A stretch of 64,000 nt of DNA, taken from assembly GCA_001592145.1 (NCBI GenBank), contig BCWJ01000005.1:186001-250000 (forward strand), read 5' to 3'. Below the pieces are notes generated by a model. The model was not told the origin of the DNA. It did not search any database and was given only the letters and a program-made list of their open reading frames with translations. Shown here piece after piece: positions 1 through 64,000 of the stretch (its first letter is position 1; each line of letters starts with the position of its first letter). Origin of the DNA: Xylanimicrobium pachnodae JCM 13526 = NBRC 107786 (GTDB taxonomy: Bacteria > Actinomycetota > Actinomycetes > Actinomycetales > Cellulomonadaceae). The position numbers and the translations under genes were made by a program.

Positions 1-127
1 CGGCGCGGCCGGGGGCGCGGTCAGTGGCGCCGTGCGTACCGGTGCGGGAGCGTTCGGTGCCGTGGGTTCCGGGAAGGGGCGGGGACTGTTGCGTGGAGGT
101 GGACACGAGTATGCACGATACACGTCA
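1..127. other. Intergenic or gene-end sequence at left edge
   Basis: No convincing coding region is visible between the left edge and the MarR regulator. Open frames here are short and have no recognisable domain. The stretch may hold the end or promoter of a gene outside the window. A half-copy of the operator motif (TATGCA) occurs at 110-115. Confidence 0.4.
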
Positions 128-142
128 TATGCATCATGCATA
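128..142. promoter_or_regulatory. Perfect palindromic operator upstream of marR
   Basis: The sequence TATGCATCATGCATA is a perfect inverted repeat (7-bp arms around a central C) lying 22 bp before the MarR start codon. It is AT-rich in a very GC-rich background and overlaps plausible -10 positions. A half-site lies 18 bp upstream. Autoregulation by the adjacent MarR protein is inferred from position and symmetry. Confidence 0.65.
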
Positions 143-164
143 ACCACTGTGTCAGACTGGACGC

Positions 165-626
165 ATGCCCACCGATCCCGTCCACGTCGTCGAGTACGAG
201 GCGCTGGTGCTCGGCCGCCACCTGGCGGGCCTGCCCGGTCGCACCCGCCGCCGCGGCGGCGTGCTCGACCAGAGCGCCTACGCCCTGCTCACGCTCCTGG
301 AGTCCCGCGGCCCGACGACGATCGGCGAGCTCGTGGACATCACGGGCCTCGACACCTCGACCCTCAACCGGCAGACCGCCGCCCTCCTGCGCCAGGGGTA
401 CGCCGACCGCATCGCCGACCCCGACGGCGGCAAGGCTCGCCGGTTCCGCGCCAGCCCCGCGGGCCGCGCCGCCCTCGACGAGGAACGGCGGGCGAGCTGG
501 CGGGCGCTCGCGGACATCATGTCCGACTGGGCCGACGACGACCGCGTCGCCCTGGGCAACCTGCTCGGCCAGCTCAACCGCGCGATCGAGGACCGCTCCG
601 GCCGACCCTGGCCCCGCCCCCGGTAG
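165..626 (+). CDS. MarR family winged-helix transcriptional regulator
   Basis: A 153-residue protein of normal MarR length. A winged-helix core runs from about residue 35 to 110, with the recognition-helix region near LDTSTLNRQTAALLRQG and a wing containing ADPDGGKARRFRAS, followed by a C-terminal dimerisation helix. MarR proteins are dimeric repressors released by small aromatic or lipophilic ligands or oxidants; the ligand here is unknown. The ATG at 165 follows the palindromic operator at 128-142, which supports autorepression. No obvious transporter or enzyme target is adjacent, so its regulon is not apparent from context. Confidence 0.85.
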   Translation: MPTDPVHVVEYEALVLGRHLAGLPGRTRRRGGVLDQSAYALLTLLESRGPTTIGELVDITGLDTSTLNRQTAALLRQGYADRIADPDGGKARRFRASPAGRAALDEERRASWRALADIMSDWADDDRVALGNLLGQLNRAIEDRSGRPWPRPR

Positions 627-675
627 GTCCGACGCGACGTGGAAACCACCGGTGCGGATGGGCCAGGATGGTCCG

Positions 676-2133
676 GTGCACCACCGATCGGTCAGGCCCC
701 TTCGTCGCGCCGTGAGCGCCCTGAGCGTGGCGGCGGTGACGGTGCTGGCGTCCGTGGCGTGCACGTCCGACGCCGTGCCCGGCCAGGGCGCCGCGACGCC
801 GGTGGTCGCGGGTCAGGTGCGCGAGCCCGCCGCCCACACGGTGACGCTGCCCGTGAGCGACCCGGCCGAGCTCGCCGTGGCGGCGAGCCGCCTGGTGTTC
901 GACGGGTCGCCCATCCTGGTGCTCGCGGGGGTGGACGACGCGGCGGCGGCCCCCGCGCTCGGCACGGCGGCGTCGGCCCTGGACGCTCCCGTGCTCCTGG
1001 TGGACGGCCCGGACGACCGCGCGGTGCGCAGCGAGGCGGACCGGCTGGGTGCGCGCCTCGCGGTCGTCGTCGAGGAGGACCGGCTGGCGGTCGACGGCAC
1101 GGAGCCGACACCGTCGGACGCGCAGCGGACGGCGGAGGCCGCCGGGCTGACCGTGTTCCAGATCGATCCCCAGGCCACGCTCGACTCCGGGGCGCACGCG
1201 GGGCCCACGGCGCAGGCGCGGCTGCGCGAGGAGCTGCGTGAGGACGTGGAGGAGGCGCTGCCCGGCGTGCTCCCGGACGTGCGCCCGGCCCGGCTCACGG
1301 AGGTGCTCGCCCTGGTGGACCCCGCGCCCGGCCAGGAGGCGGCGCTCGCGACGCTGCGGGCCGCGGGTGCGGTGACCCAGCGGGTGCCCGGCGGGGACCC
1401 GGGCGCGAGCGCGGCCACCGTGCACGCCGTGGCGGATGCGCGGGCGCTGACGGTGATCGGCGTCGGACCGGGCTTCGCGGACGCGAGCACGTTCGCCTGG
1501 CGTGTGGCGTCCGCGGAGACGGACGTGCTGCTGCCCACCGGGACACAGCGCCTGGACCAGGCCCGGTACACGGCCGTCGAGGTCCGTGCGGACGATCCGC
1601 CGCAGGAGGTCCTGGCCGACTCGGCGGGCACCGGCGGCGACACGACGGGCGGCGACACGACCGGCGATCCGGCCCGCGTGCCCGCCGTTGTGGTGCGCGC
1701 CAACCAGCGGCTGTGGACGCGGGGCCCGGCGGGCACCTACGTGCGCGCGCAGACGGTCGAGTCGCTCACCGCGATGGTCCGGGCGGCGCGCGATGCCGGC
1801 CGCTACGTGGTGCTCGACCTCGGCGGGGGTGCCGTCACGCTGCTCGACCAGGTGAGCGCGCTCGACCCGTTGCTGGCCCAGGGCGGGGTGGGCGTGCTGG
1901 TGCACCCCGACCAGCGCCGCTCCGGTGCAGGGCGCGACCGGGGCGGTGCCGTGACCGCCGCGGAGTTGCAAGCCGTGGTGGATCACCTGGCAGAGTTGGT
2001 CACCCAGCATGCGCTCCCGCAGATCCTCGTCGCCGTTCACTCGCTCGACACCGCCGTCGAAGACGCCGGGTCGGTGACCTCGTTGCCACAGGTGGCGGTC
2101 GCCGACTCCACCGTCCTGGAAGGAATCCCATGA
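676..2133 (+). CDS. Secreted protein, possible lipoprotein, with repeated Rossmann-like segments
   Basis: A 485-residue protein starting at GTG 676 with AGGAT a few bases upstream; ATG 658 is an alternative. The N-terminus is basic, then hydrophobic (SALSVAAVTVLASVAC), resembling a type II signal peptide, although the residue at -3 from Cys is Ser rather than Leu. The body has three alternating hydrophobic/acidic segments (for example SPILVLAGVDDAAAAPALG) reminiscent of cell-wall-binding repeat 2 (PF04122) proteins. I recognise no catalytic motif. The stop overlaps the start of the downstream hexosaminidase (ATGA), so the two are probably co-translated. Function unknown; a substrate-binding or wall-associated role is a guess. 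Confidence 0.6.
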   Translation: MHHRSVRPLRRAVSALSVAAVTVLASVACTSDAVPGQGAATPVVAGQVREPAAHTVTLPVSDPAELAVAASRLVFDGSPILVLAGVDDAAAAPALGTAASALDAPVLLVDGPDDRAVRSEADRLGARLAVVVEEDRLAVDGTEPTPSDAQRTAEAAGLTVFQIDPQATLDSGAHAGPTAQARLREELREDVEEALPGVLPDVRPARLTEVLALVDPAPGQEAALATLRAAGAVTQRVPGGDPGASAATVHAVADARALTVIGVGPGFADASTFAWRVASAETDVLLPTGTQRLDQARYTAVEVRADDPPQEVLADSAGTGGDTTGGDTTGDPARVPAVVVRANQRLWTRGPAGTYVRAQTVESLTAMVRAARDAGRYVVLDLGGGAVTLLDQVSALDPLLAQGGVGVLVHPDQRRSGAGRDRGGAVTAAELQAVVDHLAELVTQHALPQILVAVHSLDTAVEDAGSVTSLPQVAVADSTVLEGIP

Positions 2134-3626
2134 CCTCCGCCTTTCCGCTCGTGCCGTGGCCCACGTCCGTGGAGCCCGGCGAGGGCGAGCTCGACCTGTC
2201 CCGCGTCACCCTGACCGGCGCCGACCCCGAGCGCTGGACGCCGCTCGCGGCCCAGCTGCTCGCGCCGCTCGGCGTCACCGTCACGTCGTCGCCCGCTGGG
2301 GGGTCCGACCACGGCGGCGTCGTCGTCGACCTCCGGCTGACGACGGCGGAGCCCGTCGTGGCCACGCCGTCGGTCCCGGGCGGCGAGGACGAGTCCTACG
2401 TGCTGACCGTCGGGGACGACGCCGTGGCCGTCACCGCCGCGCGGCCCGCGGGCCTGCTGCACGGGCTGCGCTCGCTGCGCCAGCTCGTGCGGCCGAACCT
2501 CACTGTGCCGCGGGTCGTCGTGCACGACGCGCCCCGGTTCGGGTGGCGCTCGCTCATGTTCGACATCGCCCGGCACTGGTTCGGTCCCGCGGTGCTGCGC
2601 CGCGTCGTCGACCTGGCCGGGGCGTACAAGCTGAACGTGGTGCACCTGCACCTGACGGACGACCAGGGGTGGCGCATCGAGGTGCCGTCGCGGCCGGCGC
2701 TGGCGCAGATCTCGGGCCGCACCCAGTCGAACGTCGTCCACCAGGACGGGCTGGTGCCGGCGGGGGAGCGCGGCTACCTCACGCTCGACGAGTACCGCGA
2801 GCTGCAGGAGTACGCGGCCGCCCGGTTCGTCACGATCGTCCCGGAGATCGACATGCCCGGGCACACGTTCGCGGCCACCCACGCGTGCGGCGAGCTGACC
2901 CCCGACGGCGTGCCCACGCCCCAGGAGGGCTCCATGGAGGTGGGCAGGTCGCGGCTGTGGCTGGACAACCCGGCCACCGAGCCGTGGATCCGCGCCGTGC
3001 TGGGCGACGTCGCCGCCGCCACGACCGGCCCCTACCTGCACGTGGGCGGCGACGAGTGCCTCACGCTCGAGGAGCCCGAGTACTCGCAGCTCGTCCGGAT
3101 CGCCCTGGACGTGGCACGCGAGCACGGCAAGGTCCCGGTGGCGTGGCAGGAGGCGGCGTCGGCGGATCCCGGCGAGGGGTCGATCCTGCAGTACTGGGAC
3201 CCGCGGCTCGACCCGGCACCGTACGTGCGCGCCGCCGAGTCGGGGGCCAAACTCATCGTCACCCCGGCGTCGACCGCCTACTTCGACATGAAGCCCGAGC
3301 CCGGGCACCCCGTCGGCCAGGACTGGATCGGCCACGACGTCGACCTGCGCACCTCCTACGACTGGGAGCCGACCGCCGCGATCCCGGGGCTGCCCGCAGA
3401 CGCCGTCGTGGGCGCGGGCGGCGCGCTGTGGACGGAGACGATCGCGACGCAGGACGCCGCGTTCTCGATGCTGCTGCCGCGCGTCCCGGCCGTCGCCGAG
3501 GTGGCGTGGACGGAGCCGGCGGGGCGTGACTGGGAGTCGTTCCGCACCCGGATCGCCGTCCACCCGCGCACGTGGGACGCGCAGGGGTGGGCCTGGTACG
3601 CCAGCAAGGACGCCAACTGGGCGTGA
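2130..3626 (+). CDS. Beta-N-acetylhexosaminidase, GH20
   Basis: A 498-residue glycoside hydrolase family 20 enzyme that removes terminal GlcNAc/GalNAc from chito-oligosaccharides, glycans or muropeptides. An N-terminal GH20b-type domain (about 1-130) precedes the TIM barrel, which opens with WRSLMFDIARHWF. The family signature HVGGDE is at residues 304-309; Asp308 and Glu309 are the pair used in substrate-assisted catalysis. No signal peptide is visible, so the enzyme is probably intracellular, acting on imported oligosaccharides. The start ATG overlaps the upstream stop codon (ATGA). The last codons and stop lie inside a 14-bp tandem repeat that continues downstream. Confidence 0.93.
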   Translation: MTSAFPLVPWPTSVEPGEGELDLSRVTLTGADPERWTPLAAQLLAPLGVTVTSSPAGGSDHGGVVVDLRLTTAEPVVATPSVPGGEDESYVLTVGDDAVAVTAARPAGLLHGLRSLRQLVRPNLTVPRVVVHDAPRFGWRSLMFDIARHWFGPAVLRRVVDLAGAYKLNVVHLHLTDDQGWRIEVPSRPALAQISGRTQSNVVHQDGLVPAGERGYLTLDEYRELQEYAAARFVTIVPEIDMPGHTFAATHACGELTPDGVPTPQEGSMEVGRSRLWLDNPATEPWIRAVLGDVAAATTGPYLHVGGDECLTLEEPEYSQLVRIALDVAREHGKVPVAWQEAASADPGEGSILQYWDPRLDPAPYVRAAESGAKLIVTPASTAYFDMKPEPGHPVGQDWIGHDVDLRTSYDWEPTAAIPGLPADAVVGAGGALWTETIATQDAAFSMLLPRVPAVAEVAWTEPAGRDWESFRTRIAVHPRTWDAQGWAWYASKDANWA

Positions 3627-3658
3627 CGGGCTGGGCGTGACGGGCTGGGCGTGAGGGC
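3617..3658. repeat. 14-bp tandem repeat, three copies, spanning the GH20 stop codon
   Basis: CTGGGCGTGACGGG occurs at 3617-3630 and 3631-3644, and a third diverged copy at 3645-3658. The first copy encodes the terminal Trp-Ala-stop of the GH20 gene, so the coding end and its stop codon have been duplicated into the intergenic region. Confidence 0.85.
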
Positions 3659-3675
3659 CCGGCCCGCAGGTCGGC

Positions 3676-5400
3676 TCAGACCCAGCTGCGCAGCCGGATG
3701 ACGCTGTGCCAGTAGTCGTACGGCACCACCTGGGCGGTCCACAGCGGGTAGAACACCGCCGAGACCACCACGATCGCCGTGACCACCACGGTGATCCCGA
3801 GCACGACCGCGCTCCTCGCCCGGGGGTCGCGGTCGTGCTCCGTACGCTCCAGCAGGACGACGCCCACGTACACCAGGGTCAGGATCACCCACGGCGTGAA
3901 CGCGATCGAGTAGAAGGTGAACACCGTGCGGTGGGTGTCCAGGTAGGTGAGCACCCACGGCAGCCAGCCGAAGATCGTGCCCGAGATCGCGGCCAGCGCC
4001 CGCCAGTCGCGGTACCGCACCCCGAACCAGACCAGCACCACGATGGCGAGCGCGGCCAGCCACCACAGCAGCGGGTTGCCGATCGACGTGATCGCCTGCA
4101 CGTTCCCGTCCTGGTGGTCGGTCCAGTAGAAGGACGTGGGCCGCCACTGGATGATCCAGCCGATCGGGTTGGACGCGTACCGGTGCTCCGTGGTCAGGGT
4201 CGTGTGGAAGTTCCACATCTGCTGGTGGTAGTGGACGAACGAGCGCAGCGAGTCGGGCAGCCACGTCACGCCCTGCCCCGGGTTCTGGGCGGCCCACTGG
4301 CGCAGGTACGCGCCCGGCGTCGCGAACCACGACCACCAGCTCGCCACATACACGATCAGGGCCGTGGGCACCATCGCCACGAACGCGGGCAGCCCGTCGC
4401 GCACCACCGCACCGCCCAGCCAGCCCCGGATCCCCGCGCGGCGCCGCGCCGTGACGTCCCACAGCACCGACAGCAGGCCGAACCCGGCCACGAAGTACAG
4501 CCCCGACCACTTCACACCGGTCGCCAACCCCAGCGACACCCCCGCGGCGAGCCGCCACCAGCGGAACCCGAGCCCCGGCCCGAACCGGGAGACCACGCCG
4601 CCCGCGTCCACGCCGCCCGCGTCCACGCCGCCCGCGTCCACGACGGCCGCCACCCGGTCGGCCAGCCGCCGCCTCGCCTGCTCGCGGTCCAGCAGCAGGA
4701 ACCCGAACGCCGCCAGCGCGAAGAACATGACGAACTGGTCCAGCAACGCGACGCGCGAGTGCACGATCGCCGTGCCGTCCACCGCCATCAGCAGGCCCGC
4801 CACCAGGCCCATCGGCGTCGACGTGAACAGGCGCCGCGCGATCCGGATCACCAGCAGCACCGCCAGGATCCCGACCACCGCGTTCGCGAGGCGCCACGCC
4901 GCGCTCGAACCCGCCCCGCCGCCCAGGTCGATGCCCCACGAGATGAGCCACTTGCCCACCTGCGGGTGCACCACGTACGCCGCCTCGTGCAGGTACGTCC
5001 CCACGTTGCCGGCCTCGAACGCCGCGTTCGGGTCGTCCGGCCACTTCGCCTCGAAGCCCAGACGTCCCAGCGTGAACGCGTCCTTGACGTAGTACGTCTC
5101 GTCGAACACCAGCGACGCCGGACGCCCCAGGTTCTGCAACCGCGTGAACGCCGCGAGCGCCAGGACCAGCACCGTGCCCACCCAGTCGACCGTCCGGTCC
5201 CACCGGGCGGTGCCCAGGGTCAGCAGGCGGCGGCCCAGCAGGAGGCGGAGCAGGCGGTCACGGGTCGGCTCAGGCGCGGGCAGGGGGGCGGGCAGGGGGG
5301 CGGCCGGTGGCGGTGTGCCGAACAGGTCGGGTCGTGCGGTGTCGGGACCTGCAGCGGCGTCGTCGGGCTTGCCGGTGGGAGCATCCTGGGCGTCCGTCAC
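3676..5400 (-). CDS. Dolichyl-phosphate-mannose-protein mannosyltransferase (PMT family)
   Basis: A 574-residue polytopic membrane protein of the GT39/PMT family, which moves mannose from polyprenyl-phosphate-mannose onto Ser/Thr of secreted proteins. After a Pro/Ala-rich cytoplasmic N-terminus comes the first membrane segment and the family loop ending in [14 protein letters not shown], whose acidic pair is characteristic. The C-terminal four-helix region (PF16192-like) includes [20 protein letters not shown]. Start GTG 5400 is chosen because TACGAT lies exactly six bases before it; an upstream in-frame ATG exists at 5430. A cytoplasmic-side DAGGV repeat (three 15-bp units, 4595-4639) is present. 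Transcribed divergently from rsmI, an arrangement common in Actinobacteria. Confidence 0.92.
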
Positions 5401-5403
5401 CGC

Positions 5404-5430
5404 TGCATCGTAAGTGCATCGTCTGTGCAT
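5404..5430. promoter_or_regulatory. Divergent pmt/rsmI promoter region with TGCAT direct repeats
   Basis: Only 44 bp separate the two divergent starts. On the minus strand TACGAT (5412-5407) sits six bases before GTG 5400. On the plus strand GATCGT is six bases before ATG 5445. Three copies of TGCAT (the first two as TGCATCGT) occur at about 11-bp intervals between them. Promoter function is inferred. Confidence 0.5.
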
Positions 5431-5444
5431 GGGATCGTGTGGCT

Positions 5445-6368
5445 ATGGCCGCGACCGCACCCCAGACGCCCGACGCCGGAACCGCCGCACCCCCGGACCG
5501 CCCCGCGCGGGGCCGCGAGGCGGGCGCGCTCGTGCTGGCCGCCACCCCGATCGGCAACGCGGAGGACGCCTCGCCCCGGCTGCGGCGCCTGCTCGAGACG
5601 GCCGAGGTCGTCGCCGCCGAGGACACCCGGCGCCTGCACGCCCTCGCCGACCGGCTCGGGGTCCGCGTGGGCGGGCGCGTCGTGTCGTTCTACGAGCACA
5701 ACGAGGCGGCACGCGCCGACGAGCTGCTCGACGTCGTCGAGGGCGGCGGCACCGTCGTCGTCGTCACGGACGCGGGCATGCCCGCGGTGTCCGACCCCGG
5801 GTTCCGGGCCGTGGCACGGGCCGTCGAGCGCGGCGTGCGCGTGACCGCCGCGCCCGGCCCGTCCGCCGTGCTCACCGCGCTCGCCCTGTCCGGGCTGCCC
5901 ACCGACCGGTTCACGTTCGAGGGGTTCGCGCCGCGCAAGCCCGGCGAACGGGCGCGGGCGCTGGCGGCGCTCGCGGGCGAGCCGCGCACCATGGTGTTCT
6001 TCGAGGCGCCGCACCGCATCGCCGCCACCCTCGCCGCGATGGCCGAGGCGTTCGGCCCGTCCCGCCCCGCCGCCGTGGCCCGCGAGCTGACCAAGACGTA
6101 CGAGGAGGTGCTGCGCGGCCCGCTGTCCTCGCTCGTGGAGCAGGTGGCGGCCCGGGAGGCGGACGGCGGCCCGGGCCTGCGCGGCGAGATCTGCGTGGTC
6201 GTCGGCGGAGCCCCGGCCGCCGTCACCCCGCCCCTGGAGGACCTCGTGGCGCAGGTCCTCGCCCGTGTCGCCGACGGCGAGCGCCTCAAGGACGCGGCCG
6301 CCGACGTCGCAGCGTCGTCGGGCACCAGCCGCCGCGACCTCTACAACGCGGCCCTCGCGGCCCGCTGA
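5445..6368 (+). CDS. rsmI: 16S rRNA (cytidine(1402)-2'-O)-methyltransferase
   Basis: A 307-residue tetrapyrrole-methylase-fold enzyme that 2'-O-methylates C1402 in the decoding centre of 16S rRNA using S-adenosylmethionine. Family motifs are clear: [20 protein letters not shown] near the N-terminus, [19 protein letters not shown], the acceptor-site loop [16 protein letters not shown], and [18 protein letters not shown]. It carries about 25 extra Ala/Pro-rich residues before the usual family start, as in other actinobacterial homologues. Divergent from the PMT gene; a likely leaderless or very short-leader transcript. Confidence 0.95.
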
Positions 6369-6373
6369 CCGGC

Positions 6374-6413
6374 GTGACCGCGGCACGTCACCGCGGTGAC
6401 CGTGGCACGTTAC
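6374..6413. repeat. Direct and inverted repeat between convergent rsmI and GH43
   Basis: GTGACCGCGGCACGTCAC (6374-6391) is repeated with two changes at 6396-6413. Inside it ACCGCGG (6377-6383) and CCGCGGT (6391-6397) form a 7-bp stem with a 7-base loop. The position between convergent genes suits a bidirectional terminator, but there is no T-run. Confidence 0.4.
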
Positions 6414-7975
6414 TGGGGCACGTACTCGACGCGCTCGAAGCTCACCGTCGCTGCCGACGGCGTGCCGTTGCTCGTGGCGTAGAGGCCCATCCAGAGACCC
6501 AGGAACCCGCCGGCCGCGACGGTGTCGAGCGTGCGACCGTCGGCCACCGCGACGATCCGGCGCCGGGTGCCGTCGTCCAGGACGAGCGTGTAGTCCTGGC
6601 CGCGGGCCTCGATCGCGAGCCCGAGCGGTCCCCGCGCCGTCGTCGTGACCTCGCCCAGGACGTGCGCGACCCCGCCCCGGGTGTGGGTGGCGCGGACGGT
6701 CACCGTGCCGTCCGACGGCGTCGCCGTGAACGTGACGTGGTCCTTCTCGGACTGGCGGATCGCGAGGCCCGCCTCTTCACCGACGCCGAGGCCGTCGGTC
6801 GTCAGGCGCACCGAGACGTCGACGTCCTGGTGCTGCTGGCGCAGGCCCAGGAACGACGGCGTGCGGGGGTCGGTCAGGGTCTCGGGGCGCACGCGCAGCT
6901 CCCACCCGTCGCCGTGCGAGGTGGCGAACAGTGCGGCCGGGCGGCGCAGCGTGGTCCACCTGACGTCGCCCGGCAGCACTGGCCCGCCGGTCACGGCCTG
7001 GGGTGCGCTGCGGACGGCGGCGGCGTCGGCGAACGGCACCTCAACGGCCGTTGGGACGCGGCCCTGACCCGGAGCGAACACCGGCCAGCCGTCCTCCCAG
7101 ACCACGGGGACCAGGTGGGTCTCGCGGCCCAGGTTGTAGTGGTAGCCGCCGTAGGTGCGCATGGCGAGCAGCACGGCCCACCAGGACCCGTCCGGTCCCT
7201 GCACCAGGTCGGCGTGCCCGACGCCGACCACCGGCTCACCGCGGCCCAGGTGACGGTGGGTGAGTACGGGGTTGCCCTTGCAGCCCTCGTACGGCCCCGT
7301 GACGGTCTCCGCGCGCGCGACGGAGATGGCGTGGTGGAACTCGGTCCCCGCCTCGGCCGCGAGCAGGTAGTAGGTGCCGTCGATCTTGTAGAGGTGGGGT
7401 CCCTCCGCCCACACGGCCCCGCGCAGGGCCCCGGTCCAGAGCACGTGCTCGGGGCCGGTCAGGCGCATGCTCGTGACGTCGAGCTCGCGCAGCCACACCT
7501 CCGTCTGGTGGAACCACTCCGGATCGGCGGCCAGGCGGGTCCCGTGCATCCAGGCGCGGCCGTCGTCGTCGAAGAAGAGCGACGGGTCGATGCCGCCTTC
7601 GTCGATCCAGACGGGATCCGACCAGGGCCCGGCGGGATCTGCTGCGGTGACGATGAAGTTCCCGCTGGGGCCGCCGTCCTGCGCGCCGTCCCGCCTGTCG
7701 ACGAGGGTGCACACCACCCAGAACAGGCCGTCGTGATGGCGGATCGTGGGGGCGTAGAGGCCGCCCGACGAGGCGATGCCGTCGAAGTCGAGCATGCCGT
7801 CCCGGTCGATGACGTGGCCGATCTGCGTCCACGTCGCCAGGTCCCTGCTGTGGAACACGGGCAGGCCGGGGAAGTACTCGAACGTCGAGGTGACCAGGTA
7901 GTAGTCGTCACCCACCCGGCAGATCGACGGGTCCGGGTAGGTGCCGGGCAGGATCGGGTTCTGGACTAGGGCCAT
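6410..7975 (-). CDS. GH43 beta-xylosidase / alpha-L-arabinofuranosidase
   Basis: A 521-residue GH43 enzyme with the two-domain architecture of bacterial beta-xylosidases: an N-terminal five-bladed propeller (about 1-310) and a C-terminal beta-sandwich (about 330-520). The expected catalytic residues are visible: Asp15 (general base, YPDPS), Asp130 (pKa modulator, IDPS) and Glu191 (general acid, WAEGPH). No signal peptide, so it probably cleaves imported xylo-oligosaccharides in the cytoplasm. A strong ribosome site (GAAAGGA) precedes ATG 7975. It follows pncA on the same strand with a 90-bp gap, so co-transcription is possible but not shown. Exact substrate (xylose versus arabinose) cannot be decided by eye. 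Confidence 0.92.
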   Translation of the reverse strand: MALVQNPILPGTYPDPSICRVGDDYYLVTSTFEYFPGLPVFHSRDLATWTQIGHVIDRDGMLDFDGIASSGGLYAPTIRHHDGLFWVVCTLVDRRDGAQDGGPSGNFIVTAADPAGPWSDPVWIDEGGIDPSLFFDDDGRAWMHGTRLAADPEWFHQTEVWLRELDVTSMRLTGPEHVLWTGALRGAVWAEGPHLYKIDGTYYLLAAEAGTEFHHAISVARAETVTGPYEGCKGNPVLTHRHLGRGEPVVGVGHADLVQGPDGSWWAVLLAMRTYGGYHYNLGRETHLVPVVWEDGWPVFAPGQGRVPTAVEVPFADAAAVRSAPQAVTGGPVLPGDVRWTTLRRPAALFATSHGDGWELRVRPETLTDPRTPSFLGLRQQHQDVDVSVRLTTDGLGVGEEAGLAIRQSEKDHVTFTATPSDGTVTVRATHTRGGVAHVLGEVTTTARGPLGLAIEARGQDYTLVLDDGTRRRIVAVADGRTLDTVAAGGFLGLWMGLYATSNGTPSAATVSFERVEYVPQ

Positions 7976-8065
7976 GGGGTCCTTTCGGTGGATGCCGCCG
8001 CTCGCGTTCCCGGGCGCGGCCGTGGGGCGGCGCGCGGAGCGAGGCGCGGGAAGGGGTGGGGACGG

Positions 8066-8650
8066 TCAGCGCGACGGGGTCAGGGTCACGCCGGCGGCCG
8101 TCAGGTCGGCCTCGGCCTGGGCGCCCTGCTCCGCGCTGACCGGGATGGTCAGGTCCGTGAGCACCCGGGTGGGCCAGCCCAGGCGGGCCGCGTCCAGCGC
8201 CGTGTGCTTCACGCAGTGCGAGAGCACCAGCCCGACGACGTCGACGGCGTCGACCCCCTCGTCGCGCAGGAGCTGTTCGAGGGTGCGCCCCGTGGGCTCG
8301 ACGCCGTCGAACCCGGAGTACCCGGCGTCGAACTGACCCTTCTTGAACGACGCGTCGAAGGGCAGCCCGGCGAGCGCCGGGTGCAGTGCCGCGTTCGGGG
8401 TGTCGGCGACGCCGTGCGGCGGCCACGAGTCGACGAAGTCGGGGTGGTCGCTGAAGTGCGTGCCCGGGTCCACGTGCCAGTCCTGCGTGGTGACGACGAC
8501 GGCGTAGCGGTCGCGATGGGAGCGCAGGTAGGCGGCGACGTCGTCGGCCACCTGGTTGCCGCCGCCCACGGCGAGCTCACCGCCCTCGCAGAACGTGGGC
8601 TGGACGTCGACGACGATCAGGGCGCGGCGGGTGGGGTCCGGCACGGTCAC
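8066..8650 (-). CDS. pncA: Nicotinamidase / isochorismatase-fold amidohydrolase
   Basis: A 194-residue cysteine hydrolase that converts nicotinamide to nicotinic acid for NAD salvage. The catalytic triad is visible as Asp15 (VVDVQPTF), Lys103 or Lys104 (SFKKGQ) and Cys146 (LSHCVKHTA). The metal ligands of nicotinamidases appear as Asp57/His59 (TQDWH) and His79 (WPPHG), which favours nicotinamidase over other isochorismatase-fold enzymes. The start overlaps the stop of the upstream small gene by four bases (ATGA), indicating translational coupling. Confidence 0.92.
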   Translation of the reverse strand: MTVPDPTRRALIVVDVQPTFCEGGELAVGGGNQVADDVAAYLRSHRDRYAVVVTTQDWHVDPGTHFSDHPDFVDSWPPHGVADTPNAALHPALAGLPFDASFKKGQFDAGYSGFDGVEPTGRTLEQLLRDEGVDAVDVVGLVLSHCVKHTALDAARLGWPTRVLTDLTIPVSAEQGAQAEADLTAAGVTLTPSR

Positions 8651-8862
8651 TGCATCCGGTTCTCGGGCTGTCGCGTGGGTTGCATGCCCTGGGGGCCGAT
8701 CCCGGGGGAACCGGATGCGACCGGGGCGATGTAGGGGGCGCGGTCGGAGGACCGGCCGGTCGGGCGGCCGCGCTCGATCCGCGCCTGGAGGTCGGCGGCG
8801 GCGTCGGCCTTGCGCTGGGCGCGGGACAGGCGGCGGGTGAGGCGTGACAGCAGCGATGGCAT
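8647..8862 (-). CDS. Small hypothetical protein, 71 aa
   Basis: A basic, Arg/Pro-rich 71-residue protein with an amphipathic N-terminal helix (LLSRLTRRLSRAQRKADAAA) and no recognised domain or membrane segment. A GGGAGGGT ribosome site precedes its ATG and its stop overlaps the pncA start (ATGA), which support it as a real gene. A -10-like TACGCT lies about 36 bp upstream. Function unknown. Confidence 0.65.
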   Translation of the reverse strand: MPSLLSRLTRRLSRAQRKADAAADLQARIERGRPTGRSSDRAPYIAPVASGSPGIGPQGMQPTRQPENRMQ

Positions 8863-8897
8863 CGGGGACCCTCCCGGCGAAGAGACGACTGACGTTC

Positions 8898-8903
8898 AGC
8901 GTA
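8898..8903 (-). promoter_or_regulatory. Putative -10 box for the small gene/pncA operon
   Basis: TACGCT on the minus strand, 36 bp before ATG 8862, matches the actinobacterial TAnnnT -10 consensus. No clear -35 was found. Confidence 0.35.
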
Positions 8904-8953
8904 CGGGGCTGGTTGCCCGCGCGGCCAGGGATGCGGGCCGCGAGAATGGGGCG

Positions 8954-10225
8954 ATGGCACGGGGTGGTGTGGTCGGCGCGGCGGTGGTGTGCGTGCTGCT
9001 GGTCGCCGGGTGCAGCCCGGTGGCGGACGAGCCGGGCCCGGCATCGACCACCGCGGGACCCGCCATGTCCGAGGCGGAGGGGACGCCCGACTCGACGGCA
9101 GCGACACCCGGTGACGCGACCGGGCCGGTGACCGCCACCGTCACCACCGTCGCCCGGGACCTACCCGCGCCGTGGGGCCTGGCGCCGCTGCCCGACGGGC
9201 GGTTCCTGGTCACGTTGCGCGACGAGGCGCGCGTCGTCGTCGTCGGCCGGGACGGGACGGTGACGCCGGTGACCGGGGCCGGGGCCGACCAGCTCCGGGC
9301 ACAGACGGTTCCGCAGGGGGAGGGCGGGCTGCTCGGGGTCGCCGTGGCCCCCGGTCAGGGCCGGTCGGCGTCGGACCTGACCGTGTACCTGTACCGGACC
9401 GGGCACGACGACAACGCCGTCGTGCGCGGCTCGTTCGATGCGAACCGGGCCGTGCTGGGTGAGCTGACCACGGTGCTGGACGGCATCGCCAGCGCCGGGA
9501 ACCATAACGGCGGGCGGCTCGCGTTCGGGCCGGACGGGATGCTGTACGTGACCACGGGGGACGCCGGGTACTCGCCGCTCGGTCAGGACCCGGAGTCGCT
9601 GGGCGGCAAGATCCTGCGGATCACGCCCGACGGCGACCCCGCGCCCGGCAACCCGGCGCTCGGTGGTCAGGGGGAGGCTTCGCCGGTGTGGAGCCTGGGG
9701 CACCGCAACGTGCAGGGCATCGGGTGGGATGCCGCGGGGAACATGCTGGCCAGCGAGTTCGGGCAGGACACCTGGGACGAGCTCAACGTGATCCTGCCGG
9801 GCCACAACTACGGCTGGCCCGTGGTGGAAGGGGCCGGTGACCAGGACGGCGAGGGCGCCGCGACGGGGCAGCCGCTGACCGGCCCGCTCGTGCAGGACGG
9901 GTTCACGCGCCCGCTCATGGTGTGGCCCACGAGCGAGGCGTCGCCGTCGGGCCTGGCGGTCACGGCCGACGCCGTCTACCTCGCATCGCTGCGCGGCGCG
10001 CGGCTGTGGCGGGTGCCGCTGCTCCCGGCCGAGTCGGGGGCGGCGTCGGAGGGCGGCGTGCAGGTGGGACCCGCGCAGGCGCTCGTGACCGACCAGGGGC
10101 GGCTGCGCGCCGTCGTCGCCGACGACGACGGGACCCTGTGGGTGCTGACGAACAATACGGACGGGCGCGGCGGGCCGCGCGATGGCGACGACCGGTTGCT
10201 CCACGTGGTGATCACGCCGGAATGA
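8954..10225 (+). CDS. PQQ-dependent sugar dehydrogenase (GSDH-type) lipoprotein
   Basis: A 423-residue exported lipoprotein: a hydrophobic signal followed by the lipobox LVAGC with Cys about residue 20, then a Ser/Thr/Pro linker (20-60) and a glucose/sorbosone-dehydrogenase six-bladed propeller. Family motifs include LPAPWGLAPLPDGRFLVT, GEGGLLGVAVAP, NHNGGRLAFGPDGMLYVT and GHRNVQGIGWD; the His in the NHNGG segment corresponds to the catalytic base of the family. Such enzymes oxidise aldoses outside the membrane with PQQ. No PQQ synthesis genes are in the window, so the cofactor, if used, must come from elsewhere. ATG 8954 is followed by a canonical signal peptide, fixing the start. Confidence 0.88.
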   Translation: MARGGVVGAAVVCVLLVAGCSPVADEPGPASTTAGPAMSEAEGTPDSTAATPGDATGPVTATVTTVARDLPAPWGLAPLPDGRFLVTLRDEARVVVVGRDGTVTPVTGAGADQLRAQTVPQGEGGLLGVAVAPGQGRSASDLTVYLYRTGHDDNAVVRGSFDANRAVLGELTTVLDGIASAGNHNGGRLAFGPDGMLYVTTGDAGYSPLGQDPESLGGKILRITPDGDPAPGNPALGGQGEASPVWSLGHRNVQGIGWDAAGNMLASEFGQDTWDELNVILPGHNYGWPVVEGAGDQDGEGAATGQPLTGPLVQDGFTRPLMVWPTSEASPSGLAVTADAVYLASLRGARLWRVPLLPAESGAASEGGVQVGPAQALVTDQGRLRAVVADDDGTLWVLTNNTDGRGGPRDGDDRLLHVVITPE

Positions 10226-10240
10226 GGTGCGCGGCGCAAC

Positions 10241-10246
10241 TACGAT
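10241..10246 (+). promoter_or_regulatory. Leaderless-type -10 box of metG
   Basis: TACGAT lies exactly six bases before the ATG of metG at 10253, the spacing expected when transcription starts at the first base of the start codon. No ribosome site precedes the gene. Confidence 0.55.
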
Positions 10247-10252
10247 GTGCGC

Positions 10253-11866
10253 ATGCCCGCGAAGCCGTTCTACCTGACGACGCCGATCTACTACGTCAAC
10301 GACGCCCCGCACATCGGGCACGCGTACACCACGGTGGCGGCGGACGTCATCACCCGGTGGCACCGGCAGCGCCAGGAGGACGTCTGGTTCCTGACGGGCA
10401 CCGACGAGCACGGCGAGAAGGTGCTGCGGACCGCGCAGGCCAACGGCGTCAGCCCGCAGGAGTGGGCGGACCGGCTGGTGGAGTCCGCGTGGAAGCCCGT
10501 GCTGCAGACGCTCGACGTGCGCAACGACGACTTCATCCGCACCACGGAGGCCCGCCACGAGTCCGCGGTGCAGGCGTTCCTGACGGACCTGCACGACAAG
10601 GGCGAGATCTACCAGGGCAACTACGAGGGCCCGTACTGCGTGGGCTGCGAGGAGTACAAGCTCCCGGGTGACCTGGTGGACGGCACGGGCGAGTTCGAGG
10701 GGCAGAAGGTGTGCCCCATCCACCTCAAGCCGGTGGAGATGCTCGCCGAGCAGAACTACTTCTTCCGCATGAGCGCGTACGCCGACCGGCTGCTCGCCCT
10801 GTACGAGGAGCACCCGGAGTTCGTGCAGCCGGCGTCGGCGCGCAACGAGGTGATCGGGTTCGTCAAGCAGGGCCTGCAGGACCTGTCGATCTCCCGGTCC
10901 ACGTTCGACTGGGGCGTGCCCATCCCGTGGGACGCCAGCCACGTGCTCTACGTGTGGTTCGACGCGCTGCTCAACTACATGACCGCGGTGGGCTACGGGG
11001 CCGACGACGCCGCCGCGCGCGTCCGGTTCGAGGAGCTGTGGCCTGCGAACGTGCACCTGGTGGGCAAGGACATCCTGCGGTTCCACGCCGTCATCTGGCC
11101 GGCCATGCTCATGGCGGCCGGGCTGCCGCTGCCGCAGCAGGTGTTCGCGCACGGCTGGCTGCTGGTGGGCGGCGAGAAGATGAGCAAGTCCCGCCTGACC
11201 GGTATCGCGCCGTCCGACATCATCGACACGTTCGGCTCCGACGCGTTCCGCTACTACTTCATGCGGACCATCGCTTTTGGCGGCGACGGCTCGTTCTCCT
11301 GGGAGGACATGGTCGCGCGGTACAACGGCGAGCTGGCCAACGGGTTCGGCAACCTGGCCTCGCGCGTGGCCGCCATGGTGGGTAAGTACTTCGGCGGGTC
11401 GCTGCCCGCGGCGGGCGAACGCACCGAGCTGGAGTCCGACCTCGAGGCCGTGGCCGCCAAGGCCGTGGCCGACGCCGAGGCCGCCATGGACAAGCTGGCC
11501 ATCCACGACGCCGTCGCGGCGGTGTGGACCCTGGTGGACGCCGCCAACGGGTACCTCACCGAGACGCAGCCGTGGAAGGTGGCCAAGGAGCCGGGCGAGA
11601 CCGACGCGTCCGGCGCGGGTGTCGCGGGCGGCCGCCTGGCCACCTCGCTGGTCACGGCGGTCGAGGCGCTGCGGGCGCTCGCGGTGCTGCTGCACCCCGT
11701 GACCCCGCAGGCGGCGCAGGGCCTGTGGGAGCTGCTCGGTGCGGAGCCCGCGCTGGGCGCGCTGGCCGACCAGCCCGTGGCGTCCGCGGCGTCGTTCGGG
11801 GTGCTCCCCGCGGGGACGACGATCACCAAGGGCGCGGCCCTGTTCCCGCGCCTCGAAGAGGACTGA
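10253..11866 (+). CDS. metG: Methionine-tRNA ligase
   Basis: A 537-residue class I aminoacyl-tRNA synthetase that charges tRNA-Met. The HIGH motif appears as PHIGHAYT near residue 18 and the KMSKS loop as GEKMSKSRL. The connective-peptide knuckle carries a CVGC pair and a later CPIH. An anticodon-binding helical domain fills the C-terminal third; there is no C-terminal tRNA-binding appendix. Followed by tatD and the Rpf-type genes, the usual actinobacterial order metG-tatD-rpf-ksgA-ispE. Probably translated from a leaderless mRNA. Confidence 0.97.
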   Translation: MPAKPFYLTTPIYYVNDAPHIGHAYTTVAADVITRWHRQRQEDVWFLTGTDEHGEKVLRTAQANGVSPQEWADRLVESAWKPVLQTLDVRNDDFIRTTEARHESAVQAFLTDLHDKGEIYQGNYEGPYCVGCEEYKLPGDLVDGTGEFEGQKVCPIHLKPVEMLAEQNYFFRMSAYADRLLALYEEHPEFVQPASARNEVIGFVKQGLQDLSISRSTFDWGVPIPWDASHVLYVWFDALLNYMTAVGYGADDAAARVRFEELWPANVHLVGKDILRFHAVIWPAMLMAAGLPLPQQVFAHGWLLVGGEKMSKSRLTGIAPSDIIDTFGSDAFRYYFMRTIAFGGDGSFSWEDMVARYNGELANGFGNLASRVAAMVGKYFGGSLPAAGERTELESDLEAVAAKAVADAEAAMDKLAIHDAVAAVWTLVDAANGYLTETQPWKVAKEPGETDASGAGVAGGRLATSLVTAVEALRALAVLLHPVTPQAAQGLWELLGAEPALGALADQPVASAASFGVLPAGTTITKGAALFPRLEED

Positions 11867-11930
11867 CCACGGTGGGTGGACGGCCGGGCGCTCCGGGCGA
11901 CGGCCAGGCGGCGTGAGCGGACGGTAGGAG

Positions 11931-12848
11931 ATGGCGAGGACTCGCGAGCGGGGCTTTCCCGCCGACCCGGTGACGCTGCCCGTCCCCGTCGCGGACAACC
12001 ACACGCACCTGGAGTCGATCGCCGGGGTGCTCGCGGACGGCGTGGCCGCCCCCACGGTGGCGGAGCACGTCGCGCGGGCGGCCGCCGCGGGCGTGGACCG
12101 CATCGTGCAGGTGGGCTGCGACCTGCCGAGCGCCCGGTGGACCGACGCGCTGCTGCGCTCGGGGGAGCACCCCGCGATCGTGGGCGCCGTCGCCATCCAC
12201 CCGAACGAGGCGGTGCTGCACGCGGACGCCCACGACGTCGGCCCCGACGGGCAGTCCTACGAGCGCGCCGAGCACCACCTGGTGCCGCTCGACGACGCGA
12301 TCGCGCAGATCGGTGAGATCGCCGCGGCCAACCCGCGCGTGCGGGCCATCGGCGAGACGGGCCTCGACTACTTCCGTACCGGTGAGCGTGGCGCCGTTGT
12401 ACAACGCGCTGCGTTCCGTGCCCACCTGGCGCTCGCCAAGGAGCTGGGCCTGCCCGTCCAGATCCATGACCGCGACGCGCACGACGACGTCGTGGCCGTG
12501 CTGCTGGCCGACGGCGCCCCGGAACGCACCGTGTTCCACTGCTTCTCGGGCGACGTCGAGCTGGCCCGGGTGGCCGCCGAGCACGGCTGGTACCTCAGCT
12601 TCGCCGGCCCGGTGACGTACAAGGCCAACGAGCACCTGCGCGAGGCGCTGCGCGAGGTTCCGCTCGAGCTCGTGCTGGTCGAGACGGACGCGCCCTACCT
12701 CACGCCGCACCCGTTCCGGGGGCAGCCGAACGCGCCCTACGCCGTCGCCCACACCGTGCGGGCCATGGCCCAGATCGTGGAACGCCCGCTGGAGCAGGTC
12801 TGCGCCCGGGTGAGCGCGACGTCTCAGGACGTGTACGGGCGCTGGTAA
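11931..12848 (+). CDS. tatD: TatD family metal-dependent hydrolase
   Basis: A 305-residue amidohydrolase-fold TatD nuclease. Metal ligands are recognisable: DNHTHLES (the HxH pair), the Glu in AIGETGLDYF, the His residues in PVQIHDRDAH and VFHCFSG, and the Asp in VETDAPYLTP. Homologues are Mg-dependent exonucleases acting on single-stranded ends in DNA repair. The ATG at 11931 is immediately preceded by GGTAGGAG, unusually close for a ribosome site, so the true start could lie elsewhere; residues 1-20 precede the usual family start. Sits between metG and the G5-domain genes. Confidence 0.93.
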   Translation: MARTRERGFPADPVTLPVPVADNHTHLESIAGVLADGVAAPTVAEHVARAAAAGVDRIVQVGCDLPSARWTDALLRSGEHPAIVGAVAIHPNEAVLHADAHDVGPDGQSYERAEHHLVPLDDAIAQIGEIAAANPRVRAIGETGLDYFRTGERGAVVQRAAFRAHLALAKELGLPVQIHDRDAHDDVVAVLLADGAPERTVFHCFSGDVELARVAAEHGWYLSFAGPVTYKANEHLREALREVPLELVLVETDAPYLTPHPFRGQPNAPYAVAHTVRAMAQIVERPLEQVCARVSATSQDVYGRW

Positions 12849-12865
12849 CTGCCCGCCCGGGGCGC

Positions 12866-12871
12866 TACGGT
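12866..12871 (+). promoter_or_regulatory. TACGGT -10-like box at first G5/Rpf-type gene
   Basis: TACGGT followed by C is the same hexamer found upstream of the next three paralogous genes, but here it lies only three bases before ATG 12875 and nine before GTG 12881. If it is active, the transcript is leaderless and translation probably begins at GTG 12881. Confidence 0.4.
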
Positions 12872-12874
12872 CTG

Positions 12875-14167
12875 ATGCCCGTGGGCAGATCACGGCGCGC
12901 CGTCGCGCATGCACATCGCGCCACCCGGGCGACGCGTGATCGGGCGACGCGGAGTGCGGGTACGCGCAGCGCCAGCGATCCCGGGGGCCGCGCCCGCACC
13001 GTCGTACCGCGGGCGAGCCACCCCGCCGGAGCCACCCGCCGCCTGCTCCAGGTGACGGTCGCCCTCAGCCTGGTCGGCGGCACCGCGGGCCTCGCGAGCT
13101 CGCACAAGACGGTGACGATCGACGTGGACGGCCAGATCCGCCGGGTCTCCGCGTACGGGCGCACCGTGGGCGACGTGCTCGACTTCCAGCACATCGCCGT
13201 CGCGCGCGGTGACATGGTGACGCCGGTGTCGACGTCGAACGCTCGGGACGGGGCGACGATCGTGGTGCGGTCCGCGCACCAGGTCACGCTGGAGGTCGAC
13301 GGCGCGACGACGACGTTCACGACCACAGCGCTGACCGTCGGGGACCTGATCTCGGCGCTGGGCGCGCGTGGCGACGGGGCCGTGGCGACGGCGTCACGCT
13401 CGCAGGTGCTGGACGGCGACCTGGTGCGCGTCTCCACCCTGAAGACCGTCACCGTGGTGGTGGACGGCGCCGCCATGCCCATCCGCACCACGCGCGCCTC
13501 GGTGCGCGACGTGCTGAGCGACGCCGGGATCACGCTCCAGGACGGCGACACGACGTCGGTGCCGCTGGGTGCTGCGGCCGCGGACGGCATGGTGGTGTTC
13601 GTGGCGCGCGGCTCCGTCGGCGCGGACTCGGTCACGGAGGTGGTGCCGTTCGAGACGCGCACCATCGAGGAGCCCGCGCTGCCGCAGGGGTACCGGCGGG
13701 TGCGCACCGCGGGCCGGCCCGGGGAGGCGACCACCGTCTACGCGACCAAGCTCGCGGCCGGGGCAGAGGTGGAGCGCCAGATCGTCTCGCAGACCGTGAC
13801 GCGCCAGCCGGTCGACGAGGTGGTCGTGGTGGGCACCAAGGACCCCGCCACGATCACGGTGGACCCCGGCTCGTCGAAGGCCACGGCACGCGCGCTGGCC
13901 GCCGAACGGGGCTGGGCCGACGACCAGTTCGGGTGCCTCGACAGCCTGTGGACCAAGGAGTCGGGGTGGCGGGTGACCGCCGAGAACCGGTCGTCAGGGG
14001 CGTACGGCATCCCGCAGGCCCTGCCGGGCAGCAAGATGGCCACGGTCGCCAACGACTGGCGCACCAACCCCACCACGCAGATCACCTGGGGCCTGGGCTA
14101 CATCGCCGCCCGGTACGGGACACCGTGCGTCGCCTGGGAGCACTCGATCGCGCAGGGCTGGTACTGA
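12875..14167 (+). CDS. G5/DUF348 cell-wall protein with transglycosylase-type C-terminus
   Basis: A 430-residue exported protein, first of four tandem paralogues. A very basic N-terminus (about 55 residues) leads to one membrane/signal segment (LLQVTVALSLVGGTAGLASS). Three DUF348 repeats follow, starting near SHKTVTIDVDGQIRRVSAYG, then a G5 domain (around FETRTIEEPALPQGYRRV). The end is a lysozyme-like domain of the aggregation-promoting-factor/SLT type with catalytic Glu in LWTKESGWRV and the motif SSGAYGIPQALPGSKM, finishing in GWY. G5/DUF348 resembles mycobacterial RpfB, but the catalytic domain is not the Rpf domain. Predicted to cleave peptidoglycan glycan strands at the cell surface. 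GTG 12881 is an alternative start. Confidence 0.88.
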   Translation: MPVGRSRRAVAHAHRATRATRDRATRSAGTRSASDPGGRARTVVPRASHPAGATRRLLQVTVALSLVGGTAGLASSHKTVTIDVDGQIRRVSAYGRTVGDVLDFQHIAVARGDMVTPVSTSNARDGATIVVRSAHQVTLEVDGATTTFTTTALTVGDLISALGARGDGAVATASRSQVLDGDLVRVSTLKTVTVVVDGAAMPIRTTRASVRDVLSDAGITLQDGDTTSVPLGAAAADGMVVFVARGSVGADSVTEVVPFETRTIEEPALPQGYRRVRTAGRPGEATTVYATKLAAGAEVERQIVSQTVTRQPVDEVVVVGTKDPATITVDPGSSKATARALAAERGWADDQFGCLDSLWTKESGWRVTAENRSSGAYGIPQALPGSKMATVANDWRTNPTTQITWGLGYIAARYGTPCVAWEHSIAQGWY

Positions 14168-14202
14168 CCGCGGCAGCGATCCACCCGGAACGCGCCACCG
14201 GC

Positions 14203-14231
14203 TTGGCCCCTGAGGCGCGTCTCGTTACGGT
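14203..14231 (+). promoter_or_regulatory. Promoter of second Rpf-type gene (TTGGCC-17-TACGGT)
   Basis: TTGGCC (14203-14208) and TACGGT (14226-14231) are separated by exactly 17 bp, and the -10 is embedded in GTTACGGTC, identical to the promoters at 15772 and 17229. The leader to GTG 14306 would be about 70 bases. Confidence 0.65.
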
Positions 14232-14305
14232 CGTCGCCGCCCTGTACCCAGCCGTCCTGGCCCGCCTGAGGGCTGCCCTGGCCGGCGCGACAGTCAAGGA
14301 CCTGC

Positions 14306-15730
14306 GTGCCCCACGCCGACGAACCGACGCCCGACTCGACGCCTGTCACCGACCAGCTCCCCGCGGTGTGCCCCACCCTGTCGGGCGCCACGACGCCGCG
14401 CGCCACGACGCCGCGCGCCACACCGCCGCGCACCACACCGCCGCCCACCACGGCGCTGCCGGCGGTTCCGCCCGCAGCGACGACGCGCGCCGGACGCGGC
14501 GGACGCCGTCGCACGCGGGTGGCGGCCATCGTGGCGGTGACGGCGCTCGCGGCGGGTGCGGGTGCCGGCGCGGTCGCCTCGGCGCACAAGACCGTCACCC
14601 TGGACGTGCACGGTGAGGTCACGACCGTCTCCACGTTCGCGGGGTCGGCGCAGGGTGTGCTGAACGCCCACGACATCGCGCTCGGCGAGCACGACACCGT
14701 GTCGCTCGCCCTGGACGCCCCGCTGCGTGACGGCGACGAGATCGTGGTGCGGTACGCGAGCGAGGTGACCGTCGAGACGGACGGCGAGGTTGAGACCCGC
14801 TGGGTGGCCGTGCTGGACGCCGACGAGGCGCTGCGTGAGCTGATGGTCCGCGGGCGGGACGTGCGCCTGGTCGCGTCGCGGTCGGGTGACCGCCGCGAGC
14901 TGCCGTTGCCGCTGCTGGCCGACGGCGGCCGGATCGACGTCGTGGTGGACGGTGAGCGGCACGCGTTGGCCTACGAGGACACGGGCCTGCCCGCCCTGCT
15001 CGCGGGGGCCGGGATCGAGGTCGGCGAGGACGACCTGGTCTCCGTGGTCGCCTCCGAGTCGCTGCCCGACCTGCCCGAGCCGGAGGCGGTGACCGCCGAC
15101 GACCCGCAGGACGAGGTAGCGCAGGACGAGGTCGCGCAGGACGAGGTCGCGCAGGACGGCGCCGCTCTGGACGCGGCCGAGCACCCGGAGCGTGCCGCGG
15201 TCGCCGTCGTCATCCAGCGTGTGGTGACGCAGGAGGAGACGACGACGATGCCGCTGCCGTTCGGGCGCACCGAGCGGGACGACCCGCAGCGGTTCGAGGA
15301 CCTGCGCCCGCGGGTGGTGCAGGCGGGGGCTGAGGGGCTGCGCACGATCGTGGACCTCGTGACCCGGGTCGACGGCGTGGAGACGGAGCGCGTGCGCGTC
15401 TCGCAGGACGAGGTGGCGCCTGTCGAGGAGATCGTCGCGATCGGCACGCGCGCCCGCCCGGCGCCGCCCGCGCCCGCCTCGGCGGTGGGCGGCGACGTGT
15501 GGGCGCGGCTGGCGCAGTGCGAGTCCGGGGGGCGGCCGGACGCCGTCTCGCCGGGGGGCCGGTTCCACGGCCTGTACCAGTTCTCGGTGGCGACCTGGCA
15601 GTCCGTGGGTGGCACGGGCCTGCCCTCACAGGCGTCGCCGGCCGAGCAGCGGATGCGCGCCGAGATGCTCCAGGCGCGCTCGGGATGGGGACAGTGGCCG
15701 TCCTGTGCTCGACGGCTGGGTCTGCTGTAG
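14306..15730 (+). CDS. Resuscitation-promoting factor, G5/DUF348 with Rpf domain
   Basis: A 474-residue RpfB-like muralytic enzyme. After a Thr/Pro-rich N-terminus and one signal/membrane segment (VAAIVAVTALAAGAGAGAVA) come DUF348 repeats, a G5 domain and a C-terminal Rpf (transglycosylase-like) domain with catalytic Glu in LAQCESGG and the segment GLYQFSVATWQSVGG. Rpf proteins cleave peptidoglycan and stimulate regrowth of dormant actinobacteria. A DEVAQ repeat in the linker is encoded by three 15-bp units at 15113-15157. GTG 14306 is preceded by CAAGGA at suitable spacing. Sits in the four-gene paralogous array with its own conserved promoter. Confidence 0.92.
   Translation: MPHADEPTPDSTPVTDQLPAVCPTLSGATTPRATTPRATPPRTTPPPTTALPAVPPAATTRAGRGGRRRTRVAAIVAVTALAAGAGAGAVASAHKTVTLDVHGEVTTVSTFAGSAQGVLNAHDIALGEHDTVSLALDAPLRDGDEIVVRYASEVTVETDGEVETRWVAVLDADEALRELMVRGRDVRLVASRSGDRRELPLPLLADGGRIDVVVDGERHALAYEDTGLPALLAGAGIEVGEDDLVSVVASESLPDLPEPEAVTADDPQDEVAQDEVAQDEVAQDGAALDAAEHPERAAVAVVIQRVVTQEETTTMPLPFGRTERDDPQRFEDLRPRVVQAGAEGLRTIVDLVTRVDGVETERVRVSQDEVAPVEEIVAIGTRARPAPPAPASAVGGDVWARLAQCESGGRPDAVSPGGRFHGLYQFSVATWQSVGGTGLPSQASPAEQRMRAEMLQARSGWGQWPSCARRLGLL
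15113..15157. repeat. 15-bp in-frame tandem repeat, three copies
   Basis: Three near-identical units of GAGGTCGCGCAGGAC encode a repeated EVAQD segment in the linker of the second Rpf-type protein. Likely length-variable between strains. Confidence 0.8.
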
Positions 15731-15771
15731 CTCAGATTCCGGGGCAAACCCCCGCAGAGCGATCGCACGAG

Positions 15772-15800
15772 TTGGCGAAAGGTCACGATGCGGTTACGGT
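15772..15800 (+). promoter_or_regulatory. Promoter of third Rpf-type gene (TTGGCG-17-TACGGT)
   Basis: TTGGCG (15772-15777) and TACGGT (15795-15800) are 17 bp apart, with the -10 again in GTTACGGTC. A short GGGG-CAAA-CCCC hairpin (about 15741-15752) precedes it and may end transcription of the upstream gene. Confidence 0.65.
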
Positions 15801-15869
15801 CGCGGAGCACCTGCACGAGAACGCTGCGCCCGGAGACCCGGGTCGCGCGTCACGAGAGCAAGGACGAGC

Positions 15870-17156
15870 GTGACCGGTTTCGAGAGCACCACCCCCGTTC
15901 AGCAGACCAGCACTGTTCAGCAGGCCAGCCCTGCTTCGCCGACCAGCGGTGGGCGCCCGGCGCGGCCCCGGCGTCGGCGCCGCGTGGTCCTGGCCGCCGT
16001 CGCGGCCGCCGCGCTCGTCGCGGGCGGCGGGACGGCCGCGCTGGCCGCGGCGCACAAGACGGTGAGCCTCGACGTCGACGGCAAGGTCACCCAGGTGTCC
16101 ACGTTCGCCGGGTCCGTCGAGGGTCTGCTGGACGCGCAGGGCGTGCGGCTCGGGGAGCGCGACGTCGTCTCGCCCAGCCCCGACGCCCGGGTGGTGGACG
16201 GCGGCGACGTCGTGGTCCGGTTTGCGCGGCAGCTCACGCTGGAGGCGGACGGCGATCGCGCCAAGGTGTGGGTCGCGGCGCTCGACGCGGGCGACGCGCT
16301 GACCCGCCTGGCCGATCGTGGCGGCGACGTGCGACTCGTGGCCTCCCGCTCGGGTGACCGCGTCTCGCTGCCGATCCGGCTCGCGGCCGGTGGCGGCGCC
16401 GTCGAGGTACGGGCCGACGGCGAGAGCCGCATCGTGGCGGACGTCGGTGACGGGGTCGAGGCCGTGCTCGCGGCGGCAGACGTCACGGTGGACGAGGACG
16501 ATCTGGTGGGCGTCGAGCCCGTGCGCGGCGCGAAGGCGAGCGTGGCGGTCGTGGTGCAGCGCGTGGAGACGAAGGACGTGACCACGGAGTCGGCCCTGCC
16601 GTTCGCGACCGTCCAGCAGGAGGACCCGCAGCGGTACAAGGACCTGGACCCGAAGGTCGTCCAGGCGGGCGTGGAAGGGGTGCACACGCGCGTCGAGCGC
16701 GTCACCACCGTGGACGGCGTCGAGACCGAGCGCGTGCTCGTCTCCGAGGAGGACACCACGGCTCCGGTCGACGAGGTCGTGGCGGTCGGGACGCGCGAGC
16801 GGCCGGCCCCGGCCCCGGCCCCCGCGGCGTCCACGAGCAGCACCTCGGGGGGCACGACGGCGGGTACCTCGGCGGGCACGACAGCGGCCCCGGCCCCGGC
16901 CCCCGCGGCGCCGTCGGGAGACGTCTGGGCGCAGCTCGCCCAGTGCGAGTCCGGCGGGCGGGTGGATGCCGTGTCCGCGAACGGTCTGTACTACGGCCTC
17001 TACCAGTTCTCGGTGGGCACGTGGCAGGCGATGGGTGGCAGCGGCCTGCCGTCGCAGGCGTCCGCGGAGGAGCAGACGCAGCGCGCTCAGGCGCTCCAGG
17101 CGCGATCGGGCTGGGGCCAGTGGCCCGCATGCGCCCGCAAGCTCGGGCTGCTCTGA
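15870..17156 (+). CDS. Resuscitation-promoting factor, G5/DUF348 with Rpf domain
   Basis: A 428-residue paralogue of the preceding gene. Start GTG 15870 follows AAGGA by five bases. N-terminal Gln/Thr-rich stretch, signal/membrane segment (VVLAAVAAAALVAGGGTAAL), DUF348 repeats from AAHKTVSLDVDGKVTQVSTF, G5 domain, an Ala/Pro/Thr-rich linker (about residues 310-350), then the Rpf domain with catalytic Glu in LAQCESGGRV and GLYQFSVGTWQAMGG. The closest relative in the window is the gene just upstream; both end in LGLL. Predicted secreted muralytic enzyme; a role in regrowth or division is inferred from the family. Confidence 0.92.
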   Translation: MTGFESTTPVQQTSTVQQASPASPTSGGRPARPRRRRRVVLAAVAAAALVAGGGTAALAAAHKTVSLDVDGKVTQVSTFAGSVEGLLDAQGVRLGERDVVSPSPDARVVDGGDVVVRFARQLTLEADGDRAKVWVAALDAGDALTRLADRGGDVRLVASRSGDRVSLPIRLAAGGGAVEVRADGESRIVADVGDGVEAVLAAADVTVDEDDLVGVEPVRGAKASVAVVVQRVETKDVTTESALPFATVQQEDPQRYKDLDPKVVQAGVEGVHTRVERVTTVDGVETERVLVSEEDTTAPVDEVVAVGTRERPAPAPAPAASTSSTSGGTTAGTSAGTTAAPAPAPAAPSGDVWAQLAQCESGGRVDAVSANGLYYGLYQFSVGTWQAMGGSGLPSQASAEEQTQRAQALQARSGWGQWPACARKLGLL

Positions 17157-17475
17157 CCGGACGCCACCGCGACACGCCGTCAGCGCCCCCTGAGTTGTGT
17201 GGTCTTTCGCACAATGAGGTGTCGTCGTTTGGTGACTGATAACGGATCGGTTACGGTCAGGTGTCCTCGACGGGCCTCCGGTCCGTCAGCCACCGCCCCG
17301 AGCGGTGTGTGAGGACCAGGCCCCCGACCCCGGGCCGCGACCGCCGGATCGACCGGTCGAGTCCCGCACACCTCACCGGTGTCCACCTGTGCCCGCAGCG
17401 GCGCAGCACGCGGGAAGTCCCCTAGCGGACCGTGCTCGACGGCTCGTGCCCGGAGACCACGACGTCTGGACCCTT
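17157..17475 (+). promoter_or_regulatory. Long leader of fourth Rpf-type gene, with promoter TTGGTG-17-TACGGT
   Basis: TTGGTG (17229-17234) and TACGGT (17252-17257) are 17 bp apart, matching the promoters of the two preceding genes. About 215 bases then separate the presumed transcription start from GTG 17476. This leader holds a perfect hairpin, CACCGC-CCCGA-GCGGTG (17291-17307), and other GC-rich inverted segments. I looked for the conserved blocks of the c-di-AMP (ydaO-type) riboswitch that often precedes rpf genes and did not find them. A start further upstream, within this leader and in frame, is possible. Confidence 0.55.
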
Positions 17476-18789
17476 GTGACCCACACAGCACTGCCGGTGG
17501 CACCGACCGATGCCCCTGACCACTCAGCCACCTCCGCTCCGCGCGGCCGCCGCCGTCGTCGCACCGTGCTGATCGGCACCCTGGTTGCCGCGTCGCTCGC
17601 CGTCAGCGGCGGCGCCTACGCCGTCAGCGCGGCCCACAAGACCATCACGCTCGACGTCGACGGCCAGGTCACCACCATCTCGACCTTCGCCGGATCCGTG
17701 CAGGGCGTGCTCGAGGACCGTGACGTGCGGCTCTCCGAGCGTGACCTGGTCAGCCCCGCGGGCGATGCGACCCTCACGGACGGCGCCGAGATCGTGGTGC
17801 GCTACGCCCGCGAGCTCACGGTGCAGGCCGACGGCACGCAGAGCACCACCTGGATCACCGCCCTCGACGCCCGGGAGGCGCTCTCGCACCTCAGCGAGCG
17901 CGGCACCGACGTCGCCCTGGTGGCCTCCCGCTCCGGTGAACGGGCCGCGCTGCCCATCCGGCTGGACGCGGACGGCCCCGTCGCCGTCGTCGCGGACGGC
18001 AAGACCACCGTGGTGGACCCGGCGAGCGGCCACTCCGCGACGAACCAGGCGGCGGCGAACCTGACCGCCGTGCTGGCCGAGGCCGACGTGACCCTCGACG
18101 CCGCCGACACCGTGCACGTCGTCAGCCGTGACGCCGCCGGCCTCGACGCCTCGCAGGCGCCCGGCGCCGACGTCGCCGTCGTCGTGCAGCGCGTCGTGGA
18201 GCAGGACGTCACCACGGAGCACCCGATCGCGTTCGAGACGCAGACGCAGGATGACGCCTCGCGGTACCAGGGCGAGTCGGCGGTGGTCCAGGAGGGCGCG
18301 GACGGTGTGCGCACCGTCGTCGAGCACGTCGTGACCGTCGACGGCGTCGAGACGTCCCGCGAGGTGACCAGCGACGAGGTCACCACGGACCCGACGCCCA
18401 AGATCGTGGCCCAGGGCACCAAGGAGCGCCCGGCCCCCGCCGCGACGGTCGCGACGGTCTCGGGCGCGGCCAGCGGCCCGGTCATGTCCGGCTCGCCGCG
18501 CGCCATCGGCCAGGAGCTCGCCGCCGCCCGCGGCTGGACCGGCGACCAGTGGCAGTGCCTCGACTCGCTGTTCCAGAAGGAGTCCGGCTGGAACCCGAGC
18601 GCCCAGAACGCGTCCTCGGGCGCGTACGGCATCCCGCAGGCGCTGCCGGGATCGAAGATGGGAACGGTGGCCGCCGACTGGCGCACCAACCCCGCCACGC
18701 AGATCACCTGGGGCCTGAACTACATCGCCGGCCGCTACGGCACGCCGTGCGGTGCGTGGTCCCACTCCCAGTCGGTGGGCTGGTACTGA
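17476..18789 (+). CDS. G5/DUF348 cell-wall protein with transglycosylase-type C-terminus
   Basis: A 437-residue paralogue of the first gene in the array. Signal/membrane segment TVLIGTLVAASLAVSGGAYA, DUF348 repeats from AAHKTITLDVDGQVTTISTF, G5 domain, short linker, then an SLT-like domain with catalytic Glu in LFQKESGWNP and SSGAYGIPQALPGSKM, ending GWY. Start GTG 17476 gives a conventional exported N-terminus; an in-frame upstream extension is Pro/Arg-rich and lies in the likely leader. Predicted surface peptidoglycan lytic enzyme. ksgA follows 23 bp downstream but has its own -10. Confidence 0.88.
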   Translation: MTHTALPVAPTDAPDHSATSAPRGRRRRRTVLIGTLVAASLAVSGGAYAVSAAHKTITLDVDGQVTTISTFAGSVQGVLEDRDVRLSERDLVSPAGDATLTDGAEIVVRYARELTVQADGTQSTTWITALDAREALSHLSERGTDVALVASRSGERAALPIRLDADGPVAVVADGKTTVVDPASGHSATNQAAANLTAVLAEADVTLDAADTVHVVSRDAAGLDASQAPGADVAVVVQRVVEQDVTTEHPIAFETQTQDDASRYQGESAVVQEGADGVRTVVEHVVTVDGVETSREVTSDEVTTDPTPKIVAQGTKERPAPAATVATVSGAASGPVMSGSPRAIGQELAAARGWTGDQWQCLDSLFQKESGWNPSAQNASSGAYGIPQALPGSKMGTVAADWRTNPATQITWGLNYIAGRYGTPCGAWSHSQSVGWY

Positions 18790-18800
18790 GCCCCCGTCGG

Positions 18801-18806
18801 TAGGCT
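18801..18806 (+). promoter_or_regulatory. Leaderless-type -10 box of ksgA
   Basis: TAGGCT ends six bases before ATG 18813, and no ribosome site is present. This is the same spacing as at several other genes in the window. Confidence 0.5.
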
Positions 18807-18812
18807 CACCCC

Positions 18813-19769
18813 ATGACGAACACCCCTGGCGCCCTGCTCGGTCCCGCGGAGATCCGCGACCTGGCAGGGCGCTTGGGCGTGCGGCCCACCAAGACCCTGG
18901 GCCAGAACTTCGTGCACGACGCCGGGACGGTCCGCAAGATCGTGCGCGCCGCCGCGGTGCGGCCCGGTCAGCGGGTGGTCGAGGTGGGGCCCGGGCTCGG
19001 GTCGCTGACGCTCGGCCTGCTGGAGGCGGGCGCGTCCGTCGTCGCCATCGAGATCGACCCCGTGCTCGCCGCCGAGCTCCCGGCCACGGTGCGCCGCCAC
19101 GCGCCGGGCGCCGACCTCGAGGTGGTGCTCAGCGACGCGCTCGACGTGACCGAGCTGCCCGGGGCGGCACCCACCGCGCTCGTGGCCAACCTGCCGTACA
19201 ACGTGGCAGTGCCCGTGCTGCTCACCCTTCTGGAACGGTTCCCCACGCTCGAGTCCGTGCTGGTCATGGTCCAGGCCGAGGTCGCCGACCGCGTGGCCGC
19301 CGCCCCCGGGTCCAAGGTGTATGGCGTGCCGTCCGTCAAGGCCGCCTGGTACGCGCGGGCGTGGCGGTCGCTGACCGTGTCCCGCAACGTCTTCTGGCCG
19401 GTGCCCAACGTGGACTCCGCGCTCGTGGCGCTCGAACGCCGCGAGCCGCCCGCGACCACCGCCACCCGCGAGCAGGTGTTCGCCGTCGTCGACGCCGCGT
19501 TCGCGCAACGGCGCAAGACGCTGCGGGCCGCGCTGTCCGGGCTGCTCGGGTCGGGTCAGGTCGCGCAGGCGGTGCTCGACGCCGCCGGGGTGGACCCGTC
19601 CGCCCGGGGCGAGACGCTCGACGTCGGGGCGTTCGCGCGCATCGCCGAGCACGTCCCCGCCGCCGTGTGGGCCGCACCACCGGACCGCGCCGCGCGGCAG
19701 CGACGGGGTGCGACGGCCGGTGCGTCCGCGGACCCGGGGCCGGCCTCCACGGGCCCGGTGCGCGCGTGA
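18813..19769 (+). CDS. rsmA: 16S rRNA (adenine(1518)-N6/adenine(1519)-N6)-dimethyltransferase
   Basis: A 318-residue KsgA/Dim1 enzyme that dimethylates two adjacent adenosines in the 3' terminal loop of 16S rRNA during 30S maturation. Motifs: [10 protein letters not shown] at the N-terminus, the SAM-binding [11 protein letters not shown], the acidic ribose-binding AIEIDP, and the catalytic NLPYN. The C-terminal 40 residues are an Ala/Arg/Pro-rich extension beyond the usual family length. The stop codon overlaps the GTG start of ispE (GTGA), so the pair is translationally coupled. Confidence 0.96.
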
Positions 19770-20734
19770 CGTTCGCCGGGCCGCTGCGCGGCTACGGAGC
19801 CCGCCTCGCGGCGGCTCCGCCTCCGTCGGTGCGTGCCCGGGCGCCCGGGAAGGTCAACCTGGCGTTGCGCGTCGGTCCCCTCGGGGACGACGGCTACCAC
19901 CCGCTGGTCAGCGTGTTCCAGGCCGTCGCGCTGTTCGAGGAGGTCACGGCCACGCAGGTGCCGCCCGGCACGGGGATCACGCTGACGGTCGACGGGCCGC
20001 AGTCGGCGGCCGTGCCCACCGACGCCACCAACCTCGCCTGGCGTGCGGCCGAGCTCCTCGCCACGCACACCGGCGTCGAGCCGGACGTGGCGCTGCACGT
20101 GCGCAAGGGGGTCCCCGTCGCCGGCGGCATGGCGGGCGGATCGGCGGACGCCGCGGCCACGCTCGTGGCCTGCGACACCCTGTGGGAGACCGGCGTCCCG
20201 CGCGCCGACCTGGCCGAGATCGCCGCCGCGCTCGGGTCGGACGTGCCCTTCTGCGTGCTCGGGCACACCGCGGTCGGCACCGGGCGCGGCCATCTGCTGA
20301 CCCCGGCGATGACGCGCGGGGAGTTCCACTGGGCCTTCGCGGCGTCCGACCGGGGGCTGCCGACCCCGCAGGTGTACGCGGCGTTCGACTCCCTCGCGCG
20401 TACGGCGTCTCCCGTCGTGGGCATCGAGGAGGACACGGCCCTCATGCAGGCCCTGCGCGCCGGGGACCCGGCGGCGCTCGGTGCCGCGCTGCACAACGAC
20501 CTGCAGGAGGCGGCGCTCTCGGTACGCCCGGAGCTGGCGCGCACGGTGGAGATCGCCCGCGAGGCGGGCGCGCTCGGTGCGATCGTCTCCGGCTCGGGGC
20601 CCACGGTCGCGGCTCTCGCGCGGTCGCGTCCGCACGCCCTGGCCATCGCGGCCACCTGGACCGCCGAGGGCGCCGCGGACACCGTCTGGACGGCGACGGG
20701 CCCGGCCCACGGGGCACGGGTCGTCGCGTCCTGA
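19766..20734 (+). CDS. ispE: 4-diphosphocytidyl-2-C-methyl-D-erythritol kinase
   Basis: A 322-residue GHMP kinase of the methylerythritol phosphate isoprenoid pathway, phosphorylating CDP-ME at the 2-hydroxyl. N-terminal [13 protein letters not shown] and [14 protein letters not shown] are family signatures; the ATP-binding GHMP loop reads [20 protein letters not shown] 19766 overlaps the ksgA stop, which fixes the start, giving a short N-terminal extension before the fold. Convergent with the acetyl-esterase gene. Confidence 0.95.
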
Positions 20735-20756
20735 GCGGCCCCGGTCAGCGCAGTCG

Positions 20757-21782
20757 TCAGCGCGTCTGCTCCCGCAGCCACGCGAGCTGCGCGGGGAACC
20801 GGTAGCCCTGCCCGCCCTCGTGGTCGTTGTACGGGTACACGTCGATCCGCTTCGGGATGTCCGTGCCCGACGCCGCCCCCCACGCGTTGTACGCCGCGAA
20901 CACGGTGGACGGCGGGCAGGTGATGTCCATGAGCGCCACCGAGAACAGCGCGGGCGCGGTCGCGTGCCGGGCCAGGTTGGCGCCGTCCAGGTACGACAGC
21001 GTGTGCCACGCCGCGGCCTCGACCGCCGGGTCGCGCCGCACCGACAGGTACTGGGTGATCTCGCCGTAGGGGCGGGAGTCCACGATCTCGACGGCCCGGC
21101 GGAAGTTGCTCAGGAACGGCACGTCCGGCATCGCGGCGGCGACGTCGTCGGCCCGGCCGGTGCTGGTGGCGGCCATCGCGAGCAGCGCGGCGACGGCGAT
21201 GCACCCGCCGCCGCCCTGGCTGGTACCCGTCACGGCGACGCGGGCCGGGTCGATACCGGGAACCTGCCGGATCGCGTCGACGGCGCGCACGCCGTCGGTG
21301 TAGAAGCGGCGGTAGTAGTGGTCGTGCGGGTCGTCGATGCCGGCGGTCATGACGCCCATGACGCCGGCGCTGCGGCCCACCGGGTCGGGCGTCTCTCCGC
21401 CCGTGCCCCAGTGCCCGCCCTGGCCGCGCGTGTCCATGACCAGGTGCGCGAAGCCGGCGGCGGCCCAGCGCAGGTGCTCGTGCGGCAGGCCGCGCCCGCC
21501 GCCGTAGCCGAGCAGCTCGACGACGGCGGGCAGCGGCTCTCCGGTGTCGCGTGCGGGGCGCACCAGCCAGGCCTTGATGGGGTGCCCGCCGAACCCGGGG
21601 AACGTCACGTCGTCCACCACCACCTCGGTCAGCCCCGTGTCCACGCGGGTGAGCACGGGGCCGTCGCCGGTGGCGCGGGCCTGGGCCACGGTCGAGGTCC
21701 AGAACGGCACCAGGTCGTCCGGGCGCTGCACGGCGGGGGAGTAGGAGCGGAGCTGGTCGAGCGGCAGGTCGAACTGGGCCAC
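20757..21782 (-). CDS. Acetyl xylan esterase / cephalosporin-C deacetylase family hydrolase
   Basis: A 341-residue alpha/beta hydrolase of the AXE1 family (CE7), which removes acetyl groups from xylo-oligosaccharides and other small acetylated substrates. The catalytic triad reads as Ser188 in TGTSQGGGG, Asp286 in MDITCPP and His321 in NDHEGG; the characteristic RGQGGH motif is at 119-124. No signal peptide, consistent with the cytoplasmic hexamers typical of CE7. GTG 21782 is chosen for its AGGAAGG ribosome site. It fits the intracellular xylan-oligomer theme of the GH43 enzyme. Confidence 0.92.
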   Translation of the reverse strand: MAQFDLPLDQLRSYSPAVQRPDDLVPFWTSTVAQARATGDGPVLTRVDTGLTEVVVDDVTFPGFGGHPIKAWLVRPARDTGEPLPAVVELLGYGGGRGLPHEHLRWAAAGFAHLVMDTRGQGGHWGTGGETPDPVGRSAGVMGVMTAGIDDPHDHYYRRFYTDGVRAVDAIRQVPGIDPARVAVTGTSQGGGGCIAVAALLAMAATSTGRADDVAAAMPDVPFLSNFRRAVEIVDSRPYGEITQYLSVRRDPAVEAAAWHTLSYLDGANLARHATAPALFSVALMDITCPPSTVFAAYNAWGAASGTDIPKRIDVYPYNDHEGGQGYRFPAQLAWLREQTR

Positions 21783-21881
21783 GGGCGTACCTTCCTCGAG
21801 CGGTGGTGAACACCCGCGATTCTCGCGCGAACGGGCACCCCGCTCGTACAGCCCATCGGTACCACCCGTCGCTTCGTGGAC

Positions 21882-21939
21882 TCGGTGCCGGTTCGTGCGC
21901 TCGAGCCCACGAACCGGCACCGAACCCACGAACCGTGGG
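21882..21939. repeat. Perfect 16-bp inverted repeat plus adjacent hairpin
   Basis: TCGGTGCCGGTTCGTG (21882-21897) is perfectly complementary to 21908-21923 around a 10-base loop. A second hairpin, CCCACG-AAC-CGTGGG (21925-21939), follows. The pair lies just past the MarR stop and before the esterase start, both on the minus strand. Most likely a terminator for marR that insulates the esterase; no T-run is present. Confidence 0.6.
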
Positions 21940-21958
21940 AAGGGCTGCGTGCTGCTGC

Positions 21959-22726
21959 TCAGTCCTCCCGCTCTGCGTCGTCAGCCGGGCCGTGGTGCGG
22001 GGCGTGCGGGTCGCGCTGGTCGGACGGGGCGCCGGCGCGCGGGCCGCGCGGGCCGTGCGGGCCGTGCCCGTGACGCCCGTGCTCGTGCGGACCGTGCTCG
22101 TGCGGACCGCCGTCACCCGGAGCCCACGGGCCGCGCGGACCCCAGGGGCCGCGGCCGCGTGGGCCGGGCCCGCCCGGTCCGGGTCCGAAGAACCCGGGGA
22201 GCCCGCCGCGTCCGAATCCCCGCGCGCGGCGTGGGTCGTCGGCGGGCCAGTTCTTCTCGACGTGGTCGAGCATCCGGGTGAGGTAGGCCGCGAGCTGAGT
22301 GACCTCGGCATCCTCCAGGGCGTCGAGCAGGTCGTCGGCCGCGGTGGACGCGGACTCGTCGGCCTGCTCGGCTGCCGCTCCGGCCTCGGTGAGCCGCACG
22401 ACGACGACCCGCTTGTCGTCCGGCGCCGGTTCCCGCTCGATGAGGCCCTGCCGCTCGAGCTTCGCCAGGAGCTCGGCCAGCGACTGCCGGGACATCCCCA
22501 GCAGGTAGGTCAGCTCCTTCTGGGTGGTCTGGGGCTGCAGCTTGAGCAGGGCGAGCACGCGGCCCTGGCCTTGGCGCGGGTCCTGCCAGGGGGCGCCGCG
22601 TCCGGCTCGCATCGCCCGGCGAAGCTGGTGCATCTGCAGCACGCCGACCATCGCGAGCTGCCGGGCGGCGTCCTGGCGGGGGTCGGCGTCGCCCGTGGTC
22701 GCCTCGGGGTTGGTGGTGTCGTTCAT
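21959..22726 (-). CDS. MarR family regulator with Gly/Pro/His-rich C-terminal tail
   Basis: A 255-residue protein: a normal MarR winged-helix domain (about residues 20-165; TQKELTYLLGMSRQSLAELL and a wing with DDKRVVVVRLTEAG) followed by about 85 residues of low-complexity Gly/Pro/Arg then His-rich sequence (GPHEHGPHEHGRHGHGPHGP) with an acidic end. The tail is unusual for the family and could bind transition metals, though compositional drift in a GC-rich genome is possible. ATG 22726 follows AGGAAGGGA. Upstream palindromes at 22763-22778 and 22807-22820 are probable autoregulatory operators. The ligand and targets are unknown; the divergent YwiC-like gene is a candidate target. Confidence 0.85.
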   Translation of the reverse strand: MNDTTNPEATTGDADPRQDAARQLAMVGVLQMHQLRRAMRAGRGAPWQDPRQGQGRVLALLKLQPQTTQKELTYLLGMSRQSLAELLAKLERQGLIEREPAPDDKRVVVVRLTEAGAAAEQADESASTAADDLLDALEDAEVTQLAAYLTRMLDHVEKNWPADDPRRARGFGRGGLPGFFGPGPGGPGPRGRGPWGPRGPWAPGDGGPHEHGPHEHGRHGHGPHGPRGPRAGAPSDQRDPHAPHHGPADDAERED

Positions 22727-22748
22727 CGGGGTGTCCCTTCCTGTGTCT

Positions 22749-22820
22749 GTCAGGTACCGGTCTGTCAAGTACCTGACATCTAGCGTGAGGCAGGACGGCA
22801 GTAGTTGTCAAGTACTTGAC
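22749..22820. promoter_or_regulatory. MarR operator cluster
   Basis: GTCAAGTACTTGAC (22807-22820) is a perfect 14-bp palindrome. TGTCAAGTACCTGACA (22763-22778) is the same motif with one mismatch, and GTCAGGTACC (22749-22758) is a half-site. The perfect copy overlaps TTGACA on the minus strand, a consensus -35 for the MarR gene, so binding would block RNA polymerase. Autorepression is inferred. Confidence 0.7.
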
Positions 22821-22900
22821 TGTCCTGGTCTTGACAATGCGTCGATGCGCGCCCCGACGGGCACTGCCCGCCACGCCGGCGGCGCCCGCGCGGCGGTCGT

Positions 22901-22906
22901 TAGGCT
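22901..22906 (+). promoter_or_regulatory. Leaderless-type -10 box of the YwiC-like gene
   Basis: TAGGCT lies seven bases before GTG 22914, the expected spacing for a leaderless transcript. Confidence 0.5.
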
Positions 22907-22913
22907 GGCAAGG

Positions 22914-23696
22914 GTGTCGCTGCGGTCGAACGGATGGGTGCCCAACCAGCACGGGGCGTGGGCGATGCTGGCCCTGCCCTACCTCGTGGGGGTGTGGCGC
23001 GGCATCGGCGACGGCGCGTTCCGGCCCGTGATCATCCCCCTGTTCGGGGTGTGGCTGGTCGGCTACCTGGCGTTCTACGTGGGCGGGCTGTGGCTCAAGT
23101 CCCGGCGGCGTCCGCGCTACCTGCCCGCCCTGCGGGCCTACCTGGCGGTCGCGGCCGGGTTCGGCCTCGCGGTGCTCGCCCTCGACTGGCGGCTGCTCGT
23201 GTGGGTGCCCGCCTTCGTGCCGTTCCTCGCCGTCGGCATCTGGTCGTCCGCCCAGCGCACCGAACGGTCGGTGCTCTCCGGCGGCGCCATGGTGGCGGCC
23301 GCCTGCGTCATGACGCTCTCCGCGTACACGGCCTCCCGCTCCGGCGGCACGGTCTGGGAGTCCCTGACGACGGCGCGCGCACCCATCGTGGCGCTCGCCG
23401 TGCTGCTGCTCACCTACCTGTTCGGCACCGTGCTGTACGTCAAGTCGATGATCCGCGAGCGCGGTGTGGCCGCCTACTCGCGGGCCTCGATCGGCTACCA
23501 CGCCGTGGTCACGGCCCTGGCCGTGCCGATGGCGGTGGCGCACCACCCCTCCTGGTGGTGGGTGGTGGCGTTCCTCGCCGCGATGACGGCGCGCGCCGCG
23601 ATCCTGGCCGGGCGGCGCCTGACCCCCAAGGCGCTGGGCTTCGGGGAGGTCGGGGCCTCCGTGGCACTGGCCGTCATCGCGGTGCTCGTGCGGTGA
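22914..23696 (+). CDS. YwiC-like family integral membrane protein
   Basis: A 260-residue polytopic membrane protein with about seven or eight hydrophobic segments. The N-terminal WVPNQHGAWAMLALPYLVG is the hallmark of the YwiC-like family (PF14256), whose biochemical role is not established. GTG 22914 is preceded by a -10 box at leaderless spacing and the protein begins one helix before the signature. Divergent from the MarR regulator, whose operators lie between them. The stop codon is the first unit of a 26-bp tandem repeat. Confidence 0.85.
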   Translation: MSLRSNGWVPNQHGAWAMLALPYLVGVWRGIGDGAFRPVIIPLFGVWLVGYLAFYVGGLWLKSRRRPRYLPALRAYLAVAAGFGLAVLALDWRLLVWVPAFVPFLAVGIWSSAQRTERSVLSGGAMVAAACVMTLSAYTASRSGGTVWESLTTARAPIVALAVLLLTYLFGTVLYVKSMIRERGVAAYSRASIGYHAVVTALAVPMAVAHHPSWWWVVAFLAAMTARAAILAGRRLTPKALGFGEVGASVALAVIAVLVR

Positions 23697-23769
23697 CGCG
23701 CGGCGAGGGCTCGGTGCGGTGACGCGCGGCGGGGGTTCGGTGCGCTGACGCGCGGCGGGGCTCGTGCGC
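23694..23769. repeat. 26-bp tandem repeat, three copies, starting at a stop codon
   Basis: Units at 23694-23719, 23720-23745 and a shortened 23746-23769 share the core TGACGCGCGGCG followed by GGTTCGGTGCG-like sequence. The first TGA is the stop of the YwiC-like gene. The repeat fills most of the gap to the ABC-F gene. Confidence 0.85.
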
Positions 23770-23790
23770 TGAGGGCCCGCTCGCGGTCCG

Positions 23791-23796
23791 TACCCT
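23791..23796 (+). promoter_or_regulatory. Leaderless-type -10 box of the ABC-F gene
   Basis: TACCCT ends six bases before GTG 23803; no ribosome site is present. Confidence 0.5.
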
Positions 23797-23802
23797 GGTG
23801 CG

Positions 23803-25623
23803 GTGGCCCATCTCCTCGGCGCGGAAGCGCTCAGTCTCGAGTTCCCGACGCGCAAGGTGTTCGACTCGGTGTCCCTCGGCATCGACGAGGGCGACCGGAT
23901 CGGCATCGTGGGCCGCAACGGTGACGGCAAGTCGTCGCTGCTGGGGATGCTGGCGGGGCTGCGCCGCCCGGACTCGGGCCGCGTCACGGTGCGCGGCGGC
24001 GTGCGCGTGGGAGTGCTGGGCCAGGCGGACACGCTCGACGACGACGAGACGGTGGGCCACGCCGTGGTGGGCGACGCGCCCGAGCACGAGTGGGCCGGCG
24101 ACGCGCGGGTGCGCGACGTCATCGCGGGCCTGATCGCGGACCTGCTGTGGGAGGCTCGGCTCGGCTCCCTGTCGGTGGGGCAGCGCCGCCGCGTCGCCCT
24201 GGCCCGCCTGCTGGCGGGGGACCACGACGTGCTGGCGCTCGACGAGCCGACCAACCACCTGGACGTCGAGGCGATCGCGTGGCTGGCCGCGCACCTCAAG
24301 TCGCGTTGGCCCGCGAACGGCGGCGGCCTGCTCATGGTCACCCACGACCGCTGGATCCTGGACGAGGTGTGCACCACGACGTGGGAGGTGCACGACCGCA
24401 TCGTGGAGCCGTTCGAGGGTGGTTACGCGGCGTACATCCTGCAGCGGGTGGAGCGGGACCGGCAGGCGGCGGCCACCGAGGCGCGCCGCCAGAACCTGGC
24501 CCGCAAGGAGCTCGCCTGGCTGCGCCGCGGCGCCCCGGCCCGCACGTCCAAGCCGAAGTTCCGCATCGACGCCGCGAACGCGCTGATCGCGGACGTGCCC
24601 GCGGTGCGCGACACGGTCCAGCTCCAGTCGCTCGCCGTGTCCCGGCTCGGCAAGGACGTGGTGGACATCCTGGACGCGTCGGTCGCGTACGGGGACAGGA
24701 CCGTCCTGCACGACGTCGAGTGGCGCATCGCGCCGGGCGAGCGCACGGGCATCCTGGGCGTTAACGGGGCGGGCAAGTCCACGCTGCTGGGGCTCATCGA
24801 GGGCTCCATCGCGCCCAGCGCCGGGCGGGTGAAGCGCGGCAAGACGGTCAAGGTCGCCAAGCTGACGCAGCAGCTCGACGAGCTCGCCGCGTTCGACGCC
24901 GACCCGGTGCGCGTGGTGCTCGCCGGCCTGCGCACCACGTACACCCTGGGCACGGGTTCCAGGGCGCAGGAGCTCACGCCGTCGGCCCTGCTGGAACGCC
25001 TGGGCTTCGAGTCAGCGCAGCTCTCCACGCCGGTCAAGGACCTCTCGGGCGGGCAGCAGCGCCGCCTCCAGCTCCTGCTGATCCTGCTCGACCAGCCCAA
25101 CGTGCTCATCCTCGACGAGCCCACCAACGACCTCGACACGGACATGCTGGCCGCGCTCGAGGACCTGCTCGACTCGTGGCCCGGCACCCTGATCGTCGTG
25201 TCCCACGACCGGTACTTCCTGGAGCGCGTCACCGACCAGCAGTACGCGATCCTGGGCGGCCGCCTGCGCCACCTGCCGGGCGGCGTGGACGAGTACCTGC
25301 GCCTCCGCGATGCGGAGTCGTCGTCGCGCGCCCCGTCGTCGTCGTCGGCCGACGACGACGCCGCAGGGCTGACGGGTGCAGGGCTGATGGGTGCTGGCCT
25401 GACGGGCGCGGAGCGGCGCGCGGCACAGAAGGAGGTCGCGTCGATCGAGCGACGCCTCGCGAAGCTGACCGGCGAGGTCGAGGGCCTGCACGCCCGCATG
25501 GCCGAGCACGACCAGGGCGACTACACGGGCCTGGCGCGGCTCACGGACCGCCTGCGCGAGGTCGAGGACGAGCAGGGCACCCTGGAGGAGCGCTGGCTGG
25601 AGCTCTCGGACCTGCTGGACTGA
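23803..25623 (+). CDS. ABC-F family ATPase (Uup/EttA-like)
   Basis: A 606-residue soluble tandem ABC ATPase without membrane segments. The first domain has Walker A GRNGDGKSS and signature SVGQRRRVAL; the second has Walker A GVNGAGKST and signature LSGGQQRRLQL, each with LDEPTN Walker B. A charged linker joins them and the C-terminus (about 515-606) is a predicted coiled coil with heptad-like ERRLAKLTGEVEGLHARM. ABC-F proteins act on ribosomes during translation or at DNA (Uup); the C-terminal coil favours a Uup-like assignment. A small Gly-Ala-Leu repeat precedes the coil. Confidence 0.92.
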   Translation: MAHLLGAEALSLEFPTRKVFDSVSLGIDEGDRIGIVGRNGDGKSSLLGMLAGLRRPDSGRVTVRGGVRVGVLGQADTLDDDETVGHAVVGDAPEHEWAGDARVRDVIAGLIADLLWEARLGSLSVGQRRRVALARLLAGDHDVLALDEPTNHLDVEAIAWLAAHLKSRWPANGGGLLMVTHDRWILDEVCTTTWEVHDRIVEPFEGGYAAYILQRVERDRQAAATEARRQNLARKELAWLRRGAPARTSKPKFRIDAANALIADVPAVRDTVQLQSLAVSRLGKDVVDILDASVAYGDRTVLHDVEWRIAPGERTGILGVNGAGKSTLLGLIEGSIAPSAGRVKRGKTVKVAKLTQQLDELAAFDADPVRVVLAGLRTTYTLGTGSRAQELTPSALLERLGFESAQLSTPVKDLSGGQQRRLQLLLILLDQPNVLILDEPTNDLDTDMLAALEDLLDSWPGTLIVVSHDRYFLERVTDQQYAILGGRLRHLPGGVDEYLRLRDAESSSRAPSSSSADDDAAGLTGAGLMGAGLTGAERRAAQKEVASIERRLAKLTGEVEGLHARMAEHDQGDYTGLARLTDRLREVEDEQGTLEERWLELSDLLD

Positions 25624-25629
25624 CGCATC

Positions 25630-25651
25630 CGGGCGCGGCGTCGCGCGCCCG
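25630..25651. terminator. Bidirectional hairpin between convergent genes
   Basis: CGGGCGCG (25630-25637) and CGCGCCCG (25644-25651) form a perfect 8-bp stem with a 6-base loop between the ABC-F gene and the convergent VanZ gene. GC-rich stem without a T-run, as is common in Actinobacteria. Confidence 0.6.
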
Positions 25652-25653
25652 CG

Positions 25654-26328
25654 CTACAGCCGGAACCGGATGCCCGTCACCTGCAACCAGGTGACGAAGG
25701 CGGCGGCCAGGGCGACGAGCACGACGACGAGGGCGACGAGCATCCGGCGCCGGGCGCGGGCGCCGAGCACGCGCAGCCCGGCCGCCGCGAGCCCGATGCC
25801 GATCAGGCCGCCCGCGCCGTTCGTCACGACGTCGGTGATGTCGCTGGCGCCGATGCCGAACGCGTACTGGACCACCTCGAAGACCAGTGATACCCCGACG
25901 ACGACGAGGAACAGCCGGGCCAGGCCGCGCCGCCCCGTGGTCGCGGTGTCGCCGGCCGCGAGGTGGATGAGCACGCCGAGCGGGACGAACGCGAGGACGT
26001 TGACCGCGAGCTCGCTGGTGCCGAGCCCGCCCGCGCCGGTGCCGCCGAACGGCACCAGGTTGAGCGACCGGCGGCCGGCGAGGTCGCCGAAGTCGCCGGT
26101 GTGGATCTTGAGCAGCACCACCCAGACGAGCACCAGCAGGTAGATCCCCAGGACGACGCGCTCGGCGGTCCTGCTGGGCGCCTCGATGGGGTTGGGCGCC
26201 TCGACGGGGCTGGGCGCCTCGACGGAACTGGGAACCTCGACGGCACTGGTCTCACGGCGGGCGGCAGGAGGCATGCGGGGCAGGCTACCGGCGCCGCCGG
26301 GGCCGGACGGGCCGGTGAGCGCCATCAT
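25654..26328 (-). CDS. VanZ family membrane protein
   Basis: Up to 224 residues. A Ser/Pro/Glu-rich N-terminus with a repeated VEAPS unit precedes four or five hydrophobic segments of the VanZ fold, with the family signature spread over SLNLVPFGG, LAVNVLAFVPLGVLIHL, FEVVQYAFGIGASDITDVV and TNGAGGLIGIGL. VanZ proteins are linked to teicoplanin resistance or surface changes but often have unknown function. Start choice is uncertain: ATG 26328 overlaps the stop of the upstream epimerase (ATGA), whereas ATG 26274 has TAGCCT seven bases before it, a leaderless-type signal. Both could be used. Confidence 0.85.
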   Translation of the reverse strand: MMALTGPSGPGGAGSLPRMPPAARRETSAVEVPSSVEAPSPVEAPNPIEAPSRTAERVVLGIYLLVLVWVVLLKIHTGDFGDLAGRRSLNLVPFGGTGAGGLGTSELAVNVLAFVPLGVLIHLAAGDTATTGRRGLARLFLVVVGVSLVFEVVQYAFGIGASDITDVVTNGAGGLIGIGLAAAGLRVLGARARRRMLVALVVVLVALAAAFVTWLQVTGIRFRL

Positions 26329-27644
26329 TGCAGCTGTGCCAGGAACGGGTTGCGTTCCGCCTGGCGGGCGTAGCCGGCCGGGTCGCGCACGCAGCGGGGG
26401 CACCAGTGGCCGCCCACCAGAACCAGGCGCGGGCTCGCGCGGAACAGGTGCCCGAATGCGCACCGCCACAGCAGCGGGGTGCCGAGGTCGCCGCGGCGGG
26501 CGGCCGGGCCGAGCCGTTGCCCGCCGCGGAAGGTGGCCGCCTGCGTGTAGTCGGCGTCGTCCCACCGCGCGGGTGGCTTGGTCTCGTCGTACCCGTGGTC
26601 GAGCAGCACGGGCGTGCGAGACGGCTCCGGCGGGGTGAATGTGTCCCAGTCCCCGATGCCGCGCCAGCGTGCGCGCGAGCCGAAGAACGCCGCCACCCGC
26701 TCGTCGTCCCGGCGGCGCAGGGCGTGCAGCGTGCCGCGGGGTTGGGCGGCCACCCGCCGGTGCACCACGTTCTTCAGGAGGTACGGCGGTGCCAGGCCCG
26801 CGGCGCGCACCAGCGGTGGGGCGGCGGCGACGGCCCGCCCGAGCGCCGCCTCGACCGTGTCGCGCACGTCCCGGGCGCCCAGCGCGGCCGCGACCGCGAC
26901 CAGGAACTGCCAGTTGGTCAGGCGCCACCCGGGCCCGCCGCCCACGTTGTAGATGCCGTGCCACAGCGCGTCGGGCGGTCCCTGCGCGATGGCGGCGAGC
27001 AGGCGCGCCGAGTCCTCGTCCGACACCCATTCGACGACACCGCCCAGCGGGACGTGCGTGGTGATCGGGTCACGCACCCGCAGCACGCCGGGATGCAGGA
27101 TGCCCGTCTGGCGCAGCCACGCCCACCGGGGCAGCCCCGACTCCACGAGCAGGCGCTCGGCCACCACCTTGGTCTGGCCGTACTCGTCGAACCGGGACAC
27201 GCGCACGGGGTCGCCCACCCGCCCCCAGTGGTGCGGCTCCGGCCGGTCGCCGGTCTCGGCCACGGAGCCGACGCCGATCACCTCGATGCGTGGGTCGGTG
27301 GCGCGTACCGCCCGGACGATGGTGCGCATCGACCCCACGTTGACGCGCCAGGCGAGTGCCGGGTGGGCGTCGGCGAGCGGGGAGACCACGGCGCCCACGG
27401 GCAGCACGCAGTCCACGTCGGCGATGGCGCGGCGCACGTCGTCGTAGGAGGTGAGGTCCCCCCACGCGACGCGCAGGTTCGCCATGTCGCGGAACTCGCG
27501 CAGCACCCGCCGGTCGGTCGCGGTGCGCTGGGCGAACGCGACGACGTCCACGGTGTCGTGGGCGGCCAGCGCGCGCAGGGTGGCGCGGCCCCAGTTGCCG
27601 GTCGCGCCTGTCAGGAGGATGCGGCGTCGTGCGTGCGTCGCCAT
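26325..27644 (-). CDS. NAD-dependent epimerase/dehydratase with C-terminal zinc-ribbon-like tail
   Basis: A 439-residue protein. Residues about 8-300 form an extended SDR Rossmann fold (ILLTGATGNWGRATL; catalytic Tyr/Lys as EYGQTKVV). The remaining 130 residues are atypical: a helical segment, then a Cys/His cluster (RCAFGHLF and, 13 residues on, HWCPRC) that looks like a small zinc ribbon. SDR epimerases of this type act on nucleotide sugars or lipid-linked substrates; the substrate here is unknown. The stop overlaps the VanZ start, suggesting a two-gene operon. Confidence 0.8.
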   Translation of the reverse strand: MATHARRRILLTGATGNWGRATLRALAAHDTVDVVAFAQRTATDRRVLREFRDMANLRVAWGDLTSYDDVRRAIADVDCVLPVGAVVSPLADAHPALAWRVNVGSMRTIVRAVRATDPRIEVIGVGSVAETGDRPEPHHWGRVGDPVRVSRFDEYGQTKVVAERLLVESGLPRWAWLRQTGILHPGVLRVRDPITTHVPLGGVVEWVSDEDSARLLAAIAQGPPDALWHGIYNVGGGPGWRLTNWQFLVAVAAALGARDVRDTVEAALGRAVAAAPPLVRAAGLAPPYLLKNVVHRRVAAQPRGTLHALRRRDDERVAAFFGSRARWRGIGDWDTFTPPEPSRTPVLLDHGYDETKPPARWDDADYTQAATFRGGQRLGPAARRGDLGTPLLWRCAFGHLFRASPRLVLVGGHWCPRCVRDPAGYARQAERNPFLAQLQ

Positions 27645-27816
27645 GGCGGCCCCCTGCCCGTCCCGGCGTCCTCGCCGTCGAGCACGCCCGGTCGTGTCTT
27701 CAGCGTACGCACGGCCCGTGGTCCGTGTGTGGGGTGCGACGTCGCCCCGTCGCGGCGGTCGCCACCGCAGGGGGTGTGATGCGTCAGTAACGGACACGGC
27801 GGCGCGGGTCGGCCGG

Positions 27817-27822
27817 TACTGT
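27817..27822 (+). promoter_or_regulatory. Leaderless-type -10 box of first PQQ-propeller gene
   Basis: TACTGT lies seven bases before GTG 27830. An almost identical sequence (CGGTACTGTCCG) precedes the next gene, so the promoter was duplicated with it. Confidence 0.55.
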
Positions 27823-27829
27823 CCGCAAC

Positions 27830-29812
27830 GTGGCCCGCAGACGCGCCGACAAGGATTCCTTCGCGTTCGACCTCGAGCCTGACGCCGAGCCCGGCACCGA
27901 GCCCGACGCCGTGCCCGCGGTCGGCGCCGAGGACGGCGGTGCTGCGCCCGACGACGTGCCGCACGACGTGTCCGGCCGGGACGACGGCGTGGCGGCACGC
28001 CTGGCGCGGCTGCCGTTCGTGCGCCTCCTCGTGCCCGCCCTCGCGGCCGTCACCGCGCGCGTCCGGTCCTGGCCGCGGCGCCGGGACGTCGCAGCGGTCG
28101 TCGCGCTGGTGCTGGCGGGTGCCGGGACGGCGGGCGTCCGCGCGGCGGTGTCGCAGGCGCGGGTGCGCGAGTGGGCCCGGATCGCGGCCACGGCGCCGGG
28201 CGCGGTGCTCGACCTCAGCCACGCACCGGTCGAGCAGTGGCGGGTGAGCCTGGTGCGCCCGGCCGTGCTCGGCGTCGTCGGCGACGTCCTGGTGGTGCGC
28301 GAGGAGCCCGCGGCCGGTGCCGGCACCGCGGCGCTGACCGGTGTCGACCCGATGACCGGGCGGGTCGCCTGGCGCACGACGGTCCCGGGTACCGCCGACT
28401 GCCAGGTGAGCGGGCCGGGGCAGTCGCCGATGCCGGAGGGACGGGTCGCGGACGGCACCGCCACCGTGTGCGTCGCGCCCGACCGGCGCTCCGTCGTCGT
28501 CGTCGCTGGGGACGGGACGACGCTCGCGGACCGGGCACTCGCCGACGTCGTCGAGCACGACGACGCCGCAGATGCCGCCGCAGACGCCCCCGACGACGCC
28601 GCAGACGCCGCAGACGCCGACGACGATGGCGGCGCGGACCGCACCGTCCCGGAAGGGCGCGTGCTGGTGGCGCCGGACGGGGCGCTCGTCCGCATCGACT
28701 ACCTGGGCGACCCGGTGCCGGTGGTGGCGCGCGCGGAGCTGGAGCCGGACGCCGGACAGGGCGGCGACGACCGGCGCCGCACGATGCGGTTGACCGCCGC
28801 GCTGGCCACGCGCGACGTGCGCGTGCGGTCCGAGGACGCCGCCACGGGCGACGTGCGCTGGCAGGTGGCGCTGGACGGTGCGACGCTCCCCGCCGGTGCG
28901 GCGCTCGCGGGGACCTCGGCCTGCCTGGGCTCCTGGGCCGCGGACGGCACCATCGGCGACCCGGAGTCGCAGTGGTCGGCCGCGCTGGACGCGACCCGGC
29001 TGCGGCTCACCCAGTGCGGGCTCGACGTGGTGCTGGACCTGGCCACGGGGGCCGTCGTCCGGCAGGAGGACGTCACCACGCCCGGCTACCTGGTGGGGCG
29101 CGGGCAGACGGTCCTGCTCCCCGACGGCGGCTGGGCGGAGGTCACCTGGTCGGACGCGGACGGTGCACCCGTCCCGACCTCGCACGTCTCCGGGCCCGAC
29201 GGCGCCGAGGTCGGCGCGATCCCCGGCGTGGCCGTCCCGGTGCTCGCGACCGACGGGCCGCGCTCGGCGCTCCTGCTCACGTCCGCCTGGTCGACCGGCA
29301 CGCCGAGTGGCACGCCGAGTGGCACGTCGAGTGGCACGCCGCGTGGCACCGGGAGCGGCGGCACCCCGCGTGGCGCGCCGAGCGAGGTCGCCGCGTACGA
29401 GGCCGCGACGGCCGAGCCGCTGTGGAGCCGGTCGCTGCCCCGTGTCCGACCGGTCGCCCGCACGCGCGACGTCGTCGTTGTCACGGACGGCGCCACCGTG
29501 ACCGGGCTGGACCGGAAGACGGGCGGGACGCGCTGGTCGGCGCCGCTGGACCTGCCGGACCGGGCGCGCCGCTCCGGGCAGCCGAGCAACGCCTACCGGA
29601 TCACCGGCGCCCTGACCGACGGGCAGCGGGTCACGATCGCGAGCCAGGTGGACCCCGAGGGGTACGGGGTCACCGGCAACCTGACGGTGATGACCACGTT
29701 CGACCTGGCCACGGGGGCGGTGGTGTGGAGCACCGGTCCCGACCGTGCGCTGTCGGCCGTCGCGGGCCACCTGTACCGGGTCGGTGCCGCCGCGCTGACC
29801 GCCGTGGGATAG
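27830..29812 (+). CDS. Membrane-anchored PQQ-like beta-propeller protein
   Basis: A 660-residue protein with a cytoplasmic acidic N-terminus (about 80 residues), one membrane segment (DVAAVVALVLAGAGTAGV, around residue 85-103) and an exported domain rich in PQQ-propeller motifs such as ATGAVVWSTG, LDRKTGGTRWSAPL and EAATAEPLWSRSL. Such domains usually scaffold protein binding; no catalytic residues are recognised. Contains Asp/Ala-rich and Gly-Thr/Ser-Pro repeat insertions. Followed by a paralogue with the same layout and promoter. Function unknown. Confidence 0.75.
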   Translation: MARRRADKDSFAFDLEPDAEPGTEPDAVPAVGAEDGGAAPDDVPHDVSGRDDGVAARLARLPFVRLLVPALAAVTARVRSWPRRRDVAAVVALVLAGAGTAGVRAAVSQARVREWARIAATAPGAVLDLSHAPVEQWRVSLVRPAVLGVVGDVLVVREEPAAGAGTAALTGVDPMTGRVAWRTTVPGTADCQVSGPGQSPMPEGRVADGTATVCVAPDRRSVVVVAGDGTTLADRALADVVEHDDAADAAADAPDDAADAADADDDGGADRTVPEGRVLVAPDGALVRIDYLGDPVPVVARAELEPDAGQGGDDRRRTMRLTAALATRDVRVRSEDAATGDVRWQVALDGATLPAGAALAGTSACLGSWAADGTIGDPESQWSAALDATRLRLTQCGLDVVLDLATGAVVRQEDVTTPGYLVGRGQTVLLPDGGWAEVTWSDADGAPVPTSHVSGPDGAEVGAIPGVAVPVLATDGPRSALLLTSAWSTGTPSGTPSGTSSGTPRGTGSGGTPRGAPSEVAAYEAATAEPLWSRSLPRVRPVARTRDVVVVTDGATVTGLDRKTGGTRWSAPLDLPDRARRSGQPSNAYRITGALTDGQRVTIASQVDPEGYGVTGNLTVMTTFDLATGAVVWSTGPDRALSAVAGHLYRVGAAALTAVG

Positions 29813-29856
29813 GAGTGCGCAGAGCCGCGAGGCGGTGCGCCCGGACCCGCGCGCGG

Positions 29857-29862
29857 TACTGT
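29857..29862 (+). promoter_or_regulatory. Leaderless-type -10 box of second PQQ-propeller gene
   Basis: TACTGT lies six bases before GTG 29869, within a sequence nearly identical to that before the upstream paralogue. Confidence 0.55.
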
Positions 29863-29868
29863 CCGGCC

Positions 29869-31752
29869 GTGGTTCGCAGACGATCCGACGCCGGCACCTT
29901 CACCTTCGATCTGGAGCCCGACGAGGACTCCCTCCCGGTGGCCGCTGGGTCGACGGCCGGCGAGCAGGGCGTCGCCGGGCCGGGCGTCGCTGGGCCGGGA
30001 GCCGCCGAGCCGGGCGTGGTCGAGCCGCCGGTGCTGGTGCGGGCCGGTGCGGCCGTGGTCCGCCGCCTGCGATCCTGGCCGCGCCGTCGCCTGATCGCGG
30101 TGGGCACGGCGCTGGGCGTCGTCGTCGCGGGAGCCGTGGGAACCCCGGTCGCGCTCACGCAGGCGCGGCAGCGGGCGTGGGAGCGCGTCGCGGCCACCAC
30201 GCCGGGCGCGGTGCTCGACCTGAGCCACGCGCCCACCGAGACATGGCGCACGAAGCTGGCGGGAGCGCAGCCGGTCGCGCTGGTCTCCGGCACGCTCGTG
30301 GTGACCGACGGGCAGTGGGGGAGCAACCACACCCTGCACGGGCTGGACCCCGCCACGGGCACGGTGCGCTGGTCCATGGTGGTGCCCGACGGCGGAGAGT
30401 GCTCGGTCGGGGTGAACCCGTGGCTGGGCGGCCTGGCGCCCCGGATGAACGCCGGCGACACGATGGTGTGCGTGGCGGACACGCAGCGCCGGGTGTCCGT
30501 CGTCGACGGCGACGGGGCGCTGCTCGCCGCGCGCGAGCTGACCGACGCGGTGGACGCGGCGAACGATGGTGCGGCCACCGATGACGCGGCAACCGATGAC
30601 GCGGCGCAGTGGGCGAGCCGTGCGGCGCACCGCGTCCTGGTGCTCTCGGGCGGGGAGGTCATCCGCATCGACCGGCTGGGCGACCCGGGTGCGCCCGCCC
30701 GCCTGGGGCCGCTCACGCCCTACGGGGACGGGCCGCGCACCGCGCCGCTGCTCGATCCCCTCGTCCTCCGCGACGTGCGGGTGCGCGTCGAGGACGCGGT
30801 GACGGGCGCCGTGCGCTGGGAGACGGTGCTCGACGTCCCCGACCTGCCGGCGGGCGCCGTCGTGGACGAGAACTCGATGTGCGTGGGCTGGGAGGACGAC
30901 GGTCGTGCCGCCGATCCGGAGGGGCAGTGGTCGGACGGGCTGGACGCCACCCGGCTGCATCTGCGGGCGTGCGGTCTCGATGCCGCGCTGGACCTGGCGA
31001 CGGGTGACGTCGTCGGGGAGGAGGACGGGGAGGACGACGCGGGCGCCGGCACGCCGGGTCGCGCCGAGTGGCTCCGCGCGGACGTCCCGCTGGCGGACGG
31101 TCTGTGGGCCGCGGTGCGGATGCGGAGCGACCCGGTGACGGGGAAGACCGAGGCGGAGTCACGGATCACCCGGGTGGACGGCACCGCTGTCGGCACCGTG
31201 CCGGGCCTGGTCATCCCGCCCCTCGCGAGCGACGGGACGGGCGCCGCGCCGCTGATCACCGCGCCCTTCTGGGAGGGCACGGACGACGGCGAGGTGGTCG
31301 CGTACGACGCCGACACCGTCGAGCCCCGGTGGCGCGCCCCGCTGCCGCACGCCCGGCTGCTGGCCCACACCGCCGACGTCGTCGTCCTCTCGGACGGGCG
31401 CACCGTGACGGGACTCGACCGGGAGACGGGCCGCACCCGCTGGCAGCGCGCCCTGACCGGCACGGAGCCGCCCGTGACCCCGGGCATCGACGCCGGGCTG
31501 TCCGTGACCACCGGCCCGCGGCCCGACCCGTCCGTGATCCACGACGCGCTCACCGACGGCCGCCGCGTGCTCGTCGCGATGCCCGATCACCTCGACGACG
31601 CGACCTACGCCTTCGACGGTCCGACCGCGCTGACGACGCTCGACCTGGCCACCGGGGACGTCGTCTGGCAGGCGACCTCCCCGCGGGTGCCCTACCCGGT
31701 CGCCGGCCGCCTGATCCGCGTCGACGCGGACGCCGTGGTGGGACTGGGGTAG
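29869..31752 (+). CDS. Membrane-anchored PQQ-like beta-propeller protein, paralogue
   Basis: A 627-residue paralogue of the preceding gene. It shares the opening (RRRSDAGTFTFDLEPDED compared with RRRADKDSFAFDLEPDAE), a membrane segment near residues 74-93 (LIAVGTALGVVVAGAVG), the juxtamembrane motif ATTPGAVLDLSHAP and the propeller repeats (LDPATGTVRWSMVV, LDRETGRTRWQRAL, LDLATGDVVWQ). The acidic N-terminus is shorter and the central Asp/Ala insertions differ. Convergent with the MFS gene, whose stop lies only five bases away. Tandem duplication is clear; function unknown. Confidence 0.75.
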   Translation: MVRRRSDAGTFTFDLEPDEDSLPVAAGSTAGEQGVAGPGVAGPGAAEPGVVEPPVLVRAGAAVVRRLRSWPRRRLIAVGTALGVVVAGAVGTPVALTQARQRAWERVAATTPGAVLDLSHAPTETWRTKLAGAQPVALVSGTLVVTDGQWGSNHTLHGLDPATGTVRWSMVVPDGGECSVGVNPWLGGLAPRMNAGDTMVCVADTQRRVSVVDGDGALLAARELTDAVDAANDGAATDDAATDDAAQWASRAAHRVLVLSGGEVIRIDRLGDPGAPARLGPLTPYGDGPRTAPLLDPLVLRDVRVRVEDAVTGAVRWETVLDVPDLPAGAVVDENSMCVGWEDDGRAADPEGQWSDGLDATRLHLRACGLDAALDLATGDVVGEEDGEDDAGAGTPGRAEWLRADVPLADGLWAAVRMRSDPVTGKTEAESRITRVDGTAVGTVPGLVIPPLASDGTGAAPLITAPFWEGTDDGEVVAYDADTVEPRWRAPLPHARLLAHTADVVVLSDGRTVTGLDRETGRTRWQRALTGTEPPVTPGIDAGLSVTTGPRPDPSVIHDALTDGRRVLVAMPDHLDDATYAFDGPTALTTLDLATGDVVWQATSPRVPYPVAGRLIRVDADAVVGLG

Positions 31753-31756
31753 CGGC

Positions 31757-33085
31757 TCACGCCCGCCGCGGTCCGGGGGTGCGCGGAGGGCGGGTGGCCA
31801 CCGCCATCGTCACCCCCATGACGGCCAGCACGCCGACGACGCCGAGCAGCGGCACCGTCCACCCGCCGCTCGCCGTGCGGACCGCGCCGAGCACCGTGGG
31901 GGCCAGCGCCGCGAACAGGTATCCCACGGTCTGGATGATCGCGGACGCCCGCCGCGCCGCCGCCACCGACGGGGACCGCTGCGCGATCAGCGTGAAGATG
32001 ACCGTGAAGTTCCCGCCCTGCGCCACGCCCGCCAGCGCCACCCACACCACCGCCGCGCCGGGGGCGATCAGCATCCCCGCGGGCAGCGCGATCCACAGCG
32101 CCACGAACACGAGGGCCACCGCGCGCATCGGCACCCGGCGTCCCAGCGCGAACGGGGCGCCCAGGGAGCCCAGCACGGCCGTGAGCTGGAACGGGGCGGC
32201 CAGCCCGCCCGCCGCGGCGACGTCGACCCCGAGCTGCGAGTGCAGGATCTGGGGCAGCCACGCGGTGACGGCGTAGTACGCCGACGACTGCCCCGCGAAC
32301 GCGACGCACAGCAGCGCCACCAGGACGGCGACGGGGCGGCCCAGCTGGGGCCTCCCCTCGTGCCGGGCGCCGACGGCGGGGGCGACGGCGGGGCGGTGCG
32401 CGTCGGCTGCGCCGACGGTGGGCGTCTCGTCGGCTGCGCCGAGGGCGGGCGTCTCGTCGGCTGCGCCGACCGGGCGGATCGCGGCCGACCACAGGACGAA
32501 CGCGACCACGGCGAGCGCGGCCCACCCGGCGAGCGCCCACTGCCAGCCCCACACGAGCGCGAGCGGCACGGTGAGCGTGGTGGCGAGCGCCGAGCCGACG
32601 TTCATCATGGCGGAGTACGCACCGGTCACGGCCGCTGACCGGCGCAGGAAGTCGCGGGCGATGACGACGGGGACGGCCACGTTGCCCACCGTGATCCCCG
32701 CGCCGAGCACCGCCGTGCCGATCAGCGCGACGGGGAGCGAGGGCACCGCCGAGCGGATGAGCTGGCCCGCGAACAGCCCGGCGACGGCCACGAGCACGGC
32801 GCGCTCCGGGCCCATGCGGGCCACCAGCACGGACGCGAGCGGGGTGAACAGCGCGAAGCACAGCACGGGGACGCTGGTGAGCAGCCCGGCCTGTGCCGGG
32901 GTCAGGTCCAGCGCGTCCGAGACCTGCCCGACGACGGGCGGCAGCGACGTGAGCGGGGCGCGCAGGTTGAGGGCGACGAGCAGCAGCGCGACCAGCAGGA
33001 ACCCGCCGGCGTGCCCGGTCCCGCCCGCTCCCGTCATCCTGTGGGAGCGCAGCGAGTCGCGGGACCCAGGACCGAGGAACCTCAC
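31757..33085 (-). CDS. CynX/NimT-type MFS transporter
   Basis: A 442-residue 12-helix major facilitator. The first helix reads GFLLVALLLVALNLRAPLTSLPPVVG, typical of CynX/NimT (cyanate/2-nitroimidazole) carriers, with an MFS loop VLVARMGPERAVLV between helices 2 and 3. The central cytoplasmic loop contains a short Ala-Asp-Glu-Thr-Pro repeat. The exported or imported compound is unknown. GTG 33085 is the longest start; ATG 33037 is a reasonable alternative. It lies 16 bp behind a MarR gene on the same strand, so MarR-controlled efflux is likely. Confidence 0.88.
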   Translation of the reverse strand: MRFLGPGSRDSLRSHRMTGAGGTGHAGGFLLVALLLVALNLRAPLTSLPPVVGQVSDALDLTPAQAGLLTSVPVLCFALFTPLASVLVARMGPERAVLVAVAGLFAGQLIRSAVPSLPVALIGTAVLGAGITVGNVAVPVVIARDFLRRSAAVTGAYSAMMNVGSALATTLTVPLALVWGWQWALAGWAALAVVAFVLWSAAIRPVGAADETPALGAADETPTVGAADAHRPAVAPAVGARHEGRPQLGRPVAVLVALLCVAFAGQSSAYYAVTAWLPQILHSQLGVDVAAAGGLAAPFQLTAVLGSLGAPFALGRRVPMRAVALVFVALWIALPAGMLIAPGAAVVWVALAGVAQGGNFTVIFTLIAQRSPSVAAARRASAIIQTVGYLFAALAPTVLGAVRTASGGWTVPLLGVVGVLAVMGVTMAVATRPPRTPGPRRA

Positions 33086-33101
33086 GCTGCCGACACGGTG
33101 C

Positions 33102-33632
33102 TCAGGACCGGGCGGGATCGTCGAACTGGGCGCCGAGGGCGCGCAGCAGGCCGGCGAGCTCGGGGCGGCGGGCCGGGTCCAGGTTGTCCAGCATGGCGGC
33201 CTCGTGCGCGAGCAGGTCGGTCAGGGCGGCGTCCACGCGCCGCAGCCCGGCGTCCGTGAGGCGCACGACGACGCCGCGCCGGTCGTCGGGGGAGCGGTGC
33301 CGTTCGACCAGGCCGCGGCCCTCGAGCCGGTCGATGCGGTTGGTCATGGTGCCGCTGGTGACCAGGGTGGCGGTGACCAGCGCGCCGGGGGACAGCTCGT
33401 AGGGTTCGCCGGACCGGCGCAGGGCGGAGAGCACGTCGAACTCCCACGAGTCGAGCTCGTGGGTGGTGAACGCGGTGCGCCGGGCGCGGTCGAGCTGCCG
33501 GGCCAGGCGGGTGATCCGGGAGAACACCTCGAGCGGTTCGACGGCGAGGTCCGGGCGCTCGCGGCGCCAGTCCGCGACGATGCGGTCCACCTCGTCATGC
33601 ATCGGCCGGGTGCCGGGGGTGGCTGACTCCAT
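33102..33632 (-). CDS. MarR family regulator of the adjacent MFS transporter
   Basis: A 176-residue MarR protein with the winged-helix region SPGALVTATLVTSGTMTNRI and the wing DDRRGVVVRLTDAG. The preceding promoter contains TCTCGACGTCAAGA, a palindrome with one mismatch of the type bound by MarR multidrug regulators, so autorepression together with the downstream MFS gene is likely. The ligand is unknown. Confidence 0.9.
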   Translation of the reverse strand: MESATPGTRPMHDEVDRIVADWRRERPDLAVEPLEVFSRITRLARQLDRARRTAFTTHELDSWEFDVLSALRRSGEPYELSPGALVTATLVTSGTMTNRIDRLEGRGLVERHRSPDDRRGVVVRLTDAGLRRVDAALTDLLAHEAAMLDNLDPARRPELAGLLRALGAQFDDPARS

Positions 33633-33651
33633 GACGCGAGACTACGCGATA

Positions 33652-33672
33652 TCTCGACGTCAAGACTCTTGA
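33652..33672. promoter_or_regulatory. MarR operator upstream of marR-MFS operon
   Basis: TCTCGACGTCAAGA (33652-33665) is a 14-bp inverted repeat with one mismatched pair. TCAAGACTCTTGA (33660-33672) is an overlapping perfect palindrome. Both lie 20-40 bp before the MarR start, where bound repressor would cover the promoter. Confidence 0.65.
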
Positions 33673-33726
33673 TGCGGCGCCGCACAGGGGGCGGCGGGTG
33701 AGGTGGTGGGTGAGGCGGCGGGCGCG

Positions 33727-34923
33727 TCACGCCCGACGCAGCGCGTCCTTGAGCTTGATGCGCGCACCGGTACGCAGCACGGCGTTGCCGTACACCGTCC
33801 CGGCCAGCCAGACGAGCACCGGGAGCACGGCGAGCGAGAGCCCGAGGGCCAGCCACGGCTCCCAGGCCGCCGTCGTCCCCATGCCCTCGCGGATCGGCAT
33901 GAGGAACGGCGAGAACCCGGGGATGAGCGACAGGGTGGTGGCGAGCTGGTTCGTGGGGTCGGCGGGCAGCACGGACACGCCGAACACGTAGGGCAGGATC
34001 ATGAACATCAGCGCGGGCGTGATGACGGACCCCACCTCCTCCTGGCGCGAGACCAGGGAGGCGAGCCCGGCCAGCACGATGGCGTAGGTGGTGTACCCGA
34101 CCAGGAACCAGGCGAGCGCCCAGCCCAGCGTGGGCCCGACGCGGATCCCGGAGGTGTCGAGCAGCCCGGTCCGGGACGCCGCGATGGCCGCCGCGCCCAC
34201 GGTGACCACCACCTGCGCCAACCCGACGAGCCCGATGCCCACCACCTTGCCGGCCATGAGCTGGCCGGGGCGCACCGTGGAGAGCAGCAGCTCGACGACG
34301 CGGGACGTCTTCTCCTCGACCACGCCCTGCGCCACGAGCTGGGACGCGATCATGAGGGCCACGTAGATGACGATCCCCACGACCACCCCGGCGATGATCT
34401 GGGTGGCGTCCCGCTCGGTGGGCGGATCTAGTGCCTCGACGGTGGCACCCGCCTGGGCCAGCGCGGCGGACACCTGGGCCGGGTCGCCGCCCAGCGCGTC
34501 CACCTGGGTGGTGAGCACCTGCTGCTGCGCGATGCCGTGGAGCAGCGGCTGGAGAGTCGGGTCCAGCGTGGTCAGCACGTGCACGGTGAGCCCGTGCGGC
34601 GCCGGTTCGACGACGGCGTCGTAGTCGTCGTCGCGCAGCAGGCGATCGACGTCGCCGGGGGCGACCGTGGTGACGTGGGCCTCGATGCCGGACGCCGCGG
34701 CGGACTGCTCGACGACGGCGGCGGTGGCCGCGTCCGTGGCGCCCAGCGTGTACGTGGTGGTGCGGCCCGTGGTGGCGTTCGCGACGAGCACGCCCGCGAC
34801 GACGCCGACGACGAGCAGCACGGTCGTGATGATGAACGACCGCTGGCGCAGCCGGACCAGGAGCTCGCGCTGCGCGATGATCCACACGGCCCGCAGGGGA
34901 GACACGGACGTGACGGTGCTCAT
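33727..34923 (-). CDS. ABC-2 type transporter permease (NatB-like)
   Basis: A 398-residue permease with one N-terminal helix (FIITTVLLVVGVVAGVLV), a large extracytoplasmic domain (about 50-180) and five or six C-terminal helices beginning at IIAGVVVGIVIYVALMIASQ, the layout of ABC-2 permeases such as NatB (PF12698). The conserved EEKTSRVVELLLSTV cytoplasmic helix is present. Its ATG overlap partner is the ATPase gene upstream (ATGA at 34920-34923). Probably exports sodium, drugs or another substrate; this cannot be decided from sequence. Confidence 0.9.
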   Translation of the reverse strand: MSTVTSVSPLRAVWIIAQRELLVRLRQRSFIITTVLLVVGVVAGVLVANATTGRTTTYTLGATDAATAAVVEQSAAASGIEAHVTTVAPGDVDRLLRDDDYDAVVEPAPHGLTVHVLTTLDPTLQPLLHGIAQQQVLTTQVDALGGDPAQVSAALAQAGATVEALDPPTERDATQIIAGVVVGIVIYVALMIASQLVAQGVVEEKTSRVVELLLSTVRPGQLMAGKVVGIGLVGLAQVVVTVGAAAIAASRTGLLDTSGIRVGPTLGWALAWFLVGYTTYAIVLAGLASLVSRQEEVGSVITPALMFMILPYVFGVSVLPADPTNQLATTLSLIPGFSPFLMPIREGMGTTAAWEPWLALGLSLAVLPVLVWLAGTVYGNAVLRTGARIKLKDALRRA

Positions 34924-35828
34924 CGGGCGACCTCCTCGGAGACGACATCGGAGACGACGTGGCGGTACAGGTCGGTCAGCGACGGGCGCGACGGGGTGAA
35001 CTCGTGCACGGGTCCGGTGGCGAGGGCCGCGCGCAGCACGTCCTGCCCGTCACCCGCGGCCTCGACGACGGTGCGGTCCCCGGCCTGGGACAGGACGCGC
35101 GCCCCCGGGACGGCGGCGAGCCACGACGGGTCGGTGGGCCCCACCACCTCCCACCGCGGCCGGTCGGTGGCGCGCAGTTCACCGATGGTGCCCGTGGCCA
35201 CCATGCGTCCCGTCTTGATGATGCCCACGCGGTGGCACAGCCGCTCGACCAGGTCGAGCTGGTGGGAGGAGAAGATGACGGGCACCCCGGCCGTGGCGCG
35301 GTCGTTCAGCACACCGCTCATGACGTCGACGGCCACGGGGTCCAGCCCGGAGAACGGTTCGTCGAGCACCAGCAGCTCGGGGTCGTGCACCAGTGCCGCG
35401 GCGAGCTGGACGCGCTGCTGGTTGCCCAGCGAGAGCTTCTGCACCTCGTCGCCCAGACGTTGCTCGACGCCGAGGGTCTCCGCCCACCGCCGCGCGGACG
35501 CACGGGCCGCCTGTGGTGTCAGGCCGTGCAGGCGGGCCAGGTACTCGAGCTGATCACCCACGTGCATCTTGGGGTAGAGCCCACGCTCCTCGGGCATGTA
35601 CCCCACCTGGCGGCGGTCGTCGAGCGTGATGGGCCGGCCGTCCCAGCGCACGGTCCCGCCGTCGGCCGCGAGCACGCCCAGCACGATGCGCATCGTCGTC
35701 GTCTTGCCCGCCCCGTTGGAACCGACGAACCCGAAGATCTCCCCGGCCCCGACGGTGAAGGACACCCCGTCGAGCGCCCGCAGGGCTCCGTACGACTTGG
35801 TCAGGGTGTCGAGCTCCAGTGCGGCCAC
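34920..35828 (-). CDS. ABC transporter ATP-binding protein (NatA-like)
   Basis: A 302-residue ATPase with Walker A GSNGAGKTT, signature LSLGNQQRVQL, Walker B LLVLDEP and switch His in FSSHQLD, plus a C-terminal regulatory extension (DUF4162-like, about 220-300) typical of export ATPases pairing with ABC-2 permeases. Gene order ATPase then permease with four-base overlap indicates a two-component exporter. Lies 73 bp downstream of a TetR gene on the same strand, which may regulate it. Confidence 0.92.
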   Translation of the reverse strand: MAALELDTLTKSYGALRALDGVSFTVGAGEIFGFVGSNGAGKTTTMRIVLGVLAADGGTVRWDGRPITLDDRRQVGYMPEERGLYPKMHVGDQLEYLARLHGLTPQAARASARRWAETLGVEQRLGDEVQKLSLGNQQRVQLAAALVHDPELLVLDEPFSGLDPVAVDVMSGVLNDRATAGVPVIFSSHQLDLVERLCHRVGIIKTGRMVATGTIGELRATDRPRWEVVGPTDPSWLAAVPGARVLSQAGDRTVVEAAGDGQDVLRAALATGPVHEFTPSRPSLTDLYRHVVSDVVSEEVAR

Positions 35829-35901
35829 GGGTCGATCTTGCCCGACCCCGTGACACGACGCGAGGGAGATGTCTGCACGTTCACCGTGCGGACAGGACCG
35901 C

Positions 35902-36576
35902 TCAGGAGGTCTTGGGGCGCGGCTCCGTCAGCTCGGGCCGCTTCTCCATGCCCTGCAACCCGTTCCACGCGAGGTTGACCAGATGCGCGGCCACCTCCGT
36001 CTTCTTGGGCGAGCGCGCGTCGAGCCAGTACTGCCCGGTCAGCGCGATCATGCCCACGAGCATCTGCGCGTACAGCGGCGCCGTGCGCGGGGCCAGCCCG
36101 TTGGCCCGGAACTGCGCCTCCAGCAGGTGCTGCACCTGCGTGGCCACGTCCCCGATGAGCGAGGAGAACGTGCCCGTGGCCTGCGCCACGGGGGAGTCGC
36201 GCACCAGGATGCGGAACCCGTCCTCGTTGCGCTCGATGTAGTCGAGCAGGGCCAGCGACGCCCGCTCCACGAGCACCTTGGGGTGCCCGCTCTCGGCGAG
36301 CGAGCCGATCAGCGCCCCCGTCAGCGCCTGCACCTCACGGTCGACGACGACGGCGTAGATGCCCTCCTTGCCGCCGAAGTGCTCGTACACCACGGGCTTG
36401 GACACCTCGGCGCGGGCCGCGATCTCCTCGACGCTGGTGCCCTCGAACCCCTTCTCCGCGAACAGCGACCGGCTCACCGCCAGGAGCTGTTCACGCCGCT
36501 GGCTCGCCGTCATCCGGGCGCGCGGCGGGCGCGGCGTGCGATCGCTGCGCCGGGTGTCTCGAGGGGCGTCTGGCAT
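35902..36576 (-). CDS. TetR family transcriptional regulator
   Basis: A 224-residue TetR protein. The DNA-binding domain (about 25-70) contains EGTSVEEIAARAEVSKPVVY with the typical EHFGGKEG continuation; the C-terminal ligand domain includes MLVGMIALTGQYW. Close in pattern to TetR proteins found next to glmU in other Actinobacteria. ATG 36576 has CACAAT six bases before it. The ABC exporter genes downstream on the same strand are candidate targets. Confidence 0.9.
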   Translation of the reverse strand: MPDAPRDTRRSDRTPRPPRARMTASQRREQLLAVSRSLFAEKGFEGTSVEEIAARAEVSKPVVYEHFGGKEGIYAVVVDREVQALTGALIGSLAESGHPKVLVERASLALLDYIERNEDGFRILVRDSPVAQATGTFSSLIGDVATQVQHLLEAQFRANGLAPRTAPLYAQMLVGMIALTGQYWLDARSPKKTEVAAHLVNLAWNGLQGMEKRPELTEPRPKTS

Positions 36577-36670
36577 GGCCCCATTGTGCCCGCGACGTGT
36601 GGCCACCCCGCGCAACCTGGCAGACTGGTCCGCGGACGCGGGGCGGTGGGACGCCGTCGCACGCCGTCGT

Positions 36671-36745
36671 TCCGCCTTGGTGTAATCGGCAGCACAGGGG
36701 TTTTTGGTGCCCTTAGTCCAGGTTCGAGTCCTGGGGGCGGAGCCA
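36671..36745 (+). tRNA. tRNA-Gln (anticodon TTG)
   Basis: A complete cloverleaf with encoded CCA (36743-36745). The acceptor stem TCCGCCT pairs with GGGCGGA. The D arm contains GGTGTAATCGGCAGCAC, and the anticodon loop TTTTGGT gives TTG, reading CAA glutamine codons. The T arm is CCAGG-TTCGAGT-CCTGG. Both ends of the anticodon stem close with G-U pairs. Located directly upstream of glmU. Confidence 0.95.
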
Positions 36746-36798
36746 TCGTGGCCAGCACGACACACCGCAGTTCTCACGCACGCCAGGAGGGCACACCT

Positions 36799-38328
36799 GT
36801 GACCGAACCGACGACCTCCCACCCCGGCCCCGCCGCCGTCGTCGTCCTGGCCGCCGGCCAGGGCACCCGCATGAAGTCGTCGCGGCCCAAGATGCTGCAC
36901 ACGGTGGGCGGGCGCTCGCTGCTGGGGCACGCGCTGGTGGCCGCCCGCCAGACCGCGCCCGCGCAGCTCGCCGTCGTCGTGCGGCACGGACGCGACCAGG
37001 TGGTGGCCGAGGTCGAGCGGGTCGACCCGGGCGCCCTGCTGGCCGAGCAGGACGAGGTGTACGGCACGGGTCGAGCCGCGCAGGTGGGACTTGAGGCGCT
37101 CGACGCCGCGGGCGAGATCACGGGCGCCGTCGTCGTCACGGCCTCCGACGTGCCGCTGCTGGACGGGGCGACGCTGAGCCGGCTCGTGGCTGCGCACCAG
37201 GCGGACGGCAACGCCGTGACCATCCTCACCACCGTGGTCGCCGACGCGGCGGGCTACGGCCGGATCGTGCGCGAGGAGGGCACGGGCGTCGTGACGGCGA
37301 TCGTCGAGCACAAGGACGCCACCGAGGAGCAGCGGGCGATCCGCGAGATCAACACGTCCATCTTCGTGTTCGACGCGGACGTCCTGCGCCGCGGCCTACG
37401 TTCCGTGACCACCGACAACGCGTCGGGGGAGATGTACCTGACCGACGTCGTCGCGTTCGCGCGGGCCGAGGGCCGTGCGGTGCGCGCCGTCATCACGGAC
37501 GACCCGATGATGGTCGAGGGCATCAACGACCGGGTCGCCCTGGCGACGCTGGGCGCCGAGCTCAACCGCCGCACGCTGGAACGCTGGATGCTCGCCGGCG
37601 TCACGATCGTCGACCCGGGCTCCACGTGGATCGACGTCGACGTCGACCTCGACCAGGACGTCACGATCCTGCCGGGCACGCAGCTCCACGGCGCCACGAC
37701 GGTGGCGACGGGCGCGACGATCGGCCCGGACACCACGCTGACGGACGTCGAGGTGGGCGAGGGGGCCACCGTGATCCGCACGCACGGTTCGCTCGCCGTG
37801 ATCGAGGCGGGCGCCACCGTGGGGCCGTTCTCCTACCTGCGCCCCGGCACCGTGCTGGGCGCGGGCGGCAAGATCGGGGCGTACGTCGAGGCGAAGAACG
37901 CGCAGATCGGCGCCGGGTCCAAGGTCCCGCACCTGTCCTACGTGGGCGACGTGACCATCGGGGAGGGCACCAACCTGGGCGCCGCCACGATCGTGGCCAA
38001 CTACGACGGCGTCGCCAAGCACCGCACCGTGATCGGCTCGCACGTGCGCACCGGGTCGGACACCGTGCTGGTGGCGCCCGTCACGATCGGCGACGGCGCC
38101 TACACGGCCGCCGGGTCTGTCATCACCGACGACGTCCCCGCGGGGGCGCTCGGCGTCGGGCGCGCGCACCAGCACAACTCGTCCGGGTGGGTCGCCCGGC
38201 GCCGGCCCGGCACACCCGCGGCGCAGGCATCAGCGGCTGCCTCGAACGCCCCTGCCTCGGCCCCGCCCGGGCAGGATTCCTCCACGACGGACACCGAGAC
38301 CGCAAGCGAAGGGACCAGCGAGCGATGA
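36799..38328 (+). CDS. glmU: Bifunctional UDP-GlcNAc pyrophosphorylase / GlcN-1-P acetyltransferase
   Basis: A 509-residue enzyme making UDP-GlcNAc for peptidoglycan and other glycans. The N-terminal uridyltransferase has VVVLAAGQGTRMKSSRPKML; the C-terminal half (about 255 on) is a left-handed beta helix with hexapeptide repeats and acetyltransferase residues in NAQIGAGSKVPHLSYVGD and GEGTNLGAATIVANYDGV. A 40-residue Ala/Ser/Pro-rich tail follows. AGGAGGG seven bases before GTG 36799 decides the start. The stop overlaps the prs start (ATGA), the usual actinobacterial glmU-prs pair. Confidence 0.97.
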   Translation: MTEPTTSHPGPAAVVVLAAGQGTRMKSSRPKMLHTVGGRSLLGHALVAARQTAPAQLAVVVRHGRDQVVAEVERVDPGALLAEQDEVYGTGRAAQVGLEALDAAGEITGAVVVTASDVPLLDGATLSRLVAAHQADGNAVTILTTVVADAAGYGRIVREEGTGVVTAIVEHKDATEEQRAIREINTSIFVFDADVLRRGLRSVTTDNASGEMYLTDVVAFARAEGRAVRAVITDDPMMVEGINDRVALATLGAELNRRTLERWMLAGVTIVDPGSTWIDVDVDLDQDVTILPGTQLHGATTVATGATIGPDTTLTDVEVGEGATVIRTHGSLAVIEAGATVGPFSYLRPGTVLGAGGKIGAYVEAKNAQIGAGSKVPHLSYVGDVTIGEGTNLGAATIVANYDGVAKHRTVIGSHVRTGSDTVLVAPVTIGDGAYTAAGSVITDDVPAGALGVGRAHQHNSSGWVARRRPGTPAAQASAAASNAPASAPPGQDSSTTDTETASEGTSER

Positions 38329-39308
38329 ACACCTCGATCCACGGCAACGGGGGGCGGGACCTGGTCCTGGCGTCCGGGCGTGCGCACCTGGAGCTGGCCA
38401 CCGCGGTCGCTGCCGAGCTGGGCATCAAGCTGCTGCCGGTCTCGGCGTACGACTTCGCGAACTCCGAGACCTACGTGCGGTTCGGCGAGTCGATCCGCGG
38501 CACGGACATCTTCCTGCTCCAGTCGCACACCGCCCCGGTGAACCAGTGGCTCATGGAGCAGCTCCTCATGGTCGACGCCGCGCGCCGCGCGTCCGCGCGC
38601 ACCGTGACCGCCGTGGTGCCGTTCTACGCGTACGCGCGCCAGGACAAGAAGAGCCGCGGCCGCGAGCCCATCTCCGCGCGCCTGGTGGCCGACCTGCTTC
38701 ACACGGCCGGCGCCGACCGCATCATGAGCGTGGACCTGCACACCCCGCAGATCCAGGGTTTCTTCGACGGCCCCGTCGACCACCTGTGGGCCATGCCGGT
38801 GCTCACCGACTATGTGCGCACCCGCGTGGACCTGGAGAACGTGGCGGTCGTCTCACCCGACGCCGGCCGAATCCGGGTGGCCGAGCAGTGGGCCGCCAAG
38901 CTGGGCGGGTGCCCGCTGGCGTTCGTGCACAAGACGCGCGACGTCACCCAGCCGAACAAGTCGCACGCCAACCGTGTGGTGGGCGAGGTCGAGGGCATGG
39001 ACTGCGTGCTCGTCGACGACCTCATCGACACGGGCGGCACCATCGCCGAGGCCGTCAAGGTGATCCTCGACGCGGGCGCGAAGTCGGTGATCGTGGCGGC
39101 CACCCACGGCGTGCTCTCGCCCCCCGCCGCGCAGCGCCTGCACGAGTGCGGTGCCCGCGAGGTGGTCATCACCGACACCCTGCCGATCGAGCAGTCCAAG
39201 CGGTTCGACGAGCTCACCGTGCTGTCCATCGCGCCGCTCCTGGCGCGCGCGATCCGCGAAGTCTTCGACGACGGTTCGGTCACGAGCCTGTTCGACGGCA
39301 ACAGCTGA
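38325..39308 (+). CDS. prs: Ribose-phosphate pyrophosphokinase
   Basis: A 327-residue PRPP synthetase supplying phosphoribosyl diphosphate for nucleotides, His, Trp and NAD. Recognisable segments: FANSETYVRFGESIRGTDIF, the catalytic flexible loop YARQDKKSRGREPISARL, MSVDLHTPQIQGFFDGPVDHL and the PRPP loop VLVDDLIDTGGTI. Translationally coupled to glmU through an ATGA overlap. Confidence 0.97.
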   Translation: MNTSIHGNGGRDLVLASGRAHLELATAVAAELGIKLLPVSAYDFANSETYVRFGESIRGTDIFLLQSHTAPVNQWLMEQLLMVDAARRASARTVTAVVPFYAYARQDKKSRGREPISARLVADLLHTAGADRIMSVDLHTPQIQGFFDGPVDHLWAMPVLTDYVRTRVDLENVAVVSPDAGRIRVAEQWAAKLGGCPLAFVHKTRDVTQPNKSHANRVVGEVEGMDCVLVDDLIDTGGTIAEAVKVILDAGAKSVIVAATHGVLSPPAAQRLHECGAREVVITDTLPIEQSKRFDELTVLSIAPLLARAIREVFDDGSVTSLFDGNS

Positions 39309-39355
39309 TCTCGATGCGGTGACGCCGCGCCCATCCACCGTCCAGGTGGCCCGGG

Positions 39356-39361
39356 TAGCCT
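39356..39361 (+). promoter_or_regulatory. Putative -10 box of the GT2-GtrA gene
   Basis: TAGCCT, 43 bp before GTG 39405, matches TAnnnT and would give a leader of roughly 37 bases. No clear -35 element. Confidence 0.3.
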
Positions 39362-39404
39362 CGATGGGCCGGATGGTTCCCGTGACGAGGGGTGTGGGAT
39401 CGCT

Positions 39405-40574
39405 GTGACCGTGACCGTGGTGGTGCCGACCTTCAACGAGGGTCCCAACGTCGCGGAACTGGTGCGTCGGCTCGCGGCCGCCCTGCCCGCCGGGAGCGAC
39501 GTGCTGTTCGTCGACGACTCGCTGGACGACACACCCGACATCATCCGGTCGGTCGCCGCCCGCGCCACCCTGCCCGTGCGGCTGCTGCACCGTGCCGAGG
39601 CCACCGGAGGGCTGTCGGGGGCCGTCGTGGCCGGGATCGAGTCGGCCCGTGCTGCCGGGGCCGAGTGGGTGGTGGTCATGGACGGTGACCTCCAGCACCC
39701 GCCCGAGCTCGTGCCCGCCCTGGTGGAGCGGGGAGTCACCGACGGCGCCGACGTCGTCGTCGCATCCCGCTACACGGGAGCCGGGGACGCGGGCGGGCTC
39801 GACGGGTGGCGACGCAAGCTCGTCTCGAAGGCGTCCGGGCTGCTGGCGCGGTCCATGTTCCCCGTGCGGCTGCGTAACGTCACCGACCCGATGACGGGGT
39901 TCTTCGCCCTGCGCGCCGACCGGGTGGACCCGACGACGCTCCAGCCGCGCGGGTTCAAGATCCTGCTGGAGATCCTGGCGCGCACCAAGCTGGTGGTGGT
40001 CGAGGAGGCGTTCGTCTTCGCGGAGCGGTTCGCGGGCGAGTCCAAGGCGTCGTTCGCCAACGGGGTGCGCTACGTCCAGCAGCTGTGGAACCTGCGGTTC
40101 GGGCGGCTGTCCCCGTTCGCCGTCATCGGGGCGCTGGGTGCCCTGCTCAACCTGGCGATCCTGGCCGGGCTGCAGGCGGCCGGCATGCACTACCTGCCCG
40201 CCGTCATCGCCTCGAACGGGCTGACGATCATCACGAACTTCCTGCTCCAGGAGCGGTTCGTGTTCCGTGACCTGCGCGGCACCACCTCGTCGGCACGGCG
40301 GTTCGCGCAGTCGTTCGCGTTCAACGGCTCGGAAGCCGTGGTGCGCACGCTGCTGCTGTGGTGGATCGTCGAGCGGGCGGTGCCCTACCCCGAGCTCGTG
40401 CAGGCCGTCCTGATCTTCGTCGCCTTCCTGGTGCGGTTCGTGTTCCACGCCCAGGTGGTGTACCGCGTGCGGCGTACGGTTCCCGAGGCCACGCTCGCGC
40501 AGGGGATCGACGTGCAGGGACTCGAGGCGCCCGACGTCGACGCGCGCGATCTCGGCACCCGTGCGGCTGGCTGA
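39405..40574 (+). CDS. GT2 glycosyltransferase fused to GtrA-type membrane domain
   Basis: A 389-residue two-domain protein. Residues 1-230 are a family 2 glycosyltransferase like dolichol/polyprenyl-phosphate mannose synthases: VVVPTFNEGPNVAELV, LFVDDSLDDTP, VVMDGDLQHPPEL (metal-binding DxD) and the acceptor-side FKILLEILARTK. Residues about 240-360 are a four-helix GtrA domain, starting GRLSPFAVIGALGALLNLA. Such fusions make and possibly flip polyprenyl-phosphate sugars, here plausibly the mannose donor for the PMT protein at 3676-5400 (inference). Confidence 0.9.
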   Translation: MTVTVVVPTFNEGPNVAELVRRLAAALPAGSDVLFVDDSLDDTPDIIRSVAARATLPVRLLHRAEATGGLSGAVVAGIESARAAGAEWVVVMDGDLQHPPELVPALVERGVTDGADVVVASRYTGAGDAGGLDGWRRKLVSKASGLLARSMFPVRLRNVTDPMTGFFALRADRVDPTTLQPRGFKILLEILARTKLVVVEEAFVFAERFAGESKASFANGVRYVQQLWNLRFGRLSPFAVIGALGALLNLAILAGLQAAGMHYLPAVIASNGLTIITNFLLQERFVFRDLRGTTSSARRFAQSFAFNGSEAVVRTLLLWWIVERAVPYPELVQAVLIFVAFLVRFVFHAQVVYRVRRTVPEATLAQGIDVQGLEAPDVDARDLGTRAAG

Positions 40575-40894
40575 CGGGCCGGCCCGCCCGGCGGGCTGGG
40601 TGCGCCCCGGTTTCCGGGAGCGTCGCGCGGCAGGTACAGTTGTCAGGTTGCCTCGGCGAGGGACGCCTGGTGGGCCGCGGGAGACCGCAACCCCCGGAGT
40701 CCGTGATCGACTGGGCGGTTCGGCAGTGGTTGATGACCGCGGCCGCCGCGCACCCGTCTTCGCGCCTCGCACCCGCGGAGCCTGCCCGCGTGTCCGCCGC
40801 GTGTCCCACGCCGACGCAGCCGTCTCACGTGTTGAGGAAAAACTTCCGCTGGTCGCCCCAGCGGCACCGCCAGCGATTCGTCAGGAGTACACCC
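40575..40894 (+). promoter_or_regulatory. Long leader of rplY with putative promoter
   Basis: No coding region is supported in these 320 bases. GC-rich inverted sequence just after the GT2 stop (about 40579-40600) may terminate that gene. TACAGT (40635-40640) is a good -10, with TTCCGG 17 bp upstream, implying a leader of about 250 bases before rplY. The leader includes a CCTC-GGC-GAGG hairpin and an AT-richer GTTGAGGAAAAACTTCC stretch near 40833. It may carry autogenous ribosomal-protein control, but I do not recognise a known leader motif. Confidence 0.45.
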
Positions 40895-41491
40895 ATGGCT
40901 GAGATCCAGCTCGTCGCCGAGACCCGTTCCGAGTTCGGTAAGGGCGCCGCCCGCCGCCTGCGCCGCGAGGCCAAGATCCCCGCGGTCCTCTACGGGCACG
41001 GCACCGACCCGGTCCACGTCTCGCTGCCCGCCCACGACACCACGCTGGCCCTGCGCCACGCGAACGTCCTGTTCACGCTCGACATCGAGGGCACGCAGCA
41101 GCTCGCCGTCGCCAAGGACGTCCAGCGCGACCCGGTCCGCCAGGTCATCGAGCACATCGACCTGCTGCTGGTGAAGAAGGGCGAGAAGATCTCCGTCGAG
41201 GTCCCCGTCGTCGTCGTCGGCGAGTCGGCCCCCGGCACGATCCACCTGGTCGACATGCAGCACCTCACGCTCGCGGCCGAGGCCACCGCGCTGCCGCAGA
41301 GCATCGACGTCTCCATCGAGGGCCTCGAGGCCGGCACCGTCATCACGGCCGCCGACGTCGTCCTCCCGGCCGGCGTCACGCTGGTCACCGAGGAGCACCA
41401 CAGCGTGATCACCATCGCCGAGCCGAAGGGCGAGGCCGCTGCCGAGGGCGAGGCCGAGGCTGCTGAGGCCGAGGCCCCCGCCGCGGAGTGA
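40895..41491 (+). CDS. rplY: 50S ribosomal protein L25/general stress protein Ctc
   Basis: A 198-residue long-form L25 (TL5/Ctc): an N-terminal 5S-rRNA-binding beta barrel (about 1-95; AETRSEFGKGAARRLRREAKIPAVLYG) and a C-terminal Ctc domain (about 96-180), ending in an acidic Ala/Glu-rich tail. Binds 5S rRNA in the central protuberance. ATG 40895 follows AGGAGT at six bases. A strong terminator separates it from pth. Confidence 0.96.
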   Translation: MAEIQLVAETRSEFGKGAARRLRREAKIPAVLYGHGTDPVHVSLPAHDTTLALRHANVLFTLDIEGTQQLAVAKDVQRDPVRQVIEHIDLLLVKKGEKISVEVPVVVVGESAPGTIHLVDMQHLTLAAEATALPQSIDVSIEGLEAGTVITAADVVLPAGVTLVTEEHHSVITIAEPKGEAAAEGEAEAAEAEAPAAE

Positions 41492-41515
41492 GTCGCCTGA
41501 CCCGCTGAACCGTCG

Positions 41516-41549
41516 AGGGCGCCCGGTACCGTTCGGTGCCGGGCGCCCT
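41516..41549 (+). terminator. Rho-independent-type terminator after rplY
   Basis: A 16-base arm starting AGGGCGCCCGG (41516-41531) pairs with 41534-41549, with one G-U pair and a tetraloop of about GTTC. TTCGCG follows. The stem is long and stable and lies 25 bp past the rplY stop. Confidence 0.8.
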
Positions 41550-41592
41550 TCGCGTCCGCCCGCAACCCACCGCACCGGTCTCGGAGGAGCAC

Positions 41593-42201
41593 GTGAGCGA
41601 CACCCCCTGGCTGATCGTCGGCCTCGGCAACCCGGGCGCCCAGTACGCCGGCAACCGGCACAACGTCGGGCAGATGGTGCTCGACCTGCTGGCCGCCCGC
41701 GCCGGTGCGAAGTTCTCGCGGCACCCCCGCGCCCAGGCCGTCGTCGGAGAAGGGCGGCTCGGGATGCTGCCCGGCGGGAGACCCGGCCCGCGCGTCGTCG
41801 TCGCCAAACCGTCCACCTACATGAACACCTCCGGCGGGCCCGTGGCCGCGCTCGCCACGTACTACGGCATCGACGCCGCCCACGTCGTCGTGGTCCACGA
41901 CGAGGTGGACATCCCGTTCGACACGATCAAGCTCAAGATCGGCGGCGGCGAGGGCGGGCACAACGGGCTGCGCGACATTACCAAGGCCCTCGGCACCAAG
42001 GACTACGTGCGCGTGCGCGTCGGGGTCGGCCGCCCGCCCGGGCGCATGGACACCGCCGACTACGTGCTCCGTGACTTCGCCGGCGCCGAGCGCAAGGATC
42101 TGCCCATCCTGCTCGACGACGCCGCCGACGCCGTCGAGCTGGTGCTGACCGATGGTCTGCTCGCCGCCCAGGGCAGGTTCCATACCAGGGCGGAGCGCTA
42201 G
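41593..42201 (+). CDS. pth: Peptidyl-tRNA hydrolase
   Basis: A 202-residue Pth that releases tRNA from peptidyl-tRNAs dropped by ribosomes. Motifs: [20 protein letters not shown] (catalytic His and Asn10-type residues), [24 protein letters not shown] (catalytic Asp) and [16 protein letters not shown] 41593 follows GGAGGAGC. The TAG stop forms the first three bases of the -10 box of the next gene. Confidence 0.97.
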
Positions 42202-42204
42202 CAT
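42199..42204 (+). promoter_or_regulatory. Leaderless-type -10 box of the DUF4190 gene, overlapping the pth stop
   Basis: TAGCAT begins with the TAG stop of pth and ends six bases before ATG 42211. A GAGG next to the ATG could also act as a ribosome site, so a coupled or leaderless mode is possible. Confidence 0.45.
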
Positions 42205-42210
42205 CCGAGG

Positions 42211-42804
42211 ATGAGCAGCGACCCGTTCGGCCACTCCGCCCCCGAACCGCCGGAGACCCCCCAAGCCGCGAACGAGCCGCCGACGCCGCCCGCGTCGGCG
42301 CACCCGGCCGGTGCAGCCCCCACCGGCCCGTACCCGTCCGGCGCGTACCCCGGCCAGCATCCCGGCCAGCATCCCGGCCAGGACCCCTACGGGCACGCGC
42401 CCTACGCCCCGTCGCCCTACGGCGACCAGCCTCCCTACGGGCAGGCCCCGTACGCGGCCTACCCACCGCAGTCCCCGTACGCCCAGCCCGGATACGGGCA
42501 GCCCGGCTACGGGTACCCGCCGGCCAGCTCCGGGACCGACGGGCTCGCGATCGGCGCACTCGTCAGCGGCATCGCGGGCCTGAGCGTGGTGCCGTTCATC
42601 GGTTCAATCGTCGCGCTCGTGCTCGGCCTGATGAGCCTCAGCAAGATCCGGCAGAGCGGGCAGGAAGGTCGCGGCATGGCGATCGCCGGCCTGGTGCTCG
42701 GCGGCATCGGCATCGTGCTGGGGCTGCTGCTCATCATCGCGGTGATCGTGCTGATCGGCGTCTCGTCCCCGGACGTCCACGGCGTGCACTGGTCGGCCAT
42801 CTGA
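42211..42804 (+). CDS. DUF4190 domain membrane protein with Pro/Tyr-rich N-terminus
   Basis: A 197-residue protein. Residues 1-108 are disordered, rich in Pro, Tyr, Gly and Gln with a PGQHPGQHPGQDP repeat. Residues about 110-185 contain two hydrophobic hairpin segments (LAIGALVSGIAGLSVVPFIGSIVALVLG and, after KIRQSGQEGRGMAI, GLVLGGIGIVLGLLLIIAV) that match DUF4190. The function of DUF4190 is unknown; many are small envelope proteins in Actinobacteria. Confidence 0.82.
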   Translation: MSSDPFGHSAPEPPETPQAANEPPTPPASAHPAGAAPTGPYPSGAYPGQHPGQHPGQDPYGHAPYAPSPYGDQPPYGQAPYAAYPPQSPYAQPGYGQPGYGYPPASSGTDGLAIGALVSGIAGLSVVPFIGSIVALVLGLMSLSKIRQSGQEGRGMAIAGLVLGGIGIVLGLLLIIAVIVLIGVSSPDVHGVHWSAI

Positions 42805-42821
42805 GCAGCGGGGATCCATTT

Positions 42822-42831
42822 CACCCGGGTG
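42822..42831. promoter_or_regulatory. CACCCGGGTG palindrome, site 1
   Basis: A perfect 10-bp palindrome in TTCACCCGGGTGGT, centred about 55 bp upstream of the -10 (TAGGTT, 42882) of the DUF4082 gene. The same palindrome occurs at 50965 and 59028 in promoter regions of the glycan locus. Confidence 0.55.
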
Positions 42832-42881
42832 GTGCCCGGCTTCAACCCCTCCGGTGAGGGGTGGTGAGGGGCTCGCGGGCC

Positions 42882-42887
42882 TAGGTT
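42882..42887 (+). promoter_or_regulatory. Leaderless-type -10 box of the DUF4082 gene
   Basis: TAGGTT ends six bases before GTG 42894. A 10-bp direct repeat GGTGAGGGG(T/C) occupies the usual -35 area (42853-42872). Confidence 0.5.
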
Positions 42888-42893
42888 CGCCCT

Positions 42894-45800
42894 GTGCCCA
42901 CCTTGCGTCGTGCTGCGCGCACGCCATCCCCCTCCGCCGCCCGCGCGCGGTGGCGCATGCTCGCGGGTGCTGCGGTGGTTGCTCTGGTGGCCGGCGTCGT
43001 CCCGGCGGCGCTTCCGGCGCTCGGCGCCTCCGCTGACCCGTGCACCACCGGCGGCAACGCCATCGTCTGCGAGAACAGCAAGCCGGGGGCAGACCCGTCG
43101 GCGTGGGATATCGGGTTCGGAGCGGGCGACGCGACCATCCAGGGCTTCGCCACCGAGATCAGCGTGGATGCGGGGCAGCGGATCGACTTCAAGGTGGACA
43201 CGGATGCCGCCGCGTACACCATCGACATCTACCGCACGGGCTATTACCAGGGTATGGGCGCGCGCCACGTCGACTCGGTGCCGGTGGACGTCACGCTGCC
43301 CCAGCACCAGCCCGAGTGCATGCAGGACTTGACCACTGAGCTCACCGACTGTGGCAACTGGGCCATCTCCGCGCACTGGGACGTGCCCACGGACGCGGTC
43401 TCGGGGGTCTACCTCGCGCAACTCGAACGCACGGACACGGGCGGCCGCAGTCATATCACGTTCATCGTGCGCGACGACGGTAGCCACTCCGACCTGGTGT
43501 TCCAGACCTCGGACCCGACGTGGCAGGCGTACAACACCTACGGGGGCTCCGACTTCTACCAGGGCGCGGCCAACGGGCGGGCCTACAAGATCAGCTACAA
43601 CCGTCCGTTCGCCACGCGTGGCGTCGCCTACGGCCGTGACTTCTACTTCTCCAGCGAGTACGCGATGGTGCGGTACCTGGAGCAGAACGGCTACGACGTC
43701 ACGTACATCTCCGGCGTGGACACCGACCGGTCGGGTGCGCTGCTGCTCAACCACAAGACGTTCCTGTCGGTGGGGCACGACGAGTACTGGTCGGCGGCGC
43801 AGCGGGCCAACGTGGCGGCGGCGCGCGACGCCGGCGTGAACCTGGCGTTCTTCAGCGGGAACGAGGTGTACTGGCACACCCGCTGGGAGTCGTCGATCGC
43901 GGGTGAGTCCACCGACTACCGCACTCTCGTCTCGTACAAGGAGACCTGGTCGAACGTCAAGGTGGACCCGTCCGACGAGTGGACGGGCACGTGGCGCGAC
44001 CCCCGGTTCGCGAGCCAGGAGAACGGGGCCGGCCTGCCCGAGAACGGGCTGACCGGGACGCTCTACATGGCTAACGACGACGACCTGCCCGTGACGGTCA
44101 GCGCGCAAGAGGGCAAGCTGCGGTTCTGGCGTGAGACGGACCTGACGGACCTGCCCGTCGGCACGTCCCAGGAGCTCGCCCCGCACACGGTCGGCTATGA
44201 GTCGGACGAGGACCTGGACAACGGCTTCCGTCCGGCCGGCCTGGTCCATCTGTCCACGACCATCGGCTCCACCCCGCAGTACCTGCTGGACTTCGGCAAC
44301 ACGGTGGCCGAGGGCACCACCGAGCACCACCTGACGCTGTACCGGGCGGCCAGCGGGGCGCTCGTCTTCGGGGCCGGGACCATCCAGTGGGCGTGGGGGC
44401 TCGACCAGACGCACGACGGCGACGGGGCGCCCGCCGACGCCCGCATGCGGCAGGCCACCATGAACCTGCTGGCCGACATGGGCGCCCAGCCGGCCACCCC
44501 CGCCGCAGGTCTGGTCGCCACGCCCGCCTCCACCGACACGACGGCACCGGTGGCGCGGATCGCCTCGCCCGCGGCGCGGCAGGCCGTGGCCAACGGCACG
44601 CGGGTGACCGTGACCGGCACCGCGACCGACGTGGGCGGGGTGGTCGCCGGGGTCGAGGTGTCGCTCGACGGCGGCACCACCTGGCACCCGGCCGACGGCG
44701 CCGCGTCGTGGACGTACACGGGCATCCAGCACGGTGCTGGTGCGGTCCAGGTCATGGCGCGCGCCACCGACGACAGCGGCAACACGGGCGAACCCGCCTC
44801 GGCGGAGGTCGCGGTCTCGTGCCCGTGCACCGTGTACGGCGACACCACCCCGGCGTCGGCGTCGAGCGACGACGCGGCGGCACTCGAGCTCGGGCTGCGG
44901 TTCGTCCCGCAGGCCGACGGGTACGTGAGCGGGGTGCGGTTCTACAAGGGCGCCGCCAACACGGGCACCCACACCGGCTCGCTGTGGAGCAGCACCGGCC
45001 AGCGGCTCGCGCAGGTGCAGTTCACGGGGGAGTCCGCGACCGGGTGGCAGACGGCCGAGTTCGCGGCACCCGTGGCGGTCACCGCGGGGCAGCCCTACGT
45101 CGTCTCGTACACCGCGCCGCAGGGCGGGTACGCCACGCAGCCCTCGGCGTTCGCCCTGCAGGGGATCGACGCCGCACCGCTGAGCGTCGAGGGCGGGTTC
45201 GGGCCGGCGCCCGCCGGGCTGTTCGGTACCGCGGGCACCTTCCCGCAGTCGTCGTACGGCAACTCCTCCTACTTCGTCGACGCCGTGTTCGACACGGTCA
45301 GCAACGCGCCGCTCGTCGTGGCCGGCCAGACACCGGGTGCGGACGCCGCGAGCGTGCCGCTCGACGCGAGCGTGGGAGCGACGTTCTCGAAGAACGTCGA
45401 CCCGGCATCCGTGACGGTCACGCTCATGGACTCCGCGGGCGGGACCGTTGCGGGCACCACCGCTTACGACGCCGCCTCCCGGCACGTGACCTTCACGCCG
45501 TCCGCGGCGCTCCAGGGCTTCGTGCGGTACACGGCCACCGTCACGGGGACCTCCGCCGAGGGGCAGCCCGTCAGCGGCGGCGGCACGTGGACGTTCCGCA
45601 CCGTGCGCCCGGCGTCGTCGTCGTGCCCGTGCAGCGTGTTCAGCGACGCCCTGACCCCCACGCTGCCCGCGGCGGCCGACGCGCAGGCCGTCACGCTCGG
45701 CATGCGGTTCACGGCGGCGCAGGCCGGGACCGTCGACGCCGTCCGCTTCTACAAGACCGAGGCGAGCACGGGGCCGTTCACCGTGACGGTGTGGGACGGC

Positions 45801-47636
45801 GCGGGCCAGGTGCTCGCCACCCAGGCCGTGAGCGTGGACGTCTCGACCGGCTGGCAGGAGGTTCGGCTGGAGCAGCCGGTGGCGATCACCGCCGGGGTCA
45901 CCTACACGGTGGGCTACCGCACCGCGACCGGCAGCTATCCGGCCAGCCCCGGTGCGCTCGGCGGTGCGCTCACCGCGGGGCCGCTCACGACCCCCGCGAA
46001 CGCCGGGTCATACAGTTACGCCGACGGCTTCCCCGGCAACCAGACCTCGACCAGCTACCTGGTCGACGTGGTCTACTCGCCCGCAGCGACGACGCCCACC
46101 GTCACGGCGCTGACGCCGGCCGACGGCGCCGTGGGCACCGACCCGGCCACCACCGTGTCGGCTTCCACGAGCGCGCCGCTCGCGCCCGGCGCGGCCGTCT
46201 CGGTGACCGACGCGCTGGGCGTCACCGTGCCCGGCGCGGGCTCGCTGAGCGCGGATGCCACCACCGTCACCTTCACCCCCGCCGCGCCGCTGGCCGCCGG
46301 GGCCGTCTACACGGCGTCGTTCACCGGGACGACGACGAGCGGGCAGGCGCTGGCCGCCACCTGGTCGTTCACCGTCGCCGCGGCGGACGACGGCGCGTGC
46401 CCGTGCACGCTCTTCGGCAGTGCCGCACCGCAGACGCAGGCGGCGTCCGACGGCGCGAGCGTCGAGCTCGGGACGGCGTTCACCCCGGCACGCGACGGCT
46501 ATGTCACGGCGGTGCGGTTCTACAAGGGGGCGGGCAACACGGGCACGCACACGGGTTCGCTGTGGAACGCCGGCGGCGACCGGCTGGCCACCGTGACGTT
46601 CACGGACGAGACGGACACCGGCTGGCAGACCGCGACCTTCGCCGACCCTGTGCCGGTCGACGCCGGGAGTACCTACGTGGTGTCGTACCTGGCACCGCAG
46701 GGCCATTACGCGGCCGATGCCCAGTACTTCACGCAGGCTCGTACGGCCGGACCGATGACCGCGCCCGCCGACGCGGGGCGGTACGTGTACGGCGGCGGGT
46801 TCCCGCGCTACTCCTACGCCTCCGCGAACTACTGGGTGGACGCCGTGTTCACCGACGGCCCGCCCCGCGTCGCGCAGGCCACCCCCGCGTCCGGGGACCT
46901 GGCCGTGCCCGTGGCCGGCACCGTCACCGCAAGGTTGGCCAGCGTTCCCCCGGACACCCAGCCCACGATCACGCTCACCGCGGGCGTGAGCCCGGTCGCC
47001 GGAGCCTCCGCCTATGACGCGGCCACGCATACCGTCACGTTCACGCCGTCGTCGGCGCTGCCGTACGCGACCACGATCACCGCGGTGGTCACGCTCGGGG
47101 ACACCACCCTGCCCGCCTGGTCGTTCACCACCGAGACCGCGGCCGGGACCGGCTACCAGTCCCTCTGGTCGGCGGCGGACAAGCCCGCGCAGGCGAGCTG
47201 GGACGACGCCCAGGACGTCCAGGTGGGCACCCGGCTCACCGTCTCCGTGGCCGGGCAGGTGGCTGGCATCCGCTTCTACAAGGGACCGGCCAACACCGGC
47301 ACCCACACCGGCTACCTGTGGGCGGCGGACGGGACCCTGCTGGCCAGCGGCACGTTCACCGACGAGTCGGCGTCCGGCTGGCAGACGCTGATGTTCGCCA
47401 CCCCCGTCCAGGTCGCCGCGGGGCAGCAGCTTGTCGCGTCCTACCGGGCACCCTCGGGTGGGTACGCCGTCACGGGCGGCGCGCTCGCGAGCCCGCGCAC
47501 GTCCGGGTCGCTCGTCACGCTGGCCCCCGGCGGGGCGTACGTGTACTGGTCCTCCGGGTTCCCCAGCGGAACGGCGACCGCGAGCTACTGGGTGGACGTG
47601 CTGTTCACGGTGGGCGGTGCGGCCGCAGCCGAGTGA
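42894..47636 (+). CDS. Secreted multidomain protein: N,N-dimethylformamidase-beta-like domain plus four DUF4082 modules
   Basis: A 1580-residue exported protein. A signal peptide (about 1-45; MLAGAAVVALVAGVVPAALP) is followed by a large domain (about 55-540) resembling the C-terminal region of the N,N-dimethylformamidase large subunit (IDIYRTGYYQGMGARHV, FLSVGHDEYWS, FFSGNEVYWHTRWE). An Ig-like domain (about 545-640) precedes four DUF4082 modules at about 642-799, 909-1062, 1169-1319 and 1420-1580, separated by SbsA/Big-type Ig domains. Each module repeats VRFYKG..NTGTHTGSLW and GWQTAEFA-like blocks; the first three start with CPC. DUF4082 is often seen in surface or carbohydrate-associated proteins, but neither it nor the DMFase-like domain has a proven role here. 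Likely cell-surface glycan binding or modification (inference). Confidence 0.85.
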   Translation: MPTLRRAARTPSPSAARARWRMLAGAAVVALVAGVVPAALPALGASADPCTTGGNAIVCENSKPGADPSAWDIGFGAGDATIQGFATEISVDAGQRIDFKVDTDAAAYTIDIYRTGYYQGMGARHVDSVPVDVTLPQHQPECMQDLTTELTDCGNWAISAHWDVPTDAVSGVYLAQLERTDTGGRSHITFIVRDDGSHSDLVFQTSDPTWQAYNTYGGSDFYQGAANGRAYKISYNRPFATRGVAYGRDFYFSSEYAMVRYLEQNGYDVTYISGVDTDRSGALLLNHKTFLSVGHDEYWSAAQRANVAAARDAGVNLAFFSGNEVYWHTRWESSIAGESTDYRTLVSYKETWSNVKVDPSDEWTGTWRDPRFASQENGAGLPENGLTGTLYMANDDDLPVTVSAQEGKLRFWRETDLTDLPVGTSQELAPHTVGYESDEDLDNGFRPAGLVHLSTTIGSTPQYLLDFGNTVAEGTTEHHLTLYRAASGALVFGAGTIQWAWGLDQTHDGDGAPADARMRQATMNLLADMGAQPATPAAGLVATPASTDTTAPVARIASPAARQAVANGTRVTVTGTATDVGGVVAGVEVSLDGGTTWHPADGAASWTYTGIQHGAGAVQVMARATDDSGNTGEPASAEVAVSCPCTVYGDTTPASASSDDAAALELGLRFVPQADGYVSGVRFYKGAANTGTHTGSLWSSTGQRLAQVQFTGESATGWQTAEFAAPVAVTAGQPYVVSYTAPQGGYATQPSAFALQGIDAAPLSVEGGFGPAPAGLFGTAGTFPQSSYGNSSYFVDAVFDTVSNAPLVVAGQTPGADAASVPLDASVGATFSKNVDPASVTVTLMDSAGGTVAGTTAYDAASRHVTFTPSAALQGFVRYTATVTGTSAEGQPVSGGGTWTFRTVRPASSSCPCSVFSDALTPTLPAAADAQAVTLGMRFTAAQAGTVDAVRFYKTEASTGPFTVTVWDGAGQVLATQAVSVDVSTGWQEVRLEQPVAITAGVTYTVGYRTATGSYPASPGALGGALTAGPLTTPANAGSYSYADGFPGNQTSTSYLVDVVYSPAATTPTVTALTPADGAVGTDPATTVSASTSAPLAPGAAVSVTDALGVTVPGAGSLSADATTVTFTPAAPLAAGAVYTASFTGTTTSGQALAATWSFTVAAADDGACPCTLFGSAAPQTQAASDGASVELGTAFTPARDGYVTAVRFYKGAGNTGTHTGSLWNAGGDRLATVTFTDETDTGWQTATFADPVPVDAGSTYVVSYLAPQGHYAADAQYFTQARTAGPMTAPADAGRYVYGGGFPRYSYASANYWVDAVFTDGPPRVAQATPASGDLAVPVAGTVTARLASVPPDTQPTITLTAGVSPVAGASAYDAATHTVTFTPSSALPYATTITAVVTLGDTTLPAWSFTTETAAGTGYQSLWSAADKPAQASWDDAQDVQVGTRLTVSVAGQVAGIRFYKGPANTGTHTGYLWAADGTLLASGTFTDESASGWQTLMFATPVQVAAGQQLVASYRAPSGGYAVTGGALASPRTSGSLVTLAPGGAYVYWSSGFPSGTATASYWVDVLFTVGGAAAAE

Positions 47637-47679
47637 GCGAGCCCGGGTGAACGGACCGAGACGCGTTGTGCGGGCTTCG

Positions 47680-48735
47680 TCACTCCTGGCGGATCACCGC
47701 CGGTGACCATGCCTCGGGGACGAGTACCCGTGGTGCGGCGGTCGCGTCCGTGGTGAGCGACCAGACGTCGGTCACCCCGGCCTGGTCGGCGCGGGGCATG
47801 CCGTACAGGATCGTGTGGTCGTCGAGCCACTCGATCTGGTCGTCGATGCTGTGCTGCTCGCCCGTGAGCAGGGTGACGTCCCCGGTGGCGAGATCGAGCA
47901 CCGCGGGCGTCCAGTGGATGCCCTGCCCGTCGACCGTGTCCCGCTTGAAGGCGATCCGGGTGCCGTCCGGGGACAGCGAGGGGCACTCCACCTGCTCGGC
48001 GACGGTCGTGAGTGTGCGGGTCGCGGTGTCGCCGCGCACCAGCCACGTGTGCCCGAGAGTCACGGACTGCGCGGTCGCGTAGAACGTGGTGCCGTCCGCG
48101 AAGGTCACGCCCCACAGGTTCCGATCCGCGGGGGCCACCTCCTCGCCGTCGACCAGGAGCGTGTACTCCTCGATGTTGCCGAGGCTGGACGGCTCACCGG
48201 CGTCTCCGAGCCCGGTGAGGGAGTGGATCACGGTTGCGGTCGAGAAGCCCGTGGGAGCGTAGGCGTGCCCGGTGACGAAGGCCGTGGTGGAGACGCGTTC
48301 ACCGTCGTCGGACAGCCGCGTGCGGCTCGGGATGCCCGGCAGTGGCCACGTCGCCACGACGTCCCAGGAGGCGTCGAGGATGCTCGCGGAGAAGGTCGTC
48401 GCGATGCCGCTGACGATCCGCAGGCATGACGCCCGGCCGGGTACGGCGTCGACGCGGTCACAGGCCACGGGCGTGACGTCGCGCGGTCCGGCGGGGTCGT
48501 CGAGCGCGACGACGGCGACACGCCCGTACAGGTCGCCTGGGGCGGTGCTGCGGAACACGATGCGCGGCTTCGCGTCGAACGCGCCGCTGTGGGCGGTCGC
48601 GACGTCGGACGGGGTGGTGCGTTGCGCGTGCGAACGGGAGAGCTGGACGGCGCCGACACCGACTGCGGCGGCGACGGCGAGCGTAGAGACGGCGACGACG
48701 ACGGCGACGCGGGCCCGAGGCGTCAGCGGCGTCAC
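47680..48735 (-). CDS. Membrane-anchored TolB-like beta-propeller protein
   Basis: A 351-residue protein with one N-terminal membrane segment (VAVVVAVSTLAVAAAVGVGAV) and an extracytoplasmic domain with propeller-like repeats: LSDDGERVSTTAF, CPSLSPDGTRIAFKRD, VLDLATGDVTLLTGE. The SPDGTRIAF block is the WD40-like/TolB signature. No catalytic residues are evident. GTG 48735 overlaps the stop of the MFS gene (GTGA), the third gene of a three-gene coupled operon. Perhaps a sensor or assembly partner of the exporter. Confidence 0.72.
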   Translation of the reverse strand: MTPLTPRARVAVVVAVSTLAVAAAVGVGAVQLSRSHAQRTTPSDVATAHSGAFDAKPRIVFRSTAPGDLYGRVAVVALDDPAGPRDVTPVACDRVDAVPGRASCLRIVSGIATTFSASILDASWDVVATWPLPGIPSRTRLSDDGERVSTTAFVTGHAYAPTGFSTATVIHSLTGLGDAGEPSSLGNIEEYTLLVDGEEVAPADRNLWGVTFADGTTFYATAQSVTLGHTWLVRGDTATRTLTTVAEQVECPSLSPDGTRIAFKRDTVDGQGIHWTPAVLDLATGDVTLLTGEQHSIDDQIEWLDDHTILYGMPRADQAGVTDVWSLTTDATAAPRVLVPEAWSPAVIRQE

Positions 48736-50156
48736 GAACGGCCGTCCGGCCGGGCGTGGGCGGGCGCGGTGTCGAGCGACCTCGCAGGATCGGGAGCGTC
48801 GCCGTGCCCGCGCAGCGTGACCACCGCGACGGGCAGGCACACGGCGAGCAGGGCGGTGACGGTCCACAGGGCCGGGCCCCGGCCCAGCGCATACCAGAGC
48901 ACGCCGAACGCTACCGAGGAGGCAAGCCTGCCCGCGGCCACCGCCGTCTGCACCGTGCCGATCGCCGAGGCGCGCACGCTGCCGGGCACCATGGCACCGG
49001 CCAGCGCCGGGAGCACACCGTCGGTGGCGGCGTAGAAGGCACCGAGCAGCACGAGCGCCCCCACGGTCACCCCGGGGGCGCCCGGTCCGGCGGCACACAC
49101 GTAGGCAAGCAGCAGGGCCACGTGCCCGGCGACGAACACGCGCAGCCGCCCGACCCTGTCGGCCAGGCGGCCGAACGGCACCGCGAGCGACATGTACGCG
49201 AGGTTGGTGCCCACGTACAGCAGTGGGAACCAGTGCGCGGCGAACCCGTCGCGATCCTGCAACGCCAGGTACACGAACCCGTCGCCCACCGTGAGCAGGG
49301 CCAGCACTCCTGCGACGACGACGGTGCGCCGCATGGCCGGCTCGCGCAGGAACGCCCAGCTGAAGGACGGCCCGCCCTGCGCGGTGACGGCCGGCGAGTC
49401 GCACGTGCAGCCCTTGCACTTGGGCAGGCCCCGGTCGGCGCGGTGCTGGTGCTTGGCCAACCAGTCCGCGCGCCGCGAGCGCACGTCCGGCACCAGGAAC
49501 GCCAGCACGGCCACGCCCACGACGGCGGCACCGAACGACGTGACGAACACCGTGGTGTACCCGTCCGGGATCACCCACAGGATGGTGAATGCGAGCAGCG
49601 GCCCGATCGACGCCCCCACGGTGTCGAGCGCGCGGTGCACCCCGAACGAGCGGCCCAGCGTGCGCGGGGTCGACGACGCGGCGATCATCGCGTCCCGCGG
49701 CGCGGTGCGGATACCCTTCCCGAACCGGTCGGCCGCGACCAGTGCCACCAGGGCGGCCGCGCCACCGGCGAAGAACATCCCGAGCCGGGTCAGGGCGGAC
49801 ACCGCGTACCCGACCAGCGCGATGCGCTTGGGGTGCCCGCCACGGTCCGCGGCCCACCCGGCGGCGATCCGCACCACCGAGCTGGCCCCCTGGAGGACGC
49901 CGTCCACCAGGCCGTAGGCGATCGTGGTCAGGCCCAGCGCCGTGGTCATGTAGAGCGGCAGGATCGCCGCGACCGCCTCCGAGGAGACGTCCGTCAGGAG
50001 GCTGACGATGCCCAGGCTGACGACGGTCGAGGAGACTCTCGCCGGAGTGACCCGGCGTCGAGACGTGCTGGCCTGGGCATGGGTCGAGCCGGCGGTGCCC
50101 TGCCTCGTCACGTCCTGCCTCGTCGGTGTGGTGCGCTGCGGGCTCGGCGCCGTCAT
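48732..50156 (-). CDS. MFS transporter with Cys/His-rich cytoplasmic loop
   Basis: A 474-residue 12-helix major facilitator. N-terminal half: SLGIVSLLTDVSSEAVAAILPLYM and loop WAADRGGHPKRIAL; second half includes FGRLADRVGRLRVF. The central loop between the two bundles contains KHQHRADRGLPKCKGCTC, a Cys3/His2 cluster capable of binding metal, which is unusual. Overlaps neighbours on both sides by four bases (ATGA upstream, GTGA downstream). The substrate is unknown; placement beside the glycan locus suggests export of a cluster product or precursor, but this is speculative. Confidence 0.85.
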   Translation of the reverse strand: MTAPSPQRTTPTRQDVTRQGTAGSTHAQASTSRRRVTPARVSSTVVSLGIVSLLTDVSSEAVAAILPLYMTTALGLTTIAYGLVDGVLQGASSVVRIAAGWAADRGGHPKRIALVGYAVSALTRLGMFFAGGAAALVALVAADRFGKGIRTAPRDAMIAASSTPRTLGRSFGVHRALDTVGASIGPLLAFTILWVIPDGYTTVFVTSFGAAVVGVAVLAFLVPDVRSRRADWLAKHQHRADRGLPKCKGCTCDSPAVTAQGGPSFSWAFLREPAMRRTVVVAGVLALLTVGDGFVYLALQDRDGFAAHWFPLLYVGTNLAYMSLAVPFGRLADRVGRLRVFVAGHVALLLAYVCAAGPGAPGVTVGALVLLGAFYAATDGVLPALAGAMVPGSVRASAIGTVQTAVAAGRLASSVAFGVLWYALGRGPALWTVTALLAVCLPVAVVTLRGHGDAPDPARSLDTAPAHARPDGRS

Positions 50157-50848
50157 CGCGCGGTTCCCGGTGTCAGGACGCCATGCAGGACGAGCGAGCA
50201 GCCCGCTGCCTGCGGCTGGGTGGCGATCGCGACGCTGGTGCTCCCGCGCGTGAACTCGAGCATGGCTCCCTCGGGTGTCTCGGAGGTGGTGTGCTCGGTG
50301 AACCCGCCGCGTGCGTACCAGTCGCGGGTGGCGATGAGCAGGGTGTCGCACGGGCCCGGGGCCACCGCGTCGAGAGCGGCCTGGGATCTTCCGGTGTTGG
50401 TGGTGATCGAACTGGACCGCACGGTGGCGTCGTCGGGCACGTAGATCACCTGGGCGGGGAAACCCGGGGCCAGCGCGCCGGTGGCCTCGGCGTCGGCCGG
50501 TGCGGTGGCGTAGGTACCTGCGGAGGGCGCATCGGTGGGCAGCAGATCGGCAAGGCTGGTGGGGACCGAGCCGGCCTGCGGGATCACCTCGCTCTCGACT
50601 CCGCCCGTACCGCCTTCGCTGGGTGTGCCGGTGGTGCTGGTTGCGTCGGGCGCCGTGGCTTCGGGTGCGGTCGGGCGCGGTGCCGCCACAGTCGCATCGC
50701 CACCGGTACCGGCGGAGGCAGTGGGACTCTCTGGGGTGATGCCCGCGTGGGCACCGTCCCCGGCCCCCGCGCCGAGGCGGGTGAGGAGCACGACGGTCAG
50801 ACCCACCACGATCACGGCTGCCAGCGCGGCAGCGACGGGCTTGTGCAC
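50153..50848 (-). CDS. Hypothetical single-pass exported protein
   Basis: A 231-residue protein with a short N-terminal membrane anchor (AAALAAVIVVGLTVVLLTRLG), a Thr/Ala/Pro-rich linker (about 30-100) and a small C-terminal domain of about 100 residues with two cysteines (PGPCDTLLIATRDW and AAGCSLVLHG) that could form a disulphide outside the membrane. No recognised family. First gene of the three-gene leftward operon; GTG 50848 with GAGG nearby. Confidence 0.7.
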   Translation of the reverse strand: MHKPVAAALAAVIVVGLTVVLLTRLGAGAGDGAHAGITPESPTASAGTGGDATVAAPRPTAPEATAPDATSTTGTPSEGGTGGVESEVIPQAGSVPTSLADLLPTDAPSAGTYATAPADAEATGALAPGFPAQVIYVPDDATVRSSSITTNTGRSQAALDAVAPGPCDTLLIATRDWYARGGFTEHTTSETPEGAMLEFTRGSTSVAIATQPQAAGCSLVLHGVLTPGTAR

Positions 50849-51087
50849 GGTGGAGACCTCGGAACCGATGTGTGGTGTGGCGGGTGGGGGACGCGGAATG
50901 GGCGGTAACGACCGTTACAGGCTAGGTGGGCGGCGGGGGTGCCGCGGGTGTTCGCGAGCGGGATCACCCGGGTGACGATGCGTGGAACCGCGCCGGGGAT
51001 GTAGGCCGAGCCGTAGCGTGGTCTCAGGTGCCCCGACGGTGGGGAGCCGCGAACCAGGTGGGGGACCGGCGGGCTGGGGACGAGCTG
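50849..51087. promoter_or_regulatory. Divergent promoter region of exporter operon and ligase operon
   Basis: GTAACG-AC-CGTTAC (50905-50918) is an inverted repeat overlapping the expected transcription start of the leftward operon, whose -10 TAGCCT lies on the minus strand around 50919-50924. CACCCGGGTG (50965-50974) lies 44 bp upstream of TAGCGT (51014-51019), a candidate -10 for the rightward ligase gene with a leader of about 65 bases. No gene is seen in this stretch. Confidence 0.5.
50965..50974. promoter_or_regulatory. CACCCGGGTG palindrome, site 2
   Basis: A perfect 10-bp palindrome in ATCACCCGGGTGAC, centred about 44 bp before the candidate -10 of the AMP-ligase gene. Confidence 0.55.
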
Positions 51088-52602
51088 ATGACGACGACCG
51101 AGTACCTTCTGGCGCGTGCACCCGATGGTGCGATCGCCGTCACCGACGGTTCGACCGGGCACAGCTACGCCGAGCTGCGAGCGCAGGTCGCGGTCATGGC
51201 GGGGGCGCTGGCGGAGCTGTCGTTGCCACCAGGGTCTCCGGTAGCCATCCTCGCGCCGAACGGACCGTTCTGGGTCGCGGCATATCTGGCGACGATGGCC
51301 GCCGGGCTGGTGGCTGTTCCGGTAGCGACCACAGTGCCGGCCCCGGAGGTGGGCGCGAGGCTGAGCTGGGTGGGCGCGCGTGCGGCGTTCGTGGGTGAGG
51401 CGGCGATCCGGCGTGGTGCCTCCGTGGTGCCGGTCGGGGTGCCGATGCTCGCCGAGGGCGACCTGCCGGCGGTGCCGCACCGCCCGCTCGACGCGCTCGG
51501 ACTGCCTGTGGTAGGTCCAGATGACGACGCCGCCTGGCTGTTCACCTCGGGCACCGCGGGACGCCCCCGAGTGGTCCGGCTGACGCACCGCAACCTCCAG
51601 GCCAACACCGAGTCGATCCTGGGCTACCTGCCGCTGCGCCCCGACGAGCGGACGCTCACCGCTCTGCCGTTCACCTACGTGTTCGGCGCGTCCCTGCTGC
51701 ACACGCACCTGCGCGTGGGAGCCACGCTGGTGCACCAGCCGAGCTTCGCGTTCCCCGAGTCGGTGGTGCAGCGACTGGCCGCGCAGCGGTGCACGGGCTT
51801 CGCGGGGGTGCCGTCGATGTTCCACCTGCTGCTGCGCGCCAGCTCGTTCCCGCGGCGCGCGCTGCCCGCGCTGCGCACCGTCCAGCAGGCCGGTGGGCGG
51901 CTGCCGCCCGCGCTGCTGGGGGAGCTCGTCGCGGCGCAGCCCCAGGCTCGGGTGTTCGTGATGTACGGGCAGACGGAGGCCACCGCGCGGCTCTCCTACC
52001 TGCCGCCCGAGGAGCTCGCGTCCCGGCCGGGGTCGATCGGCAGGGGGATCCCCGGGGTGCACCTGCGCGTCGTCGGCGCCGACGGCTGCGACGTCGCCCC
52101 TCGGGAGGTGGGGGAGATCTACGCGCGCGGCCCCAACATCTCCCCGGGGTACCTGCGCGACGACGCCGCCACCGCGCGCACGATGCCCGGCGGCGAGCTG
52201 CACACCGGGGATCTCGCCACGGTGGACGACGACGGCTACCTGTACGTCGTCGACCGCAGCGAGGACTTCATCAAGTCCTGGGGGTTCCGCATCGCGAGCC
52301 AGGACGTCGAGGCCGCCGCGATGGAGCATCCGGGACTCGTGCAGGCCGCTGCGATCGGCGTGCCCGACGACGCCGCGGGCGAGCGCGTCGAGCTCGTGGC
52401 CGTGGCCCGGGCCGGGGTGACACTCACCGCCGACGACGTCGTCGCGCACTGCCGTCGACTGCTCGCGAGGCACCAGGTCCCCGAGACCGTGCACCTGGTC
52501 GCAGAGCTGCCGCTCAACGCGAACGGCAAGGTGCTCAAGCGCGAGCTGCGGGCGCGCTACGCGTCGCCCGCGCGTACCCCGGCCGCTGCCCGGGCAGGGT
52601 AA
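51088..52602 (+). CDS. AMP-dependent acyl/aminoacyl ligase (ANL superfamily)
   Basis: A 504-residue adenylating enzyme with all core motifs: LFTSGTAGRPRVVRLTHRN (about residues 151-169), MYGQTEA (about 292-298), HTGDLATVDDDGYLYVVDR, KSWGFRIASQDVEAA and the C-terminal NANGKVLKREL with catalytic Lys481. It lacks a fused carrier domain, so it probably loads a free acceptor, plausibly the acyl carrier protein at 57164-57415, or CoA. The adenylated acid cannot be deduced. The following SGNH gene starts 10 bp downstream with the ribosome site AAGGAGG, so the pair forms an operon with acpS. Confidence 0.88.
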   Translation: MTTTEYLLARAPDGAIAVTDGSTGHSYAELRAQVAVMAGALAELSLPPGSPVAILAPNGPFWVAAYLATMAAGLVAVPVATTVPAPEVGARLSWVGARAAFVGEAAIRRGASVVPVGVPMLAEGDLPAVPHRPLDALGLPVVGPDDDAAWLFTSGTAGRPRVVRLTHRNLQANTESILGYLPLRPDERTLTALPFTYVFGASLLHTHLRVGATLVHQPSFAFPESVVQRLAAQRCTGFAGVPSMFHLLLRASSFPRRALPALRTVQQAGGRLPPALLGELVAAQPQARVFVMYGQTEATARLSYLPPEELASRPGSIGRGIPGVHLRVVGADGCDVAPREVGEIYARGPNISPGYLRDDAATARTMPGGELHTGDLATVDDDGYLYVVDRSEDFIKSWGFRIASQDVEAAAMEHPGLVQAAAIGVPDDAAGERVELVAVARAGVTLTADDVVAHCRRLLARHQVPETVHLVAELPLNANGKVLKRELRARYASPARTPAAARAG

Positions 52603-52612
52603 GGAGGCCCAC

Positions 52613-53521
52613 ATGTCCGACATCCGCACCCCCGTGCCGCCCGCACCCGGACGCCCGCGTCGCCGCGGTGCCGTCGTGGTCGTCACCCTTGCTGCCCTCG
52701 CCGTGGCTGCCGTCGTGGCCGTGGCGGCGATCCTGCTCGAGAGGAACCGCATCATGCCCGACGTCGCCGAGCCCGGGGCCACGGGTCCGGGCGCCACCGC
52801 GCCCCTGGCCACCACCGCGCCGACCGCGGACGAGCTGACCGCCGCGGGGCACGCGCGAGTGCTGTTCGGGCACCAGTCCGTGGGGGACAACATCCTGGGC
52901 GGCATCGCGGCCGTCTATGAGCAGGCCGGGGTGACGCCCCCGCAGATCGTCGAGACCCGCGAGCCGGTGACCGGCGGCGACGGGTTCATCGCCCACACCT
53001 ACGTGGGTGCCAACGGCGACCCGATGGGCAAGCTGGACGACTTCGTGGCCCTCACGAAGGGCCCGTTGGGGGACGGCGTCGACGTCCTCCTCGTGAAGTT
53101 CTGCTACGTGGACGTCACGGCGTCGACGGACGTGCAGGCCCTCTTCGACGGCTACGTGGCGGCGATGGACCAGATCCAGGCGGCGCATCCGGGCACCGTC
53201 GTGCTCTACACGACCGTGCCGCTGACTGCCGACCGCAGTGGCGGAGTCACGGCGATGGTCAAGTCGCTGCTCGGGCGTGGGGCCACCGACGTGGCCGACA
53301 ACACCGCGCGCGCCCAGTACAACGCGCTGGTCCGTGAACGGTTCGGGGAGACGGGCCGCCTATTCGATATCGCGGCCGTCGAAGCAGCCCCGGGCTCCGA
53401 CCCGGCCGCGCTCGACCCGGAGCTGACGTGGGACGGAGGCCACCTCAACGAGGCGGGCGCCCAGGCCGCCGCCCGCGAGCTCCTGCGGGTCGTCGCCGCG
53501 ACCATCACCCCTGCGGGCTGA
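52613..53521 (+). CDS. Membrane-anchored SGNH/GDSL-like hydrolase or acyltransferase
   Basis: A 302-residue protein with an Arg-rich cytoplasmic end, one membrane segment (AVVVVTLAALAVAAVVAVAAILL) and an extracytoplasmic domain. The SGNH-like pattern is divergent: the block-I serine probably lies in LFGHQSVGDN (Ser89), a lone Lys/Phe-Cys segment replaces block II, and DGGHLNEAG (Asp274, His277) matches block V. Related domains add or remove acyl groups on secreted polysaccharides. Its place between an AMP-ligase and a phosphopantetheinyl transferase suggests a DltD-like role in moving an ACP-borne group to a surface glycan (inference). Confidence 0.75.
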   Translation: MSDIRTPVPPAPGRPRRRGAVVVVTLAALAVAAVVAVAAILLERNRIMPDVAEPGATGPGATAPLATTAPTADELTAAGHARVLFGHQSVGDNILGGIAAVYEQAGVTPPQIVETREPVTGGDGFIAHTYVGANGDPMGKLDDFVALTKGPLGDGVDVLLVKFCYVDVTASTDVQALFDGYVAAMDQIQAAHPGTVVLYTTVPLTADRSGGVTAMVKSLLGRGATDVADNTARAQYNALVRERFGETGRLFDIAAVEAAPGSDPAALDPELTWDGGHLNEAGAQAAARELLRVVAATITPAG

Positions 53522-53524
53522 CCT

Positions 53525-54001
53525 ATGGGGACACGCGTGCACGGGACAGGGATCGACGTCGCCGACGTCTCACGCTTCGCACGGCTGGTGGCGCGCGGAC
53601 CGGTGTTCACGGGGCGCTGGTTCAGCGCGGACGAGATCGCGCGCTGCCAGTGGTCCACCGACCCGGCCCGGGCGTACGCCGAGTGCTACGCGGCCAAGGA
53701 GGCCATCTGGAAGGCGCTCGCCCTCACCGGGTGGACGGGACCCGTGCCGTGGCGCTGGATCACCGTCGTCGAGCGCCCCGACGGTGCCTGGGAGGTCACG
53801 CTGAGCGGCCCGGTGGCGGCGGCCGCCGCCACCGCGTGCGTGGGCGAGGTGCAGATCGCCATCACCCACTCGGGCACTCGCGCCGTCGCGATCGCCCTGG
53901 CGACGGCCCGCGAGGGCGATCGCGGCAACGCGGTCGGCGACGTCGTCGATCAGCCCACCTCGGGGACCGGTTCGACCAGCACGGGAGGTTCGTGCAGGTA
54001 G
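53525..54001 (+). CDS. Holo-[acyl-carrier-protein] synthase (AcpS-type phosphopantetheinyl transferase)
   Basis: A 158-residue AcpS-family enzyme that transfers phosphopantetheine from CoA to the carrier-protein serine. Motifs: HGTGIDVADVSRFARL (Mg-binding Asp), YAECYAAKEAIWKAL (the catalytic Glu/Lys helix) and VQIAITHSGTRAVAIAL near the C-terminus. Encoded three bases after the SGNH gene. Its last 52 bases overlap the end of the convergent NAD synthetase gene. Probably dedicated to the ACP of this locus, though it could also be the housekeeping AcpS. Confidence 0.9.
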   Translation: MGTRVHGTGIDVADVSRFARLVARGPVFTGRWFSADEIARCQWSTDPARAYAECYAAKEAIWKALALTGWTGPVPWRWITVVERPDGAWEVTLSGPVAAAAATACVGEVQIAITHSGTRAVAIALATAREGDRGNAVGDVVDQPTSGTGSTSTGGSCR

Positions 54002-54927
54002 GCGGTGGTGCGCCGCTTCTGCTCGATGTCGCGGTAGACGCGCCGCACCTGCTCGGCGGTGAGCCCCGCGGCGGCGGCGACGTCGTCGACCGCGACGGCG
54101 TTGTTGAGTCCGTACAGGCACAGGTCCATGCGCGCGTGCGGCAGCGAGAAGTAGAACTCCTCCTGGGACTGGGCCAGCGAGTACGTGTCCGTCGTGGAGG
54201 GACGCTCCTGGATCTGTTCCGGCACGCCCAGGTGCGCGGCCAGCGCGTACACCTGCGACTTGTACAGGTGTGCGATGGGCTTGACGTCGGCGGCGCCGTC
54301 GCCGAGCTTCACGAAGAACCCCTGGTCGTACTCCAGCCGGTTGGGCGTGCCCGTGACCACGTAGTTGAGCCGGTCGGCGTGGTAGTACTCGAACATCTTG
54401 CGGGTGCGCTGCTTGAAGTTGGTGGCGGCGACGATGCCCAGGTACGCCGCGGTGGTCAGCCGCCGGGTGACCCGCGAGCCGTCCGGGGCCTGCACGACGA
54501 TCGAGTAGAGCCGGTACGAGTCCGAGTCGACCACGCTGGGCAGCACGATCTTGGACCGCCAGCCCGGACCGAACTCCGGGATCACCTCGCGGATCGCGGC
54601 GTCGCGGCGGCGGTAGCACCCGGCGGCGTCCAGGACCGGCCCGATGTTCTCGACCACCGAGTCGATGCCGAGCGAGTCGGTGAGCAGCGTCGAGAAGGTG
54701 AGCGACTCGTCCGCGGACTCCGACTCGGGCAGGTGCAGGCCGAGCACGCGGTCGGGCCCCAGCGCGCGCACCGCGAGCGCGGCGACGACGGACGAGTCGA
54801 TGCCCCCGGACACGGCGACGACGGCGCCCTTGCGCCGGGAGCCCCGGACCACGTCGCGGATCGCCGCGGTGATGCGTGCGACGGCGGCCTCGGGATCGAG
54901 GGTGAGGGTCTGCGGACCGAAGCTCAT
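53950..54927 (-). CDS. nadE: NH3-dependent NAD(+) synthetase
   Basis: A 325-residue N-type ATP pyrophosphatase. The PP-loop AVSGGIDSSVV (residues about 38-48) and downstream signatures TNFKQRTRKMFEYYHADRLNY, GTPNRLEYDQGFFVKLGDGAADV and PIAHLYKSQVY identify a NadE-type protein. There is no glutaminase (nitrilase) domain, so it needs free ammonia or a partner. It is coupled by ATGA overlap to a glutamine-hydrolysing asparagine synthetase homologue. It may be a repurposed amide-forming enzyme of the glycan locus rather than the housekeeping NAD synthetase; sequence alone does not decide. Confidence 0.85.
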   Translation of the reverse strand: MSFGPQTLTLDPEAAVARITAAIRDVVRGSRRKGAVVAVSGGIDSSVVAALAVRALGPDRVLGLHLPESESADESLTFSTLLTDSLGIDSVVENIGPVLDAAGCYRRRDAAIREVIPEFGPGWRSKIVLPSVVDSDSYRLYSIVVQAPDGSRVTRRLTTAAYLGIVAATNFKQRTRKMFEYYHADRLNYVVTGTPNRLEYDQGFFVKLGDGAADVKPIAHLYKSQVYALAAHLGVPEQIQERPSTTDTYSLAQSQEEFYFSLPHARMDLCLYGLNNAVAVDDVAAAAGLTAEQVRRVYRDIEQKRRTTAYLHEPPVLVEPVPEVG

Positions 54928-56909
54928 GGGTGGCCCCTCCTTGTTCTCGCGTGGTCGTGCACCACCATCGGTGACGGCGGTGCGGCAGGGCAGCGGTGCT
55001 CGCTGCCGAGGAACATCTGGTGGAGGAGCTGGGCGGACACGATCGCGACGAGCCGCATGTTGTCCGTGTTGCTGAGCCCGCGTCCGTGCGTGCGGCGGCA
55101 CTTGTCCACGAGCCGCTCCACGATGACGGGCTGGAACACCCCGGCGGCTGTGATCGCCTCGGGGGACAACGCCTCGTCGAGCCACTCCGGCGTTCCGCTC
55201 CCGAAGAACGCGGCGGCGTCGGGCGCCCGGTAGGGCTGCTTGGGCCGGGCCAGGATCTCGGGCGGCACCAGGTCGGCGAAGGCCCGCTTGAGCAGGTACT
55301 TCTCGTTCATGTCGAGGATCTTCTGCTCGGCGGGGAACTCGCTCGCCAGGGCGACGACGCCGGGGTCCAGGAACGGGAACCGGCCCTCGACGGAGCTCGC
55401 CGCGAGCATGCGATCGCCCTGGGACGACAGGAGGTAGCCGGGCAGCAGGGTGGCGAGCTCCAGCCATTGAGCGCGCGCGAGGCCGTCCCAGCGCGACGCC
55501 TCGGACGGCATGCGGTCCAGCACCGCACCGTCCGCCGCGCCGTCGAACCGGAGGTCGGGGGTCAGCATCGAGGTGAGCACGGCCGTCGAGTCCCATCGGG
55601 GCCGGTGCGACATCGCCGGGTCACGGGCGTCCAGGTTCCGGCCGAAGAACTGGGCAGCGAACGCTGGGGCGAAGGCGGGGGAGCGCTTCATCCACGGGTA
55701 GAGCTGCTCGACGGCTGCGGCGCGATCGACCGAGCCGGGGTCGGTGAGCCACCGCTCACGTAGTCGCGCCTCCCGGAAGATGTCGTAGCCCGCCAGCACC
55801 TCATCGCTGCCCTCGCCCGTGACGACGACCCGGTAGCCCTGGTCGCGCACGTGGCGTGAGAGCAGGAGCATGGGTGCCGCGGCCGTGCGCAGCAGCACGG
55901 TCTCAGCGTGATGCACGACGTCGGGGAACACCTCGGCGATCTGCCGCTCGGTGACCACCACCTCGCTGTGCCGGGTGCCCAGCGTGCGGCTCATGAGGTC
56001 CTGGTAGCCGCCCTCGTCGAGATCGGCGTCGGCGAACCGCAGCGAGAACGTGTGCAGGTCGGCATCCGTGTACTTCGTGATCGCCGCCGCCGTCACCGCG
56101 GAGTCGAGACCCCCCGACAGGTAGGCGCCCACGGGGATGTCGCTGCACTCGAACCGCAACCGGGTGGCCTGGACGACCTGGTCGCGCAGGTCGACCGTGT
56201 TCGCGTCGAGGTCCCGCCGCGGCTCCGCACCCCGCTCGGGGAAGCTCGGCTCCCAGTAGCGGTGTTCGTGCAGGCCCGCGGCGCCCACCTCCAGGTAGGA
56301 GCCGGGTGCCACCTGCTCGACGCCGGCGAACACGGTCCGGGGTGCGAACGGTGCCCAGAGCGTCAGCGTCTGAGCGAGCCCCTGCGGGTCGAGAGCGCGT
56401 CGCACGCGCGGGTCCGTGAACAGCGCCTTGACCTCGGAGGCGAACAGCAGGCGGTCTCCGGCACGTGCGTAGTAGAGCGGCGCGATGCCCATCGGGTCGC
56501 GACTCAGCACCAGACGGTCGGTCCGCCGGTCCCGGATCGCCATCGCCCACTGCCCGTTGAACCGTTCGAAGCAGCCCGGGCCCCACTCCAGCCAGGCCTG
56601 CAGCGCAACCTCGGTGTCCGAGCGGGTGCGGAAGCGATGCCCGCGGTCGCGCAGCTGTGCCGCCAGCTCCAGGTAGTTGAAGATCTCGCCGTTGAACGTG
56701 ACCCAGACCTGCTCGTCGTCGTCGCACATCGGTTGCGCCCCGCCGGCCGCGTCGATCACCGCCAGGCGCGTGTGGCCCAGGGCCACGGTGTCGTCACGGA
56801 ACCAGCCGCAACCGTCCGGGCCGCGGTGGTGCAGCGCGGCCATCATCCGCGCGACGGCGTCGACGTCGGGCACCGCCGATGGCGACCAGATGCCGCAGAC
56901 TCCGCACAT
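54924..56909 (-). CDS. asnB: Glutamine-hydrolysing asparagine synthase-like amidotransferase
   Basis: A 661-residue class II amidotransferase. Cys2 (MCGVCGIW) is the glutaminase nucleophile, with HHRGPDG, GHTRLAVID and VTFNGEIFNY completing that domain. The synthetase domain has the PP-loop YLSGGLDSAVT (around residue 265) and VVTGEGSDEVLAGYD. Length and motifs fit AsnB, but homologues in polysaccharide and secondary-metabolite clusters amidate other carboxylates. ATG 56909 follows GGGAGGTG. First gene of a two-gene leftward operon with nadE, divergent from the ACP operon. Confidence 0.88.
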   Translation of the reverse strand: MCGVCGIWSPSAVPDVDAVARMMAALHHRGPDGCGWFRDDTVALGHTRLAVIDAAGGAQPMCDDDEQVWVTFNGEIFNYLELAAQLRDRGHRFRTRSDTEVALQAWLEWGPGCFERFNGQWAMAIRDRRTDRLVLSRDPMGIAPLYYARAGDRLLFASEVKALFTDPRVRRALDPQGLAQTLTLWAPFAPRTVFAGVEQVAPGSYLEVGAAGLHEHRYWEPSFPERGAEPRRDLDANTVDLRDQVVQATRLRFECSDIPVGAYLSGGLDSAVTAAAITKYTDADLHTFSLRFADADLDEGGYQDLMSRTLGTRHSEVVVTERQIAEVFPDVVHHAETVLLRTAAAPMLLLSRHVRDQGYRVVVTGEGSDEVLAGYDIFREARLRERWLTDPGSVDRAAAVEQLYPWMKRSPAFAPAFAAQFFGRNLDARDPAMSHRPRWDSTAVLTSMLTPDLRFDGAADGAVLDRMPSEASRWDGLARAQWLELATLLPGYLLSSQGDRMLAASSVEGRFPFLDPGVVALASEFPAEQKILDMNEKYLLKRAFADLVPPEILARPKQPYRAPDAAAFFGSGTPEWLDEALSPEAITAAGVFQPVIVERLVDKCRRTHGRGLSNTDNMRLVAIVSAQLLHQMFLGSEHRCPAAPPSPMVVHDHARTRRGHP

Positions 56910-57163
56910 CTGCACCTCCCGGATGGACTGCCTGGCCGACCCCAGCGGGGACGTCGACGACTCGGGCAACGGCCGCCAGGGCGCCCGTGCTCTATGCCGA
57001 GCGTGCCCACGCACTGGTGAGGAAGGCCAGCACCTGAGTATCTGTGGACGCGGATTCACCCGGCGTTGTGCAGAGTTCGCCCCCTTTGGGCCGTCTTGGC
57101 GGTGCGGGTGGGGCGGTTCAATGAAGGTGTCCGGCGTTGAGCCCGGCTGTGGAGGGGAACGCG
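56910..57163. promoter_or_regulatory. Divergent asnB/ACP promoter region
   Basis: No gene is supported in these 254 bases. CACCCGG (57057-57063) is a half-copy of the palindrome found at the other promoters of the locus, here followed by CGTTG. TTGGCG (57095-57100) could serve as a -35 for the ACP operon, but a convincing -10 was not found. GGAGGGGA just before ATG 57164 is the ACP ribosome site. Confidence 0.4.
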
Positions 57164-57415
57164 ATGGACCATGTTCAAGAACGGATCGAGACGTTCGTGC
57201 TCGACCAGTTGCTCCTCGGTGACGCGGACCGCATGCCCGCCCACGGCGACTCACTGATCGAGACCGGGGTGATCGACTCCACCGGCGTCCTGGAGCTCAT
57301 CGAGTTCCTGGAGGCGGAGTTCGGCATCCGGGTGGCCGACGACGAGACGGTCCCGGGAAACCTGGACGGCATCGAGCGCCTGGCGGCGTTCGTCGAGCGG
57401 AAGACGGCGCGGTGA
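57164..57415 (+). CDS. Acyl carrier protein
   Basis: An 83-residue four-helix carrier protein. The phosphopantetheine attachment site is Ser39 in GVIDSTGVLELIEFLE, and the acidic helix 2/3 region EAEFGIRVADDE is typical. ATG 57164 follows GGAGGGGA. The stop overlaps the start of a hexapeptide acyltransferase (GTGA), so the two are co-translated. With an AMP-ligase, an AcpS and an SGNH protein nearby, it likely holds an activated acyl or aminoacyl group for modifying a glycan precursor; the fatty-acid ACP would normally be elsewhere. Confidence 0.9.
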   Translation: MDHVQERIETFVLDQLLLGDADRMPAHGDSLIETGVIDSTGVLELIEFLEAEFGIRVADDETVPGNLDGIERLAAFVERKTAR

Positions 57416-58086
57416 CGGCTGCCCGGATCGCCCGTGCCCCATCGCGGCCCCGCCTCGACTTCCGCGCGGACCTGGCGCGGCACGTGGCGACCCGCACCCG
57501 CACGTCCCAGCCGTCGCGAGCGGCGCGATGGTGGCTGCTCGCGACGGACTCCGAGCTGCACACGGTGGCGTGCTTCCGGTTCGGGCAGTATGTGGCGTTG
57601 CTCCGCGAGGACCACCACCTGCTCGCCGTGCCCGCCCTGGTGCTCCATCGGCTCTGGAACCGCCGCATCACCCACATCCACCACGCGGAGCTCAGCGGCC
57701 GCGCGACCATCGGTCCGGGGCTGCTGCTCATGCACCGTCACGGTGTCGTCGTCGGACCCTGCACGATCGGAAGGAACTGCGTGCTGCACCACAACCTCAC
57801 GATCGGTGAGCGGGTCGCCGCCGGGAACCACGGGACGCCGCACATCGGTGACAACGTGTGGATCGGTCCCGGCGTCACCCTCACCGGTGCGATCACGGTG
57901 GGCGACGGCGCCACCCTGTCGGCAGGCAGCGTCGTGTCCCGGGACGTCCCGGCGGGCGCCCTGGTGGCGGGGAACCCGGGCCGCGTCATTGCCCGCGACT
58001 ACGACAACCGTCCGATCCTCGGGTGCCCACCGCCCCCGAACACGTCCGCGCCGAGCACGCCCGCGGCGCGTGAGGCGGTCCGGTGA
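57412..58086 (+). CDS. Serine acetyltransferase-like hexapeptide acyltransferase
   Basis: A 224-residue left-handed beta-helix protein. The N-terminal 60 residues are helical; from about residue 85 run hexapeptide repeats (ATIGPGLLLMHRHGVVVGP, TIGRNCVLHHNLTIGE, HIGDNVWIGPGVTLTG, VGDGATLSAGSVV) ending in VAGNPGRVI. This is CysE-like, but such proteins in glycan loci O- or N-acylate sugars, and coupling to the ACP gene suggests the acyl donor may be ACP rather than acetyl-CoA. GTG 57412 overlaps the ACP stop. Confidence 0.85.
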   Translation: MTAARIARAPSRPRLDFRADLARHVATRTRTSQPSRAARWWLLATDSELHTVACFRFGQYVALLREDHHLLAVPALVLHRLWNRRITHIHHAELSGRATIGPGLLLMHRHGVVVGPCTIGRNCVLHHNLTIGERVAAGNHGTPHIGDNVWIGPGVTLTGAITVGDGATLSAGSVVSRDVPAGALVAGNPGRVIARDYDNRPILGCPPPPNTSAPSTPAAREAVR

Positions 58087-59006
58087 GCGGGGTGCTCGAC
58101 CCGGGGGTCGGCGTCGCGATCGTCACCCGCTTCAACCTCCCCTCCCCGGGAGCGGAGTCTCTCATCCGGGCGAAGGAGGGCTGGCTGCGCGGCCGCGTCG
58201 AGCTGTTCGAACGGTACTGCCTGCCCAGCGTCGTGGCCCAGCGCGACCGCGACTTCGCGTGGATCGTGTACATCGACCCGGCCAGCCCGCAGTGGTTCCT
58301 GGACTGGGTGGACCGCACCGCGCCGGGGGCGTTCACGCCGCTGCGCCGCGAGGCGGTCGAGCCGGCCGATCTCGCGGCCGACGTCGCACGGGCACTCGGC
58401 GCCCGGACCGGATCTGCGCCCACCGACCGCGTCCTGACCGTGAACCTCGACAACGACGACGCCGTCGCCGTCGACTTCGTGGCCCGCCTGCGCGCGGCGG
58501 GGGAGCAGCGGGCGGGGCGCACCGCCCTGTACCTGGAGAACGGCCTGATCCTGCAGGGCACGCACCTGTTCGCGCGGCGCGACCCTTCCAACGCGTTCTG
58601 TGCCGTCGTCGAACCGTGGCAAGACCCGATGGGGAGCGGCCCGGTGACCTGCTGGGCCGACTGGCACAACCGCCTGGAGCTCCAGATGCCGGCCGTCCGG
58701 GTGGGCGGGGCACCGGGTTGGCTCCAGGTGGTGCACGGGTCGAACGTGAGCAACCGGGTGCGCGGCCGGCTCGTGAGCCCGCGCCCGTACTCCGGCCTGT
58801 TCGCCGTCGTCGTGGACGACCTGCCGCGGCCCTCCTGGGGCGACCTGCTGGTGGACCGGGTGGTGCGTTCGCCGCTGCGCGCGTTGCGCGACGGGGCTCG
58901 TCAGGTGGTCAAGACGGTGATTCTCACGGTGGGCGGCCGGACCGCCCTCAGCCGCCTGCGTGACGCCCGGGCCGGCGTCGCAGCGGCCGCACGCCGGGGG
59001 GCCTGA
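58083..59006 (+). CDS. Putative rhamnosyltransferase-like glycosyltransferase
   Basis: A 307-residue protein resembling the putative rhamnosyl transferase family (PF11316): VAIVTRFNLPSPGAESL, LPSVVAQRDRDFAWIVYID, an acidic donor-site motif TVNLDNDDAVAVDF, and a C-terminal hydrophobic stretch. Probably adds a sugar to a lipid-linked or nascent glycan. GTG 58083 overlaps the upstream stop (GTGA), making ACP-acyltransferase-glycosyltransferase a coupled trio. Confidence 0.72.
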   Translation: MSGVLDPGVGVAIVTRFNLPSPGAESLIRAKEGWLRGRVELFERYCLPSVVAQRDRDFAWIVYIDPASPQWFLDWVDRTAPGAFTPLRREAVEPADLAADVARALGARTGSAPTDRVLTVNLDNDDAVAVDFVARLRAAGEQRAGRTALYLENGLILQGTHLFARRDPSNAFCAVVEPWQDPMGSGPVTCWADWHNRLELQMPAVRVGGAPGWLQVVHGSNVSNRVRGRLVSPRPYSGLFAVVVDDLPRPSWGDLLVDRVVRSPLRALRDGARQVVKTVILTVGGRTALSRLRDARAGVAAAARRGA

Positions 59007-59027
59007 CCGCACAGATCACCCGCCCTC

Positions 59028-59037
59028 CACCCGGGTG
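59028..59037. promoter_or_regulatory. CACCCGGGTG palindrome, site 3
   Basis: A perfect palindrome in CCACCCGGGTGAAC, centred about 45 bp upstream of the -10 TAGGTT (59078) of the sugar operon. Confidence 0.55.
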
Positions 59038-59062
59038 AACTCGGGCGAATCTCTCGTTTCAA

Positions 59063-59109
59063 GCCCTCGCACGCCGTTAGGTTCCAAGCGAGGGCACATG
59101 CACGTGCCC
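59063..59109 (+). promoter_or_regulatory. Promoter of the amino-sugar operon bracketed by an inverted repeat
   Basis: TAGGTT (59078-59083) is the -10. The arms GCCCTCGC (59063-59070) and GCGAGGGC (59088-59095) form a perfect 8-bp inverted repeat on both sides of it. A hairpin GGGCAC-ATGCAC-GTGCCC (59092-59109) follows in the leader. Repressor binding or a stable 5' hairpin are both possible. Confidence 0.5.
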
Positions 59110-59138
59110 GTCCGCCATCGGATGTGAGGACTCCTCGG

Positions 59139-60257
59139 ATGGATTCGCCGCTCGACACCCCACCGCCCGACAGGATCCTGCGCGCCGCTGTCATCGGTGC
59201 TGGGTACTGGGGTCCGAACCTCGCTCGCAACTTCGCGAGCTCGCCACGGTGGGACCTGGTCGCCGTGTGTGATCTGGACGCCGAGCGCGCCGCGAAGGTC
59301 GCCCGTGCGGCCGGCGGCGCCCAGGCCATGACCTCGGTGGACGAGCTTCTCGCCCGCGACGACGTCGACGCCGTCGCCATCGCCACCCCGGCCCGCACCC
59401 ACCACGCGCTCGTGATGGCGGCGCTGCGCGCCGGCAAGCACGTGGTGGTGGAGAAGCCCATCGCCGACGACGTCGACGCGGCACGCGAGATGATCGCCGA
59501 AGCGGCGGCCCGCGGACTGGTGCTCATGACGGACCACACGTTCTGCTACACCCCGGCGGTGGTCAAGATCCGTGAGCTGATCGAGGCGGGCGAGCTGGGC
59601 GAGATCCTGTTCGTCGACTCGGTGCGCATCAACCTCGGGCTGGTGCAGCAGGACGTGGACGTGTTCTGGGACCTGGCCCCGCACGACCTGTCCATCCTCG
59701 ACTACATCCTGCCGGGCGGCCTGCAGCCCGAGTCCGTGGCCGCGCACGGTGCCGACCCTCTCGGGGCGGGCAAGGCGTGCGTGGGGCACCTGGTGCTGCC
59801 CCTGCCCGGTGGTGCGGTCGCGCACGTCAACGTCAACTGGCTCAGCCCCACCAAGATCCGTAGCTTCACGGTGGGTGGCTCGCGTCGCACGCTCGTGTGG
59901 GACGACCTCAACCCGCAGCAGCGCCTCAGCGTGTACGACCGCGGCGTCGACCTGGAGACCCAGGCCCTCGACCGGCTGGACCGCAAGCACGCCACCATCT
60001 CCTACCGGCTGGGCGACACCTGGTCGCCCGCCCTCAAGGAGCGTGAAGCGCTGGGAGCCATGGTCGCCGAGCTCGCGGACTCGATCACGCAAGGTCGTGC
60101 CCCCCTGACCGACGGCGCAGCTGGGCTGCGGGTGCTCAACATCCTGGCTGCGGCGTCGGCCAGCCTGGCCGCCGGGGGCGACGCGTGCCCGGTAGCGATG
60201 GAGCCCGTGGTGATCGGGACCGAGACGAGGGACGAACTGGTGGGAGAGCCTGTATGA
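59139..60257 (+). CDS. Gfo/Idh/MocA family nucleotide-sugar oxidoreductase
   Basis: A 372-residue NAD(P)-dependent oxidoreductase. Rossmann motif VIGAGYWGPNLARNF, the EKP motif in VVVEKPIADD and WDLAPHDLSILDYIL with the active-site His. In amino-sugar pathways WbpB-type members oxidise C3 of UDP-GlcNAcA before transamination, which fits the downstream aminotransferases and acyltransferase. ATG 59139 with GAGGA upstream is preferred; GTG 59124 is possible. The stop overlaps the next start (ATGA); first gene of a five-gene coupled operon. Confidence 0.9.
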   Translation: MDSPLDTPPPDRILRAAVIGAGYWGPNLARNFASSPRWDLVAVCDLDAERAAKVARAAGGAQAMTSVDELLARDDVDAVAIATPARTHHALVMAALRAGKHVVVEKPIADDVDAAREMIAEAAARGLVLMTDHTFCYTPAVVKIRELIEAGELGEILFVDSVRINLGLVQQDVDVFWDLAPHDLSILDYILPGGLQPESVAAHGADPLGAGKACVGHLVLPLPGGAVAHVNVNWLSPTKIRSFTVGGSRRTLVWDDLNPQQRLSVYDRGVDLETQALDRLDRKHATISYRLGDTWSPALKEREALGAMVAELADSITQGRAPLTDGAAGLRVLNILAAASASLAAGGDACPVAMEPVVIGTETRDELVGEPV

Positions 60258-61246
60258 GCGTGTTGGACGGTGCGGAAGTCCTGGTCACGGGCGGGGCGGG
60301 GACGATCGGGTCGACGCTGGTGGACCAGCTTGTCAACGCAGGTGTCGCCCACGTCGACGTGGTCGACAACCTGGTGCGCGGGCGGCGCGCGAACCTCGAC
60401 GACGCCCTGGCCACCGGTCGGGTCAGTCTGATCGAGGGTGACATCCGTGACCGGGACCTGGTGCACGACCTGACGAAGGGCAAGGACCTGGTGTTCCACC
60501 AGGCCGCGATCCGCATCACCCAGTGCGCGGAGGAGCCCCGTCTCGCCCTCGAGGTGATGGTCGACGCCACGTTCAACGTGTTCGAGGCCGCCGCCGAGCA
60601 CAAGGTCGGCAAGCTCGTCACGGCGTCGTCGGCATCCGTGTACGGCATGGCGGAGCAGTTCCCGACGACAGAACGCCACCACCACCACAACAACGACACC
60701 TTCTACGGGGCGTCGAAGTCGTTCAACGAGGGGATGCTCCGGTCGTTCCGGGCCATGTACGGCCTGGACTACGTGGCCCTGCGCTACTTCAACGTGTACG
60801 GCCCGCGCATGGACGTGCACGGCCTGTACACCGAGGTGCTGGTGCGGTGGATGGAACGCATCGCCGACGGCAAGCCCCCGCTGATCTTCGGTGACGGCCG
60901 CCAGACGATGGACTTCGTGTGCGTGCCCGACATCGCCCACGCCAACGTGCTCGCCGCGGCGTCCGACGTCGTGGACGGGCACTACAACATCGCGTCGGGC
61001 ACCGAGACCAGCCTGCTGGAGCTTGCTGAGGCGCTCCTGCGGGCCATGGACTCGGACCTGGGCGTCGAGCACGGTCCGGAACGGGCTGTCAACGGCGTGG
61101 TGCGCCGCCTGGCCGACACGTCCGCCGCGCGCCGCGACCTGGGCTTCGAGTCGACGATCGGGCTCGACGAAGGGCTGCGGCTGCTCGTGGACTGGTGGCG
61201 CCCCCTGCGCGCGGAGATCGCCGCCGGGCGGAAGGCCGCCGCATGA
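60254..61246 (+). CDS. NAD-dependent nucleotide-sugar epimerase/dehydratase
   Basis: A 330-residue extended SDR: LVTGGAGTIGSTLVDQL (cofactor loop), TASSASVYGMAEQF and the catalytic FYGASKSFNEGMLR, RYFNVYGPRMDVHGLY and DFVCVPDIAHAN. Most like UDP-glucose/GlcNAc 4-epimerases (GalE/WbpP type) or 4,6-dehydratase relatives. Supplies or epimerises the activated sugar for the operon product. Coupled on both sides by ATGA overlaps. Confidence 0.9.
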   Translation: MSVLDGAEVLVTGGAGTIGSTLVDQLVNAGVAHVDVVDNLVRGRRANLDDALATGRVSLIEGDIRDRDLVHDLTKGKDLVFHQAAIRITQCAEEPRLALEVMVDATFNVFEAAAEHKVGKLVTASSASVYGMAEQFPTTERHHHHNNDTFYGASKSFNEGMLRSFRAMYGLDYVALRYFNVYGPRMDVHGLYTEVLVRWMERIADGKPPLIFGDGRQTMDFVCVPDIAHANVLAAASDVVDGHYNIASGTETSLLELAEALLRAMDSDLGVEHGPERAVNGVVRRLADTSAARRDLGFESTIGLDEGLRLLVDWWRPLRAEIAAGRKAAA

Positions 61247-62439
61247 ACCTCCACTCCGCGACTGCTGCCGCTCCGGTGGCCGAGGCTCCCACCCGCATCA
61301 ACGTGATGAAGCCCTGGCTCGGTGCCGACGAGGTTGCCGCGGTCACGGCAGTCATCGAGTCCGGTTGGGTAGCACAGGGCCCGAGGGTGGCCGCGTTCGA
61401 GCGCGCGTTCGCGGACGCCGTGCAGGCCGCGGACGCCGTCGCCGTGTCCTCCTGCACCACCGCGCTGCACCTGGCGCTCGTCGTCGCCGGTATCGGGGCA
61501 GGCGACGACGTCGTCGTGCCGTCGTTCTCGTTCATCGCGACCGCGAACGCCCCCACCTACGTGGGCGCCCGTCCCGTGTTCGCCGACGTCGACGCGGTCA
61601 CCGGCAACGTGACCGCGCAGAGCGTCGAGGCGGCGCTGACCCCCGCCACCCGTGCCGTCATCGTCGTCGACCAGGGCGGCGTGCCCGTCGACCTCGACCC
61701 CATCCGGGCGCTGTGCGACCCGCGCGGCGTCGTCGTCATCGAGGATGCCGCCTGCGGGGCCGGGTCCACCTACCGGGGCCGGCCCGTCGGGGCGGGAGCC
61801 GAGCTCGCCGCCTGGTCGTTCCACCCCCGCAAGATCCTCACCACCGGTGAAGGCGGCATGCTCACCACGAGCAACCCCGAATGGGCGGCACGCGCACGCC
61901 GTCTGCGCGAGCACGCCATGAGCGTCTCGGCCGCAGACCGGCACGCGGACCTGGTCTCCCCGCCCGAGCAGTACGAGGAGATCGGCCACAACTTCCGCAT
62001 GACCGACCTCCAGGCCGCCGTCGGCCTGGTACAGCTCGGCAAGCTGCCCGAGGCAGTTGCGCGACGCCGGGAGCTGGCCGCGAGGTACCGGTCGGCGCTC
62101 GCGGACGTGCCCGGCGTGCGCCTGGTGGACGACCCGCCGTACGGAACCGCCAACTTCCAGTCGCTGTGGCTGGAGGTGACGCCGCCCTACCCGCTGGACC
62201 GCGAAGGGCTGCTGCTCGCGCTCGCGCAGGCTGGCGTGTCGGCGCGGCGCGGCATCATGGCGGCGCACCGCCAGCCTGCCTATGCGGGTCGCGACACCGG
62301 CTCCGCCACGCTCCGGGTGACCGAGCGGCTGACCGATGCGACGCTGATCCTTCCGCTGTTCCACCAGCTCACCGAGGACGAGCTGGCGCGGGTCGTCGCC
62401 GTCATTCGTGGGCCGGTCCCCCACGTCGACGGGGCTTGA
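61243..62439 (+). CDS. DegT/DnrJ/EryC1 family sugar aminotransferase
   Basis: A 398-residue PLP-dependent aminotransferase acting on keto-sugar nucleotides. Signatures: SSCTTALHLALVVAGIG, VVIEDAACGAGSTYRG and the PLP lysine in WSFHPRKILTTGEGGML, with GHNFRMTDLQAAVGLVQL. The aminated position cannot be read from sequence. Followed one base after its stop by the NeuD-like gene. Confidence 0.92.
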   Translation: MNLHSATAAAPVAEAPTRINVMKPWLGADEVAAVTAVIESGWVAQGPRVAAFERAFADAVQAADAVAVSSCTTALHLALVVAGIGAGDDVVVPSFSFIATANAPTYVGARPVFADVDAVTGNVTAQSVEAALTPATRAVIVVDQGGVPVDLDPIRALCDPRGVVVIEDAACGAGSTYRGRPVGAGAELAAWSFHPRKILTTGEGGMLTTSNPEWAARARRLREHAMSVSAADRHADLVSPPEQYEEIGHNFRMTDLQAAVGLVQLGKLPEAVARRRELAARYRSALADVPGVRLVDDPPYGTANFQSLWLEVTPPYPLDREGLLLALAQAGVSARRGIMAAHRQPAYAGRDTGSATLRVTERLTDATLILPLFHQLTEDELARVVAVIRGPVPHVDGA

Positions 62440-62440
62440 G

Positions 62441-63076
62441 ATGACCGGCGTGCTGATCCTCGGGGCGAGCGGGCTCGCCCGTGAGGTGCTGCCCGTGCTG
62501 CGCGAGCAGGGCCGCGACGTTCTGGGCATCCTGGACGATCGGCACGCGGAGCTGCCCCGCACGGTCGGTGGCGTCCCCGTGCTCGGTGGGATCGCCGACG
62601 TCGGCCTGTACCCCGACGCCGAGCTCCTCGCGTGCGTCGGCCCCAGTGGCGTGCGCTCGGACGTCGTCGCCCGGGCCGAGTCGGCGGGCGCCCGGCAATG
62701 GGCGACCGTCGTCGACCCGTCGGTGCGCAACCCCGGTGACTGCCCGGTGGGGCAGGGCTCGATCCTGCTGGCGGGGGTCACCCTCACCGCCGATGCCGTT
62801 CTTGGCGAGCACGTGGTGGCGATGCCCGGGGTGACGGTCACGCACGACTGCCTGGTCGGGGACTTCGCAACGCTCGCTGCGGGCGTGTCCCTCGGCGGGG
62901 CAGTGCGCGTCGGGCGTGCCGCCTACCTCGGGATGAACGCCTCCGTCCGCCCCGGCGTCGTCATCGGCGCTCACGCGACGGTCGGCATGGGGGCCGCGGT
63001 CCTGACCGACGTGCCCAGTACGAAGACGTGGGTGGGCGTACCCGCCCGGCAACTGAAAGCAGGTGTCCGTCCATGA
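62441..63076 (+). CDS. NeuD/PglD-like sugar N- or O-acyltransferase
   Basis: A 211-residue acyltransferase with an N-terminal PglD-type nucleotide-sugar-binding domain (VLILGASGLAREVLPVL) and a C-terminal left-handed beta helix (about 95-205) containing VAMPGVTVTHDCLVGDFATL, where the His is the likely catalytic base. Such enzymes N-acylate amino sugars made by DegT aminotransferases. Lies between two aminotransferase genes, matching amino-sugar acylation. Confidence 0.88.
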   Translation: MTGVLILGASGLAREVLPVLREQGRDVLGILDDRHAELPRTVGGVPVLGGIADVGLYPDAELLACVGPSGVRSDVVARAESAGARQWATVVDPSVRNPGDCPVGQGSILLAGVTLTADAVLGEHVVAMPGVTVTHDCLVGDFATLAAGVSLGGAVRVGRAAYLGMNASVRPGVVIGAHATVGMGAAVLTDVPSTKTWVGVPARQLKAGVRP

Positions 63077-64000
63077 GCGTTCCCTTCCTCGACCTGGCCG
63101 CGCAGTCGGCCGAGATCGCCGACGAGGTCTTGCCCACGTGGCAGGAGCAGCTCCTGTCCGCGGGATTCGTGGGCGGCAGCGAGGTCGCCGCGTTCGAGTC
63201 CGAGTACGCCGCGTACATCGGCACCCGGCACGTCGTCGGGGTGGGGAACGGCACCGACGCCGTGGAACTCGCGCTGCGCGCTGTCGGCGTCCGTGCCGGC
63301 GACGAGGTGGTGATACCCGCGAACACGTTCATCGCGACAGCGGAGGCCGCCTCCCGCATCGGCGCGGTGCCCGTTCTCGTGGACGTCGACGCCGAGCACC
63401 TGCTCATCGACCCCGCCGCCGTCGAGGCCGCCGTCACCGAACGCACCCGCGCCGTCGTGCCCGTGCACCTGTACGGCCAGACCGCGCCCGTGGAGGACCT
63501 GCGGCCCATCGCCAACCGGCACGGCCTCGCCATCGTCGAGGACGCCGCCCAGTCGCAAGGGGCGTCGTCGTCGGCGGGCATGGCCGGTGCGCTGGGACGG
63601 GTGGCCGCCACGAGCTTCTACCCGGGCAAGAACCTGGGCGCCGCCGGCGACGCCGGCGCGGTGCTCACGAACGACCCCGAGGTCGCGGCGTTCGTGCGCA
63701 ACGTCGCGGCCCACGGGTCCACCACCAAGTACGTGCACGACCGTGTGGGGTTCAACTCCCGGCTCGACGCCGTCCAGGCCCCCGTGCTGCGCGCCAAGCT
63801 GCGCCGGCTCGACGGGTGGAACAAGGCCCGCCGGATCGCCGCCGACCGCTACGCCGAGCTCTTGGCCGATGTGCCGGGCGTGCGCGTGCCCACCAGCCGC
63901 GCAGGCAACGAGGACGTGTGGCACCTGTACGTGGTGCAGGTCGAGGAGCGCGACCTGGTGCTCGCCGAGCTGCACCAGGCCGGGATCGGCGCCGCCCTGC
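63073..64000 (+). CDS. DegT/DnrJ/EryC1 family sugar aminotransferase, partial at right edge
   Basis: About 309 codons are present with no stop before the window ends. VPFLDLAAQ at the start, VGVGNGTDAVELALRAVGV, VIPANTFIATAEA, IVEDAAQSQGA and the PLP lysine in SFYPGKNLGAAGDAGAV identify a second sugar aminotransferase, closer to the FdtB/QdtB (3-amino sugar) type than its neighbour. ATG 63073 overlaps the preceding stop (ATGA). Confidence 0.92.
   Translation, partial: MSVPFLDLAAQSAEIADEVLPTWQEQLLSAGFVGGSEVAAFESEYAAYIGTRHVVGVGNGTDAVELALRAVGVRAGDEVVIPANTFIATAEAASRIGAVPVLVDVDAEHLLIDPAAVEAAVTERTRAVVPVHLYGQTAPVEDLRPIANRHGLAIVEDAAQSQGASSSAGMAGALGRVAATSFYPGKNLGAAGDAGAVLTNDPEVAAFVRNVAAHGSTTKYVHDRVGFNSRLDAVQAPVLRAKLRRLDGWNKARRIAADRYAELLADVPGVRVPTSRAGNEDVWHLYVVQVEERDLVLAELHQAGIGAAL

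Follow-up and report, generated by a model that had tools for sequence, protein, structure and literature searches.

A recurrent ligase, carrier-protein and amidotransferase cassette that may decorate exopolysaccharide in Xylanimicrobium pachnodae

A cassette of seven genes in a 64,000-nucleotide stretch of the Xylanimicrobium pachnodae genome, hereafter the window, is read here as a module devoted to ACP-dependent acyl decoration within an exopolysaccharide locus; its gene content and recurrence are observed, and we give the reading as a whole a probability of about 0.55. The cassette probably loads an acid on its own ACP, converts a carboxyl to an amide and attaches the product to a secreted sugar polymer. 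Profile searches recovered the ligase, anchored SGNH protein, AcpS, ACP, hexapeptide acyltransferase and glycosyltransferase at the places where an earlier, sequence-only reading had put them (Table 1), but that reading overlooked ASNB and NADE, two opposite-strand genes flanked by AcpS and ACP. These two genes are part of the conserved core and are its most constant partners. The best explanation offers no reason for having two amide-forming enzymes, which counts against it. The start of HEX overlaps ACP by 4 bases. A defence role was dropped after PADLOC, whose models matched 0 of the 7 cassette proteins.

Table 1. Cassette genes and adjoining features of the window.
Feature	Coordinates	Strand	Evidence
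LIG, stand-alone AMP-forming ligase, class A, proposed acyl-ACP ligase	51088..52602	+	PF00501, PF13193, class A motif, tree place
SGNH, predicted membrane-anchored extracytoplasmic GDSL/SGNH enzyme	52613..53521	+	alignment, structure model, Foldseek
ACPS, AcpS-family gene	53525..54001	+	PF01648
NADE, NAD-synthase-like PP-loop enzyme, PRK00876 subfamily	53950..54927	-	NF002048, alignments
ASNB, glutamine amidotransferase, asparagine synthase family	54924..56909	-	PF00733, PF13537, TIGR01536
ASNB/ACP intergenic gap, 254 bases, divergent genes, presumed promoter region	56910..57163	.	gene coordinates
ACP, stand-alone carrier protein, IDSTGVLEL motif	57164..57415	+	weak family matches
HEX, serine-acetyltransferase-like hexapeptide acyltransferase	57412..58086	+	PF00132
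RHAT, putative rhamnosyl transferase	58083..59006	+	PF11316, 142.7 bits
Sugar-nucleotide genes (Gfo/Idh/MocA, epimerase, DegT, NeuD-like acetyltransferase, DegT), outside the cassette	59124..63999	+	glycan context

Recurrence was assessed in the loci of the best 80 of at least 561 NADE relatives, and these sampled loci represent the part most like the window NADE. Some of the 561 may be ordinary NAD synthases; gene presence was scored against thresholds that we set ourselves. Within 10 kb, ASNB was found in 74, LIG in 71 and ACP in 66 of these best 80 of at least 561, and all three together in 62. Among the 43 loci of the same best 80 that have full flanks, 35 carry all three partners and 8 are without at least one. 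The housekeeping controls MetG, KsgA and TatD scored 0/80 in this sample, and an ABC-F control scored 14/80, which we treat as a failed control and attribute to cross-matches among ABC ATPases. Same-strand neighbours less than 400 bases apart were ACP–LIG (38), ASNB–NADE, ACP–ASNB and LIG–NADE (36 each), and LIG–SGNH and SGNH–AcpS (15 each). All seven cassette genes recur in identical order and orientation in the same-genus genome G002, the window gene order is mirrored in loci L049, L050 and L052, and the core of ASNB, ACP, ligase and NADE is found across many phyla, including rhizobia. Because the arrangement recurs in other genomes, it is more than a chance juxtaposition. The sequence-only reading had proposed a genome-neighbourhood search for its set of ligase, ACP, SGNH and AcpS, and this set does recur, with SGNH (15/19 loci) and AcpS (18/19 loci) marking the actinobacterial version. 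RHAT appeared in 0/80 of the wider loci from this best 80 and lies about 4 kb further along in G002. We found no published description of the four-gene core in the openly licensed literature, and no biochemistry for any cassette member.

That the carrier-protein module sits inside a glycan locus, as had been proposed, is supported by the polysaccharide genes adjoining it. The window contig ends with a GT2 and a flippase, the wider G002 region holds Wzx, Wzy_C, WecG and GT2, and the neighbours of 11 loci, tallied over proteins (106 of the 107 listed were used), include sugar transferases, flippases, exosortases and Wzz. When the continuation of the locus beyond the end of its contig was sought on parts of contigs C42, C11 and C19, the flippase was the single one of 17 G002 proteins to be matched, at L001 alone. 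Neither an exosortase nor a tandem-GNAT gene was identified among the window proteins scanned. The structure model of a tandem GNAT matched N-myristoyltransferase and Eis folds.

The ACP itself has no Pfam match. It carries IDSTGVLEL, a phosphopantetheine-site-like motif, and a loose DS-type motif is present in 61 of 66 carriers from other loci, a set that includes a few short or degenerate extractions. Its best NCBIfam match is NF052616 (47.2 bits, cut-off 130), and the family ranking places an ornithine-lipid ACP first and a cispentacin ACP second, both under cut-off. Such a ranking would suit a pathway to a small molecule or lipid, perhaps an amide natural product or an acyl-amino lipid, whose place in polysaccharide loci is incidental. 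An MFS transporter at 48732-50351 would suit it too, as would the solved structure nearest ASNB, 7ylz, which is named a hydroxyamidotransferase, a natural-product enzyme. We consider this pathway unlikely, however, given that polysaccharide genes adjoin the cassette in both the window contig and G002 and are common among the 106 neighbours, and that no ketosynthase or NRPS was found among the window proteins scanned. AcpS scores 41.5 bits against PF01648; the window genome has two such genes, the second on contig 3, and contig 1 carries another NadE-like frame (218.3 bits, under the NF010588 cut-off of 479). These second copies are consistent with ACPS and NADE being dedicated cassette parts.

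LIG scores 230.9 bits against PF00501, also matches PF13193, and is 74% identical to its G002 counterpart. Amino-acid-activating adenylation domains typically carry the A4 aspartate; at this position the window LIG has Val, within the motif YVFGAS, and is thus not an amino-acid-type ligase in the manner of Dlt. Among the class-A cassette ligases, the 29 counted rows have V, C, A or I there; a 30th row, L070_2nd, has K and stands outside that count. Classes A and B were set by the motif surrounding this position, and L070 has one ligase of each, the NADE-adjacent one being class A and the one used in the class tally class B. The ligase tree was built from 80 of 85 assembled sequences: 81 had a blastp match, which left out the own-genome ligases L130 and L133 and the relatives L005 and L007, and L006 was dropped as too short. 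A long-branch warning attaches to its outgroup rows. The solved structures most similar to LIG by sequence are CoA ligases, with no DltA among the 60 matches listed of 77, and LIG might therefore make acyl-CoA. The sequence-only reading had said that a ligase grouping with CoA ligases and failing to load the ACP would speak against it, and the first half of this, proximity to CoA ligases, is what the sequence comparison returned.

The label 'Dlt-like' does not survive these comparisons. The cassette resembles Dlt (DltA, DltB, DltC, DltD) in having an adenylating ligase, a carrier and an anchored SGNH-type protein, and differs from it in the ligase type and in having neither an MBOAT nor a DltD family protein. 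The earlier remark that no MBOAT is visible in the window extends to the whole draft genome and the closed genome of G002: DltB-type MBOAT (PF03062) gave no match in either of the 2 genomes (control positive in 3/14 genomes), and DltD (PF04914) likewise scored 0/2 (control positive in 2/14). Dlt membership was accordingly dropped, and Dlt is the wrong model for this cassette. AlmEFG, which glycylates lipid A, resembles it in using a Dlt-like ligase and a carrier without an MBOAT; it differs in acting on lipid A with glycine, and we know of no ASNB or NADE partners there.

The SGNH protein scores 29.7 bits against PF13472, under the cut-off of 32.9, and a sequence search gave it no solved relative (best E 0.34), but an SGNH/GDSL fold is backed by a structure model with a mean pLDDT of 87.3. 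Ser89 and Asp274 are invariant among 21 aligned sequences, and His277 is present in at least 90% of them. The best PDB matches of the model by Foldseek are PAF-acetylhydrolase-like proteins and carbohydrate esterases; most of the fold matches listed are hydrolases. Among the matches is also 6se1, an O-antigen acetyltransferase domain from Salmonella, which makes a role in extracytoplasmic transfer possible. The match to 6se1 fits a scheme of transfer through the membrane in the style of Dlt or AlmEFG, in which the ACP-bound acid would pass to a membrane acyltransferase and SGNH would put it on the secreted polymer. The adjoining of ligase, SGNH and AcpS on one strand with ACP near, and an Acyl_transf_3 gene in the wider G002 region with three in the window genome, fit this scheme as well. 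It is nonetheless improbable, since the cassette has no membrane acyltransferase, the genome searches for MBOAT and DltD were empty, the ligase is not of amino-acid type and hydrolases dominate the fold matches listed. From the predicted fold, we infer that SGNH acts outside the cell as a carbohydrate esterase or an editing acyl hydrolase.

NADE scores 497.4 bits against NF002048, above the curated cut-off of 313, and so falls in that subfamily; no glutaminase domain is seen in it. ASNB exceeds the TIGR01536 cut-off (452.7 bits versus 267.1) and reaches 365.1 bits against TIGR03108, whose cut-off is 816.9, just as LIG reaches 297.9 bits against TIGR03098 (cut-off 592.35). The cassette thus has enzyme families in common with the XrtA/PEP-CTERM exopolysaccharide ligase (TIGR03098) and amidotransferase (TIGR03108), although both window proteins are far under the cut-offs, NADE is an added partner and the exosortase is absent from the window proteins scanned. 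Passages of PMC7468200 assign WbpS/WbqG to TIGR03108 and report that AsnB proteins of this type form uronamides. The likeness lies in AsnB-family amidation in a polysaccharide pathway; the difference is that those passages of PMC7468200 describe it on sugar uronates, whereas the window ASNB has ligase, ACP and NADE as linked partners.

Amidation could be confined to the sugar, with ASNB and NADE turning uronic acids into uronamides and an acyl group added independently by ligase, ACP and HEX. The window neighbours resemble an amino-sugar route (Gfo, DegT, NeuD): Gfo scores 153 bits to UDP-GlcNAc 3-dehydrogenase (cut-off 450) and the NeuD family match is over its cut-off. Over the 54 kb examined in G002, however, the cassette is intact but Gfo, epimerase and DegT are unmatched and NeuD matches weakly, and the amino-sugar neighbours were on this ground rejected as an obligatory partner. 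The recurring four-gene core also suggests one shared pathway, and we regard amidation confined to the sugar as possible but doubtful.

The O1 locus rfbKLMNO (wbe) of V. cholerae includes the acetyltransferase-like RfbO, and to our knowledge has no ASNB, NADE, AcpS or SGNH partners. The window likewise combines a ligase, a stand-alone ACP and an acetyltransferase-like protein in one glycan locus. Compared by gene set alone, the two are alike in pairing a ligase with a stand-alone carrier within a surface-polysaccharide locus, as described for RfbL/RfbK in passages of PMC12208996; the acid attached there is a four-carbon hydroxy acid, tetronate, which parts of PMC3441752 place on perosamine, an amino sugar. 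By analogy, V. cholerae O1 tetronate acylation together with WbpS-type amidation is a better analogue than Dlt.

In the module that we favour, AcpS would make holo-ACP, and LIG would adenylate an acid, probably one without an alpha-amino group, and load it on ACP. Judging from family chemistry, ASNB with glutamine and NADE with ammonia would amidate carboxyls, either on the acid carried by ACP or on the acceptor sugar. HEX, whose nearest solved structures are serine acetyltransferases, would then act as the cytoplasmic transferase, taking the acyl group from ACP and placing it on a sugar nucleotide or lipid-linked sugar at an amino or hydroxyl position; HEX is over threshold in 10/80 loci (best 80 of at least 561 NADE relatives), so the transfer step elsewhere differs or goes unrecognised. 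The polymer would be built and exported by the glycosyltransferases and flippase whose genes are present in the locus, with the membrane-anchored SGNH acting outside. Planar NH2 groups, amides among them, are the methylation targets of NPPY enzymes, and a PrmC-like methyltransferase with NPPY (16/17) is linked to the class-B form of the core. It occurs in 0/27 class-A loci, so its backing for an amide in the window is indirect. More tentatively, and with the odds against it, two PP-loop enzymes, ASNB and a repurposed NAD synthase, may equip the ACP-bound acid with a nitrogen-rich group, either a diamide or an amide that is further turned into an amidine. The acid would then decorate exopolysaccharides in about a dozen phyla, and the pathway would come as two subtypes that differ in their ligases and finishing enzymes.

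Many bacterial groups hold similar gene sets. If the cassette works as proposed, it would give biofilm or capsule polymers an uncharacterised chemical group, assign a function to a subfamily with the NCBIfam name 'NAD(+) synthase', and offer a compact set of soluble enzymes that is testable in vitro.

Four genes form the core of the cassette, encoding an asparagine-synthase-family amidotransferase (ASNB), a stand-alone carrier protein (ACP), an AMP-forming ligase (LIG) and an NAD-synthase-like enzyme (NADE). In the window they lie with a predicted membrane-anchored GDSL/SGNH enzyme (SGNH), a PF01648 gene (ACPS), a hexapeptide acyltransferase (HEX) and a putative rhamnosyl transferase (RHAT). 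The window corresponds to G000:C5:186001-250000. All genes named in the sequence-only reading are correct; NADE and ASNB were left out of it. ACPS and NADE are convergent, with a 52-base overlap (53950-54001), and the corresponding frames of G002, a same-genus genome, overlap too, by 23 bases (L011:3565-3587).

Genes of the window cassette, in window coordinates
Gene	Position	Strand	Support
LIG	51088-52602	+	supported by family scan
SGNH	52613-53521	+	Pfam score slightly below cut-off
ACPS	53525-54001	+	supported by family scan
NADE	53950-54927	-	supported by family scan
ASNB	54924-56909	-	supported by family scan
ACP	57164-57415	+	weak family matches only
HEX	57412-58086	+	supported by family scan
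RHAT	58083-59006	+	supported by family scan

The seven genes from LIG to HEX have identical order and orientation in G002, a single-contig assembly, where their aligned parts are 58-83% identical to those of the window. The RHAT of G002 (70% identity) lies about 4 kb beyond HEX. Across the window's own draft genome (G000) and ten same-genus genomes (G001 to G010, 4 of the 10 less than 80% complete), only G000 and G002 have a ligase match at E <=1e-60. A second GDSL-like protein is encoded directly upstream of the G002 ligase (L011:3-644, + strand; PF13472 29.2 bits, below cut-off).

Scanning named genomes with the NADE alignment gave at least 561 relatives. Within 10 kb of NADE, the best 80 of these have ASNB in 74 loci, LIG in 71, ACP in 66 and all three in 62; among the 43 full-flank loci the counts are 42, 40, 37 and 35. 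The control genes MetG, KsgA and TatD are each found near NADE in 0 of 80 loci, and an ABC-F control (14 of 80) is not informative. On the same strand and less than 400 bases apart are ACP-LIG in 38 loci and ASNB-NADE, ACP-ASNB and LIG-NADE in 36 each. By taxon label, the kept loci span at least Actinomycetota, Pseudomonadota, Planctomycetota, Verrucomicrobiota, Acidobacteriota, Myxococcota, Thermodesulfobacteriota, Nitrospirota, Spirochaetota, Gemmatimonadota, Armatimonadota and Rokuibacteriota. RHAT occurs within 10 kb of NADE in 0 and HEX in 10 of the 80, so the transfer and glycosylation genes are more variable than the core. One cassette sits in a record titled Bacillus subtilis, possibly mislabelled or a mixed assembly; in the ligase tree its ligase pairs closely with a Pseudochrobactrum ligase (L074, L081).

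The absence of an MBOAT gene, noted earlier for the window, extends to the whole draft G000 and to closed G002, and DltD is likewise absent from both. The nearest solved relatives of LIG are fatty-acyl-, feruloyl- and oxalyl-CoA ligases, with no DltA among the 60 listed of 77. The SGNH model resembles PAF-acetylhydrolase-like proteins, sialate O-acetylesterases and acetyl xylan esterases; its best Foldseek E is 2.9e-6, and the top matches reach TM-scores by target of about 0.6. On these grounds the Dlt-like label first given to the locus was dropped. Since the SGNH model also matches the periplasmic domain of a Salmonella lipopolysaccharide acetyltransferase (6se1), a transferase role is kept as a possibility.

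Cassette ligases split by a short motif into class A, which includes the window ligase, and class B. In the ligase tree a well-supported branch (100/97) separates class B, two rows of which are not the cassette's own ligase, from all other rows; class A is clustered, yet forms a single group in just 20% of bootstrap trees. In amino-acid-activating domains the A4 aspartate is the residue that binds the alpha-amino group. At this position class A has V 13, C 12, A 2 and I 2 (29 rows counted; the 30th, L070_2nd, has K), and class B has D 36, G 4 and N 2. Class A loci (n=27) carry SGNH in 14, AcpS in 14, and methyltransferase and tandem-GNAT protein in 0 each; class B loci (n=42, counting L070, which has both classes) carry a PrmC-like methyltransferase in 17, a tandem-GNAT protein in 22, SGNH in 4 and AcpS in 2, with 11 of the 80 loci having a partial ligase or none. 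NPPY is present in 16 of the 17 methyltransferases (L065, L072, L086, L087, L088, L095, L099, L100, L104, L105, L107, L109, L112, L113, L118 and L120), which could methylate an amide if the cassette makes one. The tandem-GNAT protein (L104:11016-12131, - strand, 371 aa; also in 22 further loci of 80) has no Pfam match; its predicted structure, with a tandem-GNAT, N-myristoyltransferase/Eis-like fold, makes it a candidate acyltransferase of the class B form. L070 and L085 each hold two AMP-ligases of different classes; L070:8403-9965 and L085:11912-13573 were among the neighbours scanned, two of which match TIGR03098 (best E 5.5e-180).

By hand count of taxon labels, 18 of 19 actinobacterial loci have AcpS, the exception being L059, where the sequence stops early, against 2 of 61 others; for SGNH the counts are 15 of 19 and 5 of 61. 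Three loci (L049, L050, L052) show the window's gene order in mirror image. SGNH directly adjoins core genes in four non-actinobacterial loci, beside NADE in L070 and L091 and beside ACP in L088 and L107. The window also encodes a 1580-aa protein (42894-47636, + strand) that carries four DUF4082 domains and one N,N-dimethylformamidase beta-like domain (PF20254). Of the 80 loci, 6 have a homologue no more than 10 kb from NADE, and the homologues in L052 and L059 are close to full length; the G002 stretch examined gave no match.

Contig C5 of G000 continues for 2,340 bases past the window, encoding a GT2 glycosyltransferase and a flippase, and then ends; the G002 region encodes Wzx, Wzy_C, WecG and GT2 proteins. 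Among 106 neighbouring proteins of 11 loci, tallied over proteins rather than per locus and among the first 25 of 120 families, are bacterial sugar transferase (5), polysaccharide biosynthesis/flippase (4), polysaccharide deacetylase (4), exosortase (3), GT2 (3) and Wzz (3). G000 has three Acyl_transf_3 matches, two of them near contig ends (G000:C11:738-1763 and G000:C19:96303-97508), which may be linked to a broken polysaccharide locus.

The closest solved structures to NADE are ammonia-dependent NAD synthetases, and no glutaminase domain was seen in it. The SGGIDSS loop and GDGxAD stretch retained in the alignment, these solved relatives and another NadE-like frame elsewhere in G000 make a NADE role dedicated to the cassette plausible.

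RfbO is an acetyltransferase-like protein. For V. cholerae O1, PMC12208996 and PMC3441752 propose an arrangement in which an amino sugar is acylated by means of a ligase and a stand-alone carrier. Passages of PMC7468200 describe AsnB-family enzymes of polysaccharide loci that make uronamides, with the amide lost on loss of PGN_1234 (WbpS), and cite WbqG as shown to be required. The window would unite ligase/carrier acylation with AsnB amidation, and it adds a second PP-loop enzyme, NADE. Within such an acylation scheme, amidation would fall on the acid or on the sugar: the precedent of WbpS points more to the sugar, and the steady presence of ASNB and NADE next to ligase and ACP, together with the amino-sugar genes missing from the G002 stretch examined, points more to the acid. 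No description of this enzyme combination was found in the open-access literature searched; the cassette is a real, conserved unit that brings ordinary enzyme families together.
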